Part shown: one piece after another, positions 1 through 64,000 of the stretch
Layout of the letters: the number at the start of each line of letters is the position of its first letter
Numbering within the stretch: the stretch's first letter is position 1
Source of the DNA: Hydnum rufescens UP504
Lineage: Eukaryota; Basidiomycota; Agaricomycetes; Cantharellales; Hydnaceae
Assembly (NCBI GenBank): GCA_014904985.1
Contig: MU128942.1
Span: forward strand, 1-64,000
Reading direction: 5' to 3'
DNA: 64,000 bases
Position numbers and translations under genes: made by a program
The notes under the pieces: model-generated
The model's database searches: none
What the model was told of the DNA's origin: nothing
What the model saw: only the letters and a program-made list of their open reading frames with translations

Positions 1-395
1 TGTAGCACATGCTGTACCAGAACTTGCCCCAGTCCACCCCAGCAACCAGTTGTGGAAATGGAAGTAGATGATGAACATGAAATTGAGAAAATGCGGCCAC
101 AAGAGGCTAAAAAGGGCCCAGAAAAGGAGCCAAAAAACCAGCCTATGTTCCACATTTTCCACCACCCCCAGTCATTTCAACTCCATTTCTTGATGCAAGG
201 ACAAGACTCCATCAGCTGATACCCAGAAACCCAAAGAGAAACATCCCCAAGTGGTGATATTGCAAAGAAATCATAAACCCAAGGAACCACTCCCAAAAGA
301 ACAGCTTCCAGCAGAAGAAAAGACAAAGAATGTTAAGTTCAAAAACAACATTCAACAGGAGGACATAGAAATGGAAGTGGACTCCAGAGAAACAT
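1..395 (+). pseudogene. Gag/linker remnant of Gypsy element GyA
   Basis: The stretch upstream of the GyA protease reads as a charged, Lys/Glu/Pro-rich polypeptide on the plus strand, interrupted by stops. It resembles the low-complexity linker between Gag and protease in the related element GyD on the minus strand. The 5' part of the element lies outside the window. I see no zinc knuckle here. It is a decayed coding remnant, not a functional gene. Confidence 0.5.
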
Positions 396-1154
396 TTGCC
401 TAAGAGTGGACCAGCATTCAAGTTTACAACAGAGTTTCAGGATGTGTGTGAAGACAAGGAAGTGGTAAAAAAGGTATTAAATAAAAAGATAGAAATATCT
501 TTAGGGGACTTTCTTAGAATAGCACCTGGGCCTGCTAAGTTGTTTGCTGCAGGACTAAAGTTAAAAAGGGAACCAACAAACAAGCATAGGGACCCTCTTA
601 CTGTGAACTCTGCAGCATATGAAGAAGGAGAAATTAGTGAATCATCAGATGAATCATCGGAAGAAGGATCAGAGCTTGAAGAAGATGCAAAGGAACCTTG
701 GGAATGGTTGTATAGGGCTCATCTGATCCATGCAAAACCAAGGAGGATGTTCATGGTGGCCACAGGGAAGGTTAATGGCAAGGTGATGGGAAGAGAAGTT
801 GTGTCTCTTATGATTGACTCAGGGTCCAAATTGAATCTAATTTCAAGTGATGCCATGGAAAAGCTGAACATCCCAATGGATCATGATGGAGAATGTTGGT
901 CACTTCAAGGAATCAATAGTGGACCTGAACCTCTACTAGGATGTTGTCGAGATGTCCAAGTAGAAATAGGTGGAATACGTTTTGACCATCATTTCTTTGT
1001 AAAAAATGGAAAATTTGCGGACCATGATGTCTTGTTAGGTCAACCTTGGCTTATGGATATGGGTGCCCAGATATCATATGGAGTAAAAGAAGGAAAAGGA
1101 GGAATGACGATCCAGGCTTTCCAGAATGGAGATATGGACCAATCATCAGACTAA
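396..1154 (+). pseudogene. Retropepsin-like protease domain of GyA
   Basis: A 252-aa open frame carries a retroviral-type aspartic protease. The catalytic Asp-Ser-Gly triplet is at about residues 141-143 (MIDSGSKLN), followed about 75 residues later by the hydrophobic VLLGQPWL segment usual for Ty3/Gypsy proteases. An acidic Ser/Glu-rich linker (EEGEISESSDESSEEGSELEED) precedes it. The domain matches the protease of GyD (35474-36043) in layout and wording, but here the active-site DSG is intact. The first ATG is internal to the ancestral polyprotein, so 396 is not a true start. The surrounding frame is broken by stops on both sides, so I call it a pseudogene fragment with a locally intact domain. 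CpG dinucleotides are very rare here, as expected of an old methylated copy. Confidence 0.8.
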
Positions 1155-2651
1155 TGCAAGCACTAGTGAATGAATCAGGGGAAAGACAAAGCTAGTCAAC
1201 TCCATTTCAGTCATTCCACCAAAATCACCTACAGAACAAGAACCCACCAGCACAACAGAAGAAGAGCTGATGTTGGACCAATATCAGAGAGTGAAAGCCA
1301 CCCCATCATATAGTTCATTAAAAGGAGATGCTCCTTCAATCCCAACATTTGGAAGAGAACTTTCAGAAGCCTTATGACTCCCAGAGGTAAAGAGGAAGGT
1401 TGAAGAATTGAAGGAAAACAAGTATGTCATGGATGCTTTGGTGAACAAGCATGGAATTGCTGCAAGAAATCTACAAAATGCATGGAGATCATCAGCCTCA
1501 TTTGCAGAAAACAACCTTGAAGCTTGCATACAGAAGACTATAAGAAGCCACCTGCCTCAAGAAATAAGTCAAGTAGCCAGCCAACACTTAGCCCAGATCA
1601 TACAGACCAACCATAAGACAAAGTACAAGACAGTGGATAAGAAGAAAAATCCTGTTCCACTCAGAGTAACACAGAGATCAGTCATATGAGAACCATACAA
1701 GGATTTGCCATCATTAAACCTTTCCCCATTGCCTATGCATCCTCCACAATTAAAGGACTTTCAATACACCAAGAAATTAACACCAGAATGGATCAAGAAG
1801 ATCATTTCAAACATACCTAATGATTTTCTGACAGAACAAGAACTTGATTTGCTTCTCATGTGGTGGCTCAACAAGAAAAAGGATTGGCTTTTGATGAATC
1901 TGAAAGAGGGATCTTCAAACCTGAATATTTCCCAGATTATGTTATGGAAACCATTCCTCATATACCATGGGAATTGCCCCCCATCAAACCTCCTAAGGTG
2001 ATTGTAGCTCAAATGATACAAATGATCAAAGAACAGTTGGCAGCAGGAAAGTTTAAAACATCCTGGTCTTCTTATCATTCTCAGATGTTTGCAGTGGCCA
2101 AGCCAAAAGGTGGTTTTTGAATTGTTCATGATCTTCAACCCCTCAATGCAGTGTCAGTTAGAGATTCAAGTCTACCTCCAAACATCAATGATTTTGCAGA
2201 CAGCTTTGTAGGACACTCAGTGTACATTGTTGCTGACCTGTTTGCTGGATATGATGGATGATGAGTGGCAGAAGAATCACAAGAATTGATGACATCAGAT
2301 TCACCATTGGGACCAGGAAAGTTAACATCGTTACCTCAAGGGTATACCAACAGCATGCAAGAATTTATGCGGACAGTAAGGCACATGATCAAACCAATGA
2401 TTCCACATGAAGCAGATGCATTTGTTGATGATGTAGCTGGAAAAGGACCAAAGACAAGATACAAGGATGAGCCAATCCCAGAGAACCCCAATATTTGACA
2501 GTTTATTTGGGAGTTTGCACATACAGTGGATTGATTGTTTGCAACCTTTGCAGAAGCTGGATGTACAGCCTCAGGGAACAAGCTGGTCCTAGCAACACCA
2601 TTGGTCAATATAGTAGGAAATGTGTGTTCAATGGAAGGAAGACACCCTCAC
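1155..2651 (+). pseudogene. Reverse transcriptase region of GyA, broken by stops and cut by an LTR at 2652
   Basis: The plus strand continues from the protease through a spacer into reverse transcriptase, in several open pieces separated by stops and frameshifts (about 1408-1689, 1705-2001, 1860-2120, 2121-2263, 2265-2498, then to 2651). Recognisable RT features are a VHDLQPLNAVSVRDSSLPP block, SLPQGYTNSMQ, and the catalytic box FVDD at 2421-2432. FVDD is a variant of YXDD that GyD also has. The coding then stops abruptly at the LTR beginning at 2652. RNase H and integrase of the same element resume at 11154, so this gene is split by about 8.5 kb of inserted or mis-joined sequence. Confidence 0.8.
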
Positions 2652-3230
2652 TGTCAGGGCCACGCTGCGATGAGAGCACCAAACAAATATAGACACGGAT
2701 AAGTCCGACTAGGTCCGGCGTAAGTCCGGCTCAGTCCGAAGGAATCCGGGCAAGGCTGAGGTAAGGGGAGTGGAGGAGAACAGAGGAGAGCTCCAGCAGC
2801 CCGGAAGGGTCTAGGCGGAGGTGAGTACGACGGTCCTTAAGCTCGAGGAGTCAACTGGACCACACTTGGAACTGTAGTCCGGGGTAATAGCGGAAATCCT
2901 GAGAGACCAAAGCTGAGGCCTCTGGACTTCGCCCCCGGACTACTTATACAGGATAGCTATACTACGAGGGGAGTGATCATCAAGGGGGAGGGTGGTTACA
3001 AGGGAGGTGGAAACAGGAACAGGGGAGCGGCCAGGAACAAGGACAGGTACTAGCGTGGGTAACTCGGAATCAAAGGAAATGAAAGAGAAATGAAACATGA
3101 CAGAACGAACTCGGAAGCAAACGGAAACAAACAGAAACAAGGAGAAATAAACTGACGGAGCCCGGAGAGCACCGGAGACAAATCGGAAGCAAACCGGAGT
3201 TATCGGAAAAGAAGCGGACGAACCCTGACA
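2652..3230 (-). repeat. LTR of Gypsy element GyB (3' LTR, minus orientation)
   Basis: A 579-bp segment bounded by the short inverted ends TGTCAGGG and CCCTGACA. On the minus strand it is preceded by a polypurine tract, so it is the 3' LTR of a minus-strand element. It is rich in TCCGG motifs and shares an AATCCTGAGAGA..C block with the GyC LTR at 3914-4760, so the two families are related. It interrupts GyA reverse transcriptase. The left flank is CTCAC, but the matching target duplication on the far side was not found. Confidence 0.75.
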
Positions 3231-3243
3231 TTACCCCCTCTTA
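3231..3243 (-). other. Polypurine tract of GyB
   Basis: On the minus strand the sequence TAAGAGGGGGTAA directly abuts the LTR start TGTCAGGG. Such a purine run is where plus-strand DNA synthesis is primed in LTR retrotransposons, and it fixes the orientation of GyB. Confidence 0.65.
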
Positions 3244-3313
3244 AGCCCGTTCGTCCCGAACGGGCAAGACGGATCGATCCGCGGAGACAGCCGGAGAATT
3301 TTCCACTACCATC

Positions 3314-3913
3314 ATGTCCAACCCTCGTAGATCTAAACTCGATGAGGCTCGTATTCATGCAGAAGAGGCTGCGCAGGCCCTCCAGGAGGCCCAGGAGGAG
3401 GAGGAGGAGCGTGTAGCGGAGGAGGAGCGGAAACAGGAGGAGGCGAGGCGTGAGGCCGCGAGGTGCAAGGCTGTGGCGGAAGCCAAGGCAGCTGCAGAGG
3501 CTAAGGCCGCTGTGGAGGCTAAGGCCAAGGCGGACGACCTTGCCAGGAGGATCCGTGAGGATCCTGCGCTTATGCCGTGAGTTCCGTGTGTTGTTCTCTG
3601 TCCATGGCACCTTGGTGACGCGTTCCAGGTCTACGGTGTGTTTCCGCTGCGTCCAACAGCGGATTCGCTGCGTTCCGCAGGCGGATAAGCCTGGAGCGCG
3701 GGCGTGCCAGGCGTGCTTCATGGCGAAGGCTCGATGCAACTTGGGCAAGGAGGGAGGGTCCGGGGCGGAGACGTCGGCGGCTGGGCAGAGTCGTGCTCGT
3801 GCTCCGACGCCAGGAGTTCAGCAACGATTGGCCGTGGCTGCGGAGCAAAGTGCGCTAGCACATAAACGGTCCGCGGAGGCATTGGAAAGGCAGGCACGGG
3901 CTGTGGAGGAGAT
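3314..3913 (+). CDS. Antisense accessory gene of GyB: coiled-coil plus Zn(II)2Cys6-like cluster, truncated
   Basis: This gene lies on the plus strand inside a minus-strand Gypsy element, next to its 3' LTR. Exon 1 (3314-3576) encodes about 88 residues of highly charged Ala/Glu/Arg coiled-coil. A 52-bp intron (3577-3628, GTGAGT to CAG) joins in frame to exon 2. Exon 2 begins with cysteines spaced C-X2-C-X6-C-X11-C-X2-C-X6-C (CFRCVQQRIRC ... CQACFMAKARC), the spacing of the fungal Zn(II)2Cys6 binuclear cluster, followed by another Ala/Arg/Glu helix. The GyC LTR starts at 3914 and cuts the gene, so the reading frame beyond that point is LTR sequence. A homologous antisense gene sits in the same place in GyE (41774-44476). 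DNA binding is inferred from the cysteine spacing only; it could be structural. Confidence 0.7.
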
Positions 3914-4760
3914 TGTCAGGGCGACACTGCCGTCGAAGCCACAAACAGAAAGAGGAAAGAGATTAATTAACCACACGCTATCGCAGTGGGAATCCTGAGT
4001 ATACACCACACAACAAGGGACACACAAGTCTCGCACCTATCGCAGTGGGAATCCTGAGAGATCGAAACTGGTGATCCCCCAACTGCGAAGGGCTATAAAT
4101 ACTATTTCCTGCACACAGCCTCCAACCTTCCAGAGCCTTCCGCCGTCTTCCATAACCTTCCGGATCCTCCTAGAATGCCGGCTCCACAGCCCATCAGTCA
4201 GCCTCCACAGCCACCATCACTAAGCCTCACTAAGCTGACGCAGCCGTGTTACGAATCCTGTGCGCACCTCCACATGGCTATGCCCCAACTTCCATATGTA
4301 TCCCCCTTAGCGTATGTACTTCCAAGGCAGTGTACGCCTGGGTACTCCAAAGGTGTCCAAAGTGTCAAATGACTGTAATGACGTGGATGGAGTACGGATT
4401 GGGACAGGTGATGTGGATTCAGGGACTGGGGGTAGAGGAGGAGGAGGGGGAGTCTGGATTGGCAACTCCATGGACTCACGTGGGGAGCGAGGGAACGACA
4501 GGTGCTGACAAGGGCGCCAATGCTGCCACTGGTTGGCTACCCAGCCCATAGCCTGCTGGCCGAGGCCTGATAGAACAAGGGCAATAATAATAAGAGAAAT
4601 GCCAATAATGGCAAGGATGACAATAACCCCCGTAGTGAATGGAGGGAGAGAGGAGACAAAAGCATTTGAGGAAGTAGGCGCCATATGATAGAGTCGATGA
4701 AGAATAATACTCTGATGGGTAAGTCCTTAGGCGGAAGCAAATGTCAATTTGATCCTGACA
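3914..4760 (-). repeat. LTR of Gypsy element GyC (3' LTR, minus orientation)
   Basis: An 847-bp segment running from TGTCAGGGCG to GATCCTGACA (plus strand), adjoining a minus-strand polypurine tract and pol. It is inserted into exon 2 of the GyB accessory gene. A TATA-like stretch (GTATTTATAG on the minus strand, near 4090-4105) is a plausible LTR promoter. Its left end resembles the start of the GyB LTR (TGTCAGGGC.ACRCTGC). Confidence 0.7.
4307..4684 (-). CDS. Small predicted membrane protein encoded inside the GyC LTR
   Basis: A 125-aa open frame lies wholly within the GyC LTR, in the same orientation as pol, starting about 75 bp inside it. It has a short polar N-terminus, one strongly hydrophobic segment at about residues 18-42 (TGVIVILAIIGISLIIIALV...), then a Pro/Ser/Thr-rich tail. 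This is the layout of a single-pass membrane protein. I do not recognise a family. LTR-internal ORFs can arise by chance, and no homologue is visible in the window, so function is unknown. Confidence 0.35.
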   Translation of the reverse strand: MAPTSSNAFVSSLPPFTTGVIVILAIIGISLIIIALVLSGLGQQAMGWVANQWQHWRPCQHLSFPRSPRESMELPIQTPPPPPLPPVPESTSPVPIRTPSTSLQSFDTLDTFGVPRRTLPWKYIR

Positions 4761-4775
4761 TTACCCCCGTTTAGG
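4761..4775 (-). other. Polypurine tract of GyC
   Basis: The minus strand reads CCTAAACGGGGGTAA and then enters the LTR (TGTCAGGATC). The tract overlaps the pol stop codon. Confidence 0.6.
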
Positions 4776-6170
4776 ACTCGGCGTCACAACGAGTTTTCCT
4801 TGAGTCCAGTCAAATAAAGTATGCTGGGGGACCTCAGTAAAATTTTCGAAGTGGGTGAAAGGTAGGGTATCCCAGATAGCAGTGGCAATACGACGTGGGG
4901 AGTTTGGATGGAGGCGATGGAAATCATCCAGGAGCCGTTTAGAGTTGCCGAGGTTTGATTCTGGTTCCCAACTGTTTTCCTCGGGGCCATAGCCTTTCCA
5001 TTTAACGAGGTATTGCAGTTTTGTACGATAGAGACGACTGTCCAAAATTGTCTCAACCTCATATTCGGTGTCACCCTTTGCTGTAATGATTGGGTTGGGT
5101 ACTGGGGGTTGACGTTGCTCAGGAATACGATCAGGAATGAATGGGCGGAGTTTGCTGACATGGAACACTGGGTGGACTCGTTGGAAGTTCTGGGTGAGTT
5201 TTAGCCGATAGGCTGATGGTGAGATAACTTTGTCAATTGGGAAGGGACCAAACCACTTGTCATCAAACTTCTTGGTAGGGCGTGTCATTGTGATGTTTTC
5301 TGCATCAAGCCAAACTTTATCCCCTTTTTCATAACTGGGTGCAGTTTGGCGATGAGCATCATAGAAGCGTGCCATGTCATGTGCTGCTTGGCGAAGAGCA
5401 GACTTGGCCTCTTCTGTGGCTTGCTTCATACGTTTCACAAACTCGTCAACAGCTTCCAGGCGGGTTTCCCGAGTAGGCTCTGTGCCCAGATGTGGGTGTT
5501 GGCCTGTATCGAGTTCAAAAGGAGAGTGTCGGGTGGCAGAGTGAATGCGATTATTATAGGTGAACTCTGCTAATGCCATCCAGTCATACCAATCATCCTG
5601 CCTCTCATTGACGAAGAGGCGTAGATATTGTTCGATTTCCTGATTGACTCGCTCAGTCTGACCATCAGTTTGAGGATGGTATGCCGTAGACAGGGAAGTG
5701 TGAATGCCAAGGAGACGATTGAGTTCCTTCATAAAGGAGGATGCAAACTGGGGTCCCCGATCACTGATAATCTCTTCAGGTAAGCCATGATGCTTCCAAA
5801 CATGGTCACGATAGAGTCGAGCAAGTCCTACAGAGTCAACCTCCTCTGTAGTTGGGATTGCATGCATTCATTTTGATAGGCGGTCAACCACTACCCAAAT
5901 TGCATTATATCCCCGACTGAGTGGAAGGCCTGTGATGAAGTCTGTGGTGACGATTTGCCATCGATGATCTGGAACCCGATTTGGGTTGGAGTTTCCCCTA
6001 GGTGAGCCATGCGTGGGGAATCGTTTTAGTGCGATGCATTCTGTCGCCACCCCCGTACATAGTCGGCAATATACCGTGCTGGATTCCTGCGCCACCAGTA
6101 AAATTCGGCGAGTGGGACGTGGCTCAACTGTCTTCCATCGGACCAGGGTGCCCAGCACAGGAGTGGTCAT
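4761..6170 (-). pseudogene. Gypsy integrase with C-terminal chromodomain, GyC (one in-frame stop)
   Basis: The minus strand encodes the integrase catalytic core followed by a chromodomain. The DDE residues are visible in TTDFITGLPLS, ISDRGPQF and GQTERVNQEIEQY, and all three appear intact. Downstream are the VWLDAENI...W.GPFPI segment and a chromodomain (EYEVETILDSR, YLVKWKGYGPEENSWEPESNL). Chromodomains of this class are known to direct insertion to heterochromatin. The TAA stop directly abuts the LTR at 4760, and the polypurine tract overlaps the end of the gene. One TGA at about 5866-5868, just after VVVDRLSK, splits the frame. The N-terminal zinc-binding region (CRLC) is poorly preserved. 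This is the best preserved integrase in the left part of the window. Confidence 0.85.
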
Positions 6171-7745
6171 GATGACCTTGCAATTTCATGTCGCAACTTG
6201 GGTTGCATGGGACATAAACTTTTCCCTCGGAGGAGGATAAGCCCCCATCAGATACAACCCCCAACCATCCTCCTCAGATCCATCCAGATCCTTATTGCCT
6301 TAAGCCACGTGGACTATTCTAAGTCCTTTGAGGTCACGGATCCCTCCACTGGAAATCAGGCCCAAGACCCTATATGGGCACAGCTTTCTGTTGCCTTAAT
6401 CTGGAAGAGCCTTGGGTGGGAGAAGTCTGATTTTGGTTATCCTTTCTCCCCATGATGAATGATCAGCTCGTGCGGAGATAAGCATCAGCTTTTAGTGGAA
6501 ACTCGTTTCCAGGGTGGTGGGGGATGTGGGAAATCAACGGATAAGAACAGGGGAACAATGTGCCTGTCGCCGAGCTTGAGAGATTGGGACCGCTCATGAA
6601 AGATAGACAAGATTGCCGGTGATCGGTCAAAGATTTTCTACTGGAGTGTGGCCGCTGATCCCTCGAGGAGGGTGTCGAAATTCTTGTAAGCCATGGGCAT
6701 GGATTGCCAATAGCTCCTTTGTCGTGGATTTCAAATTTGCCGGCTTCCACGATCATTGAGACTTTTGGAAATAAATCCCACGGGGTCGCACTGTCATCAT
6801 CCTTAGCTGGGAGAGGACAAGCCCGCAGCCAAAAATCAGAAACTATCTGCTTCCAGACGGGTCAGGGTCGATCAGCCATCAGCGGATTCACAAGAATGGG
6901 GCGTTGAGGTGATGGCTGCTCTTTAGATTGATCAAAGGCCTTCTTTGATTCCTCAGCCCATTTCCATGGGTGCATCTTTCCGAGTGCGGAGTTGGTGAAG
7001 GGGATGGGCAATATGTGAGAAATTTTCGATGAAGCGTCGGTAAGTTGCAAAGCCAAGGACATGATTGAACTCTTTGGACTGTTGTAGGAGATGGCCCACT
7101 TCCGAGACTTCCGGCAAACCCTTAACGGGATCCATCAACTTTCCTGGGGATAGGATAAGTCCCGGAGATACTCCACGGTTTCAGCTCTTGAAGGTGCACT
7201 TTTCAGCCTTGAGAACAGATTATTTTCTCGCAGGATTTGGAGGCTTTTCGGACTACCTCGTATGTTGTGTGAGTGTTTCAGTAAAAAACCAGAATATGTC
7301 ATGTACACGGCTACCACTTCCTTCTGCGACAAGTCTTTGAAGAGGTGACTTCATCATGGTTTGAAAGGTGGCAGGAGCATATTTACGTCGCCCAAAGAAC
7401 ATGCAAGGGCTTCAAGAGTCCTCGGTTGGTGTGGAATGCTGCCTTCCATTCGCTCCTTTGCGCATCGAATATTGTCTGTAGCCCATCGCCGTCCAACTTG
7501 GTTTAAGAACTTGGCCCGAGTGACTCGATTTAAGATGTCTGTACCAGGGGGGAGGAGGATAATTCATTTTCACTGTAGGCAGTGTTGAGCTTCGAAATTC
7601 CTGGACAAAGCGTTTAGGCCTCCATCCTTCTTTTTGACAAAGGAAGACAGGGGCAGCTCATGGGTGACTTGGATGGGCGGATTCGTCCAGTCTCTAGGTA
7701 CTCCTTCAAGAAGATCCAATCTCTATGCTGCTCATGTGGGGGATA
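6171..7745 (-). pseudogene. Reverse transcriptase / RNase H of GyC, heavily frameshifted
   Basis: Reading leftwards, the minus strand gives fragments typical of Gypsy RT in the right order but in changing frames: ETGRIRPSKSPMS near 7700, then SPGLILSPGKLMDPVKGLPEV, LGFATYRRFIENFSHIAHPL near 7000-7110, and APMEMG.. near 6950-6975. The catalytic YXDD box is not cleanly readable. Indel density is much higher than in the adjoining integrase, so this may reflect low-quality sequence as much as true decay. The 5' LTR and gag of GyC are not seen. Confidence 0.6.
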
Positions 7746-10660
7746 TATGGGTATAAATTTCACCCCAGTATGATGCAATGTCCCTTTTTTAGATGCAAAA
7801 AGTAGCCTATGCGTTCCCTTTTAGGGATCGTGTATAATCAGAAAAAAGAAACGTGGAGAGTTTTATTGGGAGATTAGATGGCTTAATATAGTCTAAATCT
7901 CTTATAAGTGATTTTGGCTCTCTATTATGCTCGATAAAGACATATCATGAGAGTCATTTGTTATTATAAAAGAGTAACTGTTATTGGGCACCATTTATTA
8001 CAAATGATGAAAGGCGCATGTGTTTCATATAAAATCGAGTCATTCTAATAGAATTGGTGCTTACATACAGATGGCAGGCGGGATGGAAATAATAGATACA
8101 GTCGTGGTAATGCATAATATTGACTCTATTCAGGGTGAAGGAAGACTATCAAAGATGCTCTCTCGCCTGTGCACCATCTTTCACTCGGTATCTCAACTGG
8201 GCAGATGCTACTCCTGGTCCTGTTATTTTCTATTAGAATAGAACTCACTGAGATACCCTAAGTGTTCTAAGATGTTATAGTTTACTATTCTAATAGTATA
8301 GGAGAGGCAAGTATTGTATAAAGTTGCCGACACCACTAGTAGAGCACATAGGAGAGTGCATGTCGGTGCAACGCGAAGACCAATGGAGGCGAAGCAGTTG
8401 TGCGTAGGTGTGTGAATTTACTTGATCGCACTTCCTCATTACACAGAAGAATCTTTATCTCTTTCGGGCCCGCTCAACTGTTGGAACGACGCTTGGAAGT
8501 GAAGTGCTCCATATCCACGCGCAGTGCAAATATGTCCGCGGTATGTGAAACTAGAGCTGGTCATTGATAAGGTATATATTGAGTCCTACCTATGGCGACT
8601 GCGCGGGAGGAACGATTGACCAGGTGTGCATCAGGAATCGCGATGAGGTGTTAAAGGGTATGCTAACTTAACGGAGATAGCAGTGTTTCCTATGGGCGTA
8701 AGTCGAGTACATATTAAAATAAACCCTACAGTCCTCCTTCAAGACAGGACGCGTAACATTCCGGGGAATTATACACAAATACAGGAATAACCTATCTCGC
8801 TCCAGTCTGCCACCTTGTATCCTGTTTTAACTCGTATGACTAGCGCTAGGTTGATGGGGTGGTCTCGCGTATGAGGTCCTACCAAGCCGATGATCAATAG
8901 CCAAGCTTTAGAATGAGACAAATAGGGCCATTGGGTGAGTGGAGCACCATACTACGATCGCAGGGTAAAATCCCTAAGTCCCATGACCTCCAGTTCAGAA
9001 AGCAAAAGTGAACTTTACTCTTTAGTGGTCGCCAAAGCGCATCATACGTCTAGAAAGAACGCTTCTTCTCGATGAGCCAGCGTCGTTGGGGTGCCATCGA
9101 TGTTGTAAATTGGGAAACGACGGGCTAACTGAGCGAGGAGTAGTACCGTAATGTTGATAAGGATGTTTTAGAGACCAGGTCTATATACGACAAATATCTA
9201 CTGATCGTATAATTAGAACATATCCTTGTCTGCTCCCAGAATATTCAGCGGCATCAATATCGCCATTAAGGTTTGTGTCTACTACTTGTTTCGTAGTAAA
9301 GGTTCTTACTGTGTTGGCCATATCGACGCTTCAACAATTTCTAATGGGATAGTGCAGAGTGCGTGAATTGGTGTGTGTAATAGATATAGTGTGGTGGGCT
9401 TGTGATAATGTACATACAGTTTATATTCTCTTTCATGATGGCCAATATCATAGATCAACTGATGAGATCAGAGAACGTAATCCGGTTTTGGGTCCTACAG
9501 TGTTACAATATAAAGAAGAATAGAGAGAGAATCGGTTATGTCGTAAAATACAGCGCCGTTATCCCTATTCAACTGTAGAGTGTCACGTCCTCTAAAAACC
9601 TGAGATTCTTGTCCCGATCACCTCATTTCCATTCCTCAGCAGATTTGGTGCAGAGTATCACGAGGTTTCTCATCACTTCCACGCGATCCCACTGCTCAGC
9701 AAGACAGACGTTCGTTAAATCATCTTGAATGGGCATAAAGGGTTTGTAGGCAGCTTTAATTTATTAAAGATAGATGAGCAGTGGAATTTAGAGGCTCATA
9801 TAGGCTCGAAGTCTCTGGTAATGGTTGCCCGGGTTTGTTACAATTCCTAGCAGTGTAGAGCGGCGAATCTGATAGCACGCGCGAATATTTTTTAGGTGTG
9901 AACGGGATCTACGAGGCGATATAGAGAGGCGCTCGTACGATACTCCTTGAAGAATGATTCTTAGATAGGTTGAGAGGTGGATGGAAAGATGTGGCGACAT
10001 GGTGCGCAGCAGCGCAGCGAAAGAGTTGTATGAATGTTTTGAGGATATTGTGCCAAGTGTGGGAGGTGTCGGATCTATAAGTCTTATTTGTCTCCTTGAC
10101 AACGAATTGATGCCTGTGTGCTGAAGGCGCTTGTGTGGGAGAGATAAAAGGTATGGCGGAAAAAGTGTTACTATGTATCTTTTTTTATACTAGAGCCAAC
10201 GAAATCTTTTTTGCATTTAGATTTGATGAGTTGCGTGGTTTCCTCCTTCTTGACTAAATAGGTGACATACCAGAGCTAGGAGCGTGTCTTGTATCGGTGT
10301 GGTGTAATGAGACTTTCGCTCGACCAAGCTACAGAGAGCAAGTTCCATGTATGTCAATAAGCATTACAAAGCTTGCATAAGGTCAGACTCTTTAATTGTG
10401 TATGTCCATGAGGCTATGATGTTACTGTCCCACGATATAGGGCCATCAATAGTTTTAACATAAAAGTAAGGCCTGTTAGTAATAGACTCCTCAAGTTCAT
10501 CTCATCCGTAAGTCATATCAGGAAGTACAGCATAAGTCTGGTGGACGGCATATGAGAATCCTTCGGATTACCAGCTGTCGACTCGCGATGATTACTGTTT
10601 ATAATTTTTATCGCAAAGAGGGCAGTAATGCCCTCCTATAGGTTAGAGGAAATAAGACAG
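7746..10660. other. Unassigned stretch, no recognisable gene or repeat
   Basis: Nearly 3 kb with no long open frame, no recognised protein motif, no visible tandem or inverted repeats, and no match to any other part of the window that I could find. It separates GyC pol from a mitochondrial-type fragment and ends at a gap. It could be mitochondrial intergenic sequence, host intergenic sequence, or poorly sequenced or chimeric assembly. Confidence 0.5.
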
Positions 10661-10782
10661 CGTTAAAAGCAAATGCTATAATGTAATGTTATAGATAGGC
10701 TATTTTTAGCTAACTTTAAAGAGTGCAGACTAACGTATGGGTGATTGTTTTGTTGTTGTTTATTTTTAGTATTTTTAAGGAC

Positions 10783-11128
10783 ATGAGAAAAATACCTAAT
10801 ATAAATTGAATAGAATGACTTATAGGGTTTTGTGACGCGGATGCTAATTTTCAAGTTTTCCCCAAAAAAAGAGAGTATCTTAAAAAAGATGGTAATGTTT
10901 CAAATTATTATAACATTGGGTATGGTTTTCATATAAGCTTATCTATTAAAGATCTGGATCTTCTTAAATCTATTCAAAATAATCTAAATGGAATAGGTCA
11001 TATTTATGTTTACAAAAATAGAGAAGAAGCTAGATTATCTATAACAAAAATTGAAGAATTAACTTGACTAATCTTAAATATCTTTGATCGTGCTCAACTT
11101 ATAACTCAACATCAAAAGGAGAGAGATA
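10783..11128 (+). pseudogene. LAGLIDADG homing endonuclease fragment, mitochondrial genetic code
   Basis: With TGA read as tryptophan, the plus strand is open from the ATG at 10783 (and upstream to 10720) to the gap. It reads MRKIPNINWIEWLIGFCDAD..., where LIGFCDAD is the first LAGLIDADG helix. HISLSIKDLDLLKSIQNNL, GIGHIYVY and ARLSITKIEEL follow, which is the standard order in fungal mitochondrial intron-encoded endonucleases. TGA codons at 10807 and 10816, and another near 11064, occupy positions where Trp is expected. That is the mitochondrial code, so in the nucleus the gene would be dead. The C-terminus is lost in the 25-N gap. It is either a nuclear insertion of mitochondrial DNA or a chimeric contig end. 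Such enzymes make site-specific cuts that spread their host introns. Confidence 0.85.
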
Positions 11129-11153
11129 NNNNNNNNNNNNNNNNNNNNNNNNN
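11129..11153. other. Assembly gap (25 N)
   Basis: A run of 25 Ns, the same length as the other two gaps, so probably a placeholder of unknown true size. Mitochondrial-type sequence ends on its left and GyA RNase H resumes on its right. Confidence 0.99.
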
Positions 11154-11362
11154 GGGCAGAGTCATGGTATTCACAACCTCAGCTAGAGCTGAAAGGTTTA
11201 TATAAAGCCCTAATGGCACAGAAAAATGATTTATGGGGCATCCACTTCAAGGTGGAAGTGGATGCAAAATTCTTGAAACAGACTATCAATATTCCAGGGC
11301 TACCTAATTCAGGTGATGTCAAGATGGATTTTGTATATTACAATTGTTTGATTTTGAACTGA
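11154..11362 (+). pseudogene. RNase H remnant of GyA
   Basis: The plus strand reads AESWYSQPQLELKGLYKAL, then a GIHFKVEVDAKFLKQTINIPGLPN segment, ending at a stop near 11360. It aligns with the RNase H of GyD (33388-33933: SRYLQPKLELYGVFRAL, GIHFHLILDASYVGKMINNPGLLN). It continues the GyA pol gene interrupted at 2651. The stretch from here to 11558 holds only stop-rich continuation of the same region. Confidence 0.75.
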
Positions 11363-11558
11363 TGCATGTGTGCCGGCTGCAAAGACATGTGGGGCCGGAT
11401 GGTTTATCACAATGGCTGAAGGACAGGAATGATATGGACAATATGAGAAGAAGAGCTTGAGGTTGCGGAGTTGGGCCCATTTTCTTTCTGGGCCATGGTA
11501 CCTAGCAGAATGGGAAGAAGAGCAAGCACAGTTAAAAACAGTTAGTATGAGTACAAAA

Positions 11559-11916
11559 TGTTAAGGGTTGTTCCTAGTATGGGGGAGTGATTATGTAATC
11601 AGGCCAAGTAGGAACAGGAAGCCCTTAATATATCTGACAAGTGGATTTGCAAGTGAATGATTATGTAATGTCACGAAAGACAAGAACGCAGAGAGCAGAG
11701 TGGAAGAACTGAATTCCCAAGAGACTTTGAACAAGAGAGAATGAATGAAGAGAGAGTCAGGTACAGACATATATTCTTGATCTTTCTAAGGAGCTAGAGT
11801 ACTGGAGATAGCACTTATATAGAGATCAAGGACAATAAGGAGGAAATACAATAAGGTGAGGGGGATGAGGTCACGTGATGGGGTTATGTAAGAGGTTGTG
11901 AGTACGACTCATAACA
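11559..11916 (-). repeat. Solo LTR of the GyE family
   Basis: A 358-bp segment from TGTTAAGGGTTGT to ACGACTCATAACA, the same ends as the 454-bp GyE LTRs, flanked by the 5-bp direct repeat CAAAA on both sides. No internal coding adjoins it, so it is a solo LTR left by recombination between the two LTRs of a former full element. It interrupts the GyA region between RNase H and integrase. It is about 100 bp shorter than the GyE LTRs. Confidence 0.85.
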
Positions 11917-13118
11917 CAAAAACCCAATTAAAAGTGAAGCATATGAAGATTTAATCGAGCTAGGAGAGCAATGGTTGACATATACAATGTGAAAGATGAG
12001 CAAAAGACCGATAGACAGAGGGTTTATAGGACTGATATGTGTGATGACAAGATTAAAGCAAAGAATGGGAGGATCTAGCAAAAGAAAATGACATGAACCC
12101 ACTTCAGAAGCACAAAAAGCCAGATAAAGATGGGCCCACTTACTGGGAAGAAATCAAGATGTACTTAGAGATGCTGCAAGTTCTGTCCTATGTTAAGAAT
12201 CAGTGAGTGTTTGTTGCAATGACTCGAAGGTATTTCTTGTATGAAGACATGTTGTGGTGAAGAAATAGGAACAAACTTCTGCAGAAAGTGATCCAAGATG
12301 AGAGAGAAAGGCTTAGATTGTGTGCCACTGCGCATGACAATTCAGGGCACTGAGGAAGAGACCCAACATTTAAAAAACTAGTCAACAGATTTTATTGGCT
12401 GAACATGTGGACACAAGTGGCATGGTTCTGCCAAACTTGCCATGAATGCCAGTGGCAGTCAGCTAGTCACCCTAAAATTACTTTGAGTCTGACTTACATA
12501 CACACGATTCTCCAAAAATTTAATATGGACATGGTCCATGTGCCAGTATCTAACAGATTCAAATATATTGTCAATCTTTGGGATGGTCTGTCCAGGTGGC
12601 TAGAAGTCTGGATGCTGAGAAATGCTACATCAAAGAATATAGCCCAATTTTTGTTTGAAGACATGTGTTGCTTTGGGTGCATATTACAATTAACTACAGA
12701 CAACAGTGCAGAATTTGAAGGAATAGTACAAACAATGGCAAACATGTACAACATTCCTATAGCACATGCTGTGCCTTACCACCCCAAAGCCAATCGAATG
12801 ATCGAATGCCACCACCAAACATGGATAGGATCTTTATTCATTGCATGCAAGGGAAATCCGAGTCATTGGTCTAGGTATTTTCATGTATGCATGTGGGCAG
12901 ATCGAGTCATGGTCAAGCAGGCCACTGGTTACACTCCCTATTATCTATTGTACAGCAAGCATCATTTGTTTCTGTTTGATATTACTGATGTGTCATGGTA
13001 TACCTTGAATTGGCATTCAATTAAATCAACAGAAGAATTATTGGCAACCCGGGCAATTCAATTAGCACATAGGGATGATGACATTAAGGAGGCATCTGCA
13101 ACATTATTACAGGCATGA
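11917..13118 (+). pseudogene. Integrase of GyA
   Basis: After a stop-containing N-terminal part (12130-12404, with the zinc-binding HDNSGH of the HHCC domain), an open frame of 237 aa (12405-13118) covers CQTCHECQ, completing the zinc site, and the catalytic core. Candidate catalytic residues are Asp in FNMDMVHVP, Asp in TTDNSAEF and Glu in MIECHHQTW. TPYYLLYSKHHLF corresponds to the GyD segment MPYYLLYGQHPLM. Integrase joins retrotransposon cDNA to the genome. Stops flank the piece, so the gene is not functional as a whole. Confidence 0.85.
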
Positions 13119-13637
13119 ATCTGAAGTGCTCAAGAATATGCACAACAACATGAACACATGTTAGTTGAAGGAAATTACAAACCAGGAACCATGGTATTGG
13201 TATACAATTCTGCATTAGTCATGCAGCATGGATGAAAAGGGGAAATTAGATGGATGGGACCCTACTGTGTGCTAAAACAAAATACCCAAGGTTCTTATGA
13301 GCTCAGTGAATTGGACAGGACTCCAATTAGTATGGTGTTTGCAGGGAATCACCTAAAGAAATATCATTCCTGCGATCACATTCCTAAGGCAGAAAATACC
13401 AAATATGGAAGTGACACCTCAAGTAATGAAGATTCTCTTGAAGCACAAACCAGCACTGCTGTTGCTGTGTTTTCTGATGATATATATGAAGATGATATTC
13501 CTAGAGATTATGAATACATGGATAGACCTCCCATCTTGTTCAGACTGATAAATCAATTGCGATCTTACATGTGGCCACCTCCAAAAGCCACAGACACATG
13601 GGCTTATTGGGAAGACAAGTACATCAAGTGGAAATGA
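13119..13637 (+). pseudogene. C-terminal pol segment of GyA
   Basis: Plus-strand continuation of pol after a stop. The open frame 13254-13637 (127 aa) starts MGPYCVLKQNTQGSYELSEL, an SH3-like integrase C-terminal fold signature, then an acidic linker and a conserved end (LRSYMWPPPKATDTWAYWEDKY). The same end is found on the minus strand at 62355-62675 (LRTYLWLLPRATDSWGYWENK), which identifies that copy as another member of this family. There is no chromodomain, unlike GyC and GyE. Confidence 0.75.
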
Positions 13638-14237
13638 TGGAATTTACAGACTACTATTGGCTTAGTCATGTTAGAGAAGCAGGATCCACTGCCATGACCA
13701 GTGAATCTGCTTTAAATGGGTATTTTCAACCCCCAAAGAACATTTCACTTTTTTTTCTTGCTTTTTTTTTTTCACTTTCTTTGCCCTAGGATTTATTTCA
13801 GAATATAAGTCCACAACTACAGTTCTACTATAAGCCCCACTTTTCCAATTTGAAAAGATCTAAGAGCCAGACATTAACTGCAAGGATTCAGCAATCACCA
13901 AAAACTATGACTAAATTGCTACTACAACAAGATGCAATCAAAAACTCCACCTTCACTGCCTGCTTTCCTTCTTCCCACTGATTCCTTCTCCAATCACAAA
14001 ACCTGACTTTCTTGGACCATGGCATCCGGCCCTGTTGAAAAATCTTCTTGTGATATGACCACAAGAAAGCTATGATACAAACGAGTCATAATCTTCACAG
14101 GATCTGCTAAAAATCCCATAAGTAAGCAACAAATGACAAGTATAAAGAAGAACTGAAAATGGGGAACAATAGATGTTGATGAAATCAACAACGAGAAACC
14201 AACAGTCCTTTCTTCTTCATCATCAACTCTAATCCCT
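13638..14237. other. Non-coding 3' region of GyA
   Basis: Stop-rich sequence with a T-rich run near 13750-13775. No LTR end or other feature could be recognised. Confidence 0.4.
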
Positions 14238-14992
14238 ATGGATCCTCTTCCACTTCTTCCTCTCCACAAGCTGGTCACAGTGATCCTGCAAACTCCTTCA
14301 CCAGAGCCATCAAGTGCTCGTACTTCAGTGTCTCTTGGAGCTCCAATCCCAAATCTGTGTACTCTCGCTGAACAGATCAAGAAGTTTAATATTATGGTGA
14401 AATTCTTAGAAAACTTCCATTACAAAAACAAGCTAACGTCGCAAGTCAAGGAAACTGTACAAAGACTCAAAGCCTCTGTTGAAACTCAACCTCCTGATGA
14501 TCACAAATCCTCATAGTATGGATTCTGAACCGACATCTTTGCAATCAAATGAGATGTCCGCTCCAATGGACACTTGCGACAGTGAGTCACCCATCCAACT
14601 TAAAATACCCAAATGCTTCTACTTGCACAAGCATTGCTCTCATATCGCAGGATCAAAGAAACCCCAAGGATACAGTCGAACATTGTACAAGGCATATCTT
14701 AACCACAAAAGAGCCAAACAACTTGAAGAAATCCATGCTAAATATTACAAGAAGTGAGAAAACAACCTGAAAAGCATCACCGACACCACTGCGTGACTTG
14801 TACAGCTTATTCAGGCATGGGAAGGCCATGTTGGTCAACTAGCTCAACTCAGCACTACCCTCATCCACACCAACAATATCTTCTTGATTGCATCGCCCAT
14901 TTCGATAATCTCAGTGAGAAAATCAATGCTATAGAAGAAGGGTTGGGAGCTCCAATGACTGTCAAATCAAAATCTGGTTCAACCAGTGTGTA
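14238..14992 (+). pseudogene. Coiled-coil accessory ORF downstream of GyA pol, frameshifted
   Basis: Three overlapping plus-strand open pieces (14238-14516, 14479-14757, 14754-14993) read as one broken protein: a Pro/Ser-rich start (MDPLPLLPLHKL), a segment RTLYKAYLNHKRAKQLEEIHAKYYKK, then a helix-rich tail ending IEEGLGAPMTVKSKSGSTSV. It lies downstream of pol in the same orientation. A comparable coiled-coil ORF follows pol in the minus-strand elements (30543-30815 in GyD; 60680-61769 near GyF). Function is unknown. The last part is duplicated at 42301-42359 together with the downstream repeat. Confidence 0.45.
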
Positions 14993-16679
14993 GATGGGAG
15001 ACTGTATTTCTGTTGTTATTTGTTGGGTTGGTTTGCTTCAATGGTTGATCACACTCTGCAAGATGTGTATGGTGTTCAGTGGAGAATAGGATGAGATATG
15101 GACTAGCAATAGTCAATGATATATCATCTGGGATGCTTGTAGAAAGGCTTATATGTAGGGGATGCTTGTAGGAAGGCTTATACATTGTGTGGGATGCTTG
15201 TAGAAAGGCTTATACATCTGGGATGCTTGTAGGAAGGCTTATACGTCATGTGGGATGCTTGTAGAAAGGCTTATACATCTGGGATGCTTGTGGAAAGGCT
15301 TATACATTGTTTGTGTTGTGTTGATTCATTTACTGATATTTGTGTATTCTTGTTTATGTTCTCCTGGTCAAAATGCAGATATCTGTGGGCTACAGACTGG
15401 TCAGTGCTTGGTTAGTCTTGTTAGTGTCTTTCTTCCTTCTTTCTTCAAAACCTGATTCATATTTCATTATGCTTACTTTTCCTTGGATGTCCAGCAACTC
15501 TAACCTTAGGTCCTGCAACTATCCTTGGCTTTAGTGATTTGCATAGAAGGCTTCCAGTGGCTTTGTCTCAACAACCTTGAAGATGACTTAGCTCCAGATG
15601 GCTTATAGATAGACTGTTCTTTAGAGGCAAGCAGAAAAGTTGACAGTGGTTGACAGTGATGATTTCCAGAGAGGAGATGATTGTTGGGGGACACAGGAAA
15701 TCTACCAGCTTTTATACCTTTCTGGAGGTGGCTGTGTTTAAAGAAAATGACTCCCTCATGGGTGAGTCATATGTGAGTCATAGGTGAGAACAAAAGAAAA
15801 GGTGAAGATGTGAGTCATAGATGAGTCATGCATAAGAGAACAAAAGAAATTATGGAAGGGTGATGTCATAGATGTGTCATAGGTGAGTCATGCATAAGAG
15901 AACAAAAGAAATCATAGAAGGGGTGATGTCACCAATTTGCTGAACATGTGGAATGCTTGGAGCATGAGGTCACTGACCATGTGGAGCATTCTGGGAGGCG
16001 AAATGAAAGGATATCTCCAGGTTCTGGAGATTAATTTGAGCATAGTCCAAAGGTTAAGGTGTTTTGTTGCTGGTTGATAATGGGGAACAAGTGCATGGGA
16101 TGGGATTTGATGCAGAAACAGCAGTTTGCATCTGTAATAGATGCTCTTGGTATCATTTGATGCGGAGTTTTAACAGCTTTCTGGGAGTGGTGGTTCCGAG
16201 CAGATCAAATGCGAACTGACAGAGAAATTCGTTTTTTACTGATGGGTGTTGATTCTGATAGTAATATCATTCTGTAGAGTTCAGTTTTGATCTGTTCTTC
16301 ATGTGCTTAGTACTGTTGGATGCAGATTTTTTATATCTTTCCAGGCACGGTTGTTCTGAGAGAATTGAATGTGAACTGATGGAGAAAATCTTTTTTACTG
16401 GAAATCCCAGATTTTGATAGTAAAATTGGCCTGGAGAGTGCAGTTTTGGTCTGTTTGACTTGTGTTTGGTACTGTTCAAAAGGTGTGAATTGTAGCTTTC
16501 TAAGCGTTATATGGGCATACCTCTCTGATCAGAACTGATGGAGTTATAGAATGAATTTGATTTCCACATGTAGCCGTAATTAATCTTGTAATTGGTCATG
16601 TGATCATCCAAAGGCTGAGAGTGGTGTGATTTCGCATTTTCTGATACTGGATGTTTTTATCTTCCACAGATGGTGAACA
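14927..16679 (+). repeat. 1.75-kb LTR-like repeat, copy 1
   Basis: This segment is repeated at 42301-43936. The homology starts inside the end of the accessory ORF (GCTATAGAAGAAGG) and ends at CTTCCACA. The part from TGTAGATGGG (about 14990) to CTTCCACA has TG...CA ends and could be an LTR, but I found no polypurine tract or target duplication. It contains the tandem repeat at 15126-15310 and repeated copies of a GGTACCGTTCGATGCG / ATCAAAACTGA module also present in GyD LTRs. Compared with copy 2, nearly all differences are CG in copy 2 against TG or CA here, so this copy is the more decayed one. Confidence 0.7.
15126..15310 (+). repeat. Tandem repeat of a GGGATGCTTGTAGAAAGGC unit
   Basis: About six imperfect units of 26-38 bp built on GGGATGCTTGTAGAAAGGC followed by TTATACAT. 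The paralogous repeat at 42500-42590 has only about three units, so the number of units is variable. Confidence 0.85.
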
Positions 16680-18560
16680 CTTTTAATTGCAGTCCCTTGC
16701 AATGTTGTTTGCCTTTTTCCACAGTTATATGATTGAGATCTGATTGTGCCTCCTTGTGTAGAACCACCATGTCCATCCTTCAAACCAAAGTGAGATTTCC
16801 TGCAAGTTTATGCTTTGAATTTGTGATAGAAGTTGCTTATTGTTGGGTAGGGGTCTTTAATATCTGTGTTTTTAATAGTTTTTCCTTTGTATTGTCCTAG
16901 GATTTTTAAGCAAATACCCACTTTGGATGATATTGTTAGGGTGGAGGTCAAGAGCATCCATGGAGAAGGTTCAATGGGGCACAGTCATGTTTTCTGGAAC
17001 ATGGAGAAGGGCAAATTCAATTTTGAGATCATGGCATAGTGAGGGTTGATTGTTATGCAGTTCTCTGAACTCGTATGTTGTCCAGTTGACTCTTTTTGTC
17101 TTTATAATGCCATCAAATGTGACTTGGGGATTTGGATAATAGCAGATAATTGTGTGGGGTTTGAGATGGGTGAATGGTTTAGGGTATGGGTAATTGAATT
17201 GCTGATGTGTAATCGTGTGAAGTTCCAATGGCATGGTGAACACTTTTTGATTTGTGCCTTGAGGATAGTCGTTTGATTTGCTTTTATGTCACTTTTGCAT
17301 CCGTAGACCAATTGATCATGTGTCCATTTAATTTTGCTTAGGTTTTCCATGGATTTGGATTCCTTCATTGATTGGCAGGGTCACTTCCATTCATATTTCA
17401 CTGTCATCTTCTCATATGTCAATGTCATCAGGGTGCAGGCAGAGGTGGTGTTTTATTTTGAAAAGGATCAAATGGTGATGGGGATTGTGTGGGTGAAGTA
17501 TGGGTATGGGCACTCATTGTCCATATTGCCAAATACTACAAGGATGAGGTGGATTCAAATGAAAAGGCAACCATCTGAACTGAAGTCCTTGATTCAGACT
17601 TGGCTTAAGTAGGCATAATAGAAGTGATCAGTGTCATTTTTGATGTCAGGATAGAATACACCAAATTCTCCTATGCATAGTGCTAGGTAGTGTGAGTCAT
17701 GGTCAGTCACAAAGGTTCCAAGGCCAATTTCAGTTTCTTCCATTGTTTGAAAGTCCTGACATGAGAGAGGAATTTGATCAGTTGAATTCGAATTATTGCT
17801 GATTCAATATGCCTGAGTTCCTGAATGTTTAATGAACATCCTTAATGATTGTGGTTTTCACATACTGGTTGAGTTCATGGCTTTTTCGAGGTTGTAGTGG
17901 GGAGTTTTTGGAATTGCAGATGAAGGTGTTTGGTCTGCATTTTTCAATGACTTTTGTATCCAGTTATTCAGCTTTGACATGTGACCAGACCTGCTTTTTA
18001 TGTTCCCCTTTTCCATTTTTGGCATTTTTCATTTGTCTGGCATTTTTGTGATAGAGGAGGATTTTTATTTTTTTTAGAGGCAATTCAACAAGGTTGATGA
18101 TGGTTTATTTGGGAGGGCAGTGGGTGAATGTAGGAAGGTAGACCATCCTCCTATCAACATTCCCATATATGAGCATCCTTATCTCCACCCTCACATGAAA
18201 ATCGGAGTCATCAGAGTAGTCTCAGGTTACACAGTATGATTCAATGCAGGTGATTGTATATGTTTGGACTGTGGTTGTTGTGTTGGGGCAAAAGTAACCC
18301 CTTCATCTGATGTGGAGATTTAGAATTGGGTCATTCTGGTCCCTGACATGCTGCACAAAGAAAATCATGTGTCCTATTGTATCATCCGGGATGTATATGT
18401 CATTGAGGTTGGATGAGAGTTCTGTGTGGGTTTCAGTAATGGTGTTGATAAATGCATTGGTAGGCATAATCAATGGTGTTCTACCCCTTTTTAGGTAAGC
18501 ATTTATATGAGTTGTGTTGTTTTTGACATACATTCTTTTTAGAGTCATGTGGATGGGATG
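16680..18560 (-). pseudogene. Decayed minus-strand coding region, unknown protein
   Basis: Several minus-strand open pieces in shifting frames (18303-18548, 17102-17368, 16971-17243) read as a continuous degenerate protein. Examples are MPTNAFINTITETHTELSSN, DDTIGHMIFFVQHVRDQNDP and VTFDGIIKTKRVNWTTYEFREL. Codon-like quality is better than in the flanks, and CpG is scarce. It lies downstream, in the same orientation, of the accessory gene that FB1 split (60680-61769 joined to 19176-19448), so it may be a further ORF of the same minus-strand retroelement. I do not recognise the family. Confidence 0.35.
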
Positions 18561-19175
18561 AGGAAGGGAATTTGTGTGAGATGTGCTTTTTATGAATGGA
18601 TTTGAGACGGTCTAGACTTGAGAGGACCTTCGGATTTTCAGGGCACTCAGTTTGGGTTCAGTTTTGGGATTGGTGAATTTTTGATTAATTGGCTGTTGTT
18701 TTTGTTTACCAGTTAAGTCATGAGTATTCTAATTAGTGTGTTTTGTTGTTATGGACTTGTGAATTTTGTTCTATATGGGCGATGACTTTGTTTCTTTTTA
18801 TTTTTCTTTTGTTTTTCTTTTTGATTTTGATTGATTTTTTTTTTCTTTTTTTTTTTTTTTGACAAGTTCACATCACCAGGCAAGGTCAGTCTTAAGAAAA
18901 GGTTCAAGCAACATAAAGGCTTTCAGACTTTGAGAGAAATGAGAATCAGGAGAAATGGACATTGTTTTGCCAACAGGCAACATAGTTTTACATGGAGAGA
19001 AAGAAGGGCAAAGGAGGGGTTTTTCCTTCAGGTGAGAGAGATGGTACATTGGGGTGAGCACATATTTCTTTTTGTTTTAATGAGAGAGAAAGAGGATGGA
19101 AGAAGGGGAGAGGATAGGGGACTGTGTTGGGTGAGGCATATGTACTGTGAGATGAGGATGAGGTGTGGTGATGGG
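18561..19175. other. Intergenic, with a poly-T tract
   Basis: No supported gene. A T-rich tract is at about 18836-18860. The plus-strand open frame starting in it translates as poly-Phe then Arg/Lys-rich sequence and is probably spurious. Confidence 0.4.
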
Positions 19176-19448
19176 CTACCAACCGTTCATGTCATTGTCC
19201 AATTTGTCAGTCACTGGGTTAGATGGAAGTTCCATTAGTTCATATGCAGTCAGGGTGTCCTTGAATTTGGCCCATTCATCATCCTTTAGGTCATACTGAA
19301 TGTCATGCATGTATTTCTTATAATATTTGATGGCTTGGTCATCAGTCAAGATAGAAGGGGTGAGATCATGCAGAGCACGGAGGGATTTGGATAACTTTGT
19401 GAGTGTGGGAGTGATGCAATGATGAAGGACAAATGCTGTATATGGGGT
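19176..19448 (-). pseudogene. 3' part of an accessory gene split by foldback element FB1
   Basis: The minus strand reads LDTPYTAFVLHHC... through KSLRALHDLTPSILTDDQAIKYYKKY to a stop at 19176. At 19449-19456 lies one copy of the 8-bp duplication GTCTAAGT. Across it the frame continues exactly with the minus-strand ORF at 60680-60851, which ends IMQQQHHLD. Joining the halves at one copy of the 8 bp restores one reading frame (QQHHLDTPYTAF). This shows both where FB1 inserted and that the two outer flanks of a 41-kb block were once adjacent. The protein is helix-rich and unrecognised. Confidence 0.75.
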
Positions 19449-19456
19449 GTCTAAGT
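19449..19456. repeat. 8-bp target site duplication of FB1, left copy
   Basis: GTCTAAGT, repeated exactly at 60672-60679 on the other side of FB1. Removing FB1 and one copy restores the interrupted reading frame. Confidence 0.85.
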
Positions 19457-19560
19457 TAAACCAGTCAGCCATAATTGTATATCTAGTTAGGCCCTTTTGC
19501 CCAGGCTGGTCAGCCAATTATCCATGTCTAATTAGATATCATTAGCCTTGCATTTATCTA
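19457..19560 (+). repeat. Left terminal inverted repeat of FB1, with an internal second copy
   Basis: The outermost 14 nt (TAAACCAGTCAGCC) pair with the right terminus. 45 bp further in, CAGGCTGGTCAGCC at 19502-19515 repeats the terminus, and is the copy that matches the right end (60600-60671) closely through ATTATCCATGTCTAATTAG. The left tip therefore appears duplicated, one copy being older. Confidence 0.7.
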
Positions 19561-19579
19561 GTCTAATAAGATACATGTC

Positions 19580-19775
19580 CATGGGGGCCCCTAGGGGCCC
19601 CTCATGTATGATTATCATCTGTGCCCATATGCCAAGGGGCCCCACAGCCATGTTTAAGGCCTAGAAATGGCCTCGGACCCTACTCCAAAGGGGCCCCTGC
19701 ATGTGCAGCAGGGGCCCCTGTGTGCATGGAAGGGGCCCCTGTGTGTACAGTGGGGGCCCCTGTGCATATGGCAGG
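19580..19775. repeat. Subterminal GGGGCCCC cluster of FB1, left arm
   Basis: Seven copies of the palindromic octamer GGGGCCCC, usually followed by T, lie in under 200 bp close to the left terminus. The same cluster is present in inverted order in the right arm (41161-41169 and 60465-60600). Clusters of short motifs next to the ends are known transposase-binding regions in hAT-type elements. That role is an inference here. Confidence 0.75.
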
Positions 19776-20029
19776 AGTCTCTAAGAGTAGAGCCCCCTTA
19801 CTTCTTAGAGTTCAATATAGGGATGGACAAACTAGATATTGACATAGTACACATAGTAAAAAGATATCTAGAGTCAAGGAATCATTCATCCTCACTGTCA
19901 GTGCCATTAGCCTGACTACCTTCATCACCTGAGAGTCCCTGCTGATGGGTATAGTCAGCAGCAGCCAGCCCTGGCCATAAGATTATATGCTAAAAACTCA
20001 TGAAGCTCCTGTAATAATTCATGCTATCC

Positions 20030-20055
20030 CATGAAGCTTCATGGGATAGCATATT
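20030..20055. repeat. 26-bp perfect palindrome in the FB1 left arm
   Basis: CTATCCCATGAAG followed by its reverse complement CTTCATGGGATAG, centred near 20041. The same palindrome is at about 40871-40897 in the right arm. Confidence 0.75.
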
Positions 20056-20139
20056 ATTACTAATATTCATTCTGATATTATTATTGTCATTATTATTATT
20101 ATTTATTTTCCATATTATATATTATATACATGCATCCAG

Positions 20140-21940
20140 TGGGCTGAATGGCCCACCCTCAGTAACACAGAAAGAGCAGGCAGGGCTGCTCCTTCTGTGC
20201 AACTGTATCTACTACAATAAAAAAAACCCTTACACCACCACACCCACTGCAGTGGGTGTGGTTCCTATGTGTTACTCACCCACTGGTGTTTTGTTTGTTG
20301 GTCATCGCTTGCTGGGGTTTCATTTGCCGGGTTGTCGCTCACCAGGTTTGGGGATGGGGGTTGTACGGGGTTGGGGTCAGCTTCTGGCCTACAATATATG
20401 GCATGTTAGCTACAACTCAAGGCAGTGCAAAAAGAGCAGCCTTTGCTGCTCTTTTTGTGCTGCTGTCACATAGAAACTCAAAACAAACACACCTGAAATG
20501 AACACACCTGCTGGAGTGGGTGTGGTTCATATGTCCATCATTGGCCAGGGTTCCACTTGGAGGACCCCATTCTGCGGTTTTGTTCATGGGTTTGGCTTGG
20601 TGGGCCTTTGTTCGGCGGGTTTGGGGTCGCAGGGCTTCGGGTCACAGGTTTGGGGTCGTGGGGCTTTGTGTTGTGGGTTTCAGGTTGCAGGGTTTTGGGT
20701 CACAGGGTTGGTGTTGGGGGTTGGTGTGGGGTTCAAGTCCAAGATCTAGAAAAATAAGTGTGTTAGTTAAACATTAAAGCATTGCAAGAAGAGCAGCTTA
20801 TGCTGCTCTTCTTGCACCACAAAAATAAATATAAAATAAAATAAAAACTCATCTGTAATACCACACACCCGCCACAGTGGGTGTGTGGTTTGTGGGGCCA
20901 CTCATTGGCTCTGCATTGTTTCATGTCTTTTGTGGGCAGTCTTTCACCTGTGTGGTGTTCATTTGCCGTGTAGCCTTTGGCGCATGGGTTACTGTCTGGC
21001 GCATGTTCATGTGGTGGGCTGTCATTTCAGGGGGCTCAGGGTTTGTATGGCAGGTCTTCGTTTGGCAGTGTCTGTTCCATTCATTGTTTTCTTCATTTTG
21101 TTGGTTGTAGGTCAGTTGATAACCTAAAAAATTGATACTTCAGTTAGAAATTAAAACCAGCACAAAAAGAGCAGCTTTCACTGCTCTTTTTGTGCATGTG
21201 TATCTACTTGAGGGGGAGCTCACCTTATATAGCACCACACACCTGCCACAGTGGGTGTGTGGTTCCTTGGGCCACTTATTGGGTGTTGTTGTCTATTGCA
21301 TTGTCATTTGGCACATTGCCATTTGGCGCAGTTGCCATCTGTCATGTTGTCTGGTGTTACCATCTGTCCTGTTGCCATTTGGGGCCTCATTTGGCGAGTT
21401 GTTGCTGTGCCTGAAAATAATGAAAGATATGTTAGTAAACAATTCAAAGCAGCACAAAAAGAGCAGCAAAAGCTGCTCTTTTTGTGCTGTTGTATCTACT
21501 AATGAAAAAAAAGAACTCACCTAGTGACCACATGCCCGCAGTGGCAGGTGTGTGGTCATGTCTTATCTGGGTGGCTACCTTGTTGGGTGGTGGTAATGAG
21601 TTGCGAGAAAGAGTGCAACTCAACACCAGGAATTGCTGGTATCCAAAAGTGCTCAAGTGCCTGATGCCATGAGTGCCATATGAATTAGTAGCAAGTAAAT
21701 GAATGTAGAATAAATAATATACAATCAATATTTGCCCAAAAAAATAAAGAAGACCAAGACAATCAGTCAGAGTCCAATAAGGCATGATATGCTACATTGC
21801 AAAGTGGATTGGGTGATTTCTACTGTTCAGAATCGGTCCTAATTTGAATATATTGTTCATATGTATGTATCCTACATGGGCGATTAATTATTTCAGACAT
21901 TCTCTTTATTTTTCTATTTTTCACACCTTCAATTCCCTAT
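20140..21940 (-). repeat. FB1 left arm: five hairpin-intron/exon units, reading leftward
   Basis: On the minus strand this arm is a series of five repeated units. Intron-type hairpins (GCAAAAAGAGCAGC with GCTGCTCTTTTTGC) are at about 20165-20199, 20425-20460, 20783-20816, 21160-21195 and 21451-21488. Exon-type palindromes (CCACACACC... / ...GGTGTGTGG) are at about 20236-20262, 20498-20526, 20860-20890, 21233-21262 and 21528-21556. Each hairpin is followed, in minus-strand sense, by TAACTAAC- or TACTAAC-like and TCTAG- or TTCAG-like motifs, as in a short intron. Exon-like parts are A/C rich and low in complexity, and contain many TGA stops that are CGA in better copies. Confidence 0.75.
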
Positions 21941-22095
21941 TTAGGGAATTGAAGGTGTGAAAAATAGAAAAATAGAGAGAACGTCCAAGATAATTAATCG
22001 CCCATGTAGGATACATACATATGAACAATATATTCAAATTAGGACCGATTCTGAACAGTAGAAATCACCCAATCCACTTTGCAATGTAGCATATC

Positions 22096-22361
22096 ATGCC
22101 TTATTGGACTCTGACTGATTGTCTTGGTCTTCTTTATTTTTTTGGGCAAATATTGATTGTATATTATTTATTCTACATTCATTTACTTGCTACTAATTCA
22201 TATGGCACTTGTGGCATCAGGCACTTGAGCACTTTTTGGATACTGGCAATTCCTGGTGTTGAGTTGTGCTCTTTCTCGCAACTCGTTACCACCACCCAAC
22301 AAGGCAGCCACCCAGATAAGACACAACCACACACCTGCCACTGTGGGCATGCGGTCACTAG
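22096..22361 (+). CDS. Candidate first exon of the FB1 right-arm gene (mirror copy 21530-21785 on minus)
   Basis: An open frame begins MPYWTLTDCLGLLYFFGQ and has a hydrophobic stretch at about residues 8-34 that could be a signal anchor. It ends QPHTCHCGHAVT, followed by AG and a GTGAGT donor at 22362 (phase 2). The same frame is present on the minus strand in the left arm, since the region is palindromic, and again in the contig-overlap copy (26096-26326 and 26636-26905). Being repeated in the palindrome is not independent evidence of coding. The matching region of FB2 (about 52926-53110) has a TGA five residues in. I regard it as a possible but unproven exon. Confidence 0.35.
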
Positions 22362-22471
22362 GTGAGTTCTTTTTTTTCATTAGTAGATACAACAGCACAA
22401 AAAGAGCAGCTTTCGCTGCTCTTTTTGTGCTGCTTTGAATTGTTTACTAACATATCTTTCATTATTTTCAG
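22362..22471 (+). other. Putative intron with internal hairpin, FB1 unit 1
   Basis: The donor GTGAGT follows ACTAG. A 36-nt inverted repeat (GCACAAAAAGAGCAGC / GCTGCTCTTTTTGTGC) is at 22394-22430. TTTACTAAC serves as branch site, and the acceptor is ATTATTTTCAG. Length is 110 bp. The exon after it (22472-22657) is 186 nt, a multiple of three. Confidence 0.6.
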
Positions 22472-22657
22472 GCACAGCAACAACTCGCCAAATGAGGCCC
22501 CAAATGGCAACAGGACAGATGGTAACCCCAGACGACATGACAGATGGCAACATGCCAAACAGCAATGCACCAAACGACAACACAATAGCCAATGACACCC
22601 AATGAGTGGCCCAAGGAACCACACACCTGCTGCGGTGGGTGTGTGGTGCTATATAAG

Positions 22658-22757
22658 GTGAGCTCCCCCTCAAGTAGATACACTGGCACAAAAAGAGCAG
22701 TGAAAGCTGCTCTTTTTGTGCTGGTTTTAATTTCTAACTAAAGTATCAATTTTTTAG
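22658..22757 (+). other. Putative intron with internal hairpin, FB1 unit 2
   Basis: The donor GTGAGC follows CTATATAAG. The hairpin is at 22686-22721, then TTTCTAACTAAAG and the acceptor TTTTTTAG. Length is 100 bp. The preceding exon ends in the palindrome (about 22618-22648), which reads NHTPAAVGVWCYI in the same frame. Confidence 0.6.
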
Positions 22758-25257
22758 GTTATTGACTGACCTACAACCAACAAAATGAAGAAAACAACAA
22801 ATGGAACAGACACCAGCCAAACGAAGACCCACCATATGAACCCTGAGCCCCCCAAAATGACAGTGTAAGCAGGAAACAGAAGATGAATCCAGCTACAGTC
22901 TGCGAAATGGAAATGAGGACAAAGAATGGGGATCACGGGGCCAATCTGAACATTGGGGTCCAAGGGAAAGAAGGGTCTTTGGATGGGTGAAATTGTCCTG
23001 TATAGACAGAGCCTATCTGGACAATAAATGAAGGGGTTGTTAAATCAGGGAATCACACCCTAGGTCCTCCTCTTGAGAGCCTATCAAAGGTGTGATAAGT
23101 GGGGTTGAGTTTTGGAATTTACCCTAACACCAGCAGCAGTTCAACTAGCTTTTCAACTGGGGATGGGGGGAAAGACAATAGAAATTCACATCTCCTGTGC
23201 TTAATATGCATCACAGAAAAGTGCTATGGTAACTGGCAGAAAGGTGGGATTAAGGCAAAAATGATGAAAAAGAAATCAAGTCAAAAGCTTCAAAACTGAA
23301 GGAGATATTCCAAAATCAAGTCAGAATAGGGGAATATGGCTTAACCAAGGTATTCCTCCCCTCCTACTGAACAAAATCCCCTAGGGAAAGGTGGAACTGG
23401 TCGCCCTAGATGTACCCTCCATTGGAAATAGGGTGCCGGAACCATAATTGCCTTTAATAATCAGAAACACGGAGGTAAAAGTGAAATGAGCCATGGGGAG
23501 ACTAAATTACAGAACACCAAGTTCTTATCCACTCGTTTTTCCCTTGGTACTGTTAAATGCGGATTTTCAGCTTCTTTCCAGGGGTGGTCGTTTCAAACGA
23601 ATCGGATCAAAACTGATGGAGTTATTGGCAAAATACTGAAGAATAGTGTGGAGCATGAGGTAAAATCGACCTGGAGGATGCAGTTCGCATCTGATAAATG
23701 CGTGTGTGGTACCGTTAGACAGGTATTGATTGTAGCTTTCTGGGTGCTGTCTTGCCAAGTCGATCCGATCAAAAATGAGGGAGATATTTGCGAAATACTC
23801 CTTGAGAGTATTGGAATAGCCCCTATTCAACATGTGACAAGTCCGCTGTAAGCAGGTTGGTTATCAACCAATCCAACTACTGTCCGCGAAGTTGAGCCGG
23901 GGACGAAGGAGGGAATCACAGAACTAATCTGGTTGTTCAGGTTCAAGTGGGGGAGGGTCTTTTGAACAGGGGAAATTGCAATGAGCCAGCAAAGCCCAAG
24001 CAATTAAGTGAGAATGTGTATTTCAGTCAAATTACCACACCCTAAGAATCCCTTCTTGAGACCTTAGTCAAAGTGTAGTTAGAATTCGCTTTTTGTAGTG
24101 AGAAATCACCCAGGGACCAGCAGCTGTTCAAGAAGCTTCAAACTGGAGGGAGGGGGAGAACTACTGAATTTGTGTGCTAGCTGCACCTAATATACAATCC
24201 AGACTTCGACTCAATAGAAAGTAAAAAAGTCGGACATAAGGGACACACAGAGAAAAAGAAATGAAGTCAAAATATTCAAAACTGATGGAGATATTCCAAT
24301 TTCAAGATAAAGGGGGAGATTGACACATTACATGCTATTCCTCCTTCAAACCTGGACAAGTTCCCTTAAGGAAAAGTGTAATAGGTCGCCCTGAGGGTCT
24401 TCTCCATCGGAAATAAGAGGGCCAGAGGTAATTCGCTATTTTGAATGGTGGAGCAAAGGGGGAGTCATGAGGAGGGAGTCGTCTTGTGAAAAATGGAGTT
24501 CGCATCCACTCATTTTGCCCTTGGTACCATTCGATGCGCACTTTCAACAGTCTTCAGGGCGTGGTACTCGCGAACGAATCCGATAGGAATTGGCTTCAAA
24601 AATCAAGAAATACTCCTTCAGAGTATGAATCATGGCAAGATATTGTTACAGGAACCGCATTTTTGATCTGTTCGTTTCATGTTTGGTACCGTTTGATAGG
24701 TACGATTCTTTCTGGGCGCGGTCGTTTTGAGTCGATCCAATCACAACTGATGGAGAAATTTAAAAAATACTCCTTCAGAGTAGTGCAGCCCCTATCTGGA
24801 TCATGTGACAGATCCATGAGTCCAGAATCGGAACTAGGCCCAGTCCATGTTGTTACATAATCACAATCTGTTGCCCTTAAGGCAGTAGGATGGCTTGGAA
24901 AGACAGTCAAGCCATACAGTCTTGAGGAAGAATGGCAAGTTGAATTGCCTTGTCCAAAGAAAATGGACTTGAAGTAGGGCATAAACTGCCCCTTTTTGAT
25001 GAGGACTGTTGAAGTCTGAAGGATAGTCAATAAATTGACTGGTGGACATGGTAAAGGAATGAGGCAATATTATGAGTTGGAAAGGGGTGGGAATCCAATT
25101 GACTTCTTGAATAAACGAATGGCAATAAAATTAAATGAGCATGGTGATGTATAATTGATTCATTCATAGGGAAAATGAGCCTCAGATGAGGATTCTATGA
25201 TGTAGGGATTTATCCCTCCAACACCGTGAGTCAAAGTGGGAGTCATGTTATGTAATC

Positions 25258-25282
25258 NNNNNNNNNNNNNNNNNNNNNNNNN
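25258..25282. other. Assembly gap (25 N)
   Basis: 25 Ns between the two copies of the 4.5-kb duplication. Confidence 0.99.
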
Positions 25283-28200
25283 GGGCCAAGAATCTAGAAA
25301 CAAATAAGTTGCGTTAGTTAAACATTAAATCATGCAAGAAAGAGCTTATGTGCTCTTTCTTGCACCACAAAAATAAATATAAAATAAAATAAAAACTCAT
25401 CCTGTAATACCACACACCGCCACAGTGGTGTGGTGGTTGTGGGACTCATTGCTCTGCATTGTTTCATGTCTTTTTGTGGCAGTCTTTACTGTGTGGTGTT
25501 CATTTGCCGTGTAGCCTTGGGCATGGGTTACTGTCTGGCGCATGTTCATGTGTGGGCTGTCATTTCAGGGGGCTCAGGGTTTGTATGGCAGGTCCTTCGT
25601 TTGGCCATGTGTCTGTTCCATTCATTGTTTTCTTCATTTTTGTTGGTTGTAGGTCAGTTGATAACCTAAAAAATTGATACTTCAGTTAGAAATTAAAACC
25701 AGCACAAAAAGAGCAGCTTTCACTGCTCTTTTTGTGCCAGTGTATCTACTTGAGGGGAGCTCACCTTATATAGCACCACACACCTGCCACAGTGGGTGTG
25801 TGGTTCCTTGGGCCACTTATTGGGTGTTGTTGTCTATTGCATTGTCATTTGGCACATTGCCGTTTGGCGCGTTGCCATCTGTCATGTTGTCTGGTGTTAC
25901 CATCTGTCCTGTTGCCATTTGGGGCCTCATTTTGGCGAGTTGTTGCTGTGCCTGAAAATAATGAAAGATATGTTAGTAAACAATTCAAAGCAGCACAAAA
26001 GAGCAGCAAAAGCTGCTCTTTTTGTGCTGTTGTATCTACTAATGAAAAACAAAGAACTCACCTAGTGACCCATGCCCGCAGTGACAGGTGTGTGGTCATG
26101 TCTTATCTGGGTGGCTGCCTTGTTGGGTGGTGGTAACAAGTTGCGAGAAAGAGCACAACTCAACACCAGGAATTGCTGGTATCCAAAAAGTGCTCAAGTG
26201 CCTGATGCCATGAGTGCCATATGAATTAGTAGCAAGTAAATGAATGTAGAATAAATAATATACAATCAATATTTGCCCAAAAAAATAAAGAAGACCAAGA
26301 CAATCAGTCAGAGTCCAATAAGGCATGATATGCTACATTGCAAAGTGGATTGGGTGATTTCTACTGTTCAGAATCAGTCCTAATTTGAATATATTGTTCA
26401 TATGTATGTATCCTACATGGGCGATTAATTATTTCAGACATTCTCTTTATTTTTCTATTTTTCACACCTTCAATTCCCTATTTAGGAATTGAAGGTGTGA
26501 AAAATAGAAAAATAGAGAGAACGTCCAAGATAATTAATCGCCCATGTAGGATACATACATATGAACAATATATTCAAATTAGGACCGATTCTGAACAGTA
26601 GAAATCACCCAATCCACTTTGCAATGTAGCATATCATGCCTTATTGGACTCTGACTGATTGTCTTGGTCTTCTTTATTTTTTTGGGCAAATATTGATTGT
26701 ATATTATTTATTCTACATTCATTTACTTGCTACTAATTCATATGGCACTTGTGGCATCAGGCACTTGAGCACTTTTTGGATACTGGCAATTCCTGGTGTT
26801 GAGTTGTGCTCTTTCTCGCAACTTGTTACCACCACCCAACAAGGCAGCCACCCAGATAAGACACAACCACACACCTGCCACTGTGGGCATGTGGTCACTA
26901 GGTGAGTTCTTTTTTTTTCATTAGTAGATCCAACAGCACAAAAAGAGCAGCTTTTGCTGCTCTTTTTGTGCTGCTTTGAATTGTTTACTAACATATCTTT
27001 CATTATTTTCAGGCACAGCAACAACTCGCCAAATGAGGCCCCAAATGGCAACAGACAGATGGTAACCCCAGACGACATGACAGATGGCAACATGCCAAAT
27101 GCAATGCACCAAATGACAACACAATAGCCAATGACACCCAATGAGTGGCCAAGGAACCACACACCTGCTGCAGTGGGTGTGTGGTGCTATATAAGGTGAG
27201 CTCCCCCTCAAGTAGATACACTGGCACAAAAAGAGCAGTGAAAGCTGCTCTTTTTGTGCTGGTTTTAATTTCTAACTAAAGTATCAATTTTTTAGGTTAT
27301 TGACTGACCTACAACCAACAAAATGAAGAAAACAACAAATGGAACAGACACCAGCCAAACGAAGACCCACCATATGAACCCTGAGCCCCCAAAATGACAG
27401 TGTAAGCAGGAAACGGAAGATGAATCCAGCTACAATCTGCGAAATGGAAATGAGGACAAAGAATGGGGATCACGGGGCCAATCTGAACGTTGGGGTCCAA
27501 GGGAAAGAAGGGTCTTTGGATGGGTGAAATTGTCCTGTATAGACAGAGCCTATCCAGACAATAAATGAAGGGGTTGTTAAATCAGGGAATCACACCCTAG
27601 GTCCTCCTCTTGAGAGCCTATCAAAGGTGTGATAAGTGGGGTTGAGTTTTGGAATTTACCCTAACACCAGCAGCAGTTCAACTAGCTTTTCAACTGGGGA
27701 TGGGGGGAAAGACAATAGAAATTCGCATCTCCTGTGCTTAATATGCATCACAGAAAAGTGCTATGGTAACTGGCAGAAAGGTGGGATTAAGGCGAAAATG
27801 ATGAAAAAGAAATCAAATCAAAAGCTTCAAAACTGAAGGAGATATTCTAAAATCAAGTCAGAATAGGGGAATATGGCTTAACCAAGGTATTCCTCCCCTC
27901 CTACTGAACAAAATCCCCTAGGGAAAGGTGGAACTGGTCGCCCTAGATGTACCCTCCATTGGAAATAGGGTGCCGGAACCATAATTGCCTTTAATAATCA
28001 GAAACGCGGAGGTAAAAGTGAAATGAGCCATGGGGAGACTAAATTACAGAACACCAAGTTCTTATCCACTCGTTTTGCCCTTGGTACTGTTAAATGCGGA
28101 TTTTCAGCATCTTTCCAGGGGTGGTTGTTTCAAACGAATCGGATCAAAACTGATGGAGTTATTTGCGAAATACTAAAGAATAGTGTGGAGCATGAGGTAA

Positions 28201-29799
28201 AATCGACCTGGAGGATGCAGTTCGCATCTGATAAATGTGTGTGTGGTACTGTTAGACAGGTATTGATTGTAGCTTTCTGGGCGCTGTCTTGCCAAGTCGA
28301 TCCGATAAAAAATGAGGGAGATATTTGCAAAATACTCCTTGAGAGTATTGGAATAGCCCCTATTCAACATGTGACAAGTCCACTGTAAGCAGGTTGGTTA
28401 TCAACCAATCCAACTACTGTCCACGAAGTTGAGCCGGGGATGAAGGAGGGAATCACAGAACTAATCCGGTTGTTCAGGTTCGAGTGGGGGAGGGTCTTTT
28501 GAACAGGGGAAATTGCAATGAGCCAGCAAAGCCCAAGCAATTAAGTGAGAATGTGTATTTCAGTCAAATTACCACACCCTAAGAATCCCTTCTTGAGACC
28601 TTAGTCAAAGTGTAGTTAGAATTCGCTTTTTGTAGTGAGAAATCACCCAGGGACCAGCAGCTGTTCAAGAAGCTTCAAACTGGAGGGAGGTGGAGAACTA
28701 CTGAATTTGTGTGCTAGCTGCACCTAATATACAATCCAGACTTCGACTCAATACAAAGTGAAAAAGTCGGACATAAGGGACACACAGAGAAAAAGAAATG
28801 AAGTCAAAATATTCAAAACTGATGGAGATATTCCAATTTCAAGATAAAAGGGGAGATTGACACATTACATGCTATTCCTCCTTCAAACCTGGACAAGTTC
28901 CCTTAAGGAAAAGTGTAATAGGTTGCCCTGAGGGTCTTCTCCATCGGAAATAAGAGGGCCAGAGGTAATTCGCTATTTTGAATGGTGGAGCAAAGGGGAG
29001 TCATGGGGAGGGAGTTGTCTTGTGAAAAATGGAGTTCACGTCCACTCATTTTTCCCTTGGTACCGTTCGATGCGCACTTTCAACAGTCTTCAGGGCGTGG
29101 TACTCGCGAACGAATCCAATAGGAATTGGCTTCAAAAATCAAGAAATACTCCTTCAGAGTATGAATCATGGCAAGATATTGTTACAGGAACCGCATTGTT
29201 GATCTGTTCGTTTCGTGTTTGGTACCGTTCGATAGGTACGATTCGTATCTTTCTGGGAGCGGTTGTTTCGAGTCGATCCAATCACAACTGATGGAGAAAT
29301 TTAAAAAATACTCCTTCAGAGTAGTGCAGCCCCTATCTGGATCATGTGACAGATCTGTGAGTCCAGAATCAGAACTAGGCCCAGTCCATGTTGTTACATA
29401 ATCACAATCTGTTGCCCTTAAGGCAGTAGGATGGCTTGGAAAGACAGTCAAGCCATACAGTCTTGAGGAAGAATGGCAAGTTGAATTGCCTTGTCCAAAG
29501 AAAATGGACTTGAAGTAGGGCATAAACTGCCCCTTTTTGATGAGGACTGTTGAAGTCTGAAGGATAGTCAATAAATTGACTGGTGGACATGGTAAAGGAA
29601 TGAGGCAATATTATGAGTTGGAAAGGGGTGGGAATCCAATTGACTTCTTGAATAAACGAATGGCAATAAAATTAAATGAGCATGGTGATGTATAATTGAT
29701 TCATTCATAGGGAAAATGAGCCTCAGGTGAGGATTCTATGATGTAGGGATTTATCCCTCCAACACCGTGAGTCAAAGTGGGAGTCATGTTATGTAATCC
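25283..29799 (+). repeat. Right copy of the 4.5-kb duplication starting at the gap
   Basis: Equivalent to 20743-25257 with an offset of about 4,540 bp. The first 300 bases carry many single-base deletions relative to the left copy, including inside the palindromes, typical of a poor contig end. After that identity is high. It holds a second copy of the FB1 central palindrome (centre near 26481), the FB1/GyD junction (27410/27411) and the nested solo LTR (28384-29764). Confidence 0.8.
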
Positions 29800-30142
29800 A
29801 AGGTCAAATACTGCCCTTGGGGCAATTGTATACACTGATAGTGATACAATAGGTGGACAAAAGTAGGCAAGTTGAATTGCTATAGCCTGGTTGAACTGGC
29901 TTGGAAATAAGTACAATTTGGATGGCCTGTTGAAGTGCCAAGGACAGACAAATAATTGTCTCGTATTTAGGGTGGAGGCAAAGTAAAAAGGACCATGGAT
30001 CCTGGGATGTGAATCCATGCTATTTGATGGCCAGAGGAATAATGAGTGTGGATACAAGAGAAATGTAGAAAAATGGATTCATTTGAGGAGGTAGTTGGGC
30101 CCGGATGAGGTATGTACATAATGGGATTTTATCCCTCCAACA
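27411..30142 (-). repeat. 3' LTR of GyD, enlarged by a nested solo LTR
   Basis: It starts TGTAAGCAGGAAAC and ends TATCCCTCCAACA. Without the nested element (28384-29764) and its short target duplication it is about 1,347 bp, matching the 1,354-bp 5' LTR at 38557-39910. The overlap copy begins at 22864. It contains tandem modules of about 170-185 bp built on GGTACYGTT...ATGCGGATTTT and ATCAAAACTGATGGAG. Confidence 0.8.
28384..29764 (-). repeat. Solo LTR nested inside the GyD 3' LTR
   Basis: A 1,381-bp segment from TGTAAGCAGGTTGG to ATCCCTCCAACA. It is absent from the GyD 5' LTR, where the sequence runs straight through (GTCCACGAGTCAAAG). It has the same terminal sequences as the GyD LTR but a different interior, so it is a related LTR family. 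The flanks are CCAC and CCGT (CCGC and CCGT in the overlap copy at 23847-25223), consistent with a 4-bp duplication that has since mutated. Confidence 0.8.
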
Positions 30143-30827
30143 TATTAGGCCCCAGCTAAGTCGTGGTCCCTCACAACAAGTTAAAAGAATGTGTGTGGTA
30201 TATAATTGGCCACGACTCCTATTTACGGCATGTTTGTGTGGCCTGGTGATTGCCAGATCCAGATGGTTTGTTCACTCTGTGTTCAGAACGTCCTCTCATC
30301 TCATCTCCATCCTTACTTTTGAACACAAGTGGAGTAGTCCTTGGGTTCATGTCAATCACGGGTCATTTCTTCTCCTTGGCCTTACCGATGATGTTGATCA
30401 ATTCAGCCATCCAAGGACTTTCATATGTGGCAAGAGGCATGATTGAGTTCCAATGCTGGAACACACTTCGGATCTCAACCTTAAGAGCCTTGAATCATGG
30501 GTCCGATTCATCTGCATGGTCTGTGAGTACAGTAAGAGCTCCTCAGAACAGCTTGTTTATCATGGCGAAGTAGTCATCTAATGAAAATGACTCATTGTGT
30601 AGCCTCAACAGAACGTCCTTCAGCGCATACACTGTGTCCGCAGCTTGGCATTGTTGCACTTCAATCACATCCAACCACTTGTACATCCCGGATGTCGACT
30701 TCTTGAAATTGATCATCAAGTCCTCAGTGCACCTTGAAATAGTGCTTGCATCATCCTGAATATGCTCAAATTCTCCACATAACAACTCGAATTCCCTTGC
30801 ATGCCTGTTCTGCATCTTGTGATACCC
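30143..30827 (-). pseudogene. 3'-terminal accessory ORF of GyD
   Basis: The minus strand has an open piece at 30543-30815 (MQNRHAREFELLCGEFEHIQDD...ADTVYALKDVLLRLHNESFSLDDYF), a helical, acidic protein. Further pieces run down to about 30250 (FKALKVEIRSVFQHWNSIMPLATYESPW), separated by stops. It follows pol in the same orientation, in the position of the coiled-coil ORFs near GyA and GyF. Function is unknown. Confidence 0.45.
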
Positions 30828-31649
30828 TCATTCATAAGTGCCCATCTGAGAAGATACTGCCTTGATATTCTTCATGACCTCATCAGACATGCTGATAAAG
30901 ACCTTGCCACAGGGTGCAGTCGACTTGGCCAACTCTTTCCCTTTAGTAGACGGATTGACAGGTGGAGGTGAGTCTGAGAGCTCCATGCTGATTTCGCCCA
31001 TGTCATGCCCTCCTTTCTTGTGTGAGCAGTGCAAGTTTTGAACCGATGTATCAATTGTCTCCATTGTTTCCGATTGATTTGTGGAAGGTGCAGGGCTACT
31101 CTGCCTCAACATGGTATCCGATTCAGGTTGACGTCGTTTAGTCATGTCCCTCGGCAGTGCTCGAGGTCGCCTATCATCATGCCAATATGACTCATCCCTC
31201 CTTCTATGTGAGGTCTTGTGGTCTGCATCTGACCTGGGCGAGTTTGGATAATGGGGGACATAGTGGTCCATCATGTTGCAGGTGAAGGTGAGTGGCCCGA
31301 CCTCGGTTAGTTCTTTGACTGGCATGATAATATGCTCAGCTTGATTATCATTAGTTTGATCATACTCATTTCCTATGGTGATGGTACGCTGTTCTTGAAA
31401 CTTGACAACAGTCATCATGCTAATCCTAATAAACCGGTTCAATGTCTTCATTCCGCCTGCGACATGGGCATCTCTTGATCCCCATGGCAACCAGTTGAAG
31501 AGCCTCAGAGGGAACTTGATCCCTGAGGGGAATTGAGGTGGGTCATACTGTGCATCCAGATTCTTGTGATAGTAACCCCACATTTCTTCATCAGCCATGA
31601 CATCTGGGTCAGTTTCATCTTTGGGTTTCAATTCAGGATCAAGGCCCAA
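30828..31649 (-). pseudogene. Pol C-terminal/linker ORF of GyD
   Basis: A 273-aa open frame with a Trp/Tyr-rich start (EEMWGYYHKNLDAQYDPPQF) and a long basic, Ser/Arg/Asp-rich middle (SPRSDADHKTSHRRRDESYWHDDRRPRAL). It comes after the integrase. The start may be internal to the former polyprotein. No known domain is evident. Upstream, the minus-strand piece 31650-31990 reads GVAKWFGPFIIIQHRPSGAYIIQQ, the integrase C-terminal SH3-like segment, in another frame. Confidence 0.5.
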
Positions 31650-32005
31650 TGTGCATCATTGCCAGGATTCATACTTAGATGTCCAATATTTATCCACTTC
31701 ATCAGGATCAGCCAAATTCCAGGGCTGGGACCTTCGAGGGGGAATTCTCCTGTGGGATATGGTGGATACATCCATTTCCTCCTCATCCTGATTCCAAACT
31801 GGGGTTCTAACAACTGCTCCTGATTGTCCCAAAAATGATAGAGCTTAAGTCTCTTCCATGCAATCAGTCTACGTAATATGATGCCATTCGGGTTGCTGAA
31901 TGATGTATGCTCCAGACGGCCTGTGTTGTATGATGATGAAAGGTCCAAACCATTTGGCCACCCCCTTGGATCCATGTTGATTATCTAGCACTTCGTTGTA
32001 CACGA

Positions 32006-33007
32006 TTACCCATTCGCCAGGAGCATATTCACCGGCAGCCATTCAAGCTGTGTGCTTTTGGTTGAATGCATCAGCCGCTCGTAATTGCGACTTCTCGTTT
32101 GCCAGAACTGCTTCTTCAAGAGCTCTTCCTTTTTGCTTAATTGTATAATCCTTAAAGCAAGGAGATCCTCCATCATCTGAACCGAACGCCAATCTAATGA
32201 GTGGAAAGTCTGATCCTTGATGTCATATGGCATCAGCGGGTGTTGACCATAAAGTAAGTAGTAAGGCATGTATCCCATGTTTTGTTTTACAGTAACGTGG
32301 TCTGCCCAAATAGCATATCCTAGGTAATCTGGCCAATTGTAGATATGGATACCACGTATTTTCCAAAGGGTGCTGATCCAAACTGCATGGCCACATTTGG
32401 ACTTCCCATTTGCTTGGGGATTGTAAGGTGAGATCTGTATGACTGGAACCTTATATTTATCCATCAGCATCTGAACTGGGCCTTTAAATTCAGACCTGTT
32501 ATTGATCATGAGCTGGAAAATGCACCCGTAATGACACATAACCTCGAAGAGGAAGTCTGCAACCTTGTCCGATGTGATATGTTTTAACTTGGTCGCTTCA
32601 AGAAAACTGGTGAGATTGTCGACCAAGTCAACTATATACTTATAACCATGTTTGCCTTTAGGCATATTGATGGAGTCCATATCGAACTGCCTGAGGACCA
32701 ACTTTGTATATTGAGGTTGGACAGGTATCTTATTCCTATACGTCAATCGAATCTGACACTCATGGCATGTCTGACAGTACTGGGCTATGAAATTGTACAT
32801 ATTTGGCCACCAGTAGGAGTCCCTTATCTTGCAAAATGTAGGATCGCGACCTCGATGTCCTGATTCATCATGTGCATCCTTGCAAATCCTGGTTTGGATA
32901 TCCATACTAAGAACAACCTGGAGAGGCAGTTTGTCCCCATTCCATTGCCACAGCATGTTTTCCAATAAAAAGAAGTGCCTTGCTTGGTTGGCTATCTGTA
33001 CCCGCAC
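32006..33007 (-). pseudogene. Integrase of GyD with catalytic residues lost
   Basis: A 333-aa open frame contains the HHCC zinc domain (DAHDESGH ... CQTCHEC) and the catalytic core. The first Asp is present (FDMDSINMP). The second is changed: IDNG is expected but the sequence reads INNRSEF (Asn codon at 32501-32503, Arg at 32495-32497). The third, expected GKVERGH or SERGH, reads GKSKCGH (Lys codon at 32396-32398, Cys at 32393-32395). Each change fits CG to CA or TG. The enzyme would be inactive even though the frame is long and open. TPYYLLYGQHPL-type sequence (MPYYLLYGQHPLMPYDI) confirms the family shared with GyA. Confidence 0.88.
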
Positions 33008-33357
33008 TTACAGTCCTCCAGCAGCTTCAAGTTCATTAGGTATGTGAGTAATTCATCCCAATGTTCCAAAGAATTGTACTCATAGACCTTATGCTTATGG
33101 TCTAACTTCTCAGATAGAGCCTTGTTGCTCAGAGCAATGGCCTTGCCCTCAAAGATCCCAACTAGCGTGTTTAATTCGAGGTCGTTCTTCTCGATTACAA
33201 TGGGAGCCGTCCATTCAACTTCCAAGGGGTTACATTCCCCAAGTTGACGGTTTAATGCAGTATTGGGTGAGTCCTGTTTGTTATCTTCATTGTCTGCAGT
33301 AATCTTTGGCATTTTTACCAACTTGATGCCTTCATCAGTCTCTGATTCATAGGCCAA
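32992..33357 (-). pseudogene. RNase H-integrase linker of GyD
   Basis: A 121-aa piece between RNase H and integrase: acidic start (MAYESETDEGIKLVKMPKI), then NDLELNTLVGIFEGKAIALSNKALSEKL and NSLEHWDELLTYLMNLKLLED. It precedes, and in the ancestor was continuous with, the integrase N-terminal domain. No catalytic motif is seen. Confidence 0.55.
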
Positions 33358-33387
33358 GTTGCTCGAGTCGTCCTCTGCCTGCCTTCA

Positions 33388-33933
33388 TCATGAGAGACCA
33401 CCTGGACTGCGATGTTTCATTGCGCTCCTATGTAGGATTTCGAAATCAAACAAAAGTATGTGCACAATCTGCCTGGTCATTGCTGTGTTCAGTAGCCCGG
33501 GATTGTTAATCATTTTCCCAACATAGCTTGCATCCAAGATCAAATGGAAGTGTATTCCATGAAGATGGTATCGTTCCATGGTCAGCGCTCGAAATACACC
33601 ATATAGTTCAAGCTTTGGCTGCAAGTAGCGGCTTTCTACATTGTTAAAGGTGAGTGAACCAAATATTATCAGATATTTGCCATCCTTGAGCTGTTGGCTA
33701 ACTATCCAACCACACCCGATAGGCGATGAGTCCACGGCAATGGAAACTAGTCCAAGATCAGTCGAACGTTGCGACTTCAAAGTGACCTCACGTGCAAGGT
33801 CATAATCGATTGTCCTAATAGGAACTGCTGTAGATGCAAGGTATTTCAACCTGTCCATGGCCTGTTGGGAATTCTGAGTCCAGCTGAATTCACTAGGTAA
33901 CATCTTGCGAGTCAACAGGGTCAAAGGTTTCAT
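33388..33933 (-). pseudogene. RNase H domain of GyD
   Basis: A 181-aa open frame. SIAVDSSPIGCGWIVSQ provides the first acidic residue (Asp), SRYLQPKLELYGVFRAL the Glu, and FHLILDASYVGKM another Asp, the order of a Gypsy RNase H, which removes the RNA strand after reverse transcription. The aligned remnant in GyA is at 11154-11362. Separated from RT by one stop region near 33940. Confidence 0.75.
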
Positions 33934-33957
33934 GATAATTGCAAAGTTCTCAATCCA

Positions 33958-35271
33958 TCAACGGATGACACCCACAGTCCCAAGGAAGCTGCATACGTCT
34001 GTCAAGTTCCTACAAGTCAGCCATTTGCTTAACTTAGCGTTGATCTCATAGGATACGTGCACTCCATCCTTAGAAACTACCACCCCCAGTAGAGCCAATT
34101 GAGGTGTCGCGATAGTGGTTTTCTGACCTGCAATCGTCACTCCCGATTCTTTAACACGGGCCAATAGCTCTTGGAGCATTGTGGCAAACTTGAATACAAA
34201 CAAACAAATGTTTTTATTGTCAGTAATAGTACCTTGATTGTAATCTGAGTGCGGTCCCATTCTGGCACAATCATCCACAAAGACATTCGCCTGGTCTGGA
34301 GCCATAGATCTTATCATATGTGATGTTGCCTGGCAAAATACTTGCATGGAATTGGTATAGCCTTGAGGCAGCCTTGTAAGTCTAAGCGGTCCAAGGCCAT
34401 AACCATGGAAAGTGGTCAGATCTCGAGACTTCTTGGTGAGTAGATAGCTATCATAGCTGCTTTTCAGGTCGCAGATACAGTAGCACATCCAACCTGTGAA
34501 CTGGTCAATCATTTTGTTGATTCTAGGTGGCAGTCCGGCATCATGAATCGTCATTGTGTTTAGAGGCTGTAAGTTGTGAATGAGACGTAAAAGCCCTGAT
34601 TTCTTCTTGACTGTGAAGATTGTGGAACAGTAGGAAGAGGCAGAGTGCTTGTATTTTCTGCTGTCAAATTGTTCTTGCAGGAGCTTTAATACATCGTCCA
34701 TCTGTCTGAGAGGAATTCTGATATTTTTCTTCATCCATGGCTCATGAGGTACGGTTGGCATCTTGCAAGGCAGAAAATAATCAGTGTTAAACATCCCTCT
34801 CTCGTGTTCCTTGAATGCAAAGGCTTCTTGATATTGGAGAATTAAGTACATGAGTAGATCTACTTCTTGTGTAGATAGGAATCTGGCAGGAATCTTCCCT
34901 AACATAAGGGACATGCGATCCTTGGTAATTCGATCTGTGTATTCAAGCTCGTCGTGTCTAATGGGTTTCGTCAGCAAAGGAGGCAGGTCTTCTATTTTGA
35001 GAGGTTTGAAGACCAATGGCCATGAATCCAGGTTGTATGATGCAACTGGGTGGACCTTAGTACTGACTGGCATGTACTTCCGATTACCAAGTATGAATCT
35101 TGTGACCTTGTCTGATCCTTCCACTGCCTGGTGGTATGAATAACCATCCCGTATGAAGGTCTTGATAAATTGTTGTTCGAGGTCACGTTTGTGGATAACA
35201 TCTTGAGTGTAGAATCCTTCAGTATAAAGCATCACGGACCACGTAAGCAAGTATCTCTGTAGGACTGACAC
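33958..35271 (-). pseudogene. Reverse transcriptase of GyD
   Basis: A 437-aa open frame. RT blocks in order: LLRLIHNLQPLNTMTIHDAGLPP, CYCICDLKSSYDSYLL (motif A Asp), LTRLPQGYTNSMQVFCQ, and FVDD at 34270-34281, then VTIAGQKTTIATPQLALLGVVVSKDG. The FVDD variant is shared with GyA. RT copies the element RNA into DNA. The N-terminal 200 residues include RFLSTQEVDLLMYLILQYQEAFAFKEHERG, the usual Gypsy pre-RT segment. The frame is open, but neighbours are disabled. Confidence 0.88.
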
Positions 35272-36043
35272 TAGGCCCCAGCTTTTTCAAGTTGATGTCC
35301 TCTCCAGATATAGTTGACATGATACTAGAAAGGAACTCTGGTATGTAGTCCAGATTTGGTGAGGTTACCTCGGTAGAATTAATGGCCACGGTTCGACGCT
35401 TGGCCAACTGAACTGGGAAAACATTCCTTGCTGCCGACATGATAGGCAAAGTGACATGGACAGAATGACCTTGTCAGTCTCTGTCCTGCCAAACCTGTAA
35501 ATTCATTCCCTCGCCATGCGCATACTCGATCCTTGCAGAATAGGAGAATAGCCAAGGTTGGCTGAGAATGATGTCCTTCTGCCCGATATTATCAGACATA
35601 ATGAAGAAATTATGTGGGAGGGGTACTCCTCCGACCTGGATTGGAACGTCACGACAAAGTCCAATGAGATTGACTTGGTGGCCAGAGACTCCACAAAGGA
35701 TCCAGTCCTTGCTGGATGGATCCATAGGCAGCTCTAGTTTAGCTTGTGTTGACTGTACCATCATATTTAACTCGCTCCTGTTATCAATTAGCATGGTGCA
35801 GGCCTGCCCCATTGTTAGTTCCGTTGTATCTGAACTAAGGAATGGGGTGGAGCCAGGAGGTGGAGGTGGCTCTGGCTCTAATGGATTAGGCCAGTTAGAG
35901 GGACTAAGACCCTTCCGTCTTGCCTGGCAAGCCAGTAGCTCCTGGAGGGTTAATGTCTCTATACCCATAAGGGCAAAATAGGAAAGTTTAGCCATTAGGC
36001 TGGGGGTTGCACAGTGTATAGTGCATAATCTGTAAGTCCGCAA
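35219..36043 (-). pseudogene. Protease of GyD with damaged active site
   Basis: Two pieces (35474-36043 and 35219-35449). The active-site loop reads LIDNRSELNM where the family has ID(N/S)GSELN: the invariant Gly is Arg (AGG at 35777-35779), again explicable as AACGGG to AACAGG. KDIILSQPWLFSYSARIEYA is the second conserved block. Retropepsins need that Gly next to the catalytic Asp, so activity is unlikely. Upstream lies an acidic/Pro-rich linker. Confidence 0.8.
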
Positions 36044-36397
36044 CTCTGTGAGACAGACAGATGGTGATGGTAGAAAAGATACATTATCCGGGCATTGCCA
36101 CGGCTCTTTCCATACATGCAGTATGACTAAGAAAGGCTATGTAAGAAGAGGGGCAATTCCCAGGACAGCACCAAACTCCTCTATGAGGAGAAGCTTTCCA
36201 CCGGTTTGGGTTTAGAAAGTTATAGTAAATCCTTTTTAAAGGCATGAAGTGGCTCTATGGCCTAAGGGACTTATAATGCTACTAACACCCATTATCGTGC
36301 CTTGGATCTTTGCTGTTACGATAGCTAGGAAGGTTGGGTGGAATGAAAAGTCTGAGTCCCTTACGTTGAACACTCGGTTGTGTTCCTTTTCAAGTTG

Positions 36398-37234
36398 TCA
36401 CCTATAGAATTGTTCAGCCTGATCATCAGTGTCGAGTCCGCTGTTGTCTGAAGCATAATTATTCTCAGAATCATCAGATTTGAAGGCAACTATGTTGATT
36501 TCATGGTCCAGCAGTTTCTTAGGTGGACGATTAATGAGCAGCCGTTTAGGTGGTCTACCAGGCTTTAGTTCAATAGGCTCAGCAGAGGAGAGTTCAACCA
36601 GATTCTCAGGAGGAATGACTGGACTTTGTTTGACCAAAGAGAAAATCAAAGGAATGTCTTTAATTTCATCAATACGCTCTAGGAAGTTAACTGTGGCCTC
36701 GACATTGTGAGACCCAGCAGTTTCCAGTTTGACTGGAATGTGTTGCATCTTTGTCACGACCTGGAGTCTTTTGCACAACTCGAACGATGACCCTAGAATA
36801 TCGCCAAGCTTGACCATCACATCCTTGTCCATAAGGGTCTTGTATAGTGCCTCGATATTGACATTCTCCTGGAGTTTGCTGGCAAAACAGTACACAGGCG
36901 AGGCTCATTTCTTTCCTTGGTCAGACTTACTCCACATGACTATGTCCTCTAGCGCAGGATTTGTTTTAGGTCTCAGTTTCATGATTGGAGCTTCCTTATC
37001 ACCAACTACTTCCTTCTGCTTGCGACTCGAGGGTTGATCCATGGTAGTGTCCCACATCTCCACATCCTCATTCAGTAAAGCTGGTGTGGGTTCGGTAGTG
37101 TGTGCCTCCCTTTTCAAGATGGTGGGTACCTTTGGATTATCAACTGGTGGGGCTTGTTTAACCAGACGTTGGGGTAACTCAACGTATGCCCTATTTGGGC
37201 AGTCCGTCTTCTTTCCCTTAGGATCGTCCTTCAC
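36398..37234 (-). pseudogene. Gag-protease linker of GyD
   Basis: Two open pieces (36398-36895; 36905-37234), rich in Lys, Glu and Pro. The first contains NIEALYKTLMDKDVMVKLGDILGSSFELCKRL, matching the GyA segment FTTEFQDVCEDKEVVKKVLNKKIEISLGDFLRI. They are separated by a stop at about 36900. 36044-36397 and 37235-37391 hold stop-rich continuation only. Confidence 0.6.
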
Positions 37235-37391
37235 ATATGGTTTGTTTCACTTCGGTTCGCCATCCCCTTGCTTTCTTTCAGCCAGAAAGACTTCATACTC
37301 ATAATTGCCAACACATGGTGAACTCCTGGTTCAGCAGTTCAAAGCTCCGTAAGTGTTCCATTTCAACGTTCAAAGCGTTCATGAGCTGATC

Positions 37392-38476
37392 TCAAAGCAT
37401 GCACACGACTCCTCCATTGTCGATGTCCCTGCGAGGTAGATTGGTACCATCAAGCTGTACAAGGTGACCCTTGTTTGAAATCTTCAATCCCTTCTTCACT
37501 ATAAAAGCCTTTGTCTCAGGACACTCTTTAAGTGAGTGTCCCTGTTCACTGCACATGAAGCATTTAATTGATGAGACATTGAATTTGCCTGTGCGACACG
37601 CGACCTTATCGGGATCGAATTGGCCTAGCACTATGGTCAAACATCCTATTTTCTCCACAAGATTGTCGATGTTCAACTTCATTGGATCGCCCAGGTCTGG
37701 GGCTTTAGTAGTATCAGAAGGTTTAGTAATATTCTCTTCCTGCTTTTGCTTGTTATTGAGCTTAGACTGAAGTTTCCTGTTCTTAACCTGCCTAGCCTCA
37801 TCATCCGAGTCATCCATACCCGAATTGTTGTCTGAGTCCATCGTGTCCAAGGACTTGTTGTCATCCTGAGGCCACATTCGATCTGTCATCATCTGGAACG
37901 CGATATAGGTCTCGTTTAAGATGAAGCTTGATGGCCTGGGTGGCCTTCGTTCATGGGAGGAGGATTGGTTAGATCTGTCCACAGCTTGGAGTTCCTTAGT
38001 ACATTGCCAATTTCCTTGTGAAATGACATGGGTTTGACACCCCTCCAGAAATAGTCGTACTTATCAGTTTGCAATAGAGCCTTGCGATCCTCAAGTGCTC
38101 TTGTGATAACCATGAACTCACGAATGTAATTATCGAATTTCTCGATAGAAGAAAGCTTCCTGTCCTTGCAGATGAGTTTGAGTAAATGATCTACCTTGTA
38201 ATAAGGTTTCTCTTCTTCTGAAGGGTAGTAGTCCAGTAAATGGGACTTGAAAACATCCCAGTCATCATTATAATATTCATCTAATGACTTGATAAACCTT
38301 TCAGATTTAGTGTCACAGTAATGAGTAATTTGATGAATTGTTTGGGTAGGGGTGAGATCGGCTGCGGTAGTGCAGAACTCATATTCTGCAAGGAAACATA
38401 AGATCCTATTTCCTTTGAATTGCAGAGTGTCTCTGGAACGTGGTCCAGGCATGTGAGTGAATGTAGTAGTCGACAT
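37392..38476 (-). pseudogene. Gag of GyD with CCHC zinc knuckle
   Basis: Gag starts at an ATG at about 38476 (MSTTTFTHMPGPRSRDTLQFKGNR) and contains a helical Gag core (DWDVFKSHLLDYYPSEEEKPYYKVDHLLKL, KFDNYIREFMVITRAL). A frame change near 37916-37982 leads to a second piece with the zinc knuckle CFMCSEQGHSLKEC (C-X2-C-X4-H-X4-C), which binds element RNA. Gag forms the particle in which reverse transcription takes place. The longer upstream extension to 38629 is LTR sequence and not part of the gene. Confidence 0.8.
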
Positions 38477-38534
38477 GTTTGTGACCACATGCCTAAAGAA
38501 TTGAATTGGTTGGATATGGATTGAGAGTTGTGAC

Positions 38535-38556
38535 CCCCTGTAAGGACCACCAGATT
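38535..38556 (-). other. Candidate primer binding site of GyD
   Basis: On the minus strand the 5' LTR end (CAGCTTACA) is followed by AATCTGGTGGTCCTTACAGG. A TGG start close to the LTR is expected where a tRNA 3' CCA end pairs. I cannot name the tRNA. Confidence 0.35.
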
Positions 38557-39910
38557 TGTAAGCTGGAAATGGAAGATGAATCCAGCTACAGTCTGCGAAA
38601 TGGAAACAAGGACAAAGAATGGGGATCACGGGGCCAATCCGAATGTTGGGGTCTGAGGGAAAGAAGGATCTTTGGATGGGTGAAATTGTCCTGTATAGAC
38701 AGAGCCTATCCAGACAATAAATGAAGGGGTTGTTAAATCAGGGAATCACACCCTAGGTCCTCCTCTTGAGAGCCTATCAAAGGTGTGATAAGTGGGGTTG
38801 AGTTTTGGAATTTACCCTAACACCAGCAGCAGTTCAACTAGCTTTTCAACTGGGGATGGGGGGAAAGATGATAGAAATTTGCATCTCCTGTGCTTAATAT
38901 ACATCACAAAAAAATGCTATGGTAACCAGCAGAAAGGTGGGATTAAGGTGAAAATGATGAAAAGAAAATCAAGTCAAAATCTTCAAAACTGAAGGAGATA
39001 TTCCAAAATCAAGTCAGAATAGGGGAATATGGCTTAACCAAGGTATTCCTCCTCTCCTACTGAACAAAATCCCCTAGGGAAAGGTGGAACTGGTCGCCCT
39101 AGATGTACCCTTTATTAGACATAGGGTGCCGGAACCATAATTGCCTTTAATAATCAGAAACGCAGAGGTAAAAGTGAAATGAGCCATGGGGACACTAAAT
39201 TACAGAACACCAAGTTCTTATCTGCTCGTTTTTCCCTGGGTACCGTTCGATGCGGATTTTCAGCGTCTTTCCAGGGGTGGTTGTTTCAAACAAATCGGAT
39301 CAAAACTGATGGAGGTATTCATGAAATACTGAAGAATAGTGTGGAGCATGAGGTAAAATCGACCTGGAGGATGCAGTTCGCATCCGATAAACGCTGTGGT
39401 ACTTTTAGACAGGTATTGATTGTAGCTTTCTGGGCACTGTCTTGCCAAGTCGATCCGATCAAAAATGAGGGAGATATTCGTGAAATACTCCTTGAGAGTA
39501 TTGGAATAGCCCCTATTCAACATGTGACAAGTCCACGAGTCAAAGTGGGAGTTGTGTTATGTAATCCAAGGTCAAATACCGCCCTTGGGGCAATTGTATA
39601 CACTGATAGTGATACAATAGGTGGACGAAAGTAGGCAAGTTGAATTGCTATAGCCTGGTTGAACTGGCTTGGAAATAAGTACAATTTGGATGGCCTGTTG
39701 AAGTGCCAAGGATGGACAAATAATTGTCTCGTATATAGGGTGGAGGAAAAGTAAAAAGGACCATGGATCCTGGGATATGAATCCATGCTATTTGACGGCC
39801 AGAGGAATAATGAGTGTGGATACAAGAGAAATGTAGAAAAATGGATTCGTTTGAGGAGGTAGTTGGGCCCAGATGAGGTATGTACATAATGGGATTTTAT
39901 CCCTCCAACA
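38557..39910 (-). repeat. 5' LTR of GyD
   Basis: 1,354 bp from TGTAAGCTGGAAATG to TATCCCTCCAACA, next to gag and followed by the ACAG duplication and then FB1. It lacks the nested solo LTR found in the 3' LTR, and so supplies the empty site for that insertion. A third LTR of this family, inverted, begins at 62862. Confidence 0.85.
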
Positions 39911-41169
39911 ACAGCCCACCACATGAACACGCCCCAGACAGTAACCCATGTGCCAAAGGCTACACAGCAAATGAACACTGTGCAGGCGAAGGTCCGCCCA
40001 CGAAAGACATGAAACAATGCAGAGCCAACAAGTGGCCCCACGAACCACACACCCACTGTGGTGGGTGTGTGGTATTCCAAGATGAGTTTTTATTTTATTT
40101 TATATTTATTTTTGTGGTGCAAGAAGAGCAGCATAAGCTGCTCTTCTTGCAATGCTTTAATGTTTAACTAACACACTTATTTTTCTAGATCTTGGACTTG
40201 AACCCTGCACAAACCCCCAACACCAACCCCGCAACCTGAAACCCATGACACAAAGCCCCACGACCCCAAACCTGTGACCTGAAGCCCTGCAACCCCAAAC
40301 CCACCAAACAAAGGCCCACCAAGCCAAACCCCACAAATGAAACTGCAGAATGGGGTCCTCCAAGTGGAACCCCAGCCAACGACAAACATATGAACCACAC
40401 CCACTCCAGTGGGTGTGTTCATTTCAGGTGTGTTTGTTTTGAGTTTCTATGTGACAGCAGCATAAAAAGAGCAGCAAAGGCTGCTCTTTTTGCACTGCCT
40501 TGAGTTGTAGCTAACATGCCATATATTGTAGGCCAGAAGCTGACCCCAACCCTGTACAACCCCCATCCCCAAACCTGGTGAGCGACAACCCAGCAAACGA
40601 AACCCCAGCAAGTGATGACCCAACAAACAAAACACTGGTGGGTGAGTAACACATAGGAACCACACCCACTGCAGTGGGTGTGGTGGTGTAAGGGTTTTTT
40701 TTATTGTAGTAGATCCAGTTGCACAGAAGGAGCAGCCCTGCCTGCTCTTTCTGTGTTACTGAGGGTGGGCCATTCGGCCCACTGGATGCATGTATATAAT
40801 ATATAATATGGAAAATAAATAATAATAATAATAACAATAATAATATCAGAATGAATATTAGTAATAATATGCTATCCCATGAAGCTTCATGGGATAGCAT
40901 GAATTATTACAGGAGCTTCATGAGTTTTTAGCATATAATCTTATGGCCAGGGCTGGCTGCTGCTGACTATACCCATCAGCAGGGACTCTCAGGTGATGAA
41001 GGTAGTCAGGCTAATGGCACTGACAGTGAGGATGAATGATTCCTTGACTCTAGATATCTTTTTACTATGTGTACTATGTCAATATCTAGTTTGTCCATCC
41101 CTATATTGAACTCTAAGAAGTAAGGGGGCTCTACTCTTAGAGACTCCTGCCATATGCACAGGGGCCCCC
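39911..41169 (+). repeat. FB1 right arm, continued: three more hairpin units
   Basis: It continues FB1 after GyD. Exon palindromes are at about 40047-40072, 40395-40418 and 40660-40685; intron hairpins at about 40119-40151, 40458-40494 and 40724-40757. The A-rich (ATA) tract and the 26-bp palindrome at 40871-40897 mirror the left arm. The exon rejoined across GyD (22758-22863 plus 39915-40081) is 273 nt, a multiple of three, but it contains TGA stops, at least four of which could be former CGA, and one TAA. Donor sites in this part are partly ATGAGT rather than GTGAGT, a sign of decay. Confidence 0.75.
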
Positions 41170-41623
41170 TGTTAAGGGTTGTACTCGAGGCGAAAGATAC
41201 GATGACGTATCGAGACGAATACAAGGAAATGCCCTTAAGGCGATTGATGAGGGAGTCACGAAGTGGGATTACATAAGTCATGAAAGACGAGTACGTACAA
41301 GGAAGACCGGCTTCTTGAGACTTAATAGGCGAAGGTTTTAAGATGAGAGTCGCGAGCAATAACTGAGATCGCAAGAGTGGAATTCAATTGGTTGACAATA
41401 TATTCTCGATCTTCTAAAGAGCGAGTGTACATCAAGTAACTACTTATACTATTAGAGATCAAAAGGGTTTTTTGGATAAAGGGGTGTTGAATAAAGGAAG
41501 GATGTATATAATAGGAATTGCTGAAAGAGGAAGGCACAATGGCAGCAAGGGTGAAGGTCACATGATGGCGCGATTGGCTTGGTTATTCGTACGTAAGCGA
41601 GGTTATGAGTACGACTCATAACA
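41170..41623 (-). repeat. 3' LTR of GyE
   Basis: 454 bp from TGTTAAGGGTTGTACTCG to GACTCATAACA. It differs from the 5' LTR by a small number of substitutions, many at CG/TG sites (for example CTCGAGG against CTTGAGG). The polypurine tract AAAGGGGGG is just outside it on the minus strand (41624-41636). Confidence 0.92.
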
Positions 41624-41773
41624 GTACCCCCCTTTGAGCACGAAGCCCTCGAAGTGTGTAACTCGAGTTTTACGAGGTGGGTGTTTTTTGGTGGTTTCGG
41701 CAGTTGCCATGGTGGTTACTATAAAGGGCAGGTTTGTCGCATTCGTTTCTGATTCCATACCATCATCATTGAT

Positions 41774-44476
41774 ATGGCCGACGAAGCTATTCTCTCTTTG
41801 ATTAAGATGAAGGCGGCAATGGAAATCCTCCAGACCGAGGAGGCGGTTGCGGCCGCGAAGGTCGAGTTGGTGAAGTGGGAGGTAAGTGATGAAACTTTTT
41901 CTGTTTTCTGTGAGTTGTGTTGATTTTTTGTAAAGCAGCAGGTGCATCTGCAAGGTCAGATGCCCGAGGTGTCGCTTCTCATGCCGGAGATGGGTTTGGC
42001 CCTTGCGGCTTGGCGTCTGCATGTCAAGCAGATCGAGAATGACGTGGGCATTTGTCGTGCCCAGGAAGAGGCGGTGGTGCGCGCTTTAGAGGAGGCGCGT
42101 CGTCTTGACGCTGAGGCGCGGTGCGAGGCTGAGGATGCTGCTCGGCGTGCAGCCGTGGCGGAGGTGCTGAGGGGTGCATCGAAAGATGCACCTATCATGT
42201 TGGGTGAGGATGAGGGATCATCGATGGTGAGTGCGATTTTTGAAGTTGCGATGTCGCTGACTTGGTGTTTTTTAGTGCGATTGGTGCTCCTCTGTGCACG
42301 CTATAGAAGAAGGGTTGGGAGCTCCGATGACTGTCAAATCAAAATCTGGTTCAGCCAGTGTGTAGATGGGAGACTGTATTTCTGTTGTTATTCGTTGGGC
42401 TGGTTCACTTCAATGGTTGATCACACTCTGCAAGACGTGTATGGTGTTCAGTGGAGAATAGGAAGGGATATGGACTAGCTGTAGTCAATGATATATCGTG
42501 TAGGATGCTTGTAGAAAGGCTTATACGTTGTGTGGGATGCTTATAGAAAGGCTTATATGTCTGGGATGCTTGTGGAAAGGCTTATATGTTGTTCGTGTTG
42601 TGTTGGTCTGTTTACTGATATTTGTGTATTCTTGTTTACGTTCTCCTGGTCAAAATGCAGATATCTGTGGGTTATAGACTGGTCAGTGCTTGGTTAGTCT
42701 TGTTAGTATGTTTCTTTCTTCTTTCTTCAAAACCAGATACATATTTCGTTATGCTTACTTTTCCTTGGATGTCCAGCAACTCTAACCTTAGGTCCTGCAA
42801 CTATCCTTGGCTTTAGTGATTCGTGTAGAGGGCTACCAGTGGCTTTGTCTCAACAACCTTGAAGATGACTTAGTTCCAGATGGCTTATAGATAGACTGTT
42901 CTTTAGAGGCAAGCAGAAAAGTTGACAGTGGTTGACAGTAATGATTTCCAGAGAGGAGATTATTGTGTGGGGGTACAGGAAATCTACCAGCTTTTATACC
43001 TTTCTGAAGGTGGCTGTGTTTAAGAAATATGACTCCCCCATGGGTGAGTCATATGTGAGTCATAGGTGAGAACAAAAGAAAAATAACAAGATGATGTAAT
43101 AATGCGGTCATAGCTGAGTCATTCATAAAGAGAACAAAAGGAATCATGAGGGGTGATGTCATAGTGATGTCATTCATAAAGAGAACAAAAGGAATCATGA
43201 GGGGGGGTGATGTCACCAATTTGCTGAGCATGTGGAATGCTTGGAGCATGTGGAGCATTCTGGAGGCGAAATGAAAGGATATCTCCGGGTTTTGGAGATT
43301 AATTTGAGCATAGTCCAGTGGTTAAGGTGTTTTGTTGTTGGTTGATAATGGGAACAAGTGCATAGGATGGGATTTGATGCAGAAATGGCAGTTTGCATCC
43401 GTAATAGACGTTCTTGGTATCATTAGATGTGGAATTTTCACAGCTTTCTGGGCGCGGTGGTTCCGAGAAGATCCGGTGTAAACTGACAGAGAAATTCGTT
43501 TTTTACTGATGGGTGTTGATTCTGATAGTAATATTGCTCTGTAGAGTTCAGTTTTGATCTGTTCTTCGCATGCTCAGTACCATCGGATGCGAATTTTTTA
43601 TATCTTTCTAGGCGTGGTTGTTCCAAAAGGATTAAATGCGAACTGACGGAGAAATTCGTTTTTTACTAGAAATTCCGGATTTTGGTAGTAAAATTAGCCT
43701 GGAGAGTGCAGTTTTGGTCCGTTCGACTTGTGTTTGGTACCGTTCGAAAGGTGTGAATCGTAGCTTTCTAAGCGTTATATGGGCATACCTCTCCAATCAA
43801 AACTGACGGAGTTATAGAACGAATTCGATTTCCGTGCATAGCCGTAATTAATTTTGTAATTGGTCATGTGATCCTCCAATGGCTGGAAGTGGTGTGATTT
43901 CGCATTTTCTGATACTGGATGTTTTTATCTTCCACAACACTCGATGGGTGGCCGGTGGTAAGAAGGGGGAGGACCTTTGTGTGTGCGAAGTGGAACAAGA
44001 AGTGTTCCCTGGGGCCGGTGGGTCATCGGCACCTGAAGCGGGTTGCTGAGGGTGGCGAGGAGCCTTCGCGGGCTTCCAGGCAACAACGTGTTGCGTTGCC
44101 TGAGTCGAAGGGTTCACCTTCTCCTGCGGAGGGGGTTGAGGAGGAAGTGCCTGGGGGGGCGCCTGAGCTCTCCGCAGGCGACTTGCTTCTGCGGGTCAAG
44201 AGTCTCTTGAAGCGCACCAAGGAGACATGGGCCGATGACCTTACGCCCGAGTTGGCGCAATGCGCGGTGCTCACGCGATGGGCCGCTGCGGAGGCATCTG
44301 CAGCTGTGGAGCTGGAGGAGGTGAGGGTGCAGGAGTTGGAGCAGGGGTTGGCTGTCGCGAAGTCATGGGCAAGTGTCGCGCGCGGTGTGCGACAGCGATG
44401 GGGGGATGTCGCAGCTTATGCCGAGGCGGGGCGGGAGATCGCAAGGGAGCAGCGTGAGTTGGGGAATGACGAGTAA
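41774..44476 (+). pseudogene. Antisense accessory gene of GyE: coiled-coil protein with cysteine cluster, interrupted
   Basis: Exon 1 is 41774-41881 (MADEAILSLIKMKAAMEIL...). Intron 1 is 41882-41938 (GTAAGT...CAG, 57 bp). Exon 2 is 41939-42226, an Ala/Glu/Arg coiled-coil. Intron 2 is 42227-42275 (GTGAGT...TTTTTTAG, 49 bp). Exon 3 starts CDWCSSVH at 42276, is cut by a 1.64-kb repeat at 42301, and resumes at about 43937 with LDGWPVVRRGRTFVCAKWNKKC, ending at the TAA at 44476. CDWC and CAKWNKKC look like parts of a cysteine cluster of the kind fully present in the GyB gene (3314-3913), here with missing cysteines. The gene converges on pol. Exons 1 and 2 are in frame through both introns, so it was a real spliced gene. 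Confidence 0.75.
42301..43936 (+). repeat. 1.64-kb LTR-like repeat, copy 2, inside the GyE accessory gene
   Basis: Homologous to 14927-16679, from GCTATAGAAGAAGG to CTTCCACA. It carries about three units of the GGGATGCTTGTAG tandem repeat (42500-42590) and the same modules. It has many more CG dinucleotides than copy 1, so it is younger or less decayed. The flanks (GTGCACG and CACTCGATGG) do not give a clear target duplication. Confidence 0.8.
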
Positions 44477-44499
44477 AAATTTAAAATTTTCATTTGTTT

Positions 44500-44750
44500 T
44501 CTGACTGTCTGAGGGGAGTAAACTGGAGTTTTAATGGGTAAGAAGAAAAGGAAAAGGAAAAGGAAAAGGGTAAGGGCACAGAAAGGACGAGAGTAAGAAA
44601 TAAGAGGAGGAAGTCAAGAAACGTCAGGGCGATCGAGATGTGTGGGAGAGATATGGTGAGAGGAAGAGAGATAGAGAGATGTGGGGAGCAGAAGAGAGAT
44701 AGAGGGATGTGGAGAGAGGAAGAGAGGTATGGTCGCAAAAGCGCGGTGTT
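44500..44750 (+). repeat. Purine-rich tract between convergent genes of GyE
   Basis: About 200 bp consisting mostly of A and G (repeats of AAAAGG, then AGAGAGATA / GAGATGTGG), lying between the 3' ends of the antisense accessory gene and pol. It holds no gene. It is a possible polypurine or terminator-like region. Confidence 0.7.
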
Positions 44751-44765
44751 GCGATTTATCATGAT

Positions 44766-46436
44766 TTATACTGCCAGGTTGAGTACTTCTCGTCCTGGTT
44801 TTTCGGGGTGTGCACGATGGAAGTCCATTACTGCTTCGTGAGCATTGGCGAGTTCTGCTGCTGGGAGCCAGCTGAACTCGTCATTGGTGTGCTTGTAGCC
44901 GGACCATCGTACGCGATAGATTAAGCCATTACTGTGACAGCGGCAATCAGTCTTGCTGTCGACGATTTCTGCGATTTCGTATTCGAGTTCGCCGTCAATT
45001 TCGACAGGTGGGGGAGGTGGTTGGGTGCGATTGGGGAAGGGATCGGGGTGAGCGGGCTCAAGTAGTCACACATGGAAGACGTTGTGGATTTGATTCATGG
45101 TGCGAGGGAGGCCAAGGCGATATGTGTGTGTTGAAACTTTCTCGGTGACTGGGAAGGGACCGAGTTTCTTGTGGTCCAGTTTCTTCGATGGTCGCTTTGT
45201 TTTAATGTTGCGCATGTCAAGCCATACTTGATCGCCGATGTTGAGGGTGGGGAAAGGAGGTCGCGATCCAGCTACTTGCTGTTCGTTTTGTTGTTGTGTG
45301 ATCGCGAGTTGGTCGTGAACGTACTTGTGTACGTTGCAAAGGTCGAGCGCGGCTTGGTTGGCCTCGGTCGAAGGCACTGCTTCGATATTGATCTCGAGGT
45401 TGGGGTGAAAGCCTTTGTTCGCGAAGAAGGGTGTTACGTTCGTCGCGGAGTGCTCAGCGTTGTTGTATGCGAACTCTGCGAGGGGGAGAAGCAGTGCCCA
45501 GTCGTCTTGCAGGTAGTTGACGTAAATTCGTAAGTACTGCTCGAGGATTTGGTTCAGGTGCTCGGTTTGGCCATCGGTCTTGGGGTGATATGCGGTCAAG
45601 AGGTTGAGTTTGATGCCGAGTCTCTTCGCGAGTGATTTCCAGAAGTTGGAAATGAAAAGTGAGCCTCGATCTGAGATGATGTCGGCGGGTGTACCATGTT
45701 TGGATATGACCCAATTGATGACTAGGTCAGCGAGTCCTTCTGCGGGAAGTGTCGTGACCATGGGGATGAAGAGACCCATCTTCGTGAATCGGTTGACGAT
45801 AACGAGGATGGAGTCGAATGAGGAGGAGGGTGGGAGTCCGGTGATGAAGTCCATCGCGATCGAGTTCCAGGGTCGATCAGCAATGGAGAGGAATTTGAGG
45901 GGGCCGTATGTGGCGTGGTGCGAGGATTTCGCGTGAGCACATATGACGCAAGATCGTACATATGCCTTGACTGTTTTCATTAGTCCTGGCCAGTAGTATT
46001 TTCACGTAATAAGGCGGATGGTTTTGTGAATGCCTGGGTGGCCCACAAGGAGGTGGTCATGTGAAGCGCAAAGGATGTCGAGGCGGAGGTCGCGATAGTC
46101 AGGGACGTAGATGCGTCCTTTGTGTAGTAGCAATGTTGCATCCTCTGAGAGTGAGAAGAAGGTGGGGGTGGCTGTCGAGTTGCCTTTGGTGGTCTCGATG
46201 CATTCACGCACTTGCGTTGCGATGGTGTCGTCGTGAGTGCCTTCGCGAATCAGTGCGAGAGTCATCTCAGAGTCGAGAGGGTGGTCATCGAGGGTTGCTC
46301 TTAAGTATGCGCTAAGAGCTGTGTCCGAGTCGAGAGGTTTGGCGTCGCGAATGATCATTTGAAGGTTTTGCGGGTTGGCAGTTGCATATACCTCATTTCA
46401 TTCAGGTGGATAAACATCAGGGCGTCTTGTGAGGGT
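44766..46436 (-). pseudogene. Integrase with chromodomain of GyE
   Basis: Minus strand from the FB2 insertion to the TAA at 44766-44768. An HHCC-type zinc domain (HDHLLVGHPG ... CVICAHAK) is followed by the core with Asp in MDFITGLPPS, Asp in ISDRGSLF and Glu in GQTEHLNQ, all intact. Then come WLDMRNI and GPFPVTEKV, a stop at about 45066, and a chromodomain (EYEIAEIVDSK, YRVRWSGYKHTNDEFSWLPA). Stops at 46002-46004 (just before KYYWPGL) and 45066 break it; the first fits CGA to TGA. The N-terminal end, EPDTLTRRPDVYP, is the usual pre-integrase linker and marks where FB2 split the gene. Confidence 0.88.
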
Positions 46437-46444
46437 GTCTGGTT
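46437..46444. repeat. 8-bp target site duplication of FB2, left copy
   Basis: GTCTGGTT, repeated exactly at 56208-56215. On the coding (minus) strand it is AACCAGAC, in the GK-PD-TLTRRPD linker of GyE pol. Confidence 0.88.
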
Positions 46445-46530
46445 CAGGCTGGTCAGTCAAATTGGGGACCTAATTAGGTACCATTTTCGGGGCAGAAAAT
46501 GGTACCTAATAGGTCCCCAGACAGTATGGC
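46445..46530 (+). repeat. Left terminal inverted repeat of FB2
   Basis: It runs CAGGCTGGTCAGTCAAATTG, then GGGACCTAATTAGGTACC and CGGGGCAGAAAATGGTACC. It pairs with 56130-56207 with scattered mismatches. Confidence 0.8.
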
Positions 46531-46739
46531 CGAAATATGGCCAAAATACAGGCATTCCGATTCATTTCAGCCAATCCATGGCTGTGCTAGATTATTTATT
46601 TATTTATTATTATTATTATTACTACTATAATTATATACATATTATGCTATATACATATTATCCCCCCCCCCCAGGGTCTGCCACCACAGGGGGGCAGTTC
46701 ATGCAGGTCGCGGGTTTGCAGGTGGTTAATAAATAACAC

Positions 46740-48020
46740 ATTAGTAGAAGAAAAGTACCTTAAATCCACCACACCCGCTGCAGCGGGTGTGTGGCTCATA
46801 TGCCCCAGTCGGGGCCTGGGCTCCATTTGGGCAGACTCCCGAGGGAGTGTTTGCAGTTTTCGTTCGTACGGGCATTCGCGGTTTTCGTTCATGCGGTCGT
46901 GCGGGGTTTCGTTCCCGGTTTTCGTTCGCGGCGTGTCGTTCAGCGGGGTTGTCTGGGGTCGCACCAGGTTTTGTTGGTGGGTCGGCGGATTTGGGCTTGG
47001 TGGTGTAAGTTTCATGTGTTAGCTAAAATTAAAAGAATACATACATTATATGGCCACACACCCGCCGCGGCGGGTGTGTGGCCCTATTCTCCTGCTCTTC
47101 TGGTTCGTGGTTTCATATGGGCAGGGTTGGGTTGGTGGTGTACTCATTGGCTCGGGGGTCCGCGCATTGAGGTTGGACAGCTTGACCTAGAATAGAAATA
47201 AAACATTAGTTAGATCAAAACTCGCGCAAAAGAGCAGCGACTGCTGCTCTTTTTGCACGTTTGCAGTTATTAAAAAACAACATAGCTAATATTGCCACAC
47301 ACCCGCTGCAGCGGGTGTGTGGCTCCCTACTTTTGTCTTGGTGGCGTCGTGTGCCTGCCTTCATTTTGTTTATTCGCCCGTTTGGGCATTCCGATTCACG
47401 TGACGCGGGGGCTTTCGGTCATGGGGGGGATATCCTGGCCTAGAATAGGAAATAAAACATTAGTTAAAAATTTAAAAACAGTGCAAAAAGAGCAGCAAGT
47501 GCTGCTCTTTTTGCGCCAGGTGGAACATGGACTTAGCTGTATATAGAACCACACACCCACCGCAGCGGGTGTGTGGTTCGCTTGGCCACTTGGGCGGTGT
47601 ATCACCACCCCTCATGTTTTCATTCAGGCTCGGTTGGCTGGGTGTTGTTTCGTTGGGTTTTGCATCACTGGGTTTCACATCACTGGGTTTCGCGTCGCTG
47701 GGTTTCATGTTGTTGGGTTTGGTCTCGTTGGGTTTCACATGCATCGTGTTGCGTCGCGTCGTGTCGCGTCGTTGGGTCATGTCATTTCGTTTGGCGTGTT
47801 TTCGGTTCGCGTATTACCATATGGGGTCTGACTGGCTGGGCCTCATCCTTTGGCACCCGGGACCAGGCTATGACCTAGAATAATAAAGGGTTGTTAGTAA
47901 AAAAGTTCAAAGCAGTGCAAAAAGAGCCAGCTTTTGCTGCTCTTTTTGTGCCGTTGTATCTACTAGAAAAAATACTCACCTTGTGACCACACACCCACAG
48001 CGGCGGGTGCATGGTTGTGC
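46740..48020 (-). repeat. FB2 left-arm array: hairpin-intron/exon units reading leftward
   Basis: Exon palindromes (CCACACACCCGC / GCGGGTGTGTGG) are at about 46766-46794, 47052-47082, 47294-47324, 47547-47578 and 47986-48015. Intron hairpins are at about 47226-47260, 47484-47518 and 47914-47952. In minus-strand sense each hairpin leads into AACTAATG...CTATTCTAG acceptors. The exon at 47590-47830 (minus) reads a clear peptide repeat, KPNETKPNNMKPSDAKPSDV, before the palindrome. CpG is well preserved here compared with FB1. Confidence 0.75.
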
Positions 48021-48737
48021 ATTTGCCTTTTCAGGCAGTTCCTTGTTGTGGTTGCGGAGATGGGAAGCAAGATGGAGATTCAATGCCGGCAATTGCCGAT
48101 ACTCAAGAAGCGCCCAAGCGCTGGTGCTGCAAGCACAGTACACAATAGTAGCAAGCATGTATATGGTGAAATAGATACTATATAATAAATATTTGTCCAG
48201 GAAAACCAGCCATCAGACACGAGCGCAATTGCGATATACAGAGAAGCGTCCCAGCCAGGAGCGGCTGTGTTCGCTGCAGCCAGTAGCACCCAAAGACCGT
48301 ACAATGAAAATGACTCACAGCCAATTCAGCAAAGCAATTAGATATGGAACCAGATGGAATCCGTGAAATAAGCAATTTATCTTATAAATCACTGCCATAC
48401 GAAATATATTCTTTTGTATCTCAAGTGAAAATAGAACACCAAAGCAAGGGATCGATGAATTGCAAAGTTCACTTGCAAGGCATTAAGACGCCAATAAGGC
48501 ATGAGACCAGCTACCTTGCAGTGGATTGGTCGACACACACTAGTACAACTCACCAATACCGGAACCCAATTGGCCAATATGAAGGTACATTAATACATAA
48601 TATGAATGTTCAGGAATGTTAGCATAAATAACACAGTATTAACCACTTCTTACTCCAAATCATGGCCGACAGGATATAGACATATACATACACTAAGAAA
48701 TGGTGGGGACGATTTTGCATTTTTGGTTTCATTCTCT

Positions 48738-48790
48738 TTCACTCTTCACATCCCTATCAAATAGGATGTCGCAAAAGGTGTGATCATCAT
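48738..48790. repeat. Centre of FB2, imperfect palindrome
   Basis: CTTCACATCCCTATCAAATAGGATGTCGCAAAAGGTGTGATC is the counterpart of the FB1 centre (CACCTTCAATTCCCTA-TT-TAGGGAATTGAAGGTGTG), with mismatches. Sequence orientation switches here. 48021-48737 resembles the first-exon region of FB1 on the minus strand but has no supported ORF. Confidence 0.55.
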
Positions 48791-48874
48791 GTAATCAAAA
48801 ATGAACACCAATTTGTCCCAAGAATAGCAACACTCCCATTAATCAGCCATACATTCGTAGACTTGTTATATAAA

Positions 48875-48899
48875 NNNNNNNNNNNNNNNNNNNNNNNNN
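48875..48899. other. Assembly gap (25 N)
   Basis: 25 Ns just right of the FB2 centre. Confidence 0.99.
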
Positions 48900-51130
48900 C
48901 AAAGAAGGACGATGATAATGAGTTAGAGCTCAATAAGGCATGAGATCGCTAATTGCAGAGTGGATTGGGCCACTTTCTACAACTCAGATATGACCCAAAA
49001 AATAATAAAAAAAAATATAATGATAGAATAAAAATATAAAATAATACGACATACATAACAAAAAAAAAAAGAGAATAGGCCGAAAAATTGGAAACAATCA
49101 TATGAGGAAAAACGATACTTCTTGAAATTATATATACAAAATATAAATTCAACGCAAATATAAAAATACAACAAAAATAATAAGATTGAGTGTAGAAATA
49201 ATGAAAAAATAGCAGAAAAAATATATACCGAAAAGAATAAATAAAAATCTCCCAAATAGATAAATAATAATAGAAAAAAAAAAAAAATAATTAAAAATAA
49301 ACAAAATAAATATATTATAAAAAATTAATGGGAACAATTAATCTAGATAGACAATAAAAAAGTTTGGCCCAAATACACACAATCTAGATTAATTAAGCAG
49401 ATAAATCATGACATTAATTGAAGCTAACTGAACATCAAAAGATAAAACACAGACATAATATACAGAGGATAAATTTCCAACATGAGAAAAGAAGACAACA
49501 AATAAAATAAAATTATAATAAGTAAATAATAATTAAATAAAATAAAAAATAATACAAATGCTTAAGGTACTAAATATAAGAAGAGTTAAAAACTAAGAAG
49601 AATGACAAGCCAAAGCAGCAGAAAAAAATTGGGCGGACATTCTTGAAAAAATAAGATAACAAAAGGAACAAATTGCCGGCAGAATTGAACAAATTATAGA
49701 ACCAACATCTATATGCGCAACACCAAGAAAAGCAAAACAAAGAAAACCAACGAACACAAACAAAGCAATAGCAGCACAAGAAAGAAGGCAACAACAAAGC
49801 AAAGCAGCAAAACAGCAAGAGCAACAAGCAGCAAGCAACAGCAGCAAGCAAGCAAAACAGATAGCAACAAAACCACGAACACGCAAAAAATGAAAACAAA
49901 CGAACACAAACAGAAACAAACTAAGATAGCTGCAGGATAAGTATAGGATAACATAAAGGTAAGTTAAAAAAATTGTCAAACTAAATAGAGAGCAATGCGC
50001 AAAAAAGAGATAGCGCAAGAAACATACTCATTTTATGTGAACACAATAAAAATATAGAAAAATTCACTATATACATAAAAAATATAGATATATAAATATA
50101 AATAATAGAACTTAATAGGTAATCTGCAAGCCAGGTACGAAAACACCGCACACGAAGAGAGAGTAACCAGAGAGTAGACAAGAGCCAAAAAACACAAAAA
50201 ACAAAATGACGACCACCAAAATGGAAGCCACCCAAACCACAACACCAGCACGCAGCAGATTAAATGTAGCAAAGATAAATAAAGATAGAGATATAACACA
50301 CCCACACAATAAGATAACAAAAGAAGAAAAGAAAAGAAGAGCAATAGCGACTCCTTTTAAGCAGCAATAAGCTTACAAAATTTCTAAATAATATATATTA
50401 ATATTTAGATCATCAAGACGCACCAAACAAACCCTACGAGCCCCGACCAAAGAACTGGACGCCAAAAAGTGAAACAAACAGACGAACACCACAACACAAA
50501 GAAAAAACCGAAAACCACAGAGAAACACCAAACCCACAATGGGTCTAGAAGATATCTATATAAATAACACCTTACTGACAGCAAAAGAAAGGCAGCGAAA
50601 GATGACATAATATAATATCGAAATATAACGGATTTATAAATACTTTAACTAACAATACATATATGATGACTAAGATATTATAGCCTGTCCCAGGTGCCCA
50701 ACGACAGGGCCCGACGGGCTTAGGGCTCACACCACCACCACAGCAAAACACGAAACCACGGCAAAGAAAAGCAGTGAAACCACAACAAGAAACCAACAAG
50801 CCAGAACGAACACACCAAACGAAACAACAACGCAGAAACGAAGGCGAAGAGGGGCAGATTGATTTTAAAGACAGAACCACAACCTGCTGGCAAGTGTGAT
50901 AGGTAAATCCATAAATATAGATAAGTAGACTTATACATCCAAAAACAGTAGCAAAGAGAGCAAAAGAGCAAAATGACTAGACAATCTTACTTGCACTGCT
51001 TTATGAAATATTTGAAAAAACTTAATAGATCCAAAATTCATATTTCGCATGAGAAAAAAAGAGCCAAAAATAGAAAAAAACAAAACCACCCCCCGAAAAC
51101 AAAATAAACCTGCCAGCAAACTAAAAAACC

Positions 51131-51184
<54 letters not shown>

Positions 51185-52860
51185 GAACGACAGCCAAAAA
51201 CCCCCAATGAAACAACACATCAAAAATACAAGCGAAGTGTAAAGTAAGTTCTAATAAAGATAAGTAAATAAATAATGATAAACACAACAAATGAGCAAGC
51301 AAAAGAGCAGCTACTAGCTAAATACTATTGCAAACTAAGATTAATAATAACAACTATAATTAAAACATAAAAACACATGAATATATAATAATATTTTTAG
51401 GTTACAGATATCGCAACTGAACCAACAAACAGCAAAAAGAAGAATCCAATGGACAAACTCCCCCGCGGAACATGACGAAGAAATGCCCAAACGCCAAATG
51501 AAAAGCCACAAAATATGCAACCACGCAAAAAACAAAATACCAAACAAAAACCCAGAAAAGAGCGAACGAATGAACCGGACAAAGGAAACACCCCAACCAG
51601 AGTTGGAAATCCCGGCGAAACAGGAGAATTACACAAACGCAAGACCAAAACCCCAGACGGAACAACAACCCAACCAGAAAGCGAGCAGTGTGTAGTAAAG
51701 TTTTAAGAAATAAGTAATTTCTCGAAAAAACATAATAGTAGGTCCAAAGGAGACAAACAAATTACGACTGCTCCTTTGGAAACGATAGACTTATTACTTA
51801 ATTTTTCTATATATTACAAAAAAAAAAAACATAAAATAAATATAATATAAATAGAATATATATATAACTGAGTACCATATATATCATTAAAACCCAACAG
51901 AAACCACCACCCCCCAAACGCTCTAAATCAAGACCACAACCACTAGAAAAAGACCAGACCCCGCCAAAAAAAAAATACCCAGCGAAACCGAAACCACGAC
52001 GCAACTCACAAACACCGAACAGCAAACTAGAGGAAAAAGAGCGGGGGAGGGAAAATGGAGAGAAAAATAGGGACACAGACACACCACCCCGCCACCCGTC
52101 GGGTGTAGTGGTCATCTTAAGGTCGAGTCGGTTCCCACTACGAACAGTGGCGCCACAAAACACGACGCAAGTGACTCAGCTGCTGTTTTGTGGTCACTCT
52201 TCGACTCTCCTCATCAATCCTAAATTTTATTTTCTTCTAAGAATCTTGCTCCTCCTGAAACGAGCTACCATACCCGAAAACCCCCAGCCCTGAGCCTGTA
52301 CGAAAAACCGACGGTGGGGGTGTGGACCGGCGGGCCAAATGCAGTACCACACACCCGCCAAACGTGGGTGTGTGGTACTATAGGTATTTTTTAAAGAACT
52401 TTCTACACCGTATTGGTGATCATAAAAGGAAGCTTGCGCCGCTCCCTCTTCCGCTCACCTCTCGACAACGACTTTCATTCTCATTACACCAATCTTCATA
52501 GGATCTGCGAGCCTGACACGCCTCGAAATGGAAACACCTAAAGACCCACACACTACGCCGGCGCACCATGGCTACACAAGCATAGTACCACACACCCGCT
52601 TCAGCGGGTGATGTGCGTCACCTCACACAGGTACGACTTTAAACCAAAACCCCACTATATAACACTATACCGTGCACAAGGGAGCACCCCCAAGGCCTGC
52701 TCCTCTTGCGTCACTATTGCAATTTCTTTCTTTTCCACTACACATGTATGCCCCGTCATTAATTTAGGCATCCAGAACTTGTAAGCCCTCCGTATCCTTT
52801 ACCTTCCACATGACGACCCTTGCGCCGTCAACTATGATCTCCAAACCAATCTCTCTCTAC
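48900..52860 (+). repeat. Error-laden or decayed duplicate of the FB2 right arm
   Basis: From about 49560 this stretch follows the same order as 53000-55560, with frequent insertions, mostly of A, and disrupted hairpins. Examples: 50405-50470 against 53665-53700 (CCTACGAGCCCCGACCAAA); 50690-50740 against 53881-53930 (CCCAACGACAGGGCCCGA); 51405-51470 against 54422-54480; 52330-52375 against 55195-55240. A run of over 50 A is at about 51134-51182. It looks like uncorrected long-read sequence used for gap filling, or an extremely decayed copy. Long open frames on the minus strand here (Phe/Leu/Cys-rich) are by-products of the A/C bias. 48900-49000 is a minus-oriented piece of the first-exon region, and 49000-49560 is A/T-rich with nothing recognisable. 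Confidence 0.65.
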
Positions 52861-52869
52861 TACTATATT

Positions 52870-53309
52870 TAAATTTGGGCCAATTCTGATGCGTAGAAGT
52901 GGCCCAATCCACTCTGTAATTAGCGATCTCATGCCTTATTGAGCTCTGACTCATTACCATCGTCTTCTTCGGGTTTTCCTGGACACATTTCTATTATATA
53001 GTATTTATTTATAATATACATGCTTGGTACTATTGGGTACTGTGCTTGCAGCGCAGCGCTTGGGCGCTTCTTGAGTATCGGCAATTGCCGGCGTTGAATT
53101 TCGCAACTCTATGCAGCCACACCCAGCAAGCAACCACACGACCACGACACAACAGCAATAGCAGCAACAGCAGCAACAGCAGCAACAGCAGCAGCAACAG
53201 CAGCAGCAACAGCAGCAGCAACAGCAGCAGCAGCAACAGTGCACAACCACGACCGCATGACCACGACCACACGACCACACACCTGCTGCTGCAGGTGTGT
53301 GGTCATAAG
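52870..53309 (+). other. Start of FB2 right arm: first-exon-like region with microsatellite
   Basis: It contains the counterpart of the FB1 first exon (CAATCCACT..., ATGCCTTATTGAG at about 52931) but with an early TGA. Then comes CGGCAATTGCCGGCGTTGAA, a (CAGCAA)n tract (53150-53240), and a palindrome at 53272-53303. A plus-strand frame from 53046 reads through the microsatellite as Asn/Ser repeats; other frames give poly-Gln and poly-Thr. Coding is uncertain. Confidence 0.45.
53150..53240 (+). repeat. CAG/CAA trinucleotide microsatellite
   Basis: About 90 bp of mixed CAG and CAA triplets (AGCAACAGCAGCAACAGC). A disrupted version is at about 49795-49870 in the duplicate. Confidence 0.9.
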
Positions 53310-53414
53310 GTAAGTTTTTGTCCTAGTAGAGACAATGGCGCAAAAAGAGTAGCGCAAGCTACTCTTTTTGTGCCACTTTGAATTCTTATACTAATATAGC
53401 TTTTATTATTTTAG
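53310..53414 (+). other. Putative intron with internal hairpin, FB2 right arm
   Basis: The donor is ATAAG/GTAAGT, the hairpin GCGCAAAAAGAGTAGC / GCTACTCTTTTTGTGC spans 53338-53372 (a compensated A-T pair replaces the usual G-C), the branch-like motif is ATACTAATA, and the acceptor TTATTATTTTAG. 105 bp. Confidence 0.6.
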
Positions 53415-53559
53415 ATTATGGTCTGCAGCCAGAGACGAAAACCCGCCACACGACGAGGGTCCGAGTGGCAAGAGCCATACCCAAACAAATGACAGACCAC
53501 CCAATGGGTAGCCCCAGGAACCACACACCCGCCGCAGCGGGTGTGTGGCACTGTTTAAC

Positions 53560-53663
53560 GTGAGTTTCCCCCCCCCCCAATAGATACAGCCGCGCAAAAG
53601 GAGCAGCAATAGCTGCTCCTTTTGCGCTGCTTCAAATTTCTAAATAATATTTTAATATTCTAG
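53560..53663 (+). other. Putative intron with internal hairpin, FB2 right arm
   Basis: The donor is AAC/GTGAGT, the hairpin GCGCAAAAGGAGCAGC / GCTGCTCCTTTTGCGC (again both arms changed together), and the acceptor TAATATTCTAG. 104 bp. The preceding exon (53415-53559, 145 nt) has one fully open frame ending NHTPAAAGVWHC. The next exon continues it in frame with NQTPATVGVWFY. Confidence 0.6.
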
Positions 53664-53875
53664 GTCTCAAGCCGCACCAACACCCTACGAGCCCCGACCA
53701 AAACTGCGCCAAGTGAAAACCCGACGAACACCCCACCAAAGAACCGACCCAAACCAGACACCCGCCACAGTGGGTGTCTGGTTCTATGTAATACCCTACT
53801 GCGCAAAAAGAGCAGCGAAAGCTGCTCTTTTTGCATTGGTTTAAATTTCTTTACTAACTACTTTGATGATTCTAG

Positions 53876-54088
53876 GTTTTGGCCTGGTCCCAGGTGCCCA
53901 ACGACAGGGCCCGATGGGCTAGGGCTCACACACCACCACAGCAACCGAACCACGGCAAACGAAGCCGTGCCCAACGAAACCACGCCAGACGAAACCACAG
54001 CCAAACGAAACACGCGAAACGAAGGGGCGAGAGGTGGCGATGATGCGAACCACACACCTGCTGCGGCAGGTGTGTGGTTCTATATAAG
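53876..54088 (+). CDS. Fully open phase-2/phase-2 exon of the FB2 array
   Basis: 213 nt between a TTCTAG acceptor and an AAG/ATAAGT donor-like site. In the phase where one base completes the preceding codon, all 70 codons are open. The frame reads from FWPGPRCPTTGPDG through a repetitive Asn/Glu/Thr stretch (ANEAVPNETTPDETT) to NHTPAAAGVWFYI, with two bases left over. The repeated peptide at the end is encoded by the exon palindrome (54049-54080). The low-complexity composition resembles no enzyme family. It is the best example in the window of a unit that looks coding; function is unknown, and it may be one exon of a longer repetitive protein. Confidence 0.45.
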
Positions 54089-54682
54089 ATAAGTAGACTT
54101 ATACATCCCCAACAGTGCAAGAAGAGCAGCAAATGCTGCTCTTCTTGCACTGCTTTTGATTTTTGAACTAATAGATCCATTCTAGGTTATCGCTGCAGAT
54201 GAAGAGCCATGAAACAACCCCCCCCCCGAAACAATAACCTGCCAGCAAAACGAAACCCGTGAACGACGCCAAAACCCCCATGAACCACACATCCACTACA
54301 GCGGGTGTGTGGTTCTATAAGATAAGTAATATTGTATACCCACAATGGCGCGAAAAGAGCAGCATCTGCTGCTCTTTTGCACTGATTTTACCTTTTAACT
54401 AACACATGATTTATTATTTTAGGTTACAGTATCGCCTGAACCCCAAACAGCAAAACGAAGATCCCTGGACAAACTCCCCCCCGCGGAAATGACAATGCCC
54501 CGCCAAAGGAAAGCCACAAATGCAACCCGCCAAAACAACAAGTACCAAACAAAACCCGCGAACGATGACCGACCAAGGAACACCCACCAGGCGAATCCCG
54601 CGAACGGGAATGCACAACGCAAGACCCAGAAACCCCAGACGGAACCACACACCCACCGAAGCGGGTGTGTGGTAATTTTAAG

Positions 54683-54800
54683 GTAAGTATTCTCGTAACA
54701 TATAGTGGTGCCAAAGGAGCAGCATACGCTGCTCCTTTGGCGTAGCTTTTTCTTTTTTTCTTTTTTACTAACATATTATTTATGTATTATCTGGTTCCAG
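54683..54800 (+). other. Putative intron with internal hairpin, FB2 right arm
   Basis: The donor is TTAAG/GTAAGT, the hairpin GCCAAAGGAGCAGC / GCTGCTCCTTTGGC, the consensus branch sequence TACTAAC is present, and the acceptor is CTGGTTCCAG. 118 bp. The exon before it (54423-54682) is open in one frame from 54489 to the donor. Confidence 0.65.
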
Positions 54801-54993
54801 GTTCTCATCTAAACCCACGACCCCCCCCCAAACGCTCTAATCAAGACCCACAACCCACTGAAAAAGACCCACGACCCCGCCAAAAAATACCCGCGAACCG
54901 CAACCACGACGCAACTCACCACACCCGACCAGCAAACTGAGGGAAAATGGGCCAGACCACACACCCGCCACCGTGGGTGTGTGGTCATCTAAG

Positions 54994-55097
54994 GTGAGTC
55001 CTGTTCCCCATAGATACAGTGGCGCAAAAAGAGCAGTGACAGCTGCTCTTTTTGTGTCACTTTTGACTTCCTACTAATCTAAATTTTTTTATTCTAG
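54994..55097 (+). other. Putative intron with internal hairpin, FB2 right arm
   Basis: The donor is CTAAG/GTGAGT, the hairpin GCGCAAAAAGAGCAG / CTGCTCTTTTTGTG, the branch-like motif CCTACTAATC, and the acceptor TTTTATTCTAG. 104 bp. Confidence 0.6.
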
Positions 55098-55629
55098 ATC
55101 TTGCTCCTCCCTGAACGAGTACATACCCGAAAACCCCCCAGCCCCCCTGAGCCCTGTACGAAAAACCGACGGTGGGGGGTGTGCGACCGCGGGCCAAAAT
55201 GAGTACCACACACCCGCCAAAGTGGGTGTGTGGTACTATAGGTATTTTTTAAAACTTTCTACACGTATGGTGACATAAAAGGAGCAGCTTGCGCTGCTCC
55301 TTTTGCTCACTTCGAATTGCTTCTATTATTCTAGGATCTGAGCTGACCCGCGAAATGGAAAACCAAGCCCAAACTACGCGGCGACCATGGTACAAGATGA
55401 GTACCACACACCCGCTTCAGCGGGTGTGTGGTACTACAAGGTATTTTAAAAAATATATATATATATACCGTGACACAAGAGGAGCAGCCCAGGCTGCTCC
55501 TTTGCGTCACTTTGAATTTTTTCTTTTTACTAATGTATGCTATTATTTTAGGATCCAAATTGAAGCCCCCGAAATGACGACCTGCGACTCGTCCAAATGA
55601 CCCACCCAATGATGAATTGTCAAGCCCAG

Positions 55630-55865
55630 CCCCCTGTACCACACCCGCCCAAGCGGGTGTGGTGCTACTTAGTTTTTTTTTTTTTTTTAAATTTTGAGGG
55701 ATGGTACCACACACCCGCCCAAGCGGGTGTGTGGTGCTACTAAGTAGTGCTTTTTTTTCTCTTGATTCGTATGGACAGTACCACACCTGCTAGGGTGGTG
55801 TGGTGCTACTTATTTTTTTTTTTTTTTAATTTTGAGGGCCATACCCGCCCAAGCGGGTATGTAGT
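55630..55865 (+). repeat. Four exon palindromes without hairpin introns
   Basis: Palindromes at about 55636-55660, 55705-55733, 55781-55803 and 55840-55862 (CACCCGCCCAAGCGGGTG type) are separated only by T-rich tracts and GTGCTACTTA, about 70 bp apart. They look like collapsed units near the right end of FB2. Confidence 0.75.
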
Positions 55866-56129
55866 ATATTAATTGAATTTTTTAAATAAATAAATCAATA
55901 AATAAACAAGTCAATAACAGGACTGACCACTGAAGGAAACACTGAGTGGGGGTATATGTGTAATATAAATAATTATAAATGGAACTATCCCCGGTATGCC
56001 CGTATGCCTGTATGACCTGCTGCAAGTCTGAGATTCTCTAAGTCCCAGTTTTGGCCAATTTTCGGCCATTTCAGCCAATTCTGGGTGAGGAGGTGAAATC
56101 ATAAAAATGGCCATTTCAGCCGAAATAGT
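55866..56129. other. Subterminal region of FB2, right
   Basis: AT-rich tract (AAATAAATAAATCAATAAAT) and repeats of GGCCATTTCAGCC. It corresponds loosely to 46531-46640 in the left arm. No gene. Confidence 0.5.
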
Positions 56130-56207
56130 GATGGGACCTACTTAGGTACCATTATCTGCCCCAGAAGTGGTACCTAACTAGGTAGGCTTAGATGACTGAC
56201 CAAGGTG

Positions 56208-56860
56208 GTCTGGTTTTCCTCCCAGTCGTCCTGGTCGATAGATGATGATGTAGTCGAAGGAGGAGAGGTATTCTGACCATCGCGCCTGTCGACGAGTGAG
56301 GAGTTTCGTGGAGGTGAAGTACTCCAAGTTTTTGTGATCCGTGATGATGGAAACCGTGTGCGCAGCTCCTTCAAGATACGCTCGCCAGGCGCCAAAGGCG
56401 TCGAAGATCACGAGGAGTTCCTTGTCGTGGGTGTCGTAGTTTAGTTCTGTGCTTTGCATTGATCGCAAGCAGAACGCGACGGGTCAAACTTCGTTGTTCT
56501 TGTTGATTTGTGACAAGATCGCGGCAATAGCATAGTCAGACACATCAGTTTCTACAATGATGCATAATTCGGGGTTGAAGTGGCAGAGGACAGGGGCTGA
56601 TATGAAGGTGTTTTTGATGCTTTCGAAAGCTCATTGGGTCTCATCATTCCATGCCAAGGTTTCATCTTTTTCATGAGATGGATTAAGGGGTGTGTGAGGT
56701 CTGAGTAGGTCACGATGAAGCGGTGGTAGAAGTTCGCGAAGCCTAAGAATGACTGGACTTCTTTTACCGAGGTGGGCGTGGGCCAACTTAGGATCGCATC
56801 GAATTTCGTAGGGTCCATTTGGATGCCAGAGGGGGTGATGATGAAGCCGAGGTACTGGAT
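56208..56860 (-). pseudogene. RNase H region of GyE, split from integrase by FB2
   Basis: The minus strand reads VKEVQSFLGFANFYHRFIVTYSDL (end of the RT thumb), then a frameshift, then ETDVSDYAIAAILSQ, RSMQSTELNYDTHDKELLVIFDAF, ITDHKNLEYFTSTK, ARWSEYLSSFDYIIIYRPG, with the acidic residues of RNase H. A stop at 56484-56486 replaces Arg in NEV-R-PVAF (CGA to TGA). The frame enters FB2 after GGKPD and resumes at 46436 with TLTRRPD. Confidence 0.85.
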
Positions 56861-56956
56861 AGTGTCTGTGTGGAAGGTGCACTTCGAGATCTTGGTGCGA
56901 AGGTTTCTTTCGCGGAGTCGTTGTAGTACACGGTGAACATGTTCACGGTGTTCTTC

Positions 56957-57868
56957 TCATGAATTGGAGAAAATGAGGATGTCATCGAGATATACGATGA
57001 CGAACAGATCCACCATATCCTGGAACGAGTTGTTAATGAAATACTGGAACTGCGCTGGGGAGTTGGCTGCTCCCATTGGCATTATGAGCCACTCATAGGC
57101 ACCGTACCGTGTACGAAATGATGTGAGCCACTCATGTCCTTCGGCAACTCTGATGTTGTAGTAGCCATCGCGAAGATTGATTTTCGTATAGATCGTGGCG
57201 CTGCGAAGGCGATCGAGGAGGTCGTTGATGAGGGGGATGGGGTAGCGACTCTTTTTTGTGATGCAATTGAGTGCTCGATAATCAACGCAAAGGCAAAGCC
57301 CGCCACCTTTCTTTTTCGTGAAGAGGATTGGCGTGCCTGCAGGGGAGGTCGAAGGGTGTATGAATCCTTTTGCAAGGAATTCATTGATGAACTCGTGTAG
57401 TGCTGCGAGTTCATTTTCCGACATTGGATATATGGGGCCTCGCGGTACTTCGCATCCTTCTTCGATATCAAATCGAAGGTCGTACTTGCGATGTGGCAGT
57501 AGATAGCTGGCCGCTGTACCAGTGAAGACGTTGTGGAATTCGTGGTATTCCAGGGGGAGTCGTTGTGCGAGGTCTTGGTGTTCTTTGATGGGGATTGATT
57601 CGGGTAACGCAGAGGTGGGGGGAGTGTCGCAAACCACCGATGCTGTTCGTGCATGGGTTGGATTGGTGATGACGCATGTGTAGAGTGTCGCGCCATCGTC
57701 ACTGGCTGCTTGAATGAAGTCTTCGGCTTCGTAGACTTCAATTGTGATGCTGTGAGCTGGAGGGCTCGTGGTTGTCGGTTCTGGGGTCGAGGCGGTCGTT
57801 GCGATGATGTCGATGCTTAATGGCATCATTACAAGTTTCGAGTGGTGCACCATGTGCTCAATCCGCAT
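56957..57868 (-). pseudogene. Reverse transcriptase of GyE with motif A Asp changed to Asn
   Basis: A 303-aa frame. The RT blocks are RGPIYPMSENELAALHEFINEFLAKGFI, FTKKKGGGLCLCVDYRALN, YPIPLINDLLDRL, TIYTKINLRDGYYNI, ANSPAQFQYFINNSF and YLDD at 56980-56991. In motif A the family sequence is TK(I/L)DLR; here the codon at 57176-57178 is AAT (Asn), from GAT preceded by C. That Asp is one of three metal-binding residues, so polymerase activity would be lost although the frame is open. The N-terminal part (57600-57868) is the pre-RT linker. Confidence 0.9.
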
Positions 57869-57898
57869 TTCGGCCCACGAGATTTGTGGATTGACTTG

Positions 57899-58192
57899 TC
57901 ACAACCAGGGGAGTCCCAGTACGACGGGAGTTGAGGAGTGGAGTTGTGATTCGACGAACTCGATTTTTTGTTGCGATGAGTTCACGAAAGTGACTGGGAG
58001 TGTAACTATACACTCGAGGTTGTTCGCGATCGATCCATCGAATAATCGCAAGGGGTGTGGTGTCGCCAAACAACGACAGTGTGGTGCAGCGCATGAGTTC
58101 TGTACTCGTGATGCGTCAATGAAGTTTTCGGAGGCGCCGCAGTTGACAAGTGCCGAGATGGGGCTGTCTGAGAGGAGGGGGATTGAGACCAT
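57899..58192 (-). pseudogene. Protease of GyE with catalytic Asp changed to Asn
   Basis: Reads SALVNCGASENFIDASRVQ, where the family has ALVD(C/S)GAS. The Asn codon is at 58142-58144 (GTCAAC from GTCGAC). The second conserved block is STPVVLGLPWL. A TGA at 57899-57901 follows PWL, where Arg is usual. With the catalytic Asp lost, the protease would be dead. Confidence 0.88.
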
Positions 58193-58399
58193 CGTGATGA
58201 ATGATGATGGGGAGAGGGAAGAGATGGTGGCTCTTAAATGAGCGGTTCCATCGGGGGGGGATGATGATGAGATCTCAGTGATGTGAGGTTCCTGTTGTGC
58301 TGGGACCTCCTGAGAAGGTGAACATAGCGTGAGCTACTGGGGTGCGCAACATTGCTGTCACAGTTGTGCTGCTGGTACTGGTGGACATCGCGGCCAGTG

Positions 58400-59970
58400 T
58401 CATCACAGTTCACGGTACGTTGTGACGACTGGGGCAACTATCTACTGCATGGTTGCTATTCCCACAGTATGTGCAGAGCTTTTCGCATCTTCGTCACTCC
58501 TTTTCCTCTTCGGTGAGCACGCCGTTAGACTTGTGAACTTTTGGGTCACATGGGGGGTTTGTTGAGGATGAAGGGGGTGTCGACGATGAGGGGTTCACGG
58601 TGCAGGGTTGTGTGCCACGATCTGAGGTCCTCGTGGCTTTAAGTTCCTCTTGGCGTTCCCAATACCGGCCATCAAATCTTAGCGCAGCTTGGTACATGCC
58701 TTGGAGTTTCGCGGGCTTGCCGTCTCGTGAGATGTCATCTTGTAGACGGTTCGGTAAGCCTTGGTAGAACTGTGAGCAGAGTGCGTCGTCGTTCCATCTG
58801 GTGAGGCTCGCTACTTCCTTGAACTGGTTGATGTAGCAGAGGATGTGGTGGTTGTCGTTCATCTTGAGCGCATGTAGTTTTCGCTCTTGAGTCACGACCT
58901 CGTCTGGGTCTCCGAAGTACGTGTGGAGCTCTTCCTCGAAGAGCATCCAGCTGGAGAGTGTGGGGATTCCTCCGTCTCCATGATGAGGCGTTGGAACCAT
59001 TGCCTTGCTGTATCCGTGAGATACAATCCGGCCCAGATGATGCATGCGCTCTCTAGCGTGAATCGCGACAGTTGCAATCAGAATGCCATTTTGCAGTGCA
59101 CAAGGAATCCGTATAGTTTAGAGGGGTCGTGCCCTGAGAACATCTCCGGTTCTTTGATTTTGGGTTCGCGAAGTGCATGTCCCGAGGGTGTGGAGGGTTG
59201 GGCGATTGTCGCTGTTTCGCAGTATCGCGGAGTGGTGGGGAGGTGTTCAAGTTTGGTTCCTCGATGGTCCACGCCTGGAGTTGGGGCCCTGAACGCAGAG
59301 CCCAGGCACGGGGGGGTGGAGTGCGCATCCTCGAACATCGCACGTCACGGAGTTGGTTGCGCGATGTTGCTAGGTGGTGCGTACATGACTGAATTGCCTC
59401 GCGGTGTGTCGTCGAGGTTTTGAGGTGAAAACTCATTGTTTTCCTCGGGGTAGGTTTGGGGCTCGAAGTGGGGGCTTCGAGTGAGGGTGCGAGGTGCGAA
59501 TTGCAAGTTGTGCGCTGCAGGCGAGACTACTTGTCTCGGTCACGTATTCGCGTCAAGGATGGGCGACTGTGAATTGCGGTGCGCGACTTCGTTGCGCAGC
59601 TCTCGGTTTTCATTCGCGAGTTCTTCGAGGTGAGCGTTCATCTGGGCATTGGTGCGCACCATTTCCGCTTGTATCTGCGTGCTGCGTGCTAGGTCTGCCT
59701 GCATTTGTTGCAGCATGCGCAGGAGCATTGTCTCGGTGCTCGAAGTTGACATGGCACTGGGAGGGTTTCCCATGTGCGGACCTTGCATCGAGTTGGGTGG
59801 TGTTTGTATCGTGGGATACGTCGTCCGAGGGGTGATTGGCACCTCAAGGACAATTGGAGAGGAGAGGGCGGAAGTGGATTCGACGGTGGCTGTGTCGTCG
59901 CGATAGTCGTCAGCGACTGGTTGTGGGTGTGGGTTTCATCAAGTGGAGGGCATATTGAGTCTTTCAAGGA
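58400..59970 (-). pseudogene. Gag of GyE with CCHC knuckle
   Basis: The N-terminal part (59540-59940) has a coiled-coil (MLLRMLQQMQADLARSTQIQ). The Gag core has PEMFSGHDPSKLYGFLV, SACIIWAGLYLTDTARQWFQ, and (in another frame) WMLFEEELHTYFGDPDEV through FYQGLPNRLQDDISRDGKP. The zinc knuckle CTYCGNSNHAVDSC lies near 58440-58480. In-frame TGA stops at 59540-59542, 59345-59347, 59078-59080 and 58494-58496 all sit where CGA (Arg) is plausible. One frameshift lies near 59000-59060. 58193-58400 is a low-complexity linker before protease. Confidence 0.82.
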
Positions 59971-59995
59971 AGTCGGTTATTTAGATCGAGAATAC

Positions 59996-60449
59996 TGTTA
60001 AGGGTTGTACTTGAGGCGAAAGATACGATGACGTATCGAGACGAATACAAGGAAATGCCCTTAAGGTGATTGACGAGGGAGTCGCGAAGTGGGGATTACG
60101 TAAGTCATGAAAGACGAGTCGTACAAGGAAGACCAGCTTCTTGAGACTTAATAGGTGAAGGTTTTAAGATGAGAGTCGCGAGCAATAACTGAGATCGCGA
60201 GAGTGGAATTCAATTGGTTGACAATATATTCTCGATCTTCTAAAGAGCGAGTGTACATCAAGTAACTACTTATACTATTAGAGATCAAAAGGGTTTTATG
60301 GATAAAGGGGTGTTGAATAAAGGAAGGATGTATATAATAGGAATTGCTGAAAGAGGAAGGCACAATGGTGGCAAGGGTGAAGGTCACGTGATGGCGTGAT
60401 TGGCTTGGTTATTCATATGTAAGCGAGGTTACAAGTACGACTCATAACA
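59996..60449 (-). repeat. 5' LTR of GyE
   Basis: 454 bp, same ends as 41170-41623, followed by the CCCCC duplication. The sequence just inside it on the minus strand (GTATTCTCGATCTAAATAAC) is not an obvious tRNA-complementary primer site. Confidence 0.92.
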
Positions 60450-60671
60450 CCCCCACTGTACACACAGGGGCCCCTTTGGAGTAGGGTCCGAGGCCATTTC
60501 TAGGCCTTAAACATGGCTGTGGGGCCCCTGGGGCCCCTCGGCATATGGGCACAGATGATAATCATACATGAGGGGCCCCTAGGGGCCCCCATGGAAATGT
60601 ATCTTATTAGACTAGATAAATGCAAGGCTAATGATATCTAATTAGACATGGATAATTGGCTGACCAGCCTG
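60450..60671 (+). repeat. Right terminus of FB1
   Basis: The last part of FB1 after GyE: GGGGCCCC cluster (60465-60600) and terminal inverted repeat ending GACCAGCCTG at 60671. It mirrors 19457-19770. Confidence 0.85.
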
Positions 60672-60679
60672 GTCTAAGT
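60672..60679. repeat. 8-bp target site duplication of FB1, right copy
   Basis: GTCTAAGT, identical to 19449-19456. Confidence 0.85.
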
Positions 60680-61769
60680 GATGCTGCTGTTGCATGATAT
60701 CTGCTGCTTGGATAAAGATTTTAGCAAGACAGTCAACTTGTGTAATGTGGTGATACATAGATGGATAGAGTAACTGATCACACCAATTGGTTACACACTG
60801 CTCATGTTGTAAGAGTTTGAGGTTGTGTCTGTTGAGGTCCTTGGCTTTCACCTCGAGGTCAGCTTCTCATTGATGTAGGGTTGCTGAAAGAAGAGAGAGG
60901 GGTGGCATGAGAGAATCCATTTGAAGGTTGTGATTGGTGATGGTATGACTTAACTGGTCAAGAAGTTCTGCATTGTCCTTTATATCCTCCTTTTGCTTCT
61001 CTTCATACTTGCATTGGATCTCATCAAGTTTCTGGGCTGCATTGTACTTGTGATCTATAATCACTTGTTGATAGGATGGCCATGTGTGGTAAGAGTTAGC
61101 ATTTTTGCCAGGTCATGGTATACTGATTTTTCAAAGGCTGCAGGGTGCATGAGGAGGCTGGGAAGGAGAGTAGGACCAATGGGAAGGGTGATATGAAGAA
61201 TGGGTGCTTTTTGAGGTGAGAGATCCCATGGGAGAGTCTGAGGATTTGTACAACTGCTGCACAGTAGGGGTTGTCTGGCGACTGACAATGTTCTTTTGAA
61301 TTGATTCAGGTTCTTTCAAAGGTTGAGTGGGAAGAGGAATGGATGGAGGAAGTATAGCATGTGGGTAGAGATTAATGGTCTGGGGATGCAATGTGAGATG
61401 AGGGTTGATGGTTCACTGGGTTTTGAGCCCTGTGAGTGGCTGCATGTTGGTAGAGGATTCATTGATATTGTAATTCTTGACAATAGCATGCAAAGAGGAG
61501 ATAGAATCAGGCCAAAAGGTCTGATTTGTCATTAGTGATGTCTTTTTCGGTTGACTCACATTCCATACCTTGTTGGTTACATTTTGTTCCTTTTTGACTT
61601 GAGATGAAAGGAAGATGTCCCCATCCAGGTTGAGTTCTATGAGTGGCACGGGTGGAGTAGGGGAGGGAGCAGGTGTTTGGATGTATTCAAACATATAGCT
61701 TTGAACAGAGGTCACGGTTGAATCAAAATGAGTGGAGTTGGACATGTTGAGAGAGGATGGCTTTGACAA
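60680..61769 (-). pseudogene. 5' part of the accessory gene split by FB1
   Basis: Minus-strand pieces run from MSKPSSLNMSNSTHFDS (61769) through a Pro/Ser-rich region (61131-61391), a coiled-coil (60867-61064: QKLDEIQCKYEEKQKEDIKD) and HNLKLLQHEQCVTNWCDQLLY to IMQQQHHLD at the FB1 junction. It has a stop near 60866 and at least two frame changes. It continues at 19448. It lies downstream of a minus-strand Gypsy pol end (62355-62861), so it is probably a retroelement accessory gene like those near GyA and GyD. Function is unknown. Confidence 0.6.
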
Positions 61770-62354
61770 GGTATGATGGACATGGAAAGTGGGCTTGGGT
61801 GTTGTTGGTTAGTCGTCGTGTCATTTTTATACTCATTGGGGCTTACTATACTCATGTTTGATGTTATTTGGCCATTCCTTGTTGTAGTTTAGATATCAGC
61901 TGAGATAATTTAGTCGACAGGTTGATGGAGTTGTTGCATGTGGACAATAGATACCAAATGGAATGAGAATGAGAAGATGAAGGGTCACCAGAGTTTGTTA
62001 TGCCATATTGTTAAGTTAGACTTTGCAGCAGTCAGTCAGGAGTGCGGAGGATTACATAGCCATATAGAGAGAGGAACCAGAAGGGGAGGGGTGTCAATTT
62101 TTGATGCAGCTGCAGGTTTTTTAAGACAGTTAGAAAGAGTTTTCATGGGTTTCGGCACATTCTGTGATTCAACATTTCATGGCTCTAGGGGTGTAAATTC
62201 AGGATTTTCTTTGCCTTGTGTCTCTAGGGTCATCTTGAATCCATAGTTTCTAGTCATGGTCTTGTGATGTGGCTTGTAAAAATATTTCAGGGATTTCCTT
62301 TTTGAGAATTGAATTTTCCTTTTACAGAATCTCTTCAGGGGATTCATAAGTGGA
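61770..62354. other. No supported gene
   Basis: Between the accessory gene and the pol end of GyF. A plus-strand frame of 102 aa (61938-62246) has no recognised motif and is antisense to the retroelement; I do not support it. Confidence 0.4.
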
Positions 62355-62861
62355 TTAGGAGATCTGGGGCTCCTGCAAGGGGTTCCCTAGGAGTTCTTGG
62401 AGAAGGTTCCTTTGTTTCCACTCCACAATTTTGTTCTCCCAATAGCCCCATGAATCTGTAGCTCTTGGCAGCAGCCAAAGATAGGTTCTCAATTGATTTT
62501 CTGGTCCAAGTGATACCAGGAAGTGCTGTTTCATTGTAATTGTTGTTCCCCCATATTTTGTAGCTTGGTCCATATTTTTCACATATTTTTCCATATTATT
62601 TTGATTTAATTCTTGGTCCATGGCACTGTGGCTCTCGTTCCCAGCAATGTCCGTTGTGGCTATTTGGTTGCACATATGGTATTTCTTTAAGCAATTTCTG
62701 GTGAATATTCCATTGATTGGGGTCCCATCTAATTCTGCCAGTTGATAGGATCCATGGGGATGGTGATGCTGAACTTGGTATGGTCCAATCCACCATATTT
62801 CCCCTTTTCATCCATGTTGCATTTGTAATACTGAATTGAATACCAGTACAATTGTACCTGG
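62355..62861 (-). pseudogene. C-terminal pol fragment of Gypsy element GyF
   Basis: The minus strand reads KGEIWWIGPYQV, GSYQLAELDGTPING, then NQLRTYLWLLPRATDSWGYWENKIVEWKQ. It is the same as the GyA C-terminus (13190-13637: GSYELSELDRTPIS; LRSYMWPPPKATDTWAYWEDKY). An LTR begins at 62862 and cuts it off, so the rest of pol would lie beyond the window. Confidence 0.75.
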
Positions 62862-64000
62862 TGTTGGAGGGATAAAATCCCATTATGTACATACCTCATC
62901 TGGGCCCAACTACCTCCTCAAATGAATCCATATTTCTACATTTCTCTTGTATCCACACTCATTATTCCTCTGGCCATCAAATAGCATGGATTCATATCCC
63001 AGGATCCATGGTCCTTTTTACTTTTCCTCCACCCTATATATGAGACAATTGCTTGTCCATCCTTGGCACTTCAACAGGCCATCCAAATTGTACTTATCTC
63101 CAAGCCAGTTCAACCAGGCTATAGCAATTCAACTTGCTTACTTTTGTCCACCTATTGTATCACTATCAGCATATCCAAATGCCTCAAGAGCAGTATTTGA
63201 CCTTGGATCATGTAACACGACTCCCACTTTGACTCGTGGACTAGTCACATGTTGAATAGGGGCTATTCCAATACTCTCAAGGAGTATTTTCGCAATATCT
63301 CCCTCGTTTTTGATCGGATCGACTCGGCAAGACAGCTCCCAGAAAGCTACGATCAATACCTGTCTAACGGTACCACACACGCGTTTATCGGATGCAAACT
63401 GCATCTTCCAGGTCGATTTTACCTCATGTTCCACACTATCCTTCAGTATTTCGCAAATACCTCCATCAGTTTTGATCCGAATTGTTAGAAACAGCCACCC
63501 CTGGAAAGACTCTGAAAATCTGCATCGAACAGTACCAAGGGAAAAACGAGTGGATTAGAACTCAGCCTTCTGTAATTTAGTCTCCCCTTGGCTCATTTCA
63601 CTTTTACCTCCGCTTTTCTGATTACTAAAGGCAATTATGGTTCTGGAACCCTATGTCCGATGGAGGGTACATCTAGGGCGACCAGTTCCACCATTCCTCA
63701 AGGGATTTTGTTCAGTAGAAGAGGAGGAATACCTTGGTTAAGCCACATTCTCCTATTCTGACTTGTTAATTGAATATCCCCTTCAGTTTTGAAGCTTTTG
63801 ACTTGATTTATTTTTCATCATTTTCGCCTTAATCCCACCTTTCCACCGGTTACCATAGAATTTTTCTGTGATGTATATTAAGTGCAGGAGATGCGAATTT
63901 CTATCGTCTTTCCCCCATCCCCAGTTGAAAAGCTAGTTGAACTGCTGCTGGTGTTAGGGTAAATTCCACATCTCAAACCCCACTTATCACACTTTTGATA
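62862..64000 (+). repeat. LTR of the GyD family, opposite orientation, running off the window
   Basis: Starts TGTTGGAGGGATAAAATCCC and follows the reverse complement of the GyD 5' LTR (38557-39910) to the window end. It has no nested solo LTR (GACTCGTGGACTAGTCACATG is contiguous at the site). It interrupts GyF pol. I cannot tell whether it is a solo LTR or the edge of a full element. Confidence 0.85.

Follow-up and report, generated by a model that had tools for sequence, protein, structure and literature searches.

Rows of hairpin-bearing, intron-like units in a palindromic transposon family of Hydnum rufescens, a probable non-autonomous KDZ lineage

The genome of Hydnum rufescens harbours a palindromic DNA transposon that has short terminal inverted repeats, lacks a transposase gene and carries ordered rows of hairpin-bearing, intron-like units. 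Two copies, FB1 and FB2, lie in the window, by which we mean the whole 64,000-nucleotide stretch analysed (positions 1 to 64,000, forward strand, contig MU128942.1 of GCA_014904985.1, strain UP504; Table 1), and on sequence grounds they are best read as copies of a large non-autonomous KDZ (Kyakuja-Dileera-Zisupton) family. At the sequence level the family is characterised by its ends, 8-bp duplications, a palindromic body, rows of units and a predicted splice polarity that runs outward in both arms. We infer that each copy is probably a non-autonomous KDZ element from which two non-coding units would be transcribed divergently and their short introns spliced.

Terminal inverted repeats are present in the family of array elements, and their terminal pattern has 486 matches genome-wide (control, 0). 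Target duplications were sought in 14 elements with two ends: an identical 8-bp duplication flanks six, including both window copies (L012, L015, L022, L024, FB1 and FB2), the duplication matches at seven of eight positions in two (L017 and L033), and none was found in L010, L011, L013, L021, L026 or L032. Ten two-ended copies free of N measure 4.5-6.7 kb; the larger elements L032 and L033 contain 5,222 and 4,901 N.

The link to KDZ transposons comes from copy L029, in which an FB1-type end and ~540 bp of subterminal sequence common to array elements (88.6% identical to L011, 95.7% to L014 over the outer 304 bp and 97.2% to FB1 over 142 bp) stand ahead of a gene carrying PF18758 (E 9e-50) and CxC1. 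Similar terminal motifs adjoin KDZ genes in L030, L020 and L044, and KDZ matches are abundant, numbering at least 154 with 150 of 584 candidates scored. A single end therefore carries the KDZ link: neither L030 nor L035 yielded the opposite (T) end of a KDZ-coding copy, and in L029 and L034 the sequence passes into N. The FB2 ends match L029 in the terminal motif only, and FB2 is provisionally assigned to KDZ for its likeness to the other members of the family. A tblastn search with the L029 and L030 products (E 1e-4) detected no KDZ transposase in the window or in L009-L028 except for the L020 copy, which opens with a separate end motif lying outside the array. The cases seen do not favour the idea that the array is part of a KDZ gene copy: around the six KDZ matches listed for contigs C1-C5, the nearest 10 kb hold no strict intron match, in a check that scored 150 of 584 candidates and that hairpins outside the strict pattern would escape, and in L020 and L044 a KDZ end motif stands between gene and array.

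A first-pass annotation of the window had described about nine hairpin introns in FB2 and five per arm in FB1, forming a tandem exon/intron array within a mobile foldback-like element. The nine units of the FB2 right arm and the five per FB1 arm were found where it had placed them, and the inverted arms, element ends and 8-bp duplications bear out the mobile array. Each unit runs from an exon with a terminal perfect hairpin (A) through a donor, an intronic hairpin (B) and a branch site to an acceptor. The FB2 right arm has nine A and nine intronic B hairpins between 53274 and 55510, but its donors, given as GTAAGT/GTGAGT in the annotation, read by eye are GTRAGT in just four of nine, ATAAGT in two, GTATTT in two and unrecognisable in one. 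The six introns for which the annotation gave coordinates (four in FB2, two in FB1), which supply the length range of ~100-118 nt, start with GT and end with AG, and the hairpin is their main predicted fold. FB1, with its five units per arm, has a right arm split by an LTR retrotransposon insertion; its outermost left-arm unit gained no orientation from its own signals, and a 45-bp stretch belonging to the other end type comes before its left C-end. Two window stretches, 25283-29550 and ~50332-52788, resemble assembly duplicates, and units inside them are therefore not to be counted.

Table 1. Predicted features of FB1 and FB2, in positions of the window.
Feature	Position	Strand	Remarks
FB1 target site duplication, left copy	19449..19456	.	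GTCTAAGT; identical 8 bp at 60672-60679
FB1 element	19457..60671	.	includes two nested LTR retrotransposons, one holding FB2
FB1 left C-end and subterminal part	19502..19965	-	CAGGCTGGTCAGCC...; common to KDZ transposase copy L029
FB1 left arm, five units	20120..21560	-	splice sense leftward; B hairpins 20165, 20425, 20782, 21160, 21452
FB1 central palindrome	21560..22325	.	axis ~21941; candidate divergent promoter; conservation extends over 22 arm halves
FB1 right arm, units 1 and 2	22325..22850	+	predicted introns 22362-22471, 22658-22757; B hairpins 22395, 22686
LTR retrotransposon in FB1 right arm	22859..39908	.	limits by eye; contains assembly duplicate 25283-29550
FB1 right arm, units 3 to 5	39909..40760	+	B hairpins 40117, 40460, 40722; last without orientation from signals
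Second LTR retrotransposon, in FB1 right end	41170..60449	.	5-bp duplication CCCCC and limits by eye
FB2 target site duplication, left copy	46437..46444	.	GTCTGGTT
FB2 element, inserted in second LTR retrotransposon	46445..56207	.	flanked by pol matches
FB2 left arm	46760..48020	-	A hairpins 46770, 47053, 47294, 47548, 47990; B hairpins 47223, 47481, 47916
Likely assembly artefact rather than additional units	50332..52788	.	poor-quality copy of 53596-55568 at 70-72% identity with ~20% gaps
FB2 unit 1, hairpin A at end of exon 1	53274..53303	+	
FB2 unit 1, predicted intron	53310..53414	+	GTAAGT...TAG; hairpin 53334-53377
FB2 unit 2, predicted intron	53560..53663	+	GTGAGT...TAG
FB2 units 3 to 5	53757..54430	+	hairpins retained; donor lost (unit 3) or ATAAGT (units 4, 5)
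FB2 unit 6, predicted intron	54683..54800	+	GTAAGT...CAG
FB2 unit 7, predicted intron	54994..55097	+	GTGAGT...TAG
FB2 units 8 and 9	55205..55560	+	A and B hairpins; weak donors GTATTT
Three intron-less A-hairpin repeats, outer end of FB2 right arm	55640..55860	+	
FB2 target site duplication, right copy	56208..56215	.	GTCTGGTT
FB1 right C-end, outer part	60450..60671	+	inner part before 41170
FB1 target site duplication, right copy	60672..60679	.	GTCTAAGT

Splice signals were surveyed at 247 B hairpins from 21 sources, and orientation could be assigned to 224. GTRAGY stands upstream of the B hairpin in 134 of these 224 on the sense side and in one on the other, and the corresponding counts by B hairpins are 212 against 16 for YTAAY and 66 against 10 for TACTAA, a contrast that is partly built in by the choice of unit orientation. 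Because the sense side was picked by the same signals, polarity serves as the independent test: within 2.6 kb of 15 element centres, 140 units could be oriented (12 more could not be assigned), and the intron signals of 138 of them point away from the centre, and the centre itself is conserved across 22 arm halves. GTRAGT combined with the hairpin core occurs 2,353 times in the genome (reversed-pattern control, 0), and one hairpin class alone 3,859 times. Consensus units read by eye have a GTRAGY donor in 12 of 20 cases and AT for GT in three; the three unit types with this replacement have 14, 10 and 6 copies, so splicing from the usual donor is impossible for some introns. The ATRAGT count of 532 cannot stand for donors, since antisense branch sites contribute to it. 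Unit clustering relied partly on mis-picked donors (GTGTGG inside hairpin A, 55 of 201), which makes an intron-length median of 110 from that set only approximate and leaves the hairpin counts unaffected.

The suggestion of the first-pass annotation that stems vary by matched changes on both sides, with pairing kept, is upheld by covariation above shuffles in both hairpins. Doubly changed Watson-Crick cells number 69 in B stems, where 300 shuffles average 21.5 and peak at 34, and 38 in A stems, where shuffles average 12.5 and peak at 22; a cross-check with a covariation tool on 34 sequences gave 32 such cells against 15.4, a value reached by 0 of 500 shuffles, and eight pairs with doubly matched change against 5.9 (24 of 500). 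Matched changes alone do not prove RNA structure if the stem is a DNA palindrome, and the comparison of G·U with A·C mismatches bears on this point. A sense-strand excess of G·U over A·C, sought in A and B stems as a mark of RNA-level selection, was absent (B stems have 92 G·U against 96 A·C and A stems 102 against 95, and the consensus units give 9 against 9 and 2 against 4); since the two are equally common, pairing is not demonstrably kept in RNA.

That G·U does not exceed A·C also favours a different reading, which we regard as possible but not probable, namely that the hairpins are DNA-level features (protein-binding dyads, or palindromes of cruciform or replication-templated kind), with splice-like signals left over from a single ancestral intron that was duplicated together with the hairpins. 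The almost complete Watson-Crick pairing of the consensus stems (325 of 344 pairs in B, 253 of 262 in A), the existence of AT-donor unit types in 6-14 copies and the palindromic body of the element point the same way, whereas the strict outward polarity argues against it, as do the donor, branch-site and acceptor signals that many unit types have retained despite diverged spacers, and matched two-sided changes would be needless for a fixed binding site. We consider it very unlikely that the element is a foldback RNA source for small RNAs, with Dicer acting on the whole palindrome or on its short hairpins. Near-perfect palindromes such as that of L018 (2.6 kb at 96.7%) would suit such a role, but transcription through the centre would run against the outward splice polarity, the individual stems, at ~10-22 bp, are short, and Rfam models at gathering scores gave 0 matches in window positions 46400-56300.

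To judge from their sequence, the exons look non-coding. A decayed protein-coding gene with repeated exons would fit the long spliced frames of some arms (the longest cited has 246 aa over three junctions, in L012), the two deposited Hydnum gene models for hypothetical proteins that fall in arrays, and the three of 28 spliced arms whose open frames beat 99 of 100 letter shuffles. The remaining 25 arms, however, do not beat the shuffles, exon lengths modulo 3 are spread over remainders 0, 1 and 2 (20, 31 and 25), exon 1 keeps a frame open as far as donor 1 in just two of 27 copies, and the exons look T-poor, which itself lengthens frames. Coding exons were thus rejected on the shuffle test and the exon-1 frame, those three arms and two copies being the exceptions, and we hold a decayed gene to be highly improbable. 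In our own spliced alignment of the deposited models, which may be ab initio, the predicted acceptor is used in six of seven hairpin-holding introns, donors other than the predicted one are used in six of the seven, and both ends match in one (L011, 4989-5099). The likeness to introner-like intron gain drawn by the first-pass annotation finds no support. Thousands of near-identical introns, and the transposon ends that are frequent in known introners (PMC9860276), would be expected if the intron itself were mobile and seeded new introns in host genes, but all 24 places read (20 loci chosen among the best hits to one FB1 intron, plus four apparently lone matches) are arrays, and the ends and 8-bp duplications belong to the whole element, the mobile unit, and not to a single intron. 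Those four, strict matches at C1:444861, C2:323839, C2:623912 and C4:95168, had been candidates for dispersed introns. Spread of introns into host genes is not supported by these 24 places, and we give this explanation next to no credence. A scan of viral contigs for the hairpin returned four terminator-like loci without hairpin A or splice context.

Under the preferred reading of a non-autonomous KDZ element with divergent, spliced non-coding transcripts, a KDZ transposase encoded elsewhere in the genome would move the element, the conserved centre could act as a two-way promoter, and each arm would yield an outward-running non-coding transcript with spliced introns of ~100-118 nt. The intronic hairpin, 26-48 nt long in consensus units, may loop out and leave the spacing from donor to branch site as in a normal intron; two KDZ-gene introns that we read measure ~65-73 nt. 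Stem symmetry would be upheld mainly at the DNA level, because mismatches have no RNA strand bias, perhaps through hairpin-templated copying during replication. Our guess is that splicing might allow a palindromic element to be transcribed without forming one long perfect double-stranded RNA. It is a bolder and rather doubtful proposal that the family represents a new kind of transposon cargo, in which a palindromic element forms two mirror-image, divergently spliced non-coding genes of repeated hairpin introns, and splicing of the sense strand only would break self-complementarity and shield the element from double-stranded-RNA silencing.

A non-autonomous DNA transposon is usually a deletion derivative of its master element. 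Here, thousands of units keep ordered, seemingly non-coding rows of introns in a genome rich in likely matching transposase. Should these introns prove to be spliced, the family would lend itself to studying what introns do outside protein genes, because the mirror-image arms serve as internal controls and the copies vary in stem, donor and branch site; otherwise, they would represent a striking DNA-level maintenance of palindromes and splice-like signals. Among the openly licensed PMC papers that literature searches brought up, none describes this element in its title or abstract opening.

The family resembles KDZ transposons in its terminal inverted repeats, its 8-bp duplications and an end shared with a copy encoding a KDZ and CxC1 transposase; the published duplications are 8 bp for Zisupton and Dileera, 8 bp for Cryptococcus KDZ1 and 4-8 bp for KDZ2 and KDZ3. 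It differs from them in that no transposase gene was found in the array copies, in a palindromic body of exon/intron-like units and in length, since the ten N-free two-ended copies fall short of the ~9-11 kb given for Cryptococcus KDZ1-3. With introners (PMC9860276, PMC4457414) it shares many near-identical introns of spliceosomal type and associations with transposons, but here the introns ride inside one larger element, with none outside arrays in the 24 places, and the host is a basidiomycete, a group whose name stem ('basidiomyc') is absent from the main text of PMC9860276. The long inverted arms with tandem repeats that define foldback elements are found in the FB1/FB2 family, which in this respect, and in being non-autonomous, is like Tetris of Drosophila virilis, whose long inverted arms consist of internal tandem repeats of ~220 bp that its abstract does not describe as introns (PMC4079207). 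The repeats here are intron modules with two near-perfect hairpins, arranged with outward splice polarity around a palindromic centre.

The six donor/acceptor pairs that the first-pass annotation had named in the palindromic transposon copies FB1 and FB2 all run from GT to AG, with the hairpin described there (hairpin B, within the predicted intron) as the main predicted fold (folding z-scores -5.6 to -9.1), and its unit counts of nine in the FB2 right arm (53274-55560) and five per arm in FB1 also hold. A second hairpin absent from that annotation, hairpin A (CCACACACC...GGTGTGTGG), stands at the end of most exons, just a few bases upstream of the donor; 197 A stems of 10 or more pairs lie upstream of the 224 oriented units. 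The repeated unit is thus exon, hairpin A, donor, hairpin B, branch site and acceptor. An extended stem pairs the TACTAA branch site with a 5′ UAGUAGA-like stretch in two of the six folded introns (53310-53414 and 22362-22471), and exon 1 of the FB2 right arm holds a CAG/CAA triplet repeat (53149-53239).

Based on their own signals, 224 of 247 B hairpins could be oriented, with GTRAGY found 134 times on the sense side and once on the opposite side, and YTAAY 212 and 16 times, respectively. Since donor and branch signals were themselves used for orientation, polarity serves as the independent test: around 15 centres (up to 2.6 kb away), 138 of 140 units with an orientation face outward (12 further units have none), and one of the two exceptions, at L012 1914, is part of an adjoining element. 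Among multi-copy consensus units judged by eye, 12 of 20 carry GTRAGY, three have AT for GT and the sites of five are weaker or unclear; four of the nine FB2 donors are GTRAGT. ATRAGT occupies the donor position of the otherwise intact FB2 units 4 and 5 (54089, 54322) and of clusters 2, 4 and 10 of the consensus set. Across the genome (63.2 Mb, 539 contigs), one hairpin class alone has 3,859 copies, and GTRAGT together with the hairpin occurs 2,353 times.

In most of the 20 loci that best match one FB1 intron, units of the left arm lie on the minus strand and those of the right arm on the plus strand; the palindromic centre that separates them spans about 600-840 bp from the innermost A hairpin on one side to that on the other. 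The elements end sharply in ...TGGCTGACC(AGCCTG) or ...TGGCTGACT(GAGTTG), one of each in all seven copies compared at both ends, and the genome has 486 matches to the terminal pattern and none to its reverse. An 8-bp target duplication is identical in six of 14 two-ended elements (12 loci and the two in the window), matches at 7 of 8 positions in two and is lacking in six, in some of which the ends of different nested copies may have been paired. The copy in L012 (duplication CTTACTAA) sits in the apparent branch-site region of another array's intron, and the L044 and L019 KDZ elements, with the end CAGGCTGGTCAGCCA, are apparently inserted into or beside arrays. The left terminus of FB1 is compound, its full C-end (the FB1-type end) being preceded by 45 bp of the other end type (19457-19501); the target duplication lies outside these 45 bp.

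Coordinates of FB1, FB2 and the sequences interrupting or duplicating them
Feature	Position	Details
FB1 element	19457-60671	8-bp duplication GTCTAAGT on both flanks
LTR retrotransposon interrupting FB1	about 22859-39908	
Second LTR retrotransposon interrupting FB1	41170-60449	
FB2 element, inside second LTR retrotransposon	46445-56207	duplication GTCTGGTT
Probable assembly duplicate	25283-29550	follows a run of N and duplicates about 20740-25250 at a spacing of about 4,540
Probable assembly duplicate	50332-52788	poor copy of 53596-55568; adjoins a run of N

The C-end is also carried by L029, a locus with a Kyakuja-Dileera-Zisupton (KDZ) transposon gene, which starts with this end (CAGGCTGGTCAGCCAATTATCC) and has about 540 bp alignable to FB ends, at identities of 88.6% to L011 and L012, 95.7% to L014 (outer 304 bp) and 97.2% to FB1 (142 bp). 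Inward of the shared end, and on the strand that ends toward it, lies a gene with matches to the KDZ domain (E 9e-50) and to CxC1 (E 2e-7); L030, another KDZ locus (domain E 9e-56), has 53 bp of the end in common. FB2 ends share only the terminal motif with L029. FB2 units and outer arm resemble those of L016, L017, L022 and L024, and the C-ends of the last three are 76-78% identical to L029 along roughly 100 bp, L016 not being among these matches. Published descriptions give 8-bp target duplications for Zisupton, Dileera and Cryptococcus KDZ1, 4-8 bp for Cryptococcus KDZ2/KDZ3, and 7 bp, without inverted repeats, for Laccaria Kyakuja. Because an end is common with a KDZ-coding copy and the duplication sizes are as published, we file the arrays as putative non-autonomous KDZ elements, the comparison with the coding copy covering one of the two ends. 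A GGGGCCCC-rich subterminal tract is present in FB1 (window 19580-19760) and in the KDZ copy (L029 210-480).

Coding signal in the spliced arms beats 99 of 100 letter shuffles in three of 28 cases and fails to do so in 25, and the lengths of 76 exons leave remainders of 0, 1 and 2 modulo 3 in 20, 31 and 25 cases. A conserved exon-1 ATG (window 22096 and other copies) starts a hydrophobic reading frame that spans 76-89 codons in several copies of the FB1 type; the frame stays open as far as donor 1 in two of 27 exon-1 copies, a set that includes two from a probable assembly duplicate, and in many copies of other subfamilies it meets a stop within four codons. Two hypothetical proteins deposited for Hydnum, BS47DRAFT_1369394 and BS47DRAFT_1359858, correspond to arrays of L012 and L011 and are gene models that run across these apparently non-coding sequences. 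With exon limits rebuilt by spliced alignment, the two models contain seven hairpin-holding introns, six using the predicted acceptor and one (L011 4989-5099) matching at both ends; these matches are gene-caller agreement, not transcript evidence.

The shared end, target duplications, palindrome, unit order and polarity are directly visible. We propose an element whose transposase would be supplied in trans, whose conserved centre would serve as a two-way promoter and whose arms would each be transcribed outward and their introns spliced. Predicted introns are 100-118 nt long and the hairpin 26-48 nt in consensus units; the intron minus its hairpin approaches the 65-73 nt of two KDZ-gene introns measured by eye, which suggests looping-out of the hairpin as the intron is spliced. 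That the copies read still contain their introns argues against spread through spliced RNA.

The first-pass annotation had noted that stem pairing seems to be kept and had advised a covariance analysis, which bears this out for both hairpins. With one random unit sampled per similarity cluster, doubly changed Watson-Crick cells number 69 in B stems, where shuffling gives a mean of 21.5 and at most 31 (by column) or 34 (by whole arm; 300 shuffles of each kind); for A stems the count is 38, with a shuffled mean of 12.5 and a maximum of 22. A dedicated covariation counter, applied to 34 sequences (33 of 64 cluster representatives and one more window unit), found 32 doubly changed cells against 15.4 (0/500 shuffles as high), and the paired share of cells was 93.9%, compared with 90.5% (0/500); pairs showing double change, 8 against 5.9 (24/500), are less striking. 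Pairing at the RNA level predicts that G·U is tolerated and A·C is not. An excess of G·U over A·C was sought in all units and was absent (B, 92 vs 96, binomial p 0.83; A, 102 vs 95, p 0.67), as in the small counts from consensus units (B, 9 vs 9; A, 2 vs 4). Single-copy mismatches are probably mostly later decay, symmetric in any case. The parity is no sign of selection for RNA-level pairing, yet no proof of a DNA-level cause. A likely source of the stem symmetry would be hairpin-templated replication, in which one arm is copied from its partner.

The resemblance to introner-like intron gain that had been suggested was not sustained: four solitary-looking strict matches among the first 100 places listed all fall within arrays, and so do the 20 loci, which makes 24 of the 24 places read. 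Among openly licensed PMC papers, no title or abstract start that we found names such an element. Foldback elements whose arms consist of repeats are already known, as are KDZ transposons and introners; the FB1 and FB2 arrays share repeat-built arms with the known foldback elements, and the way in which features of all three are combined here is new in form.
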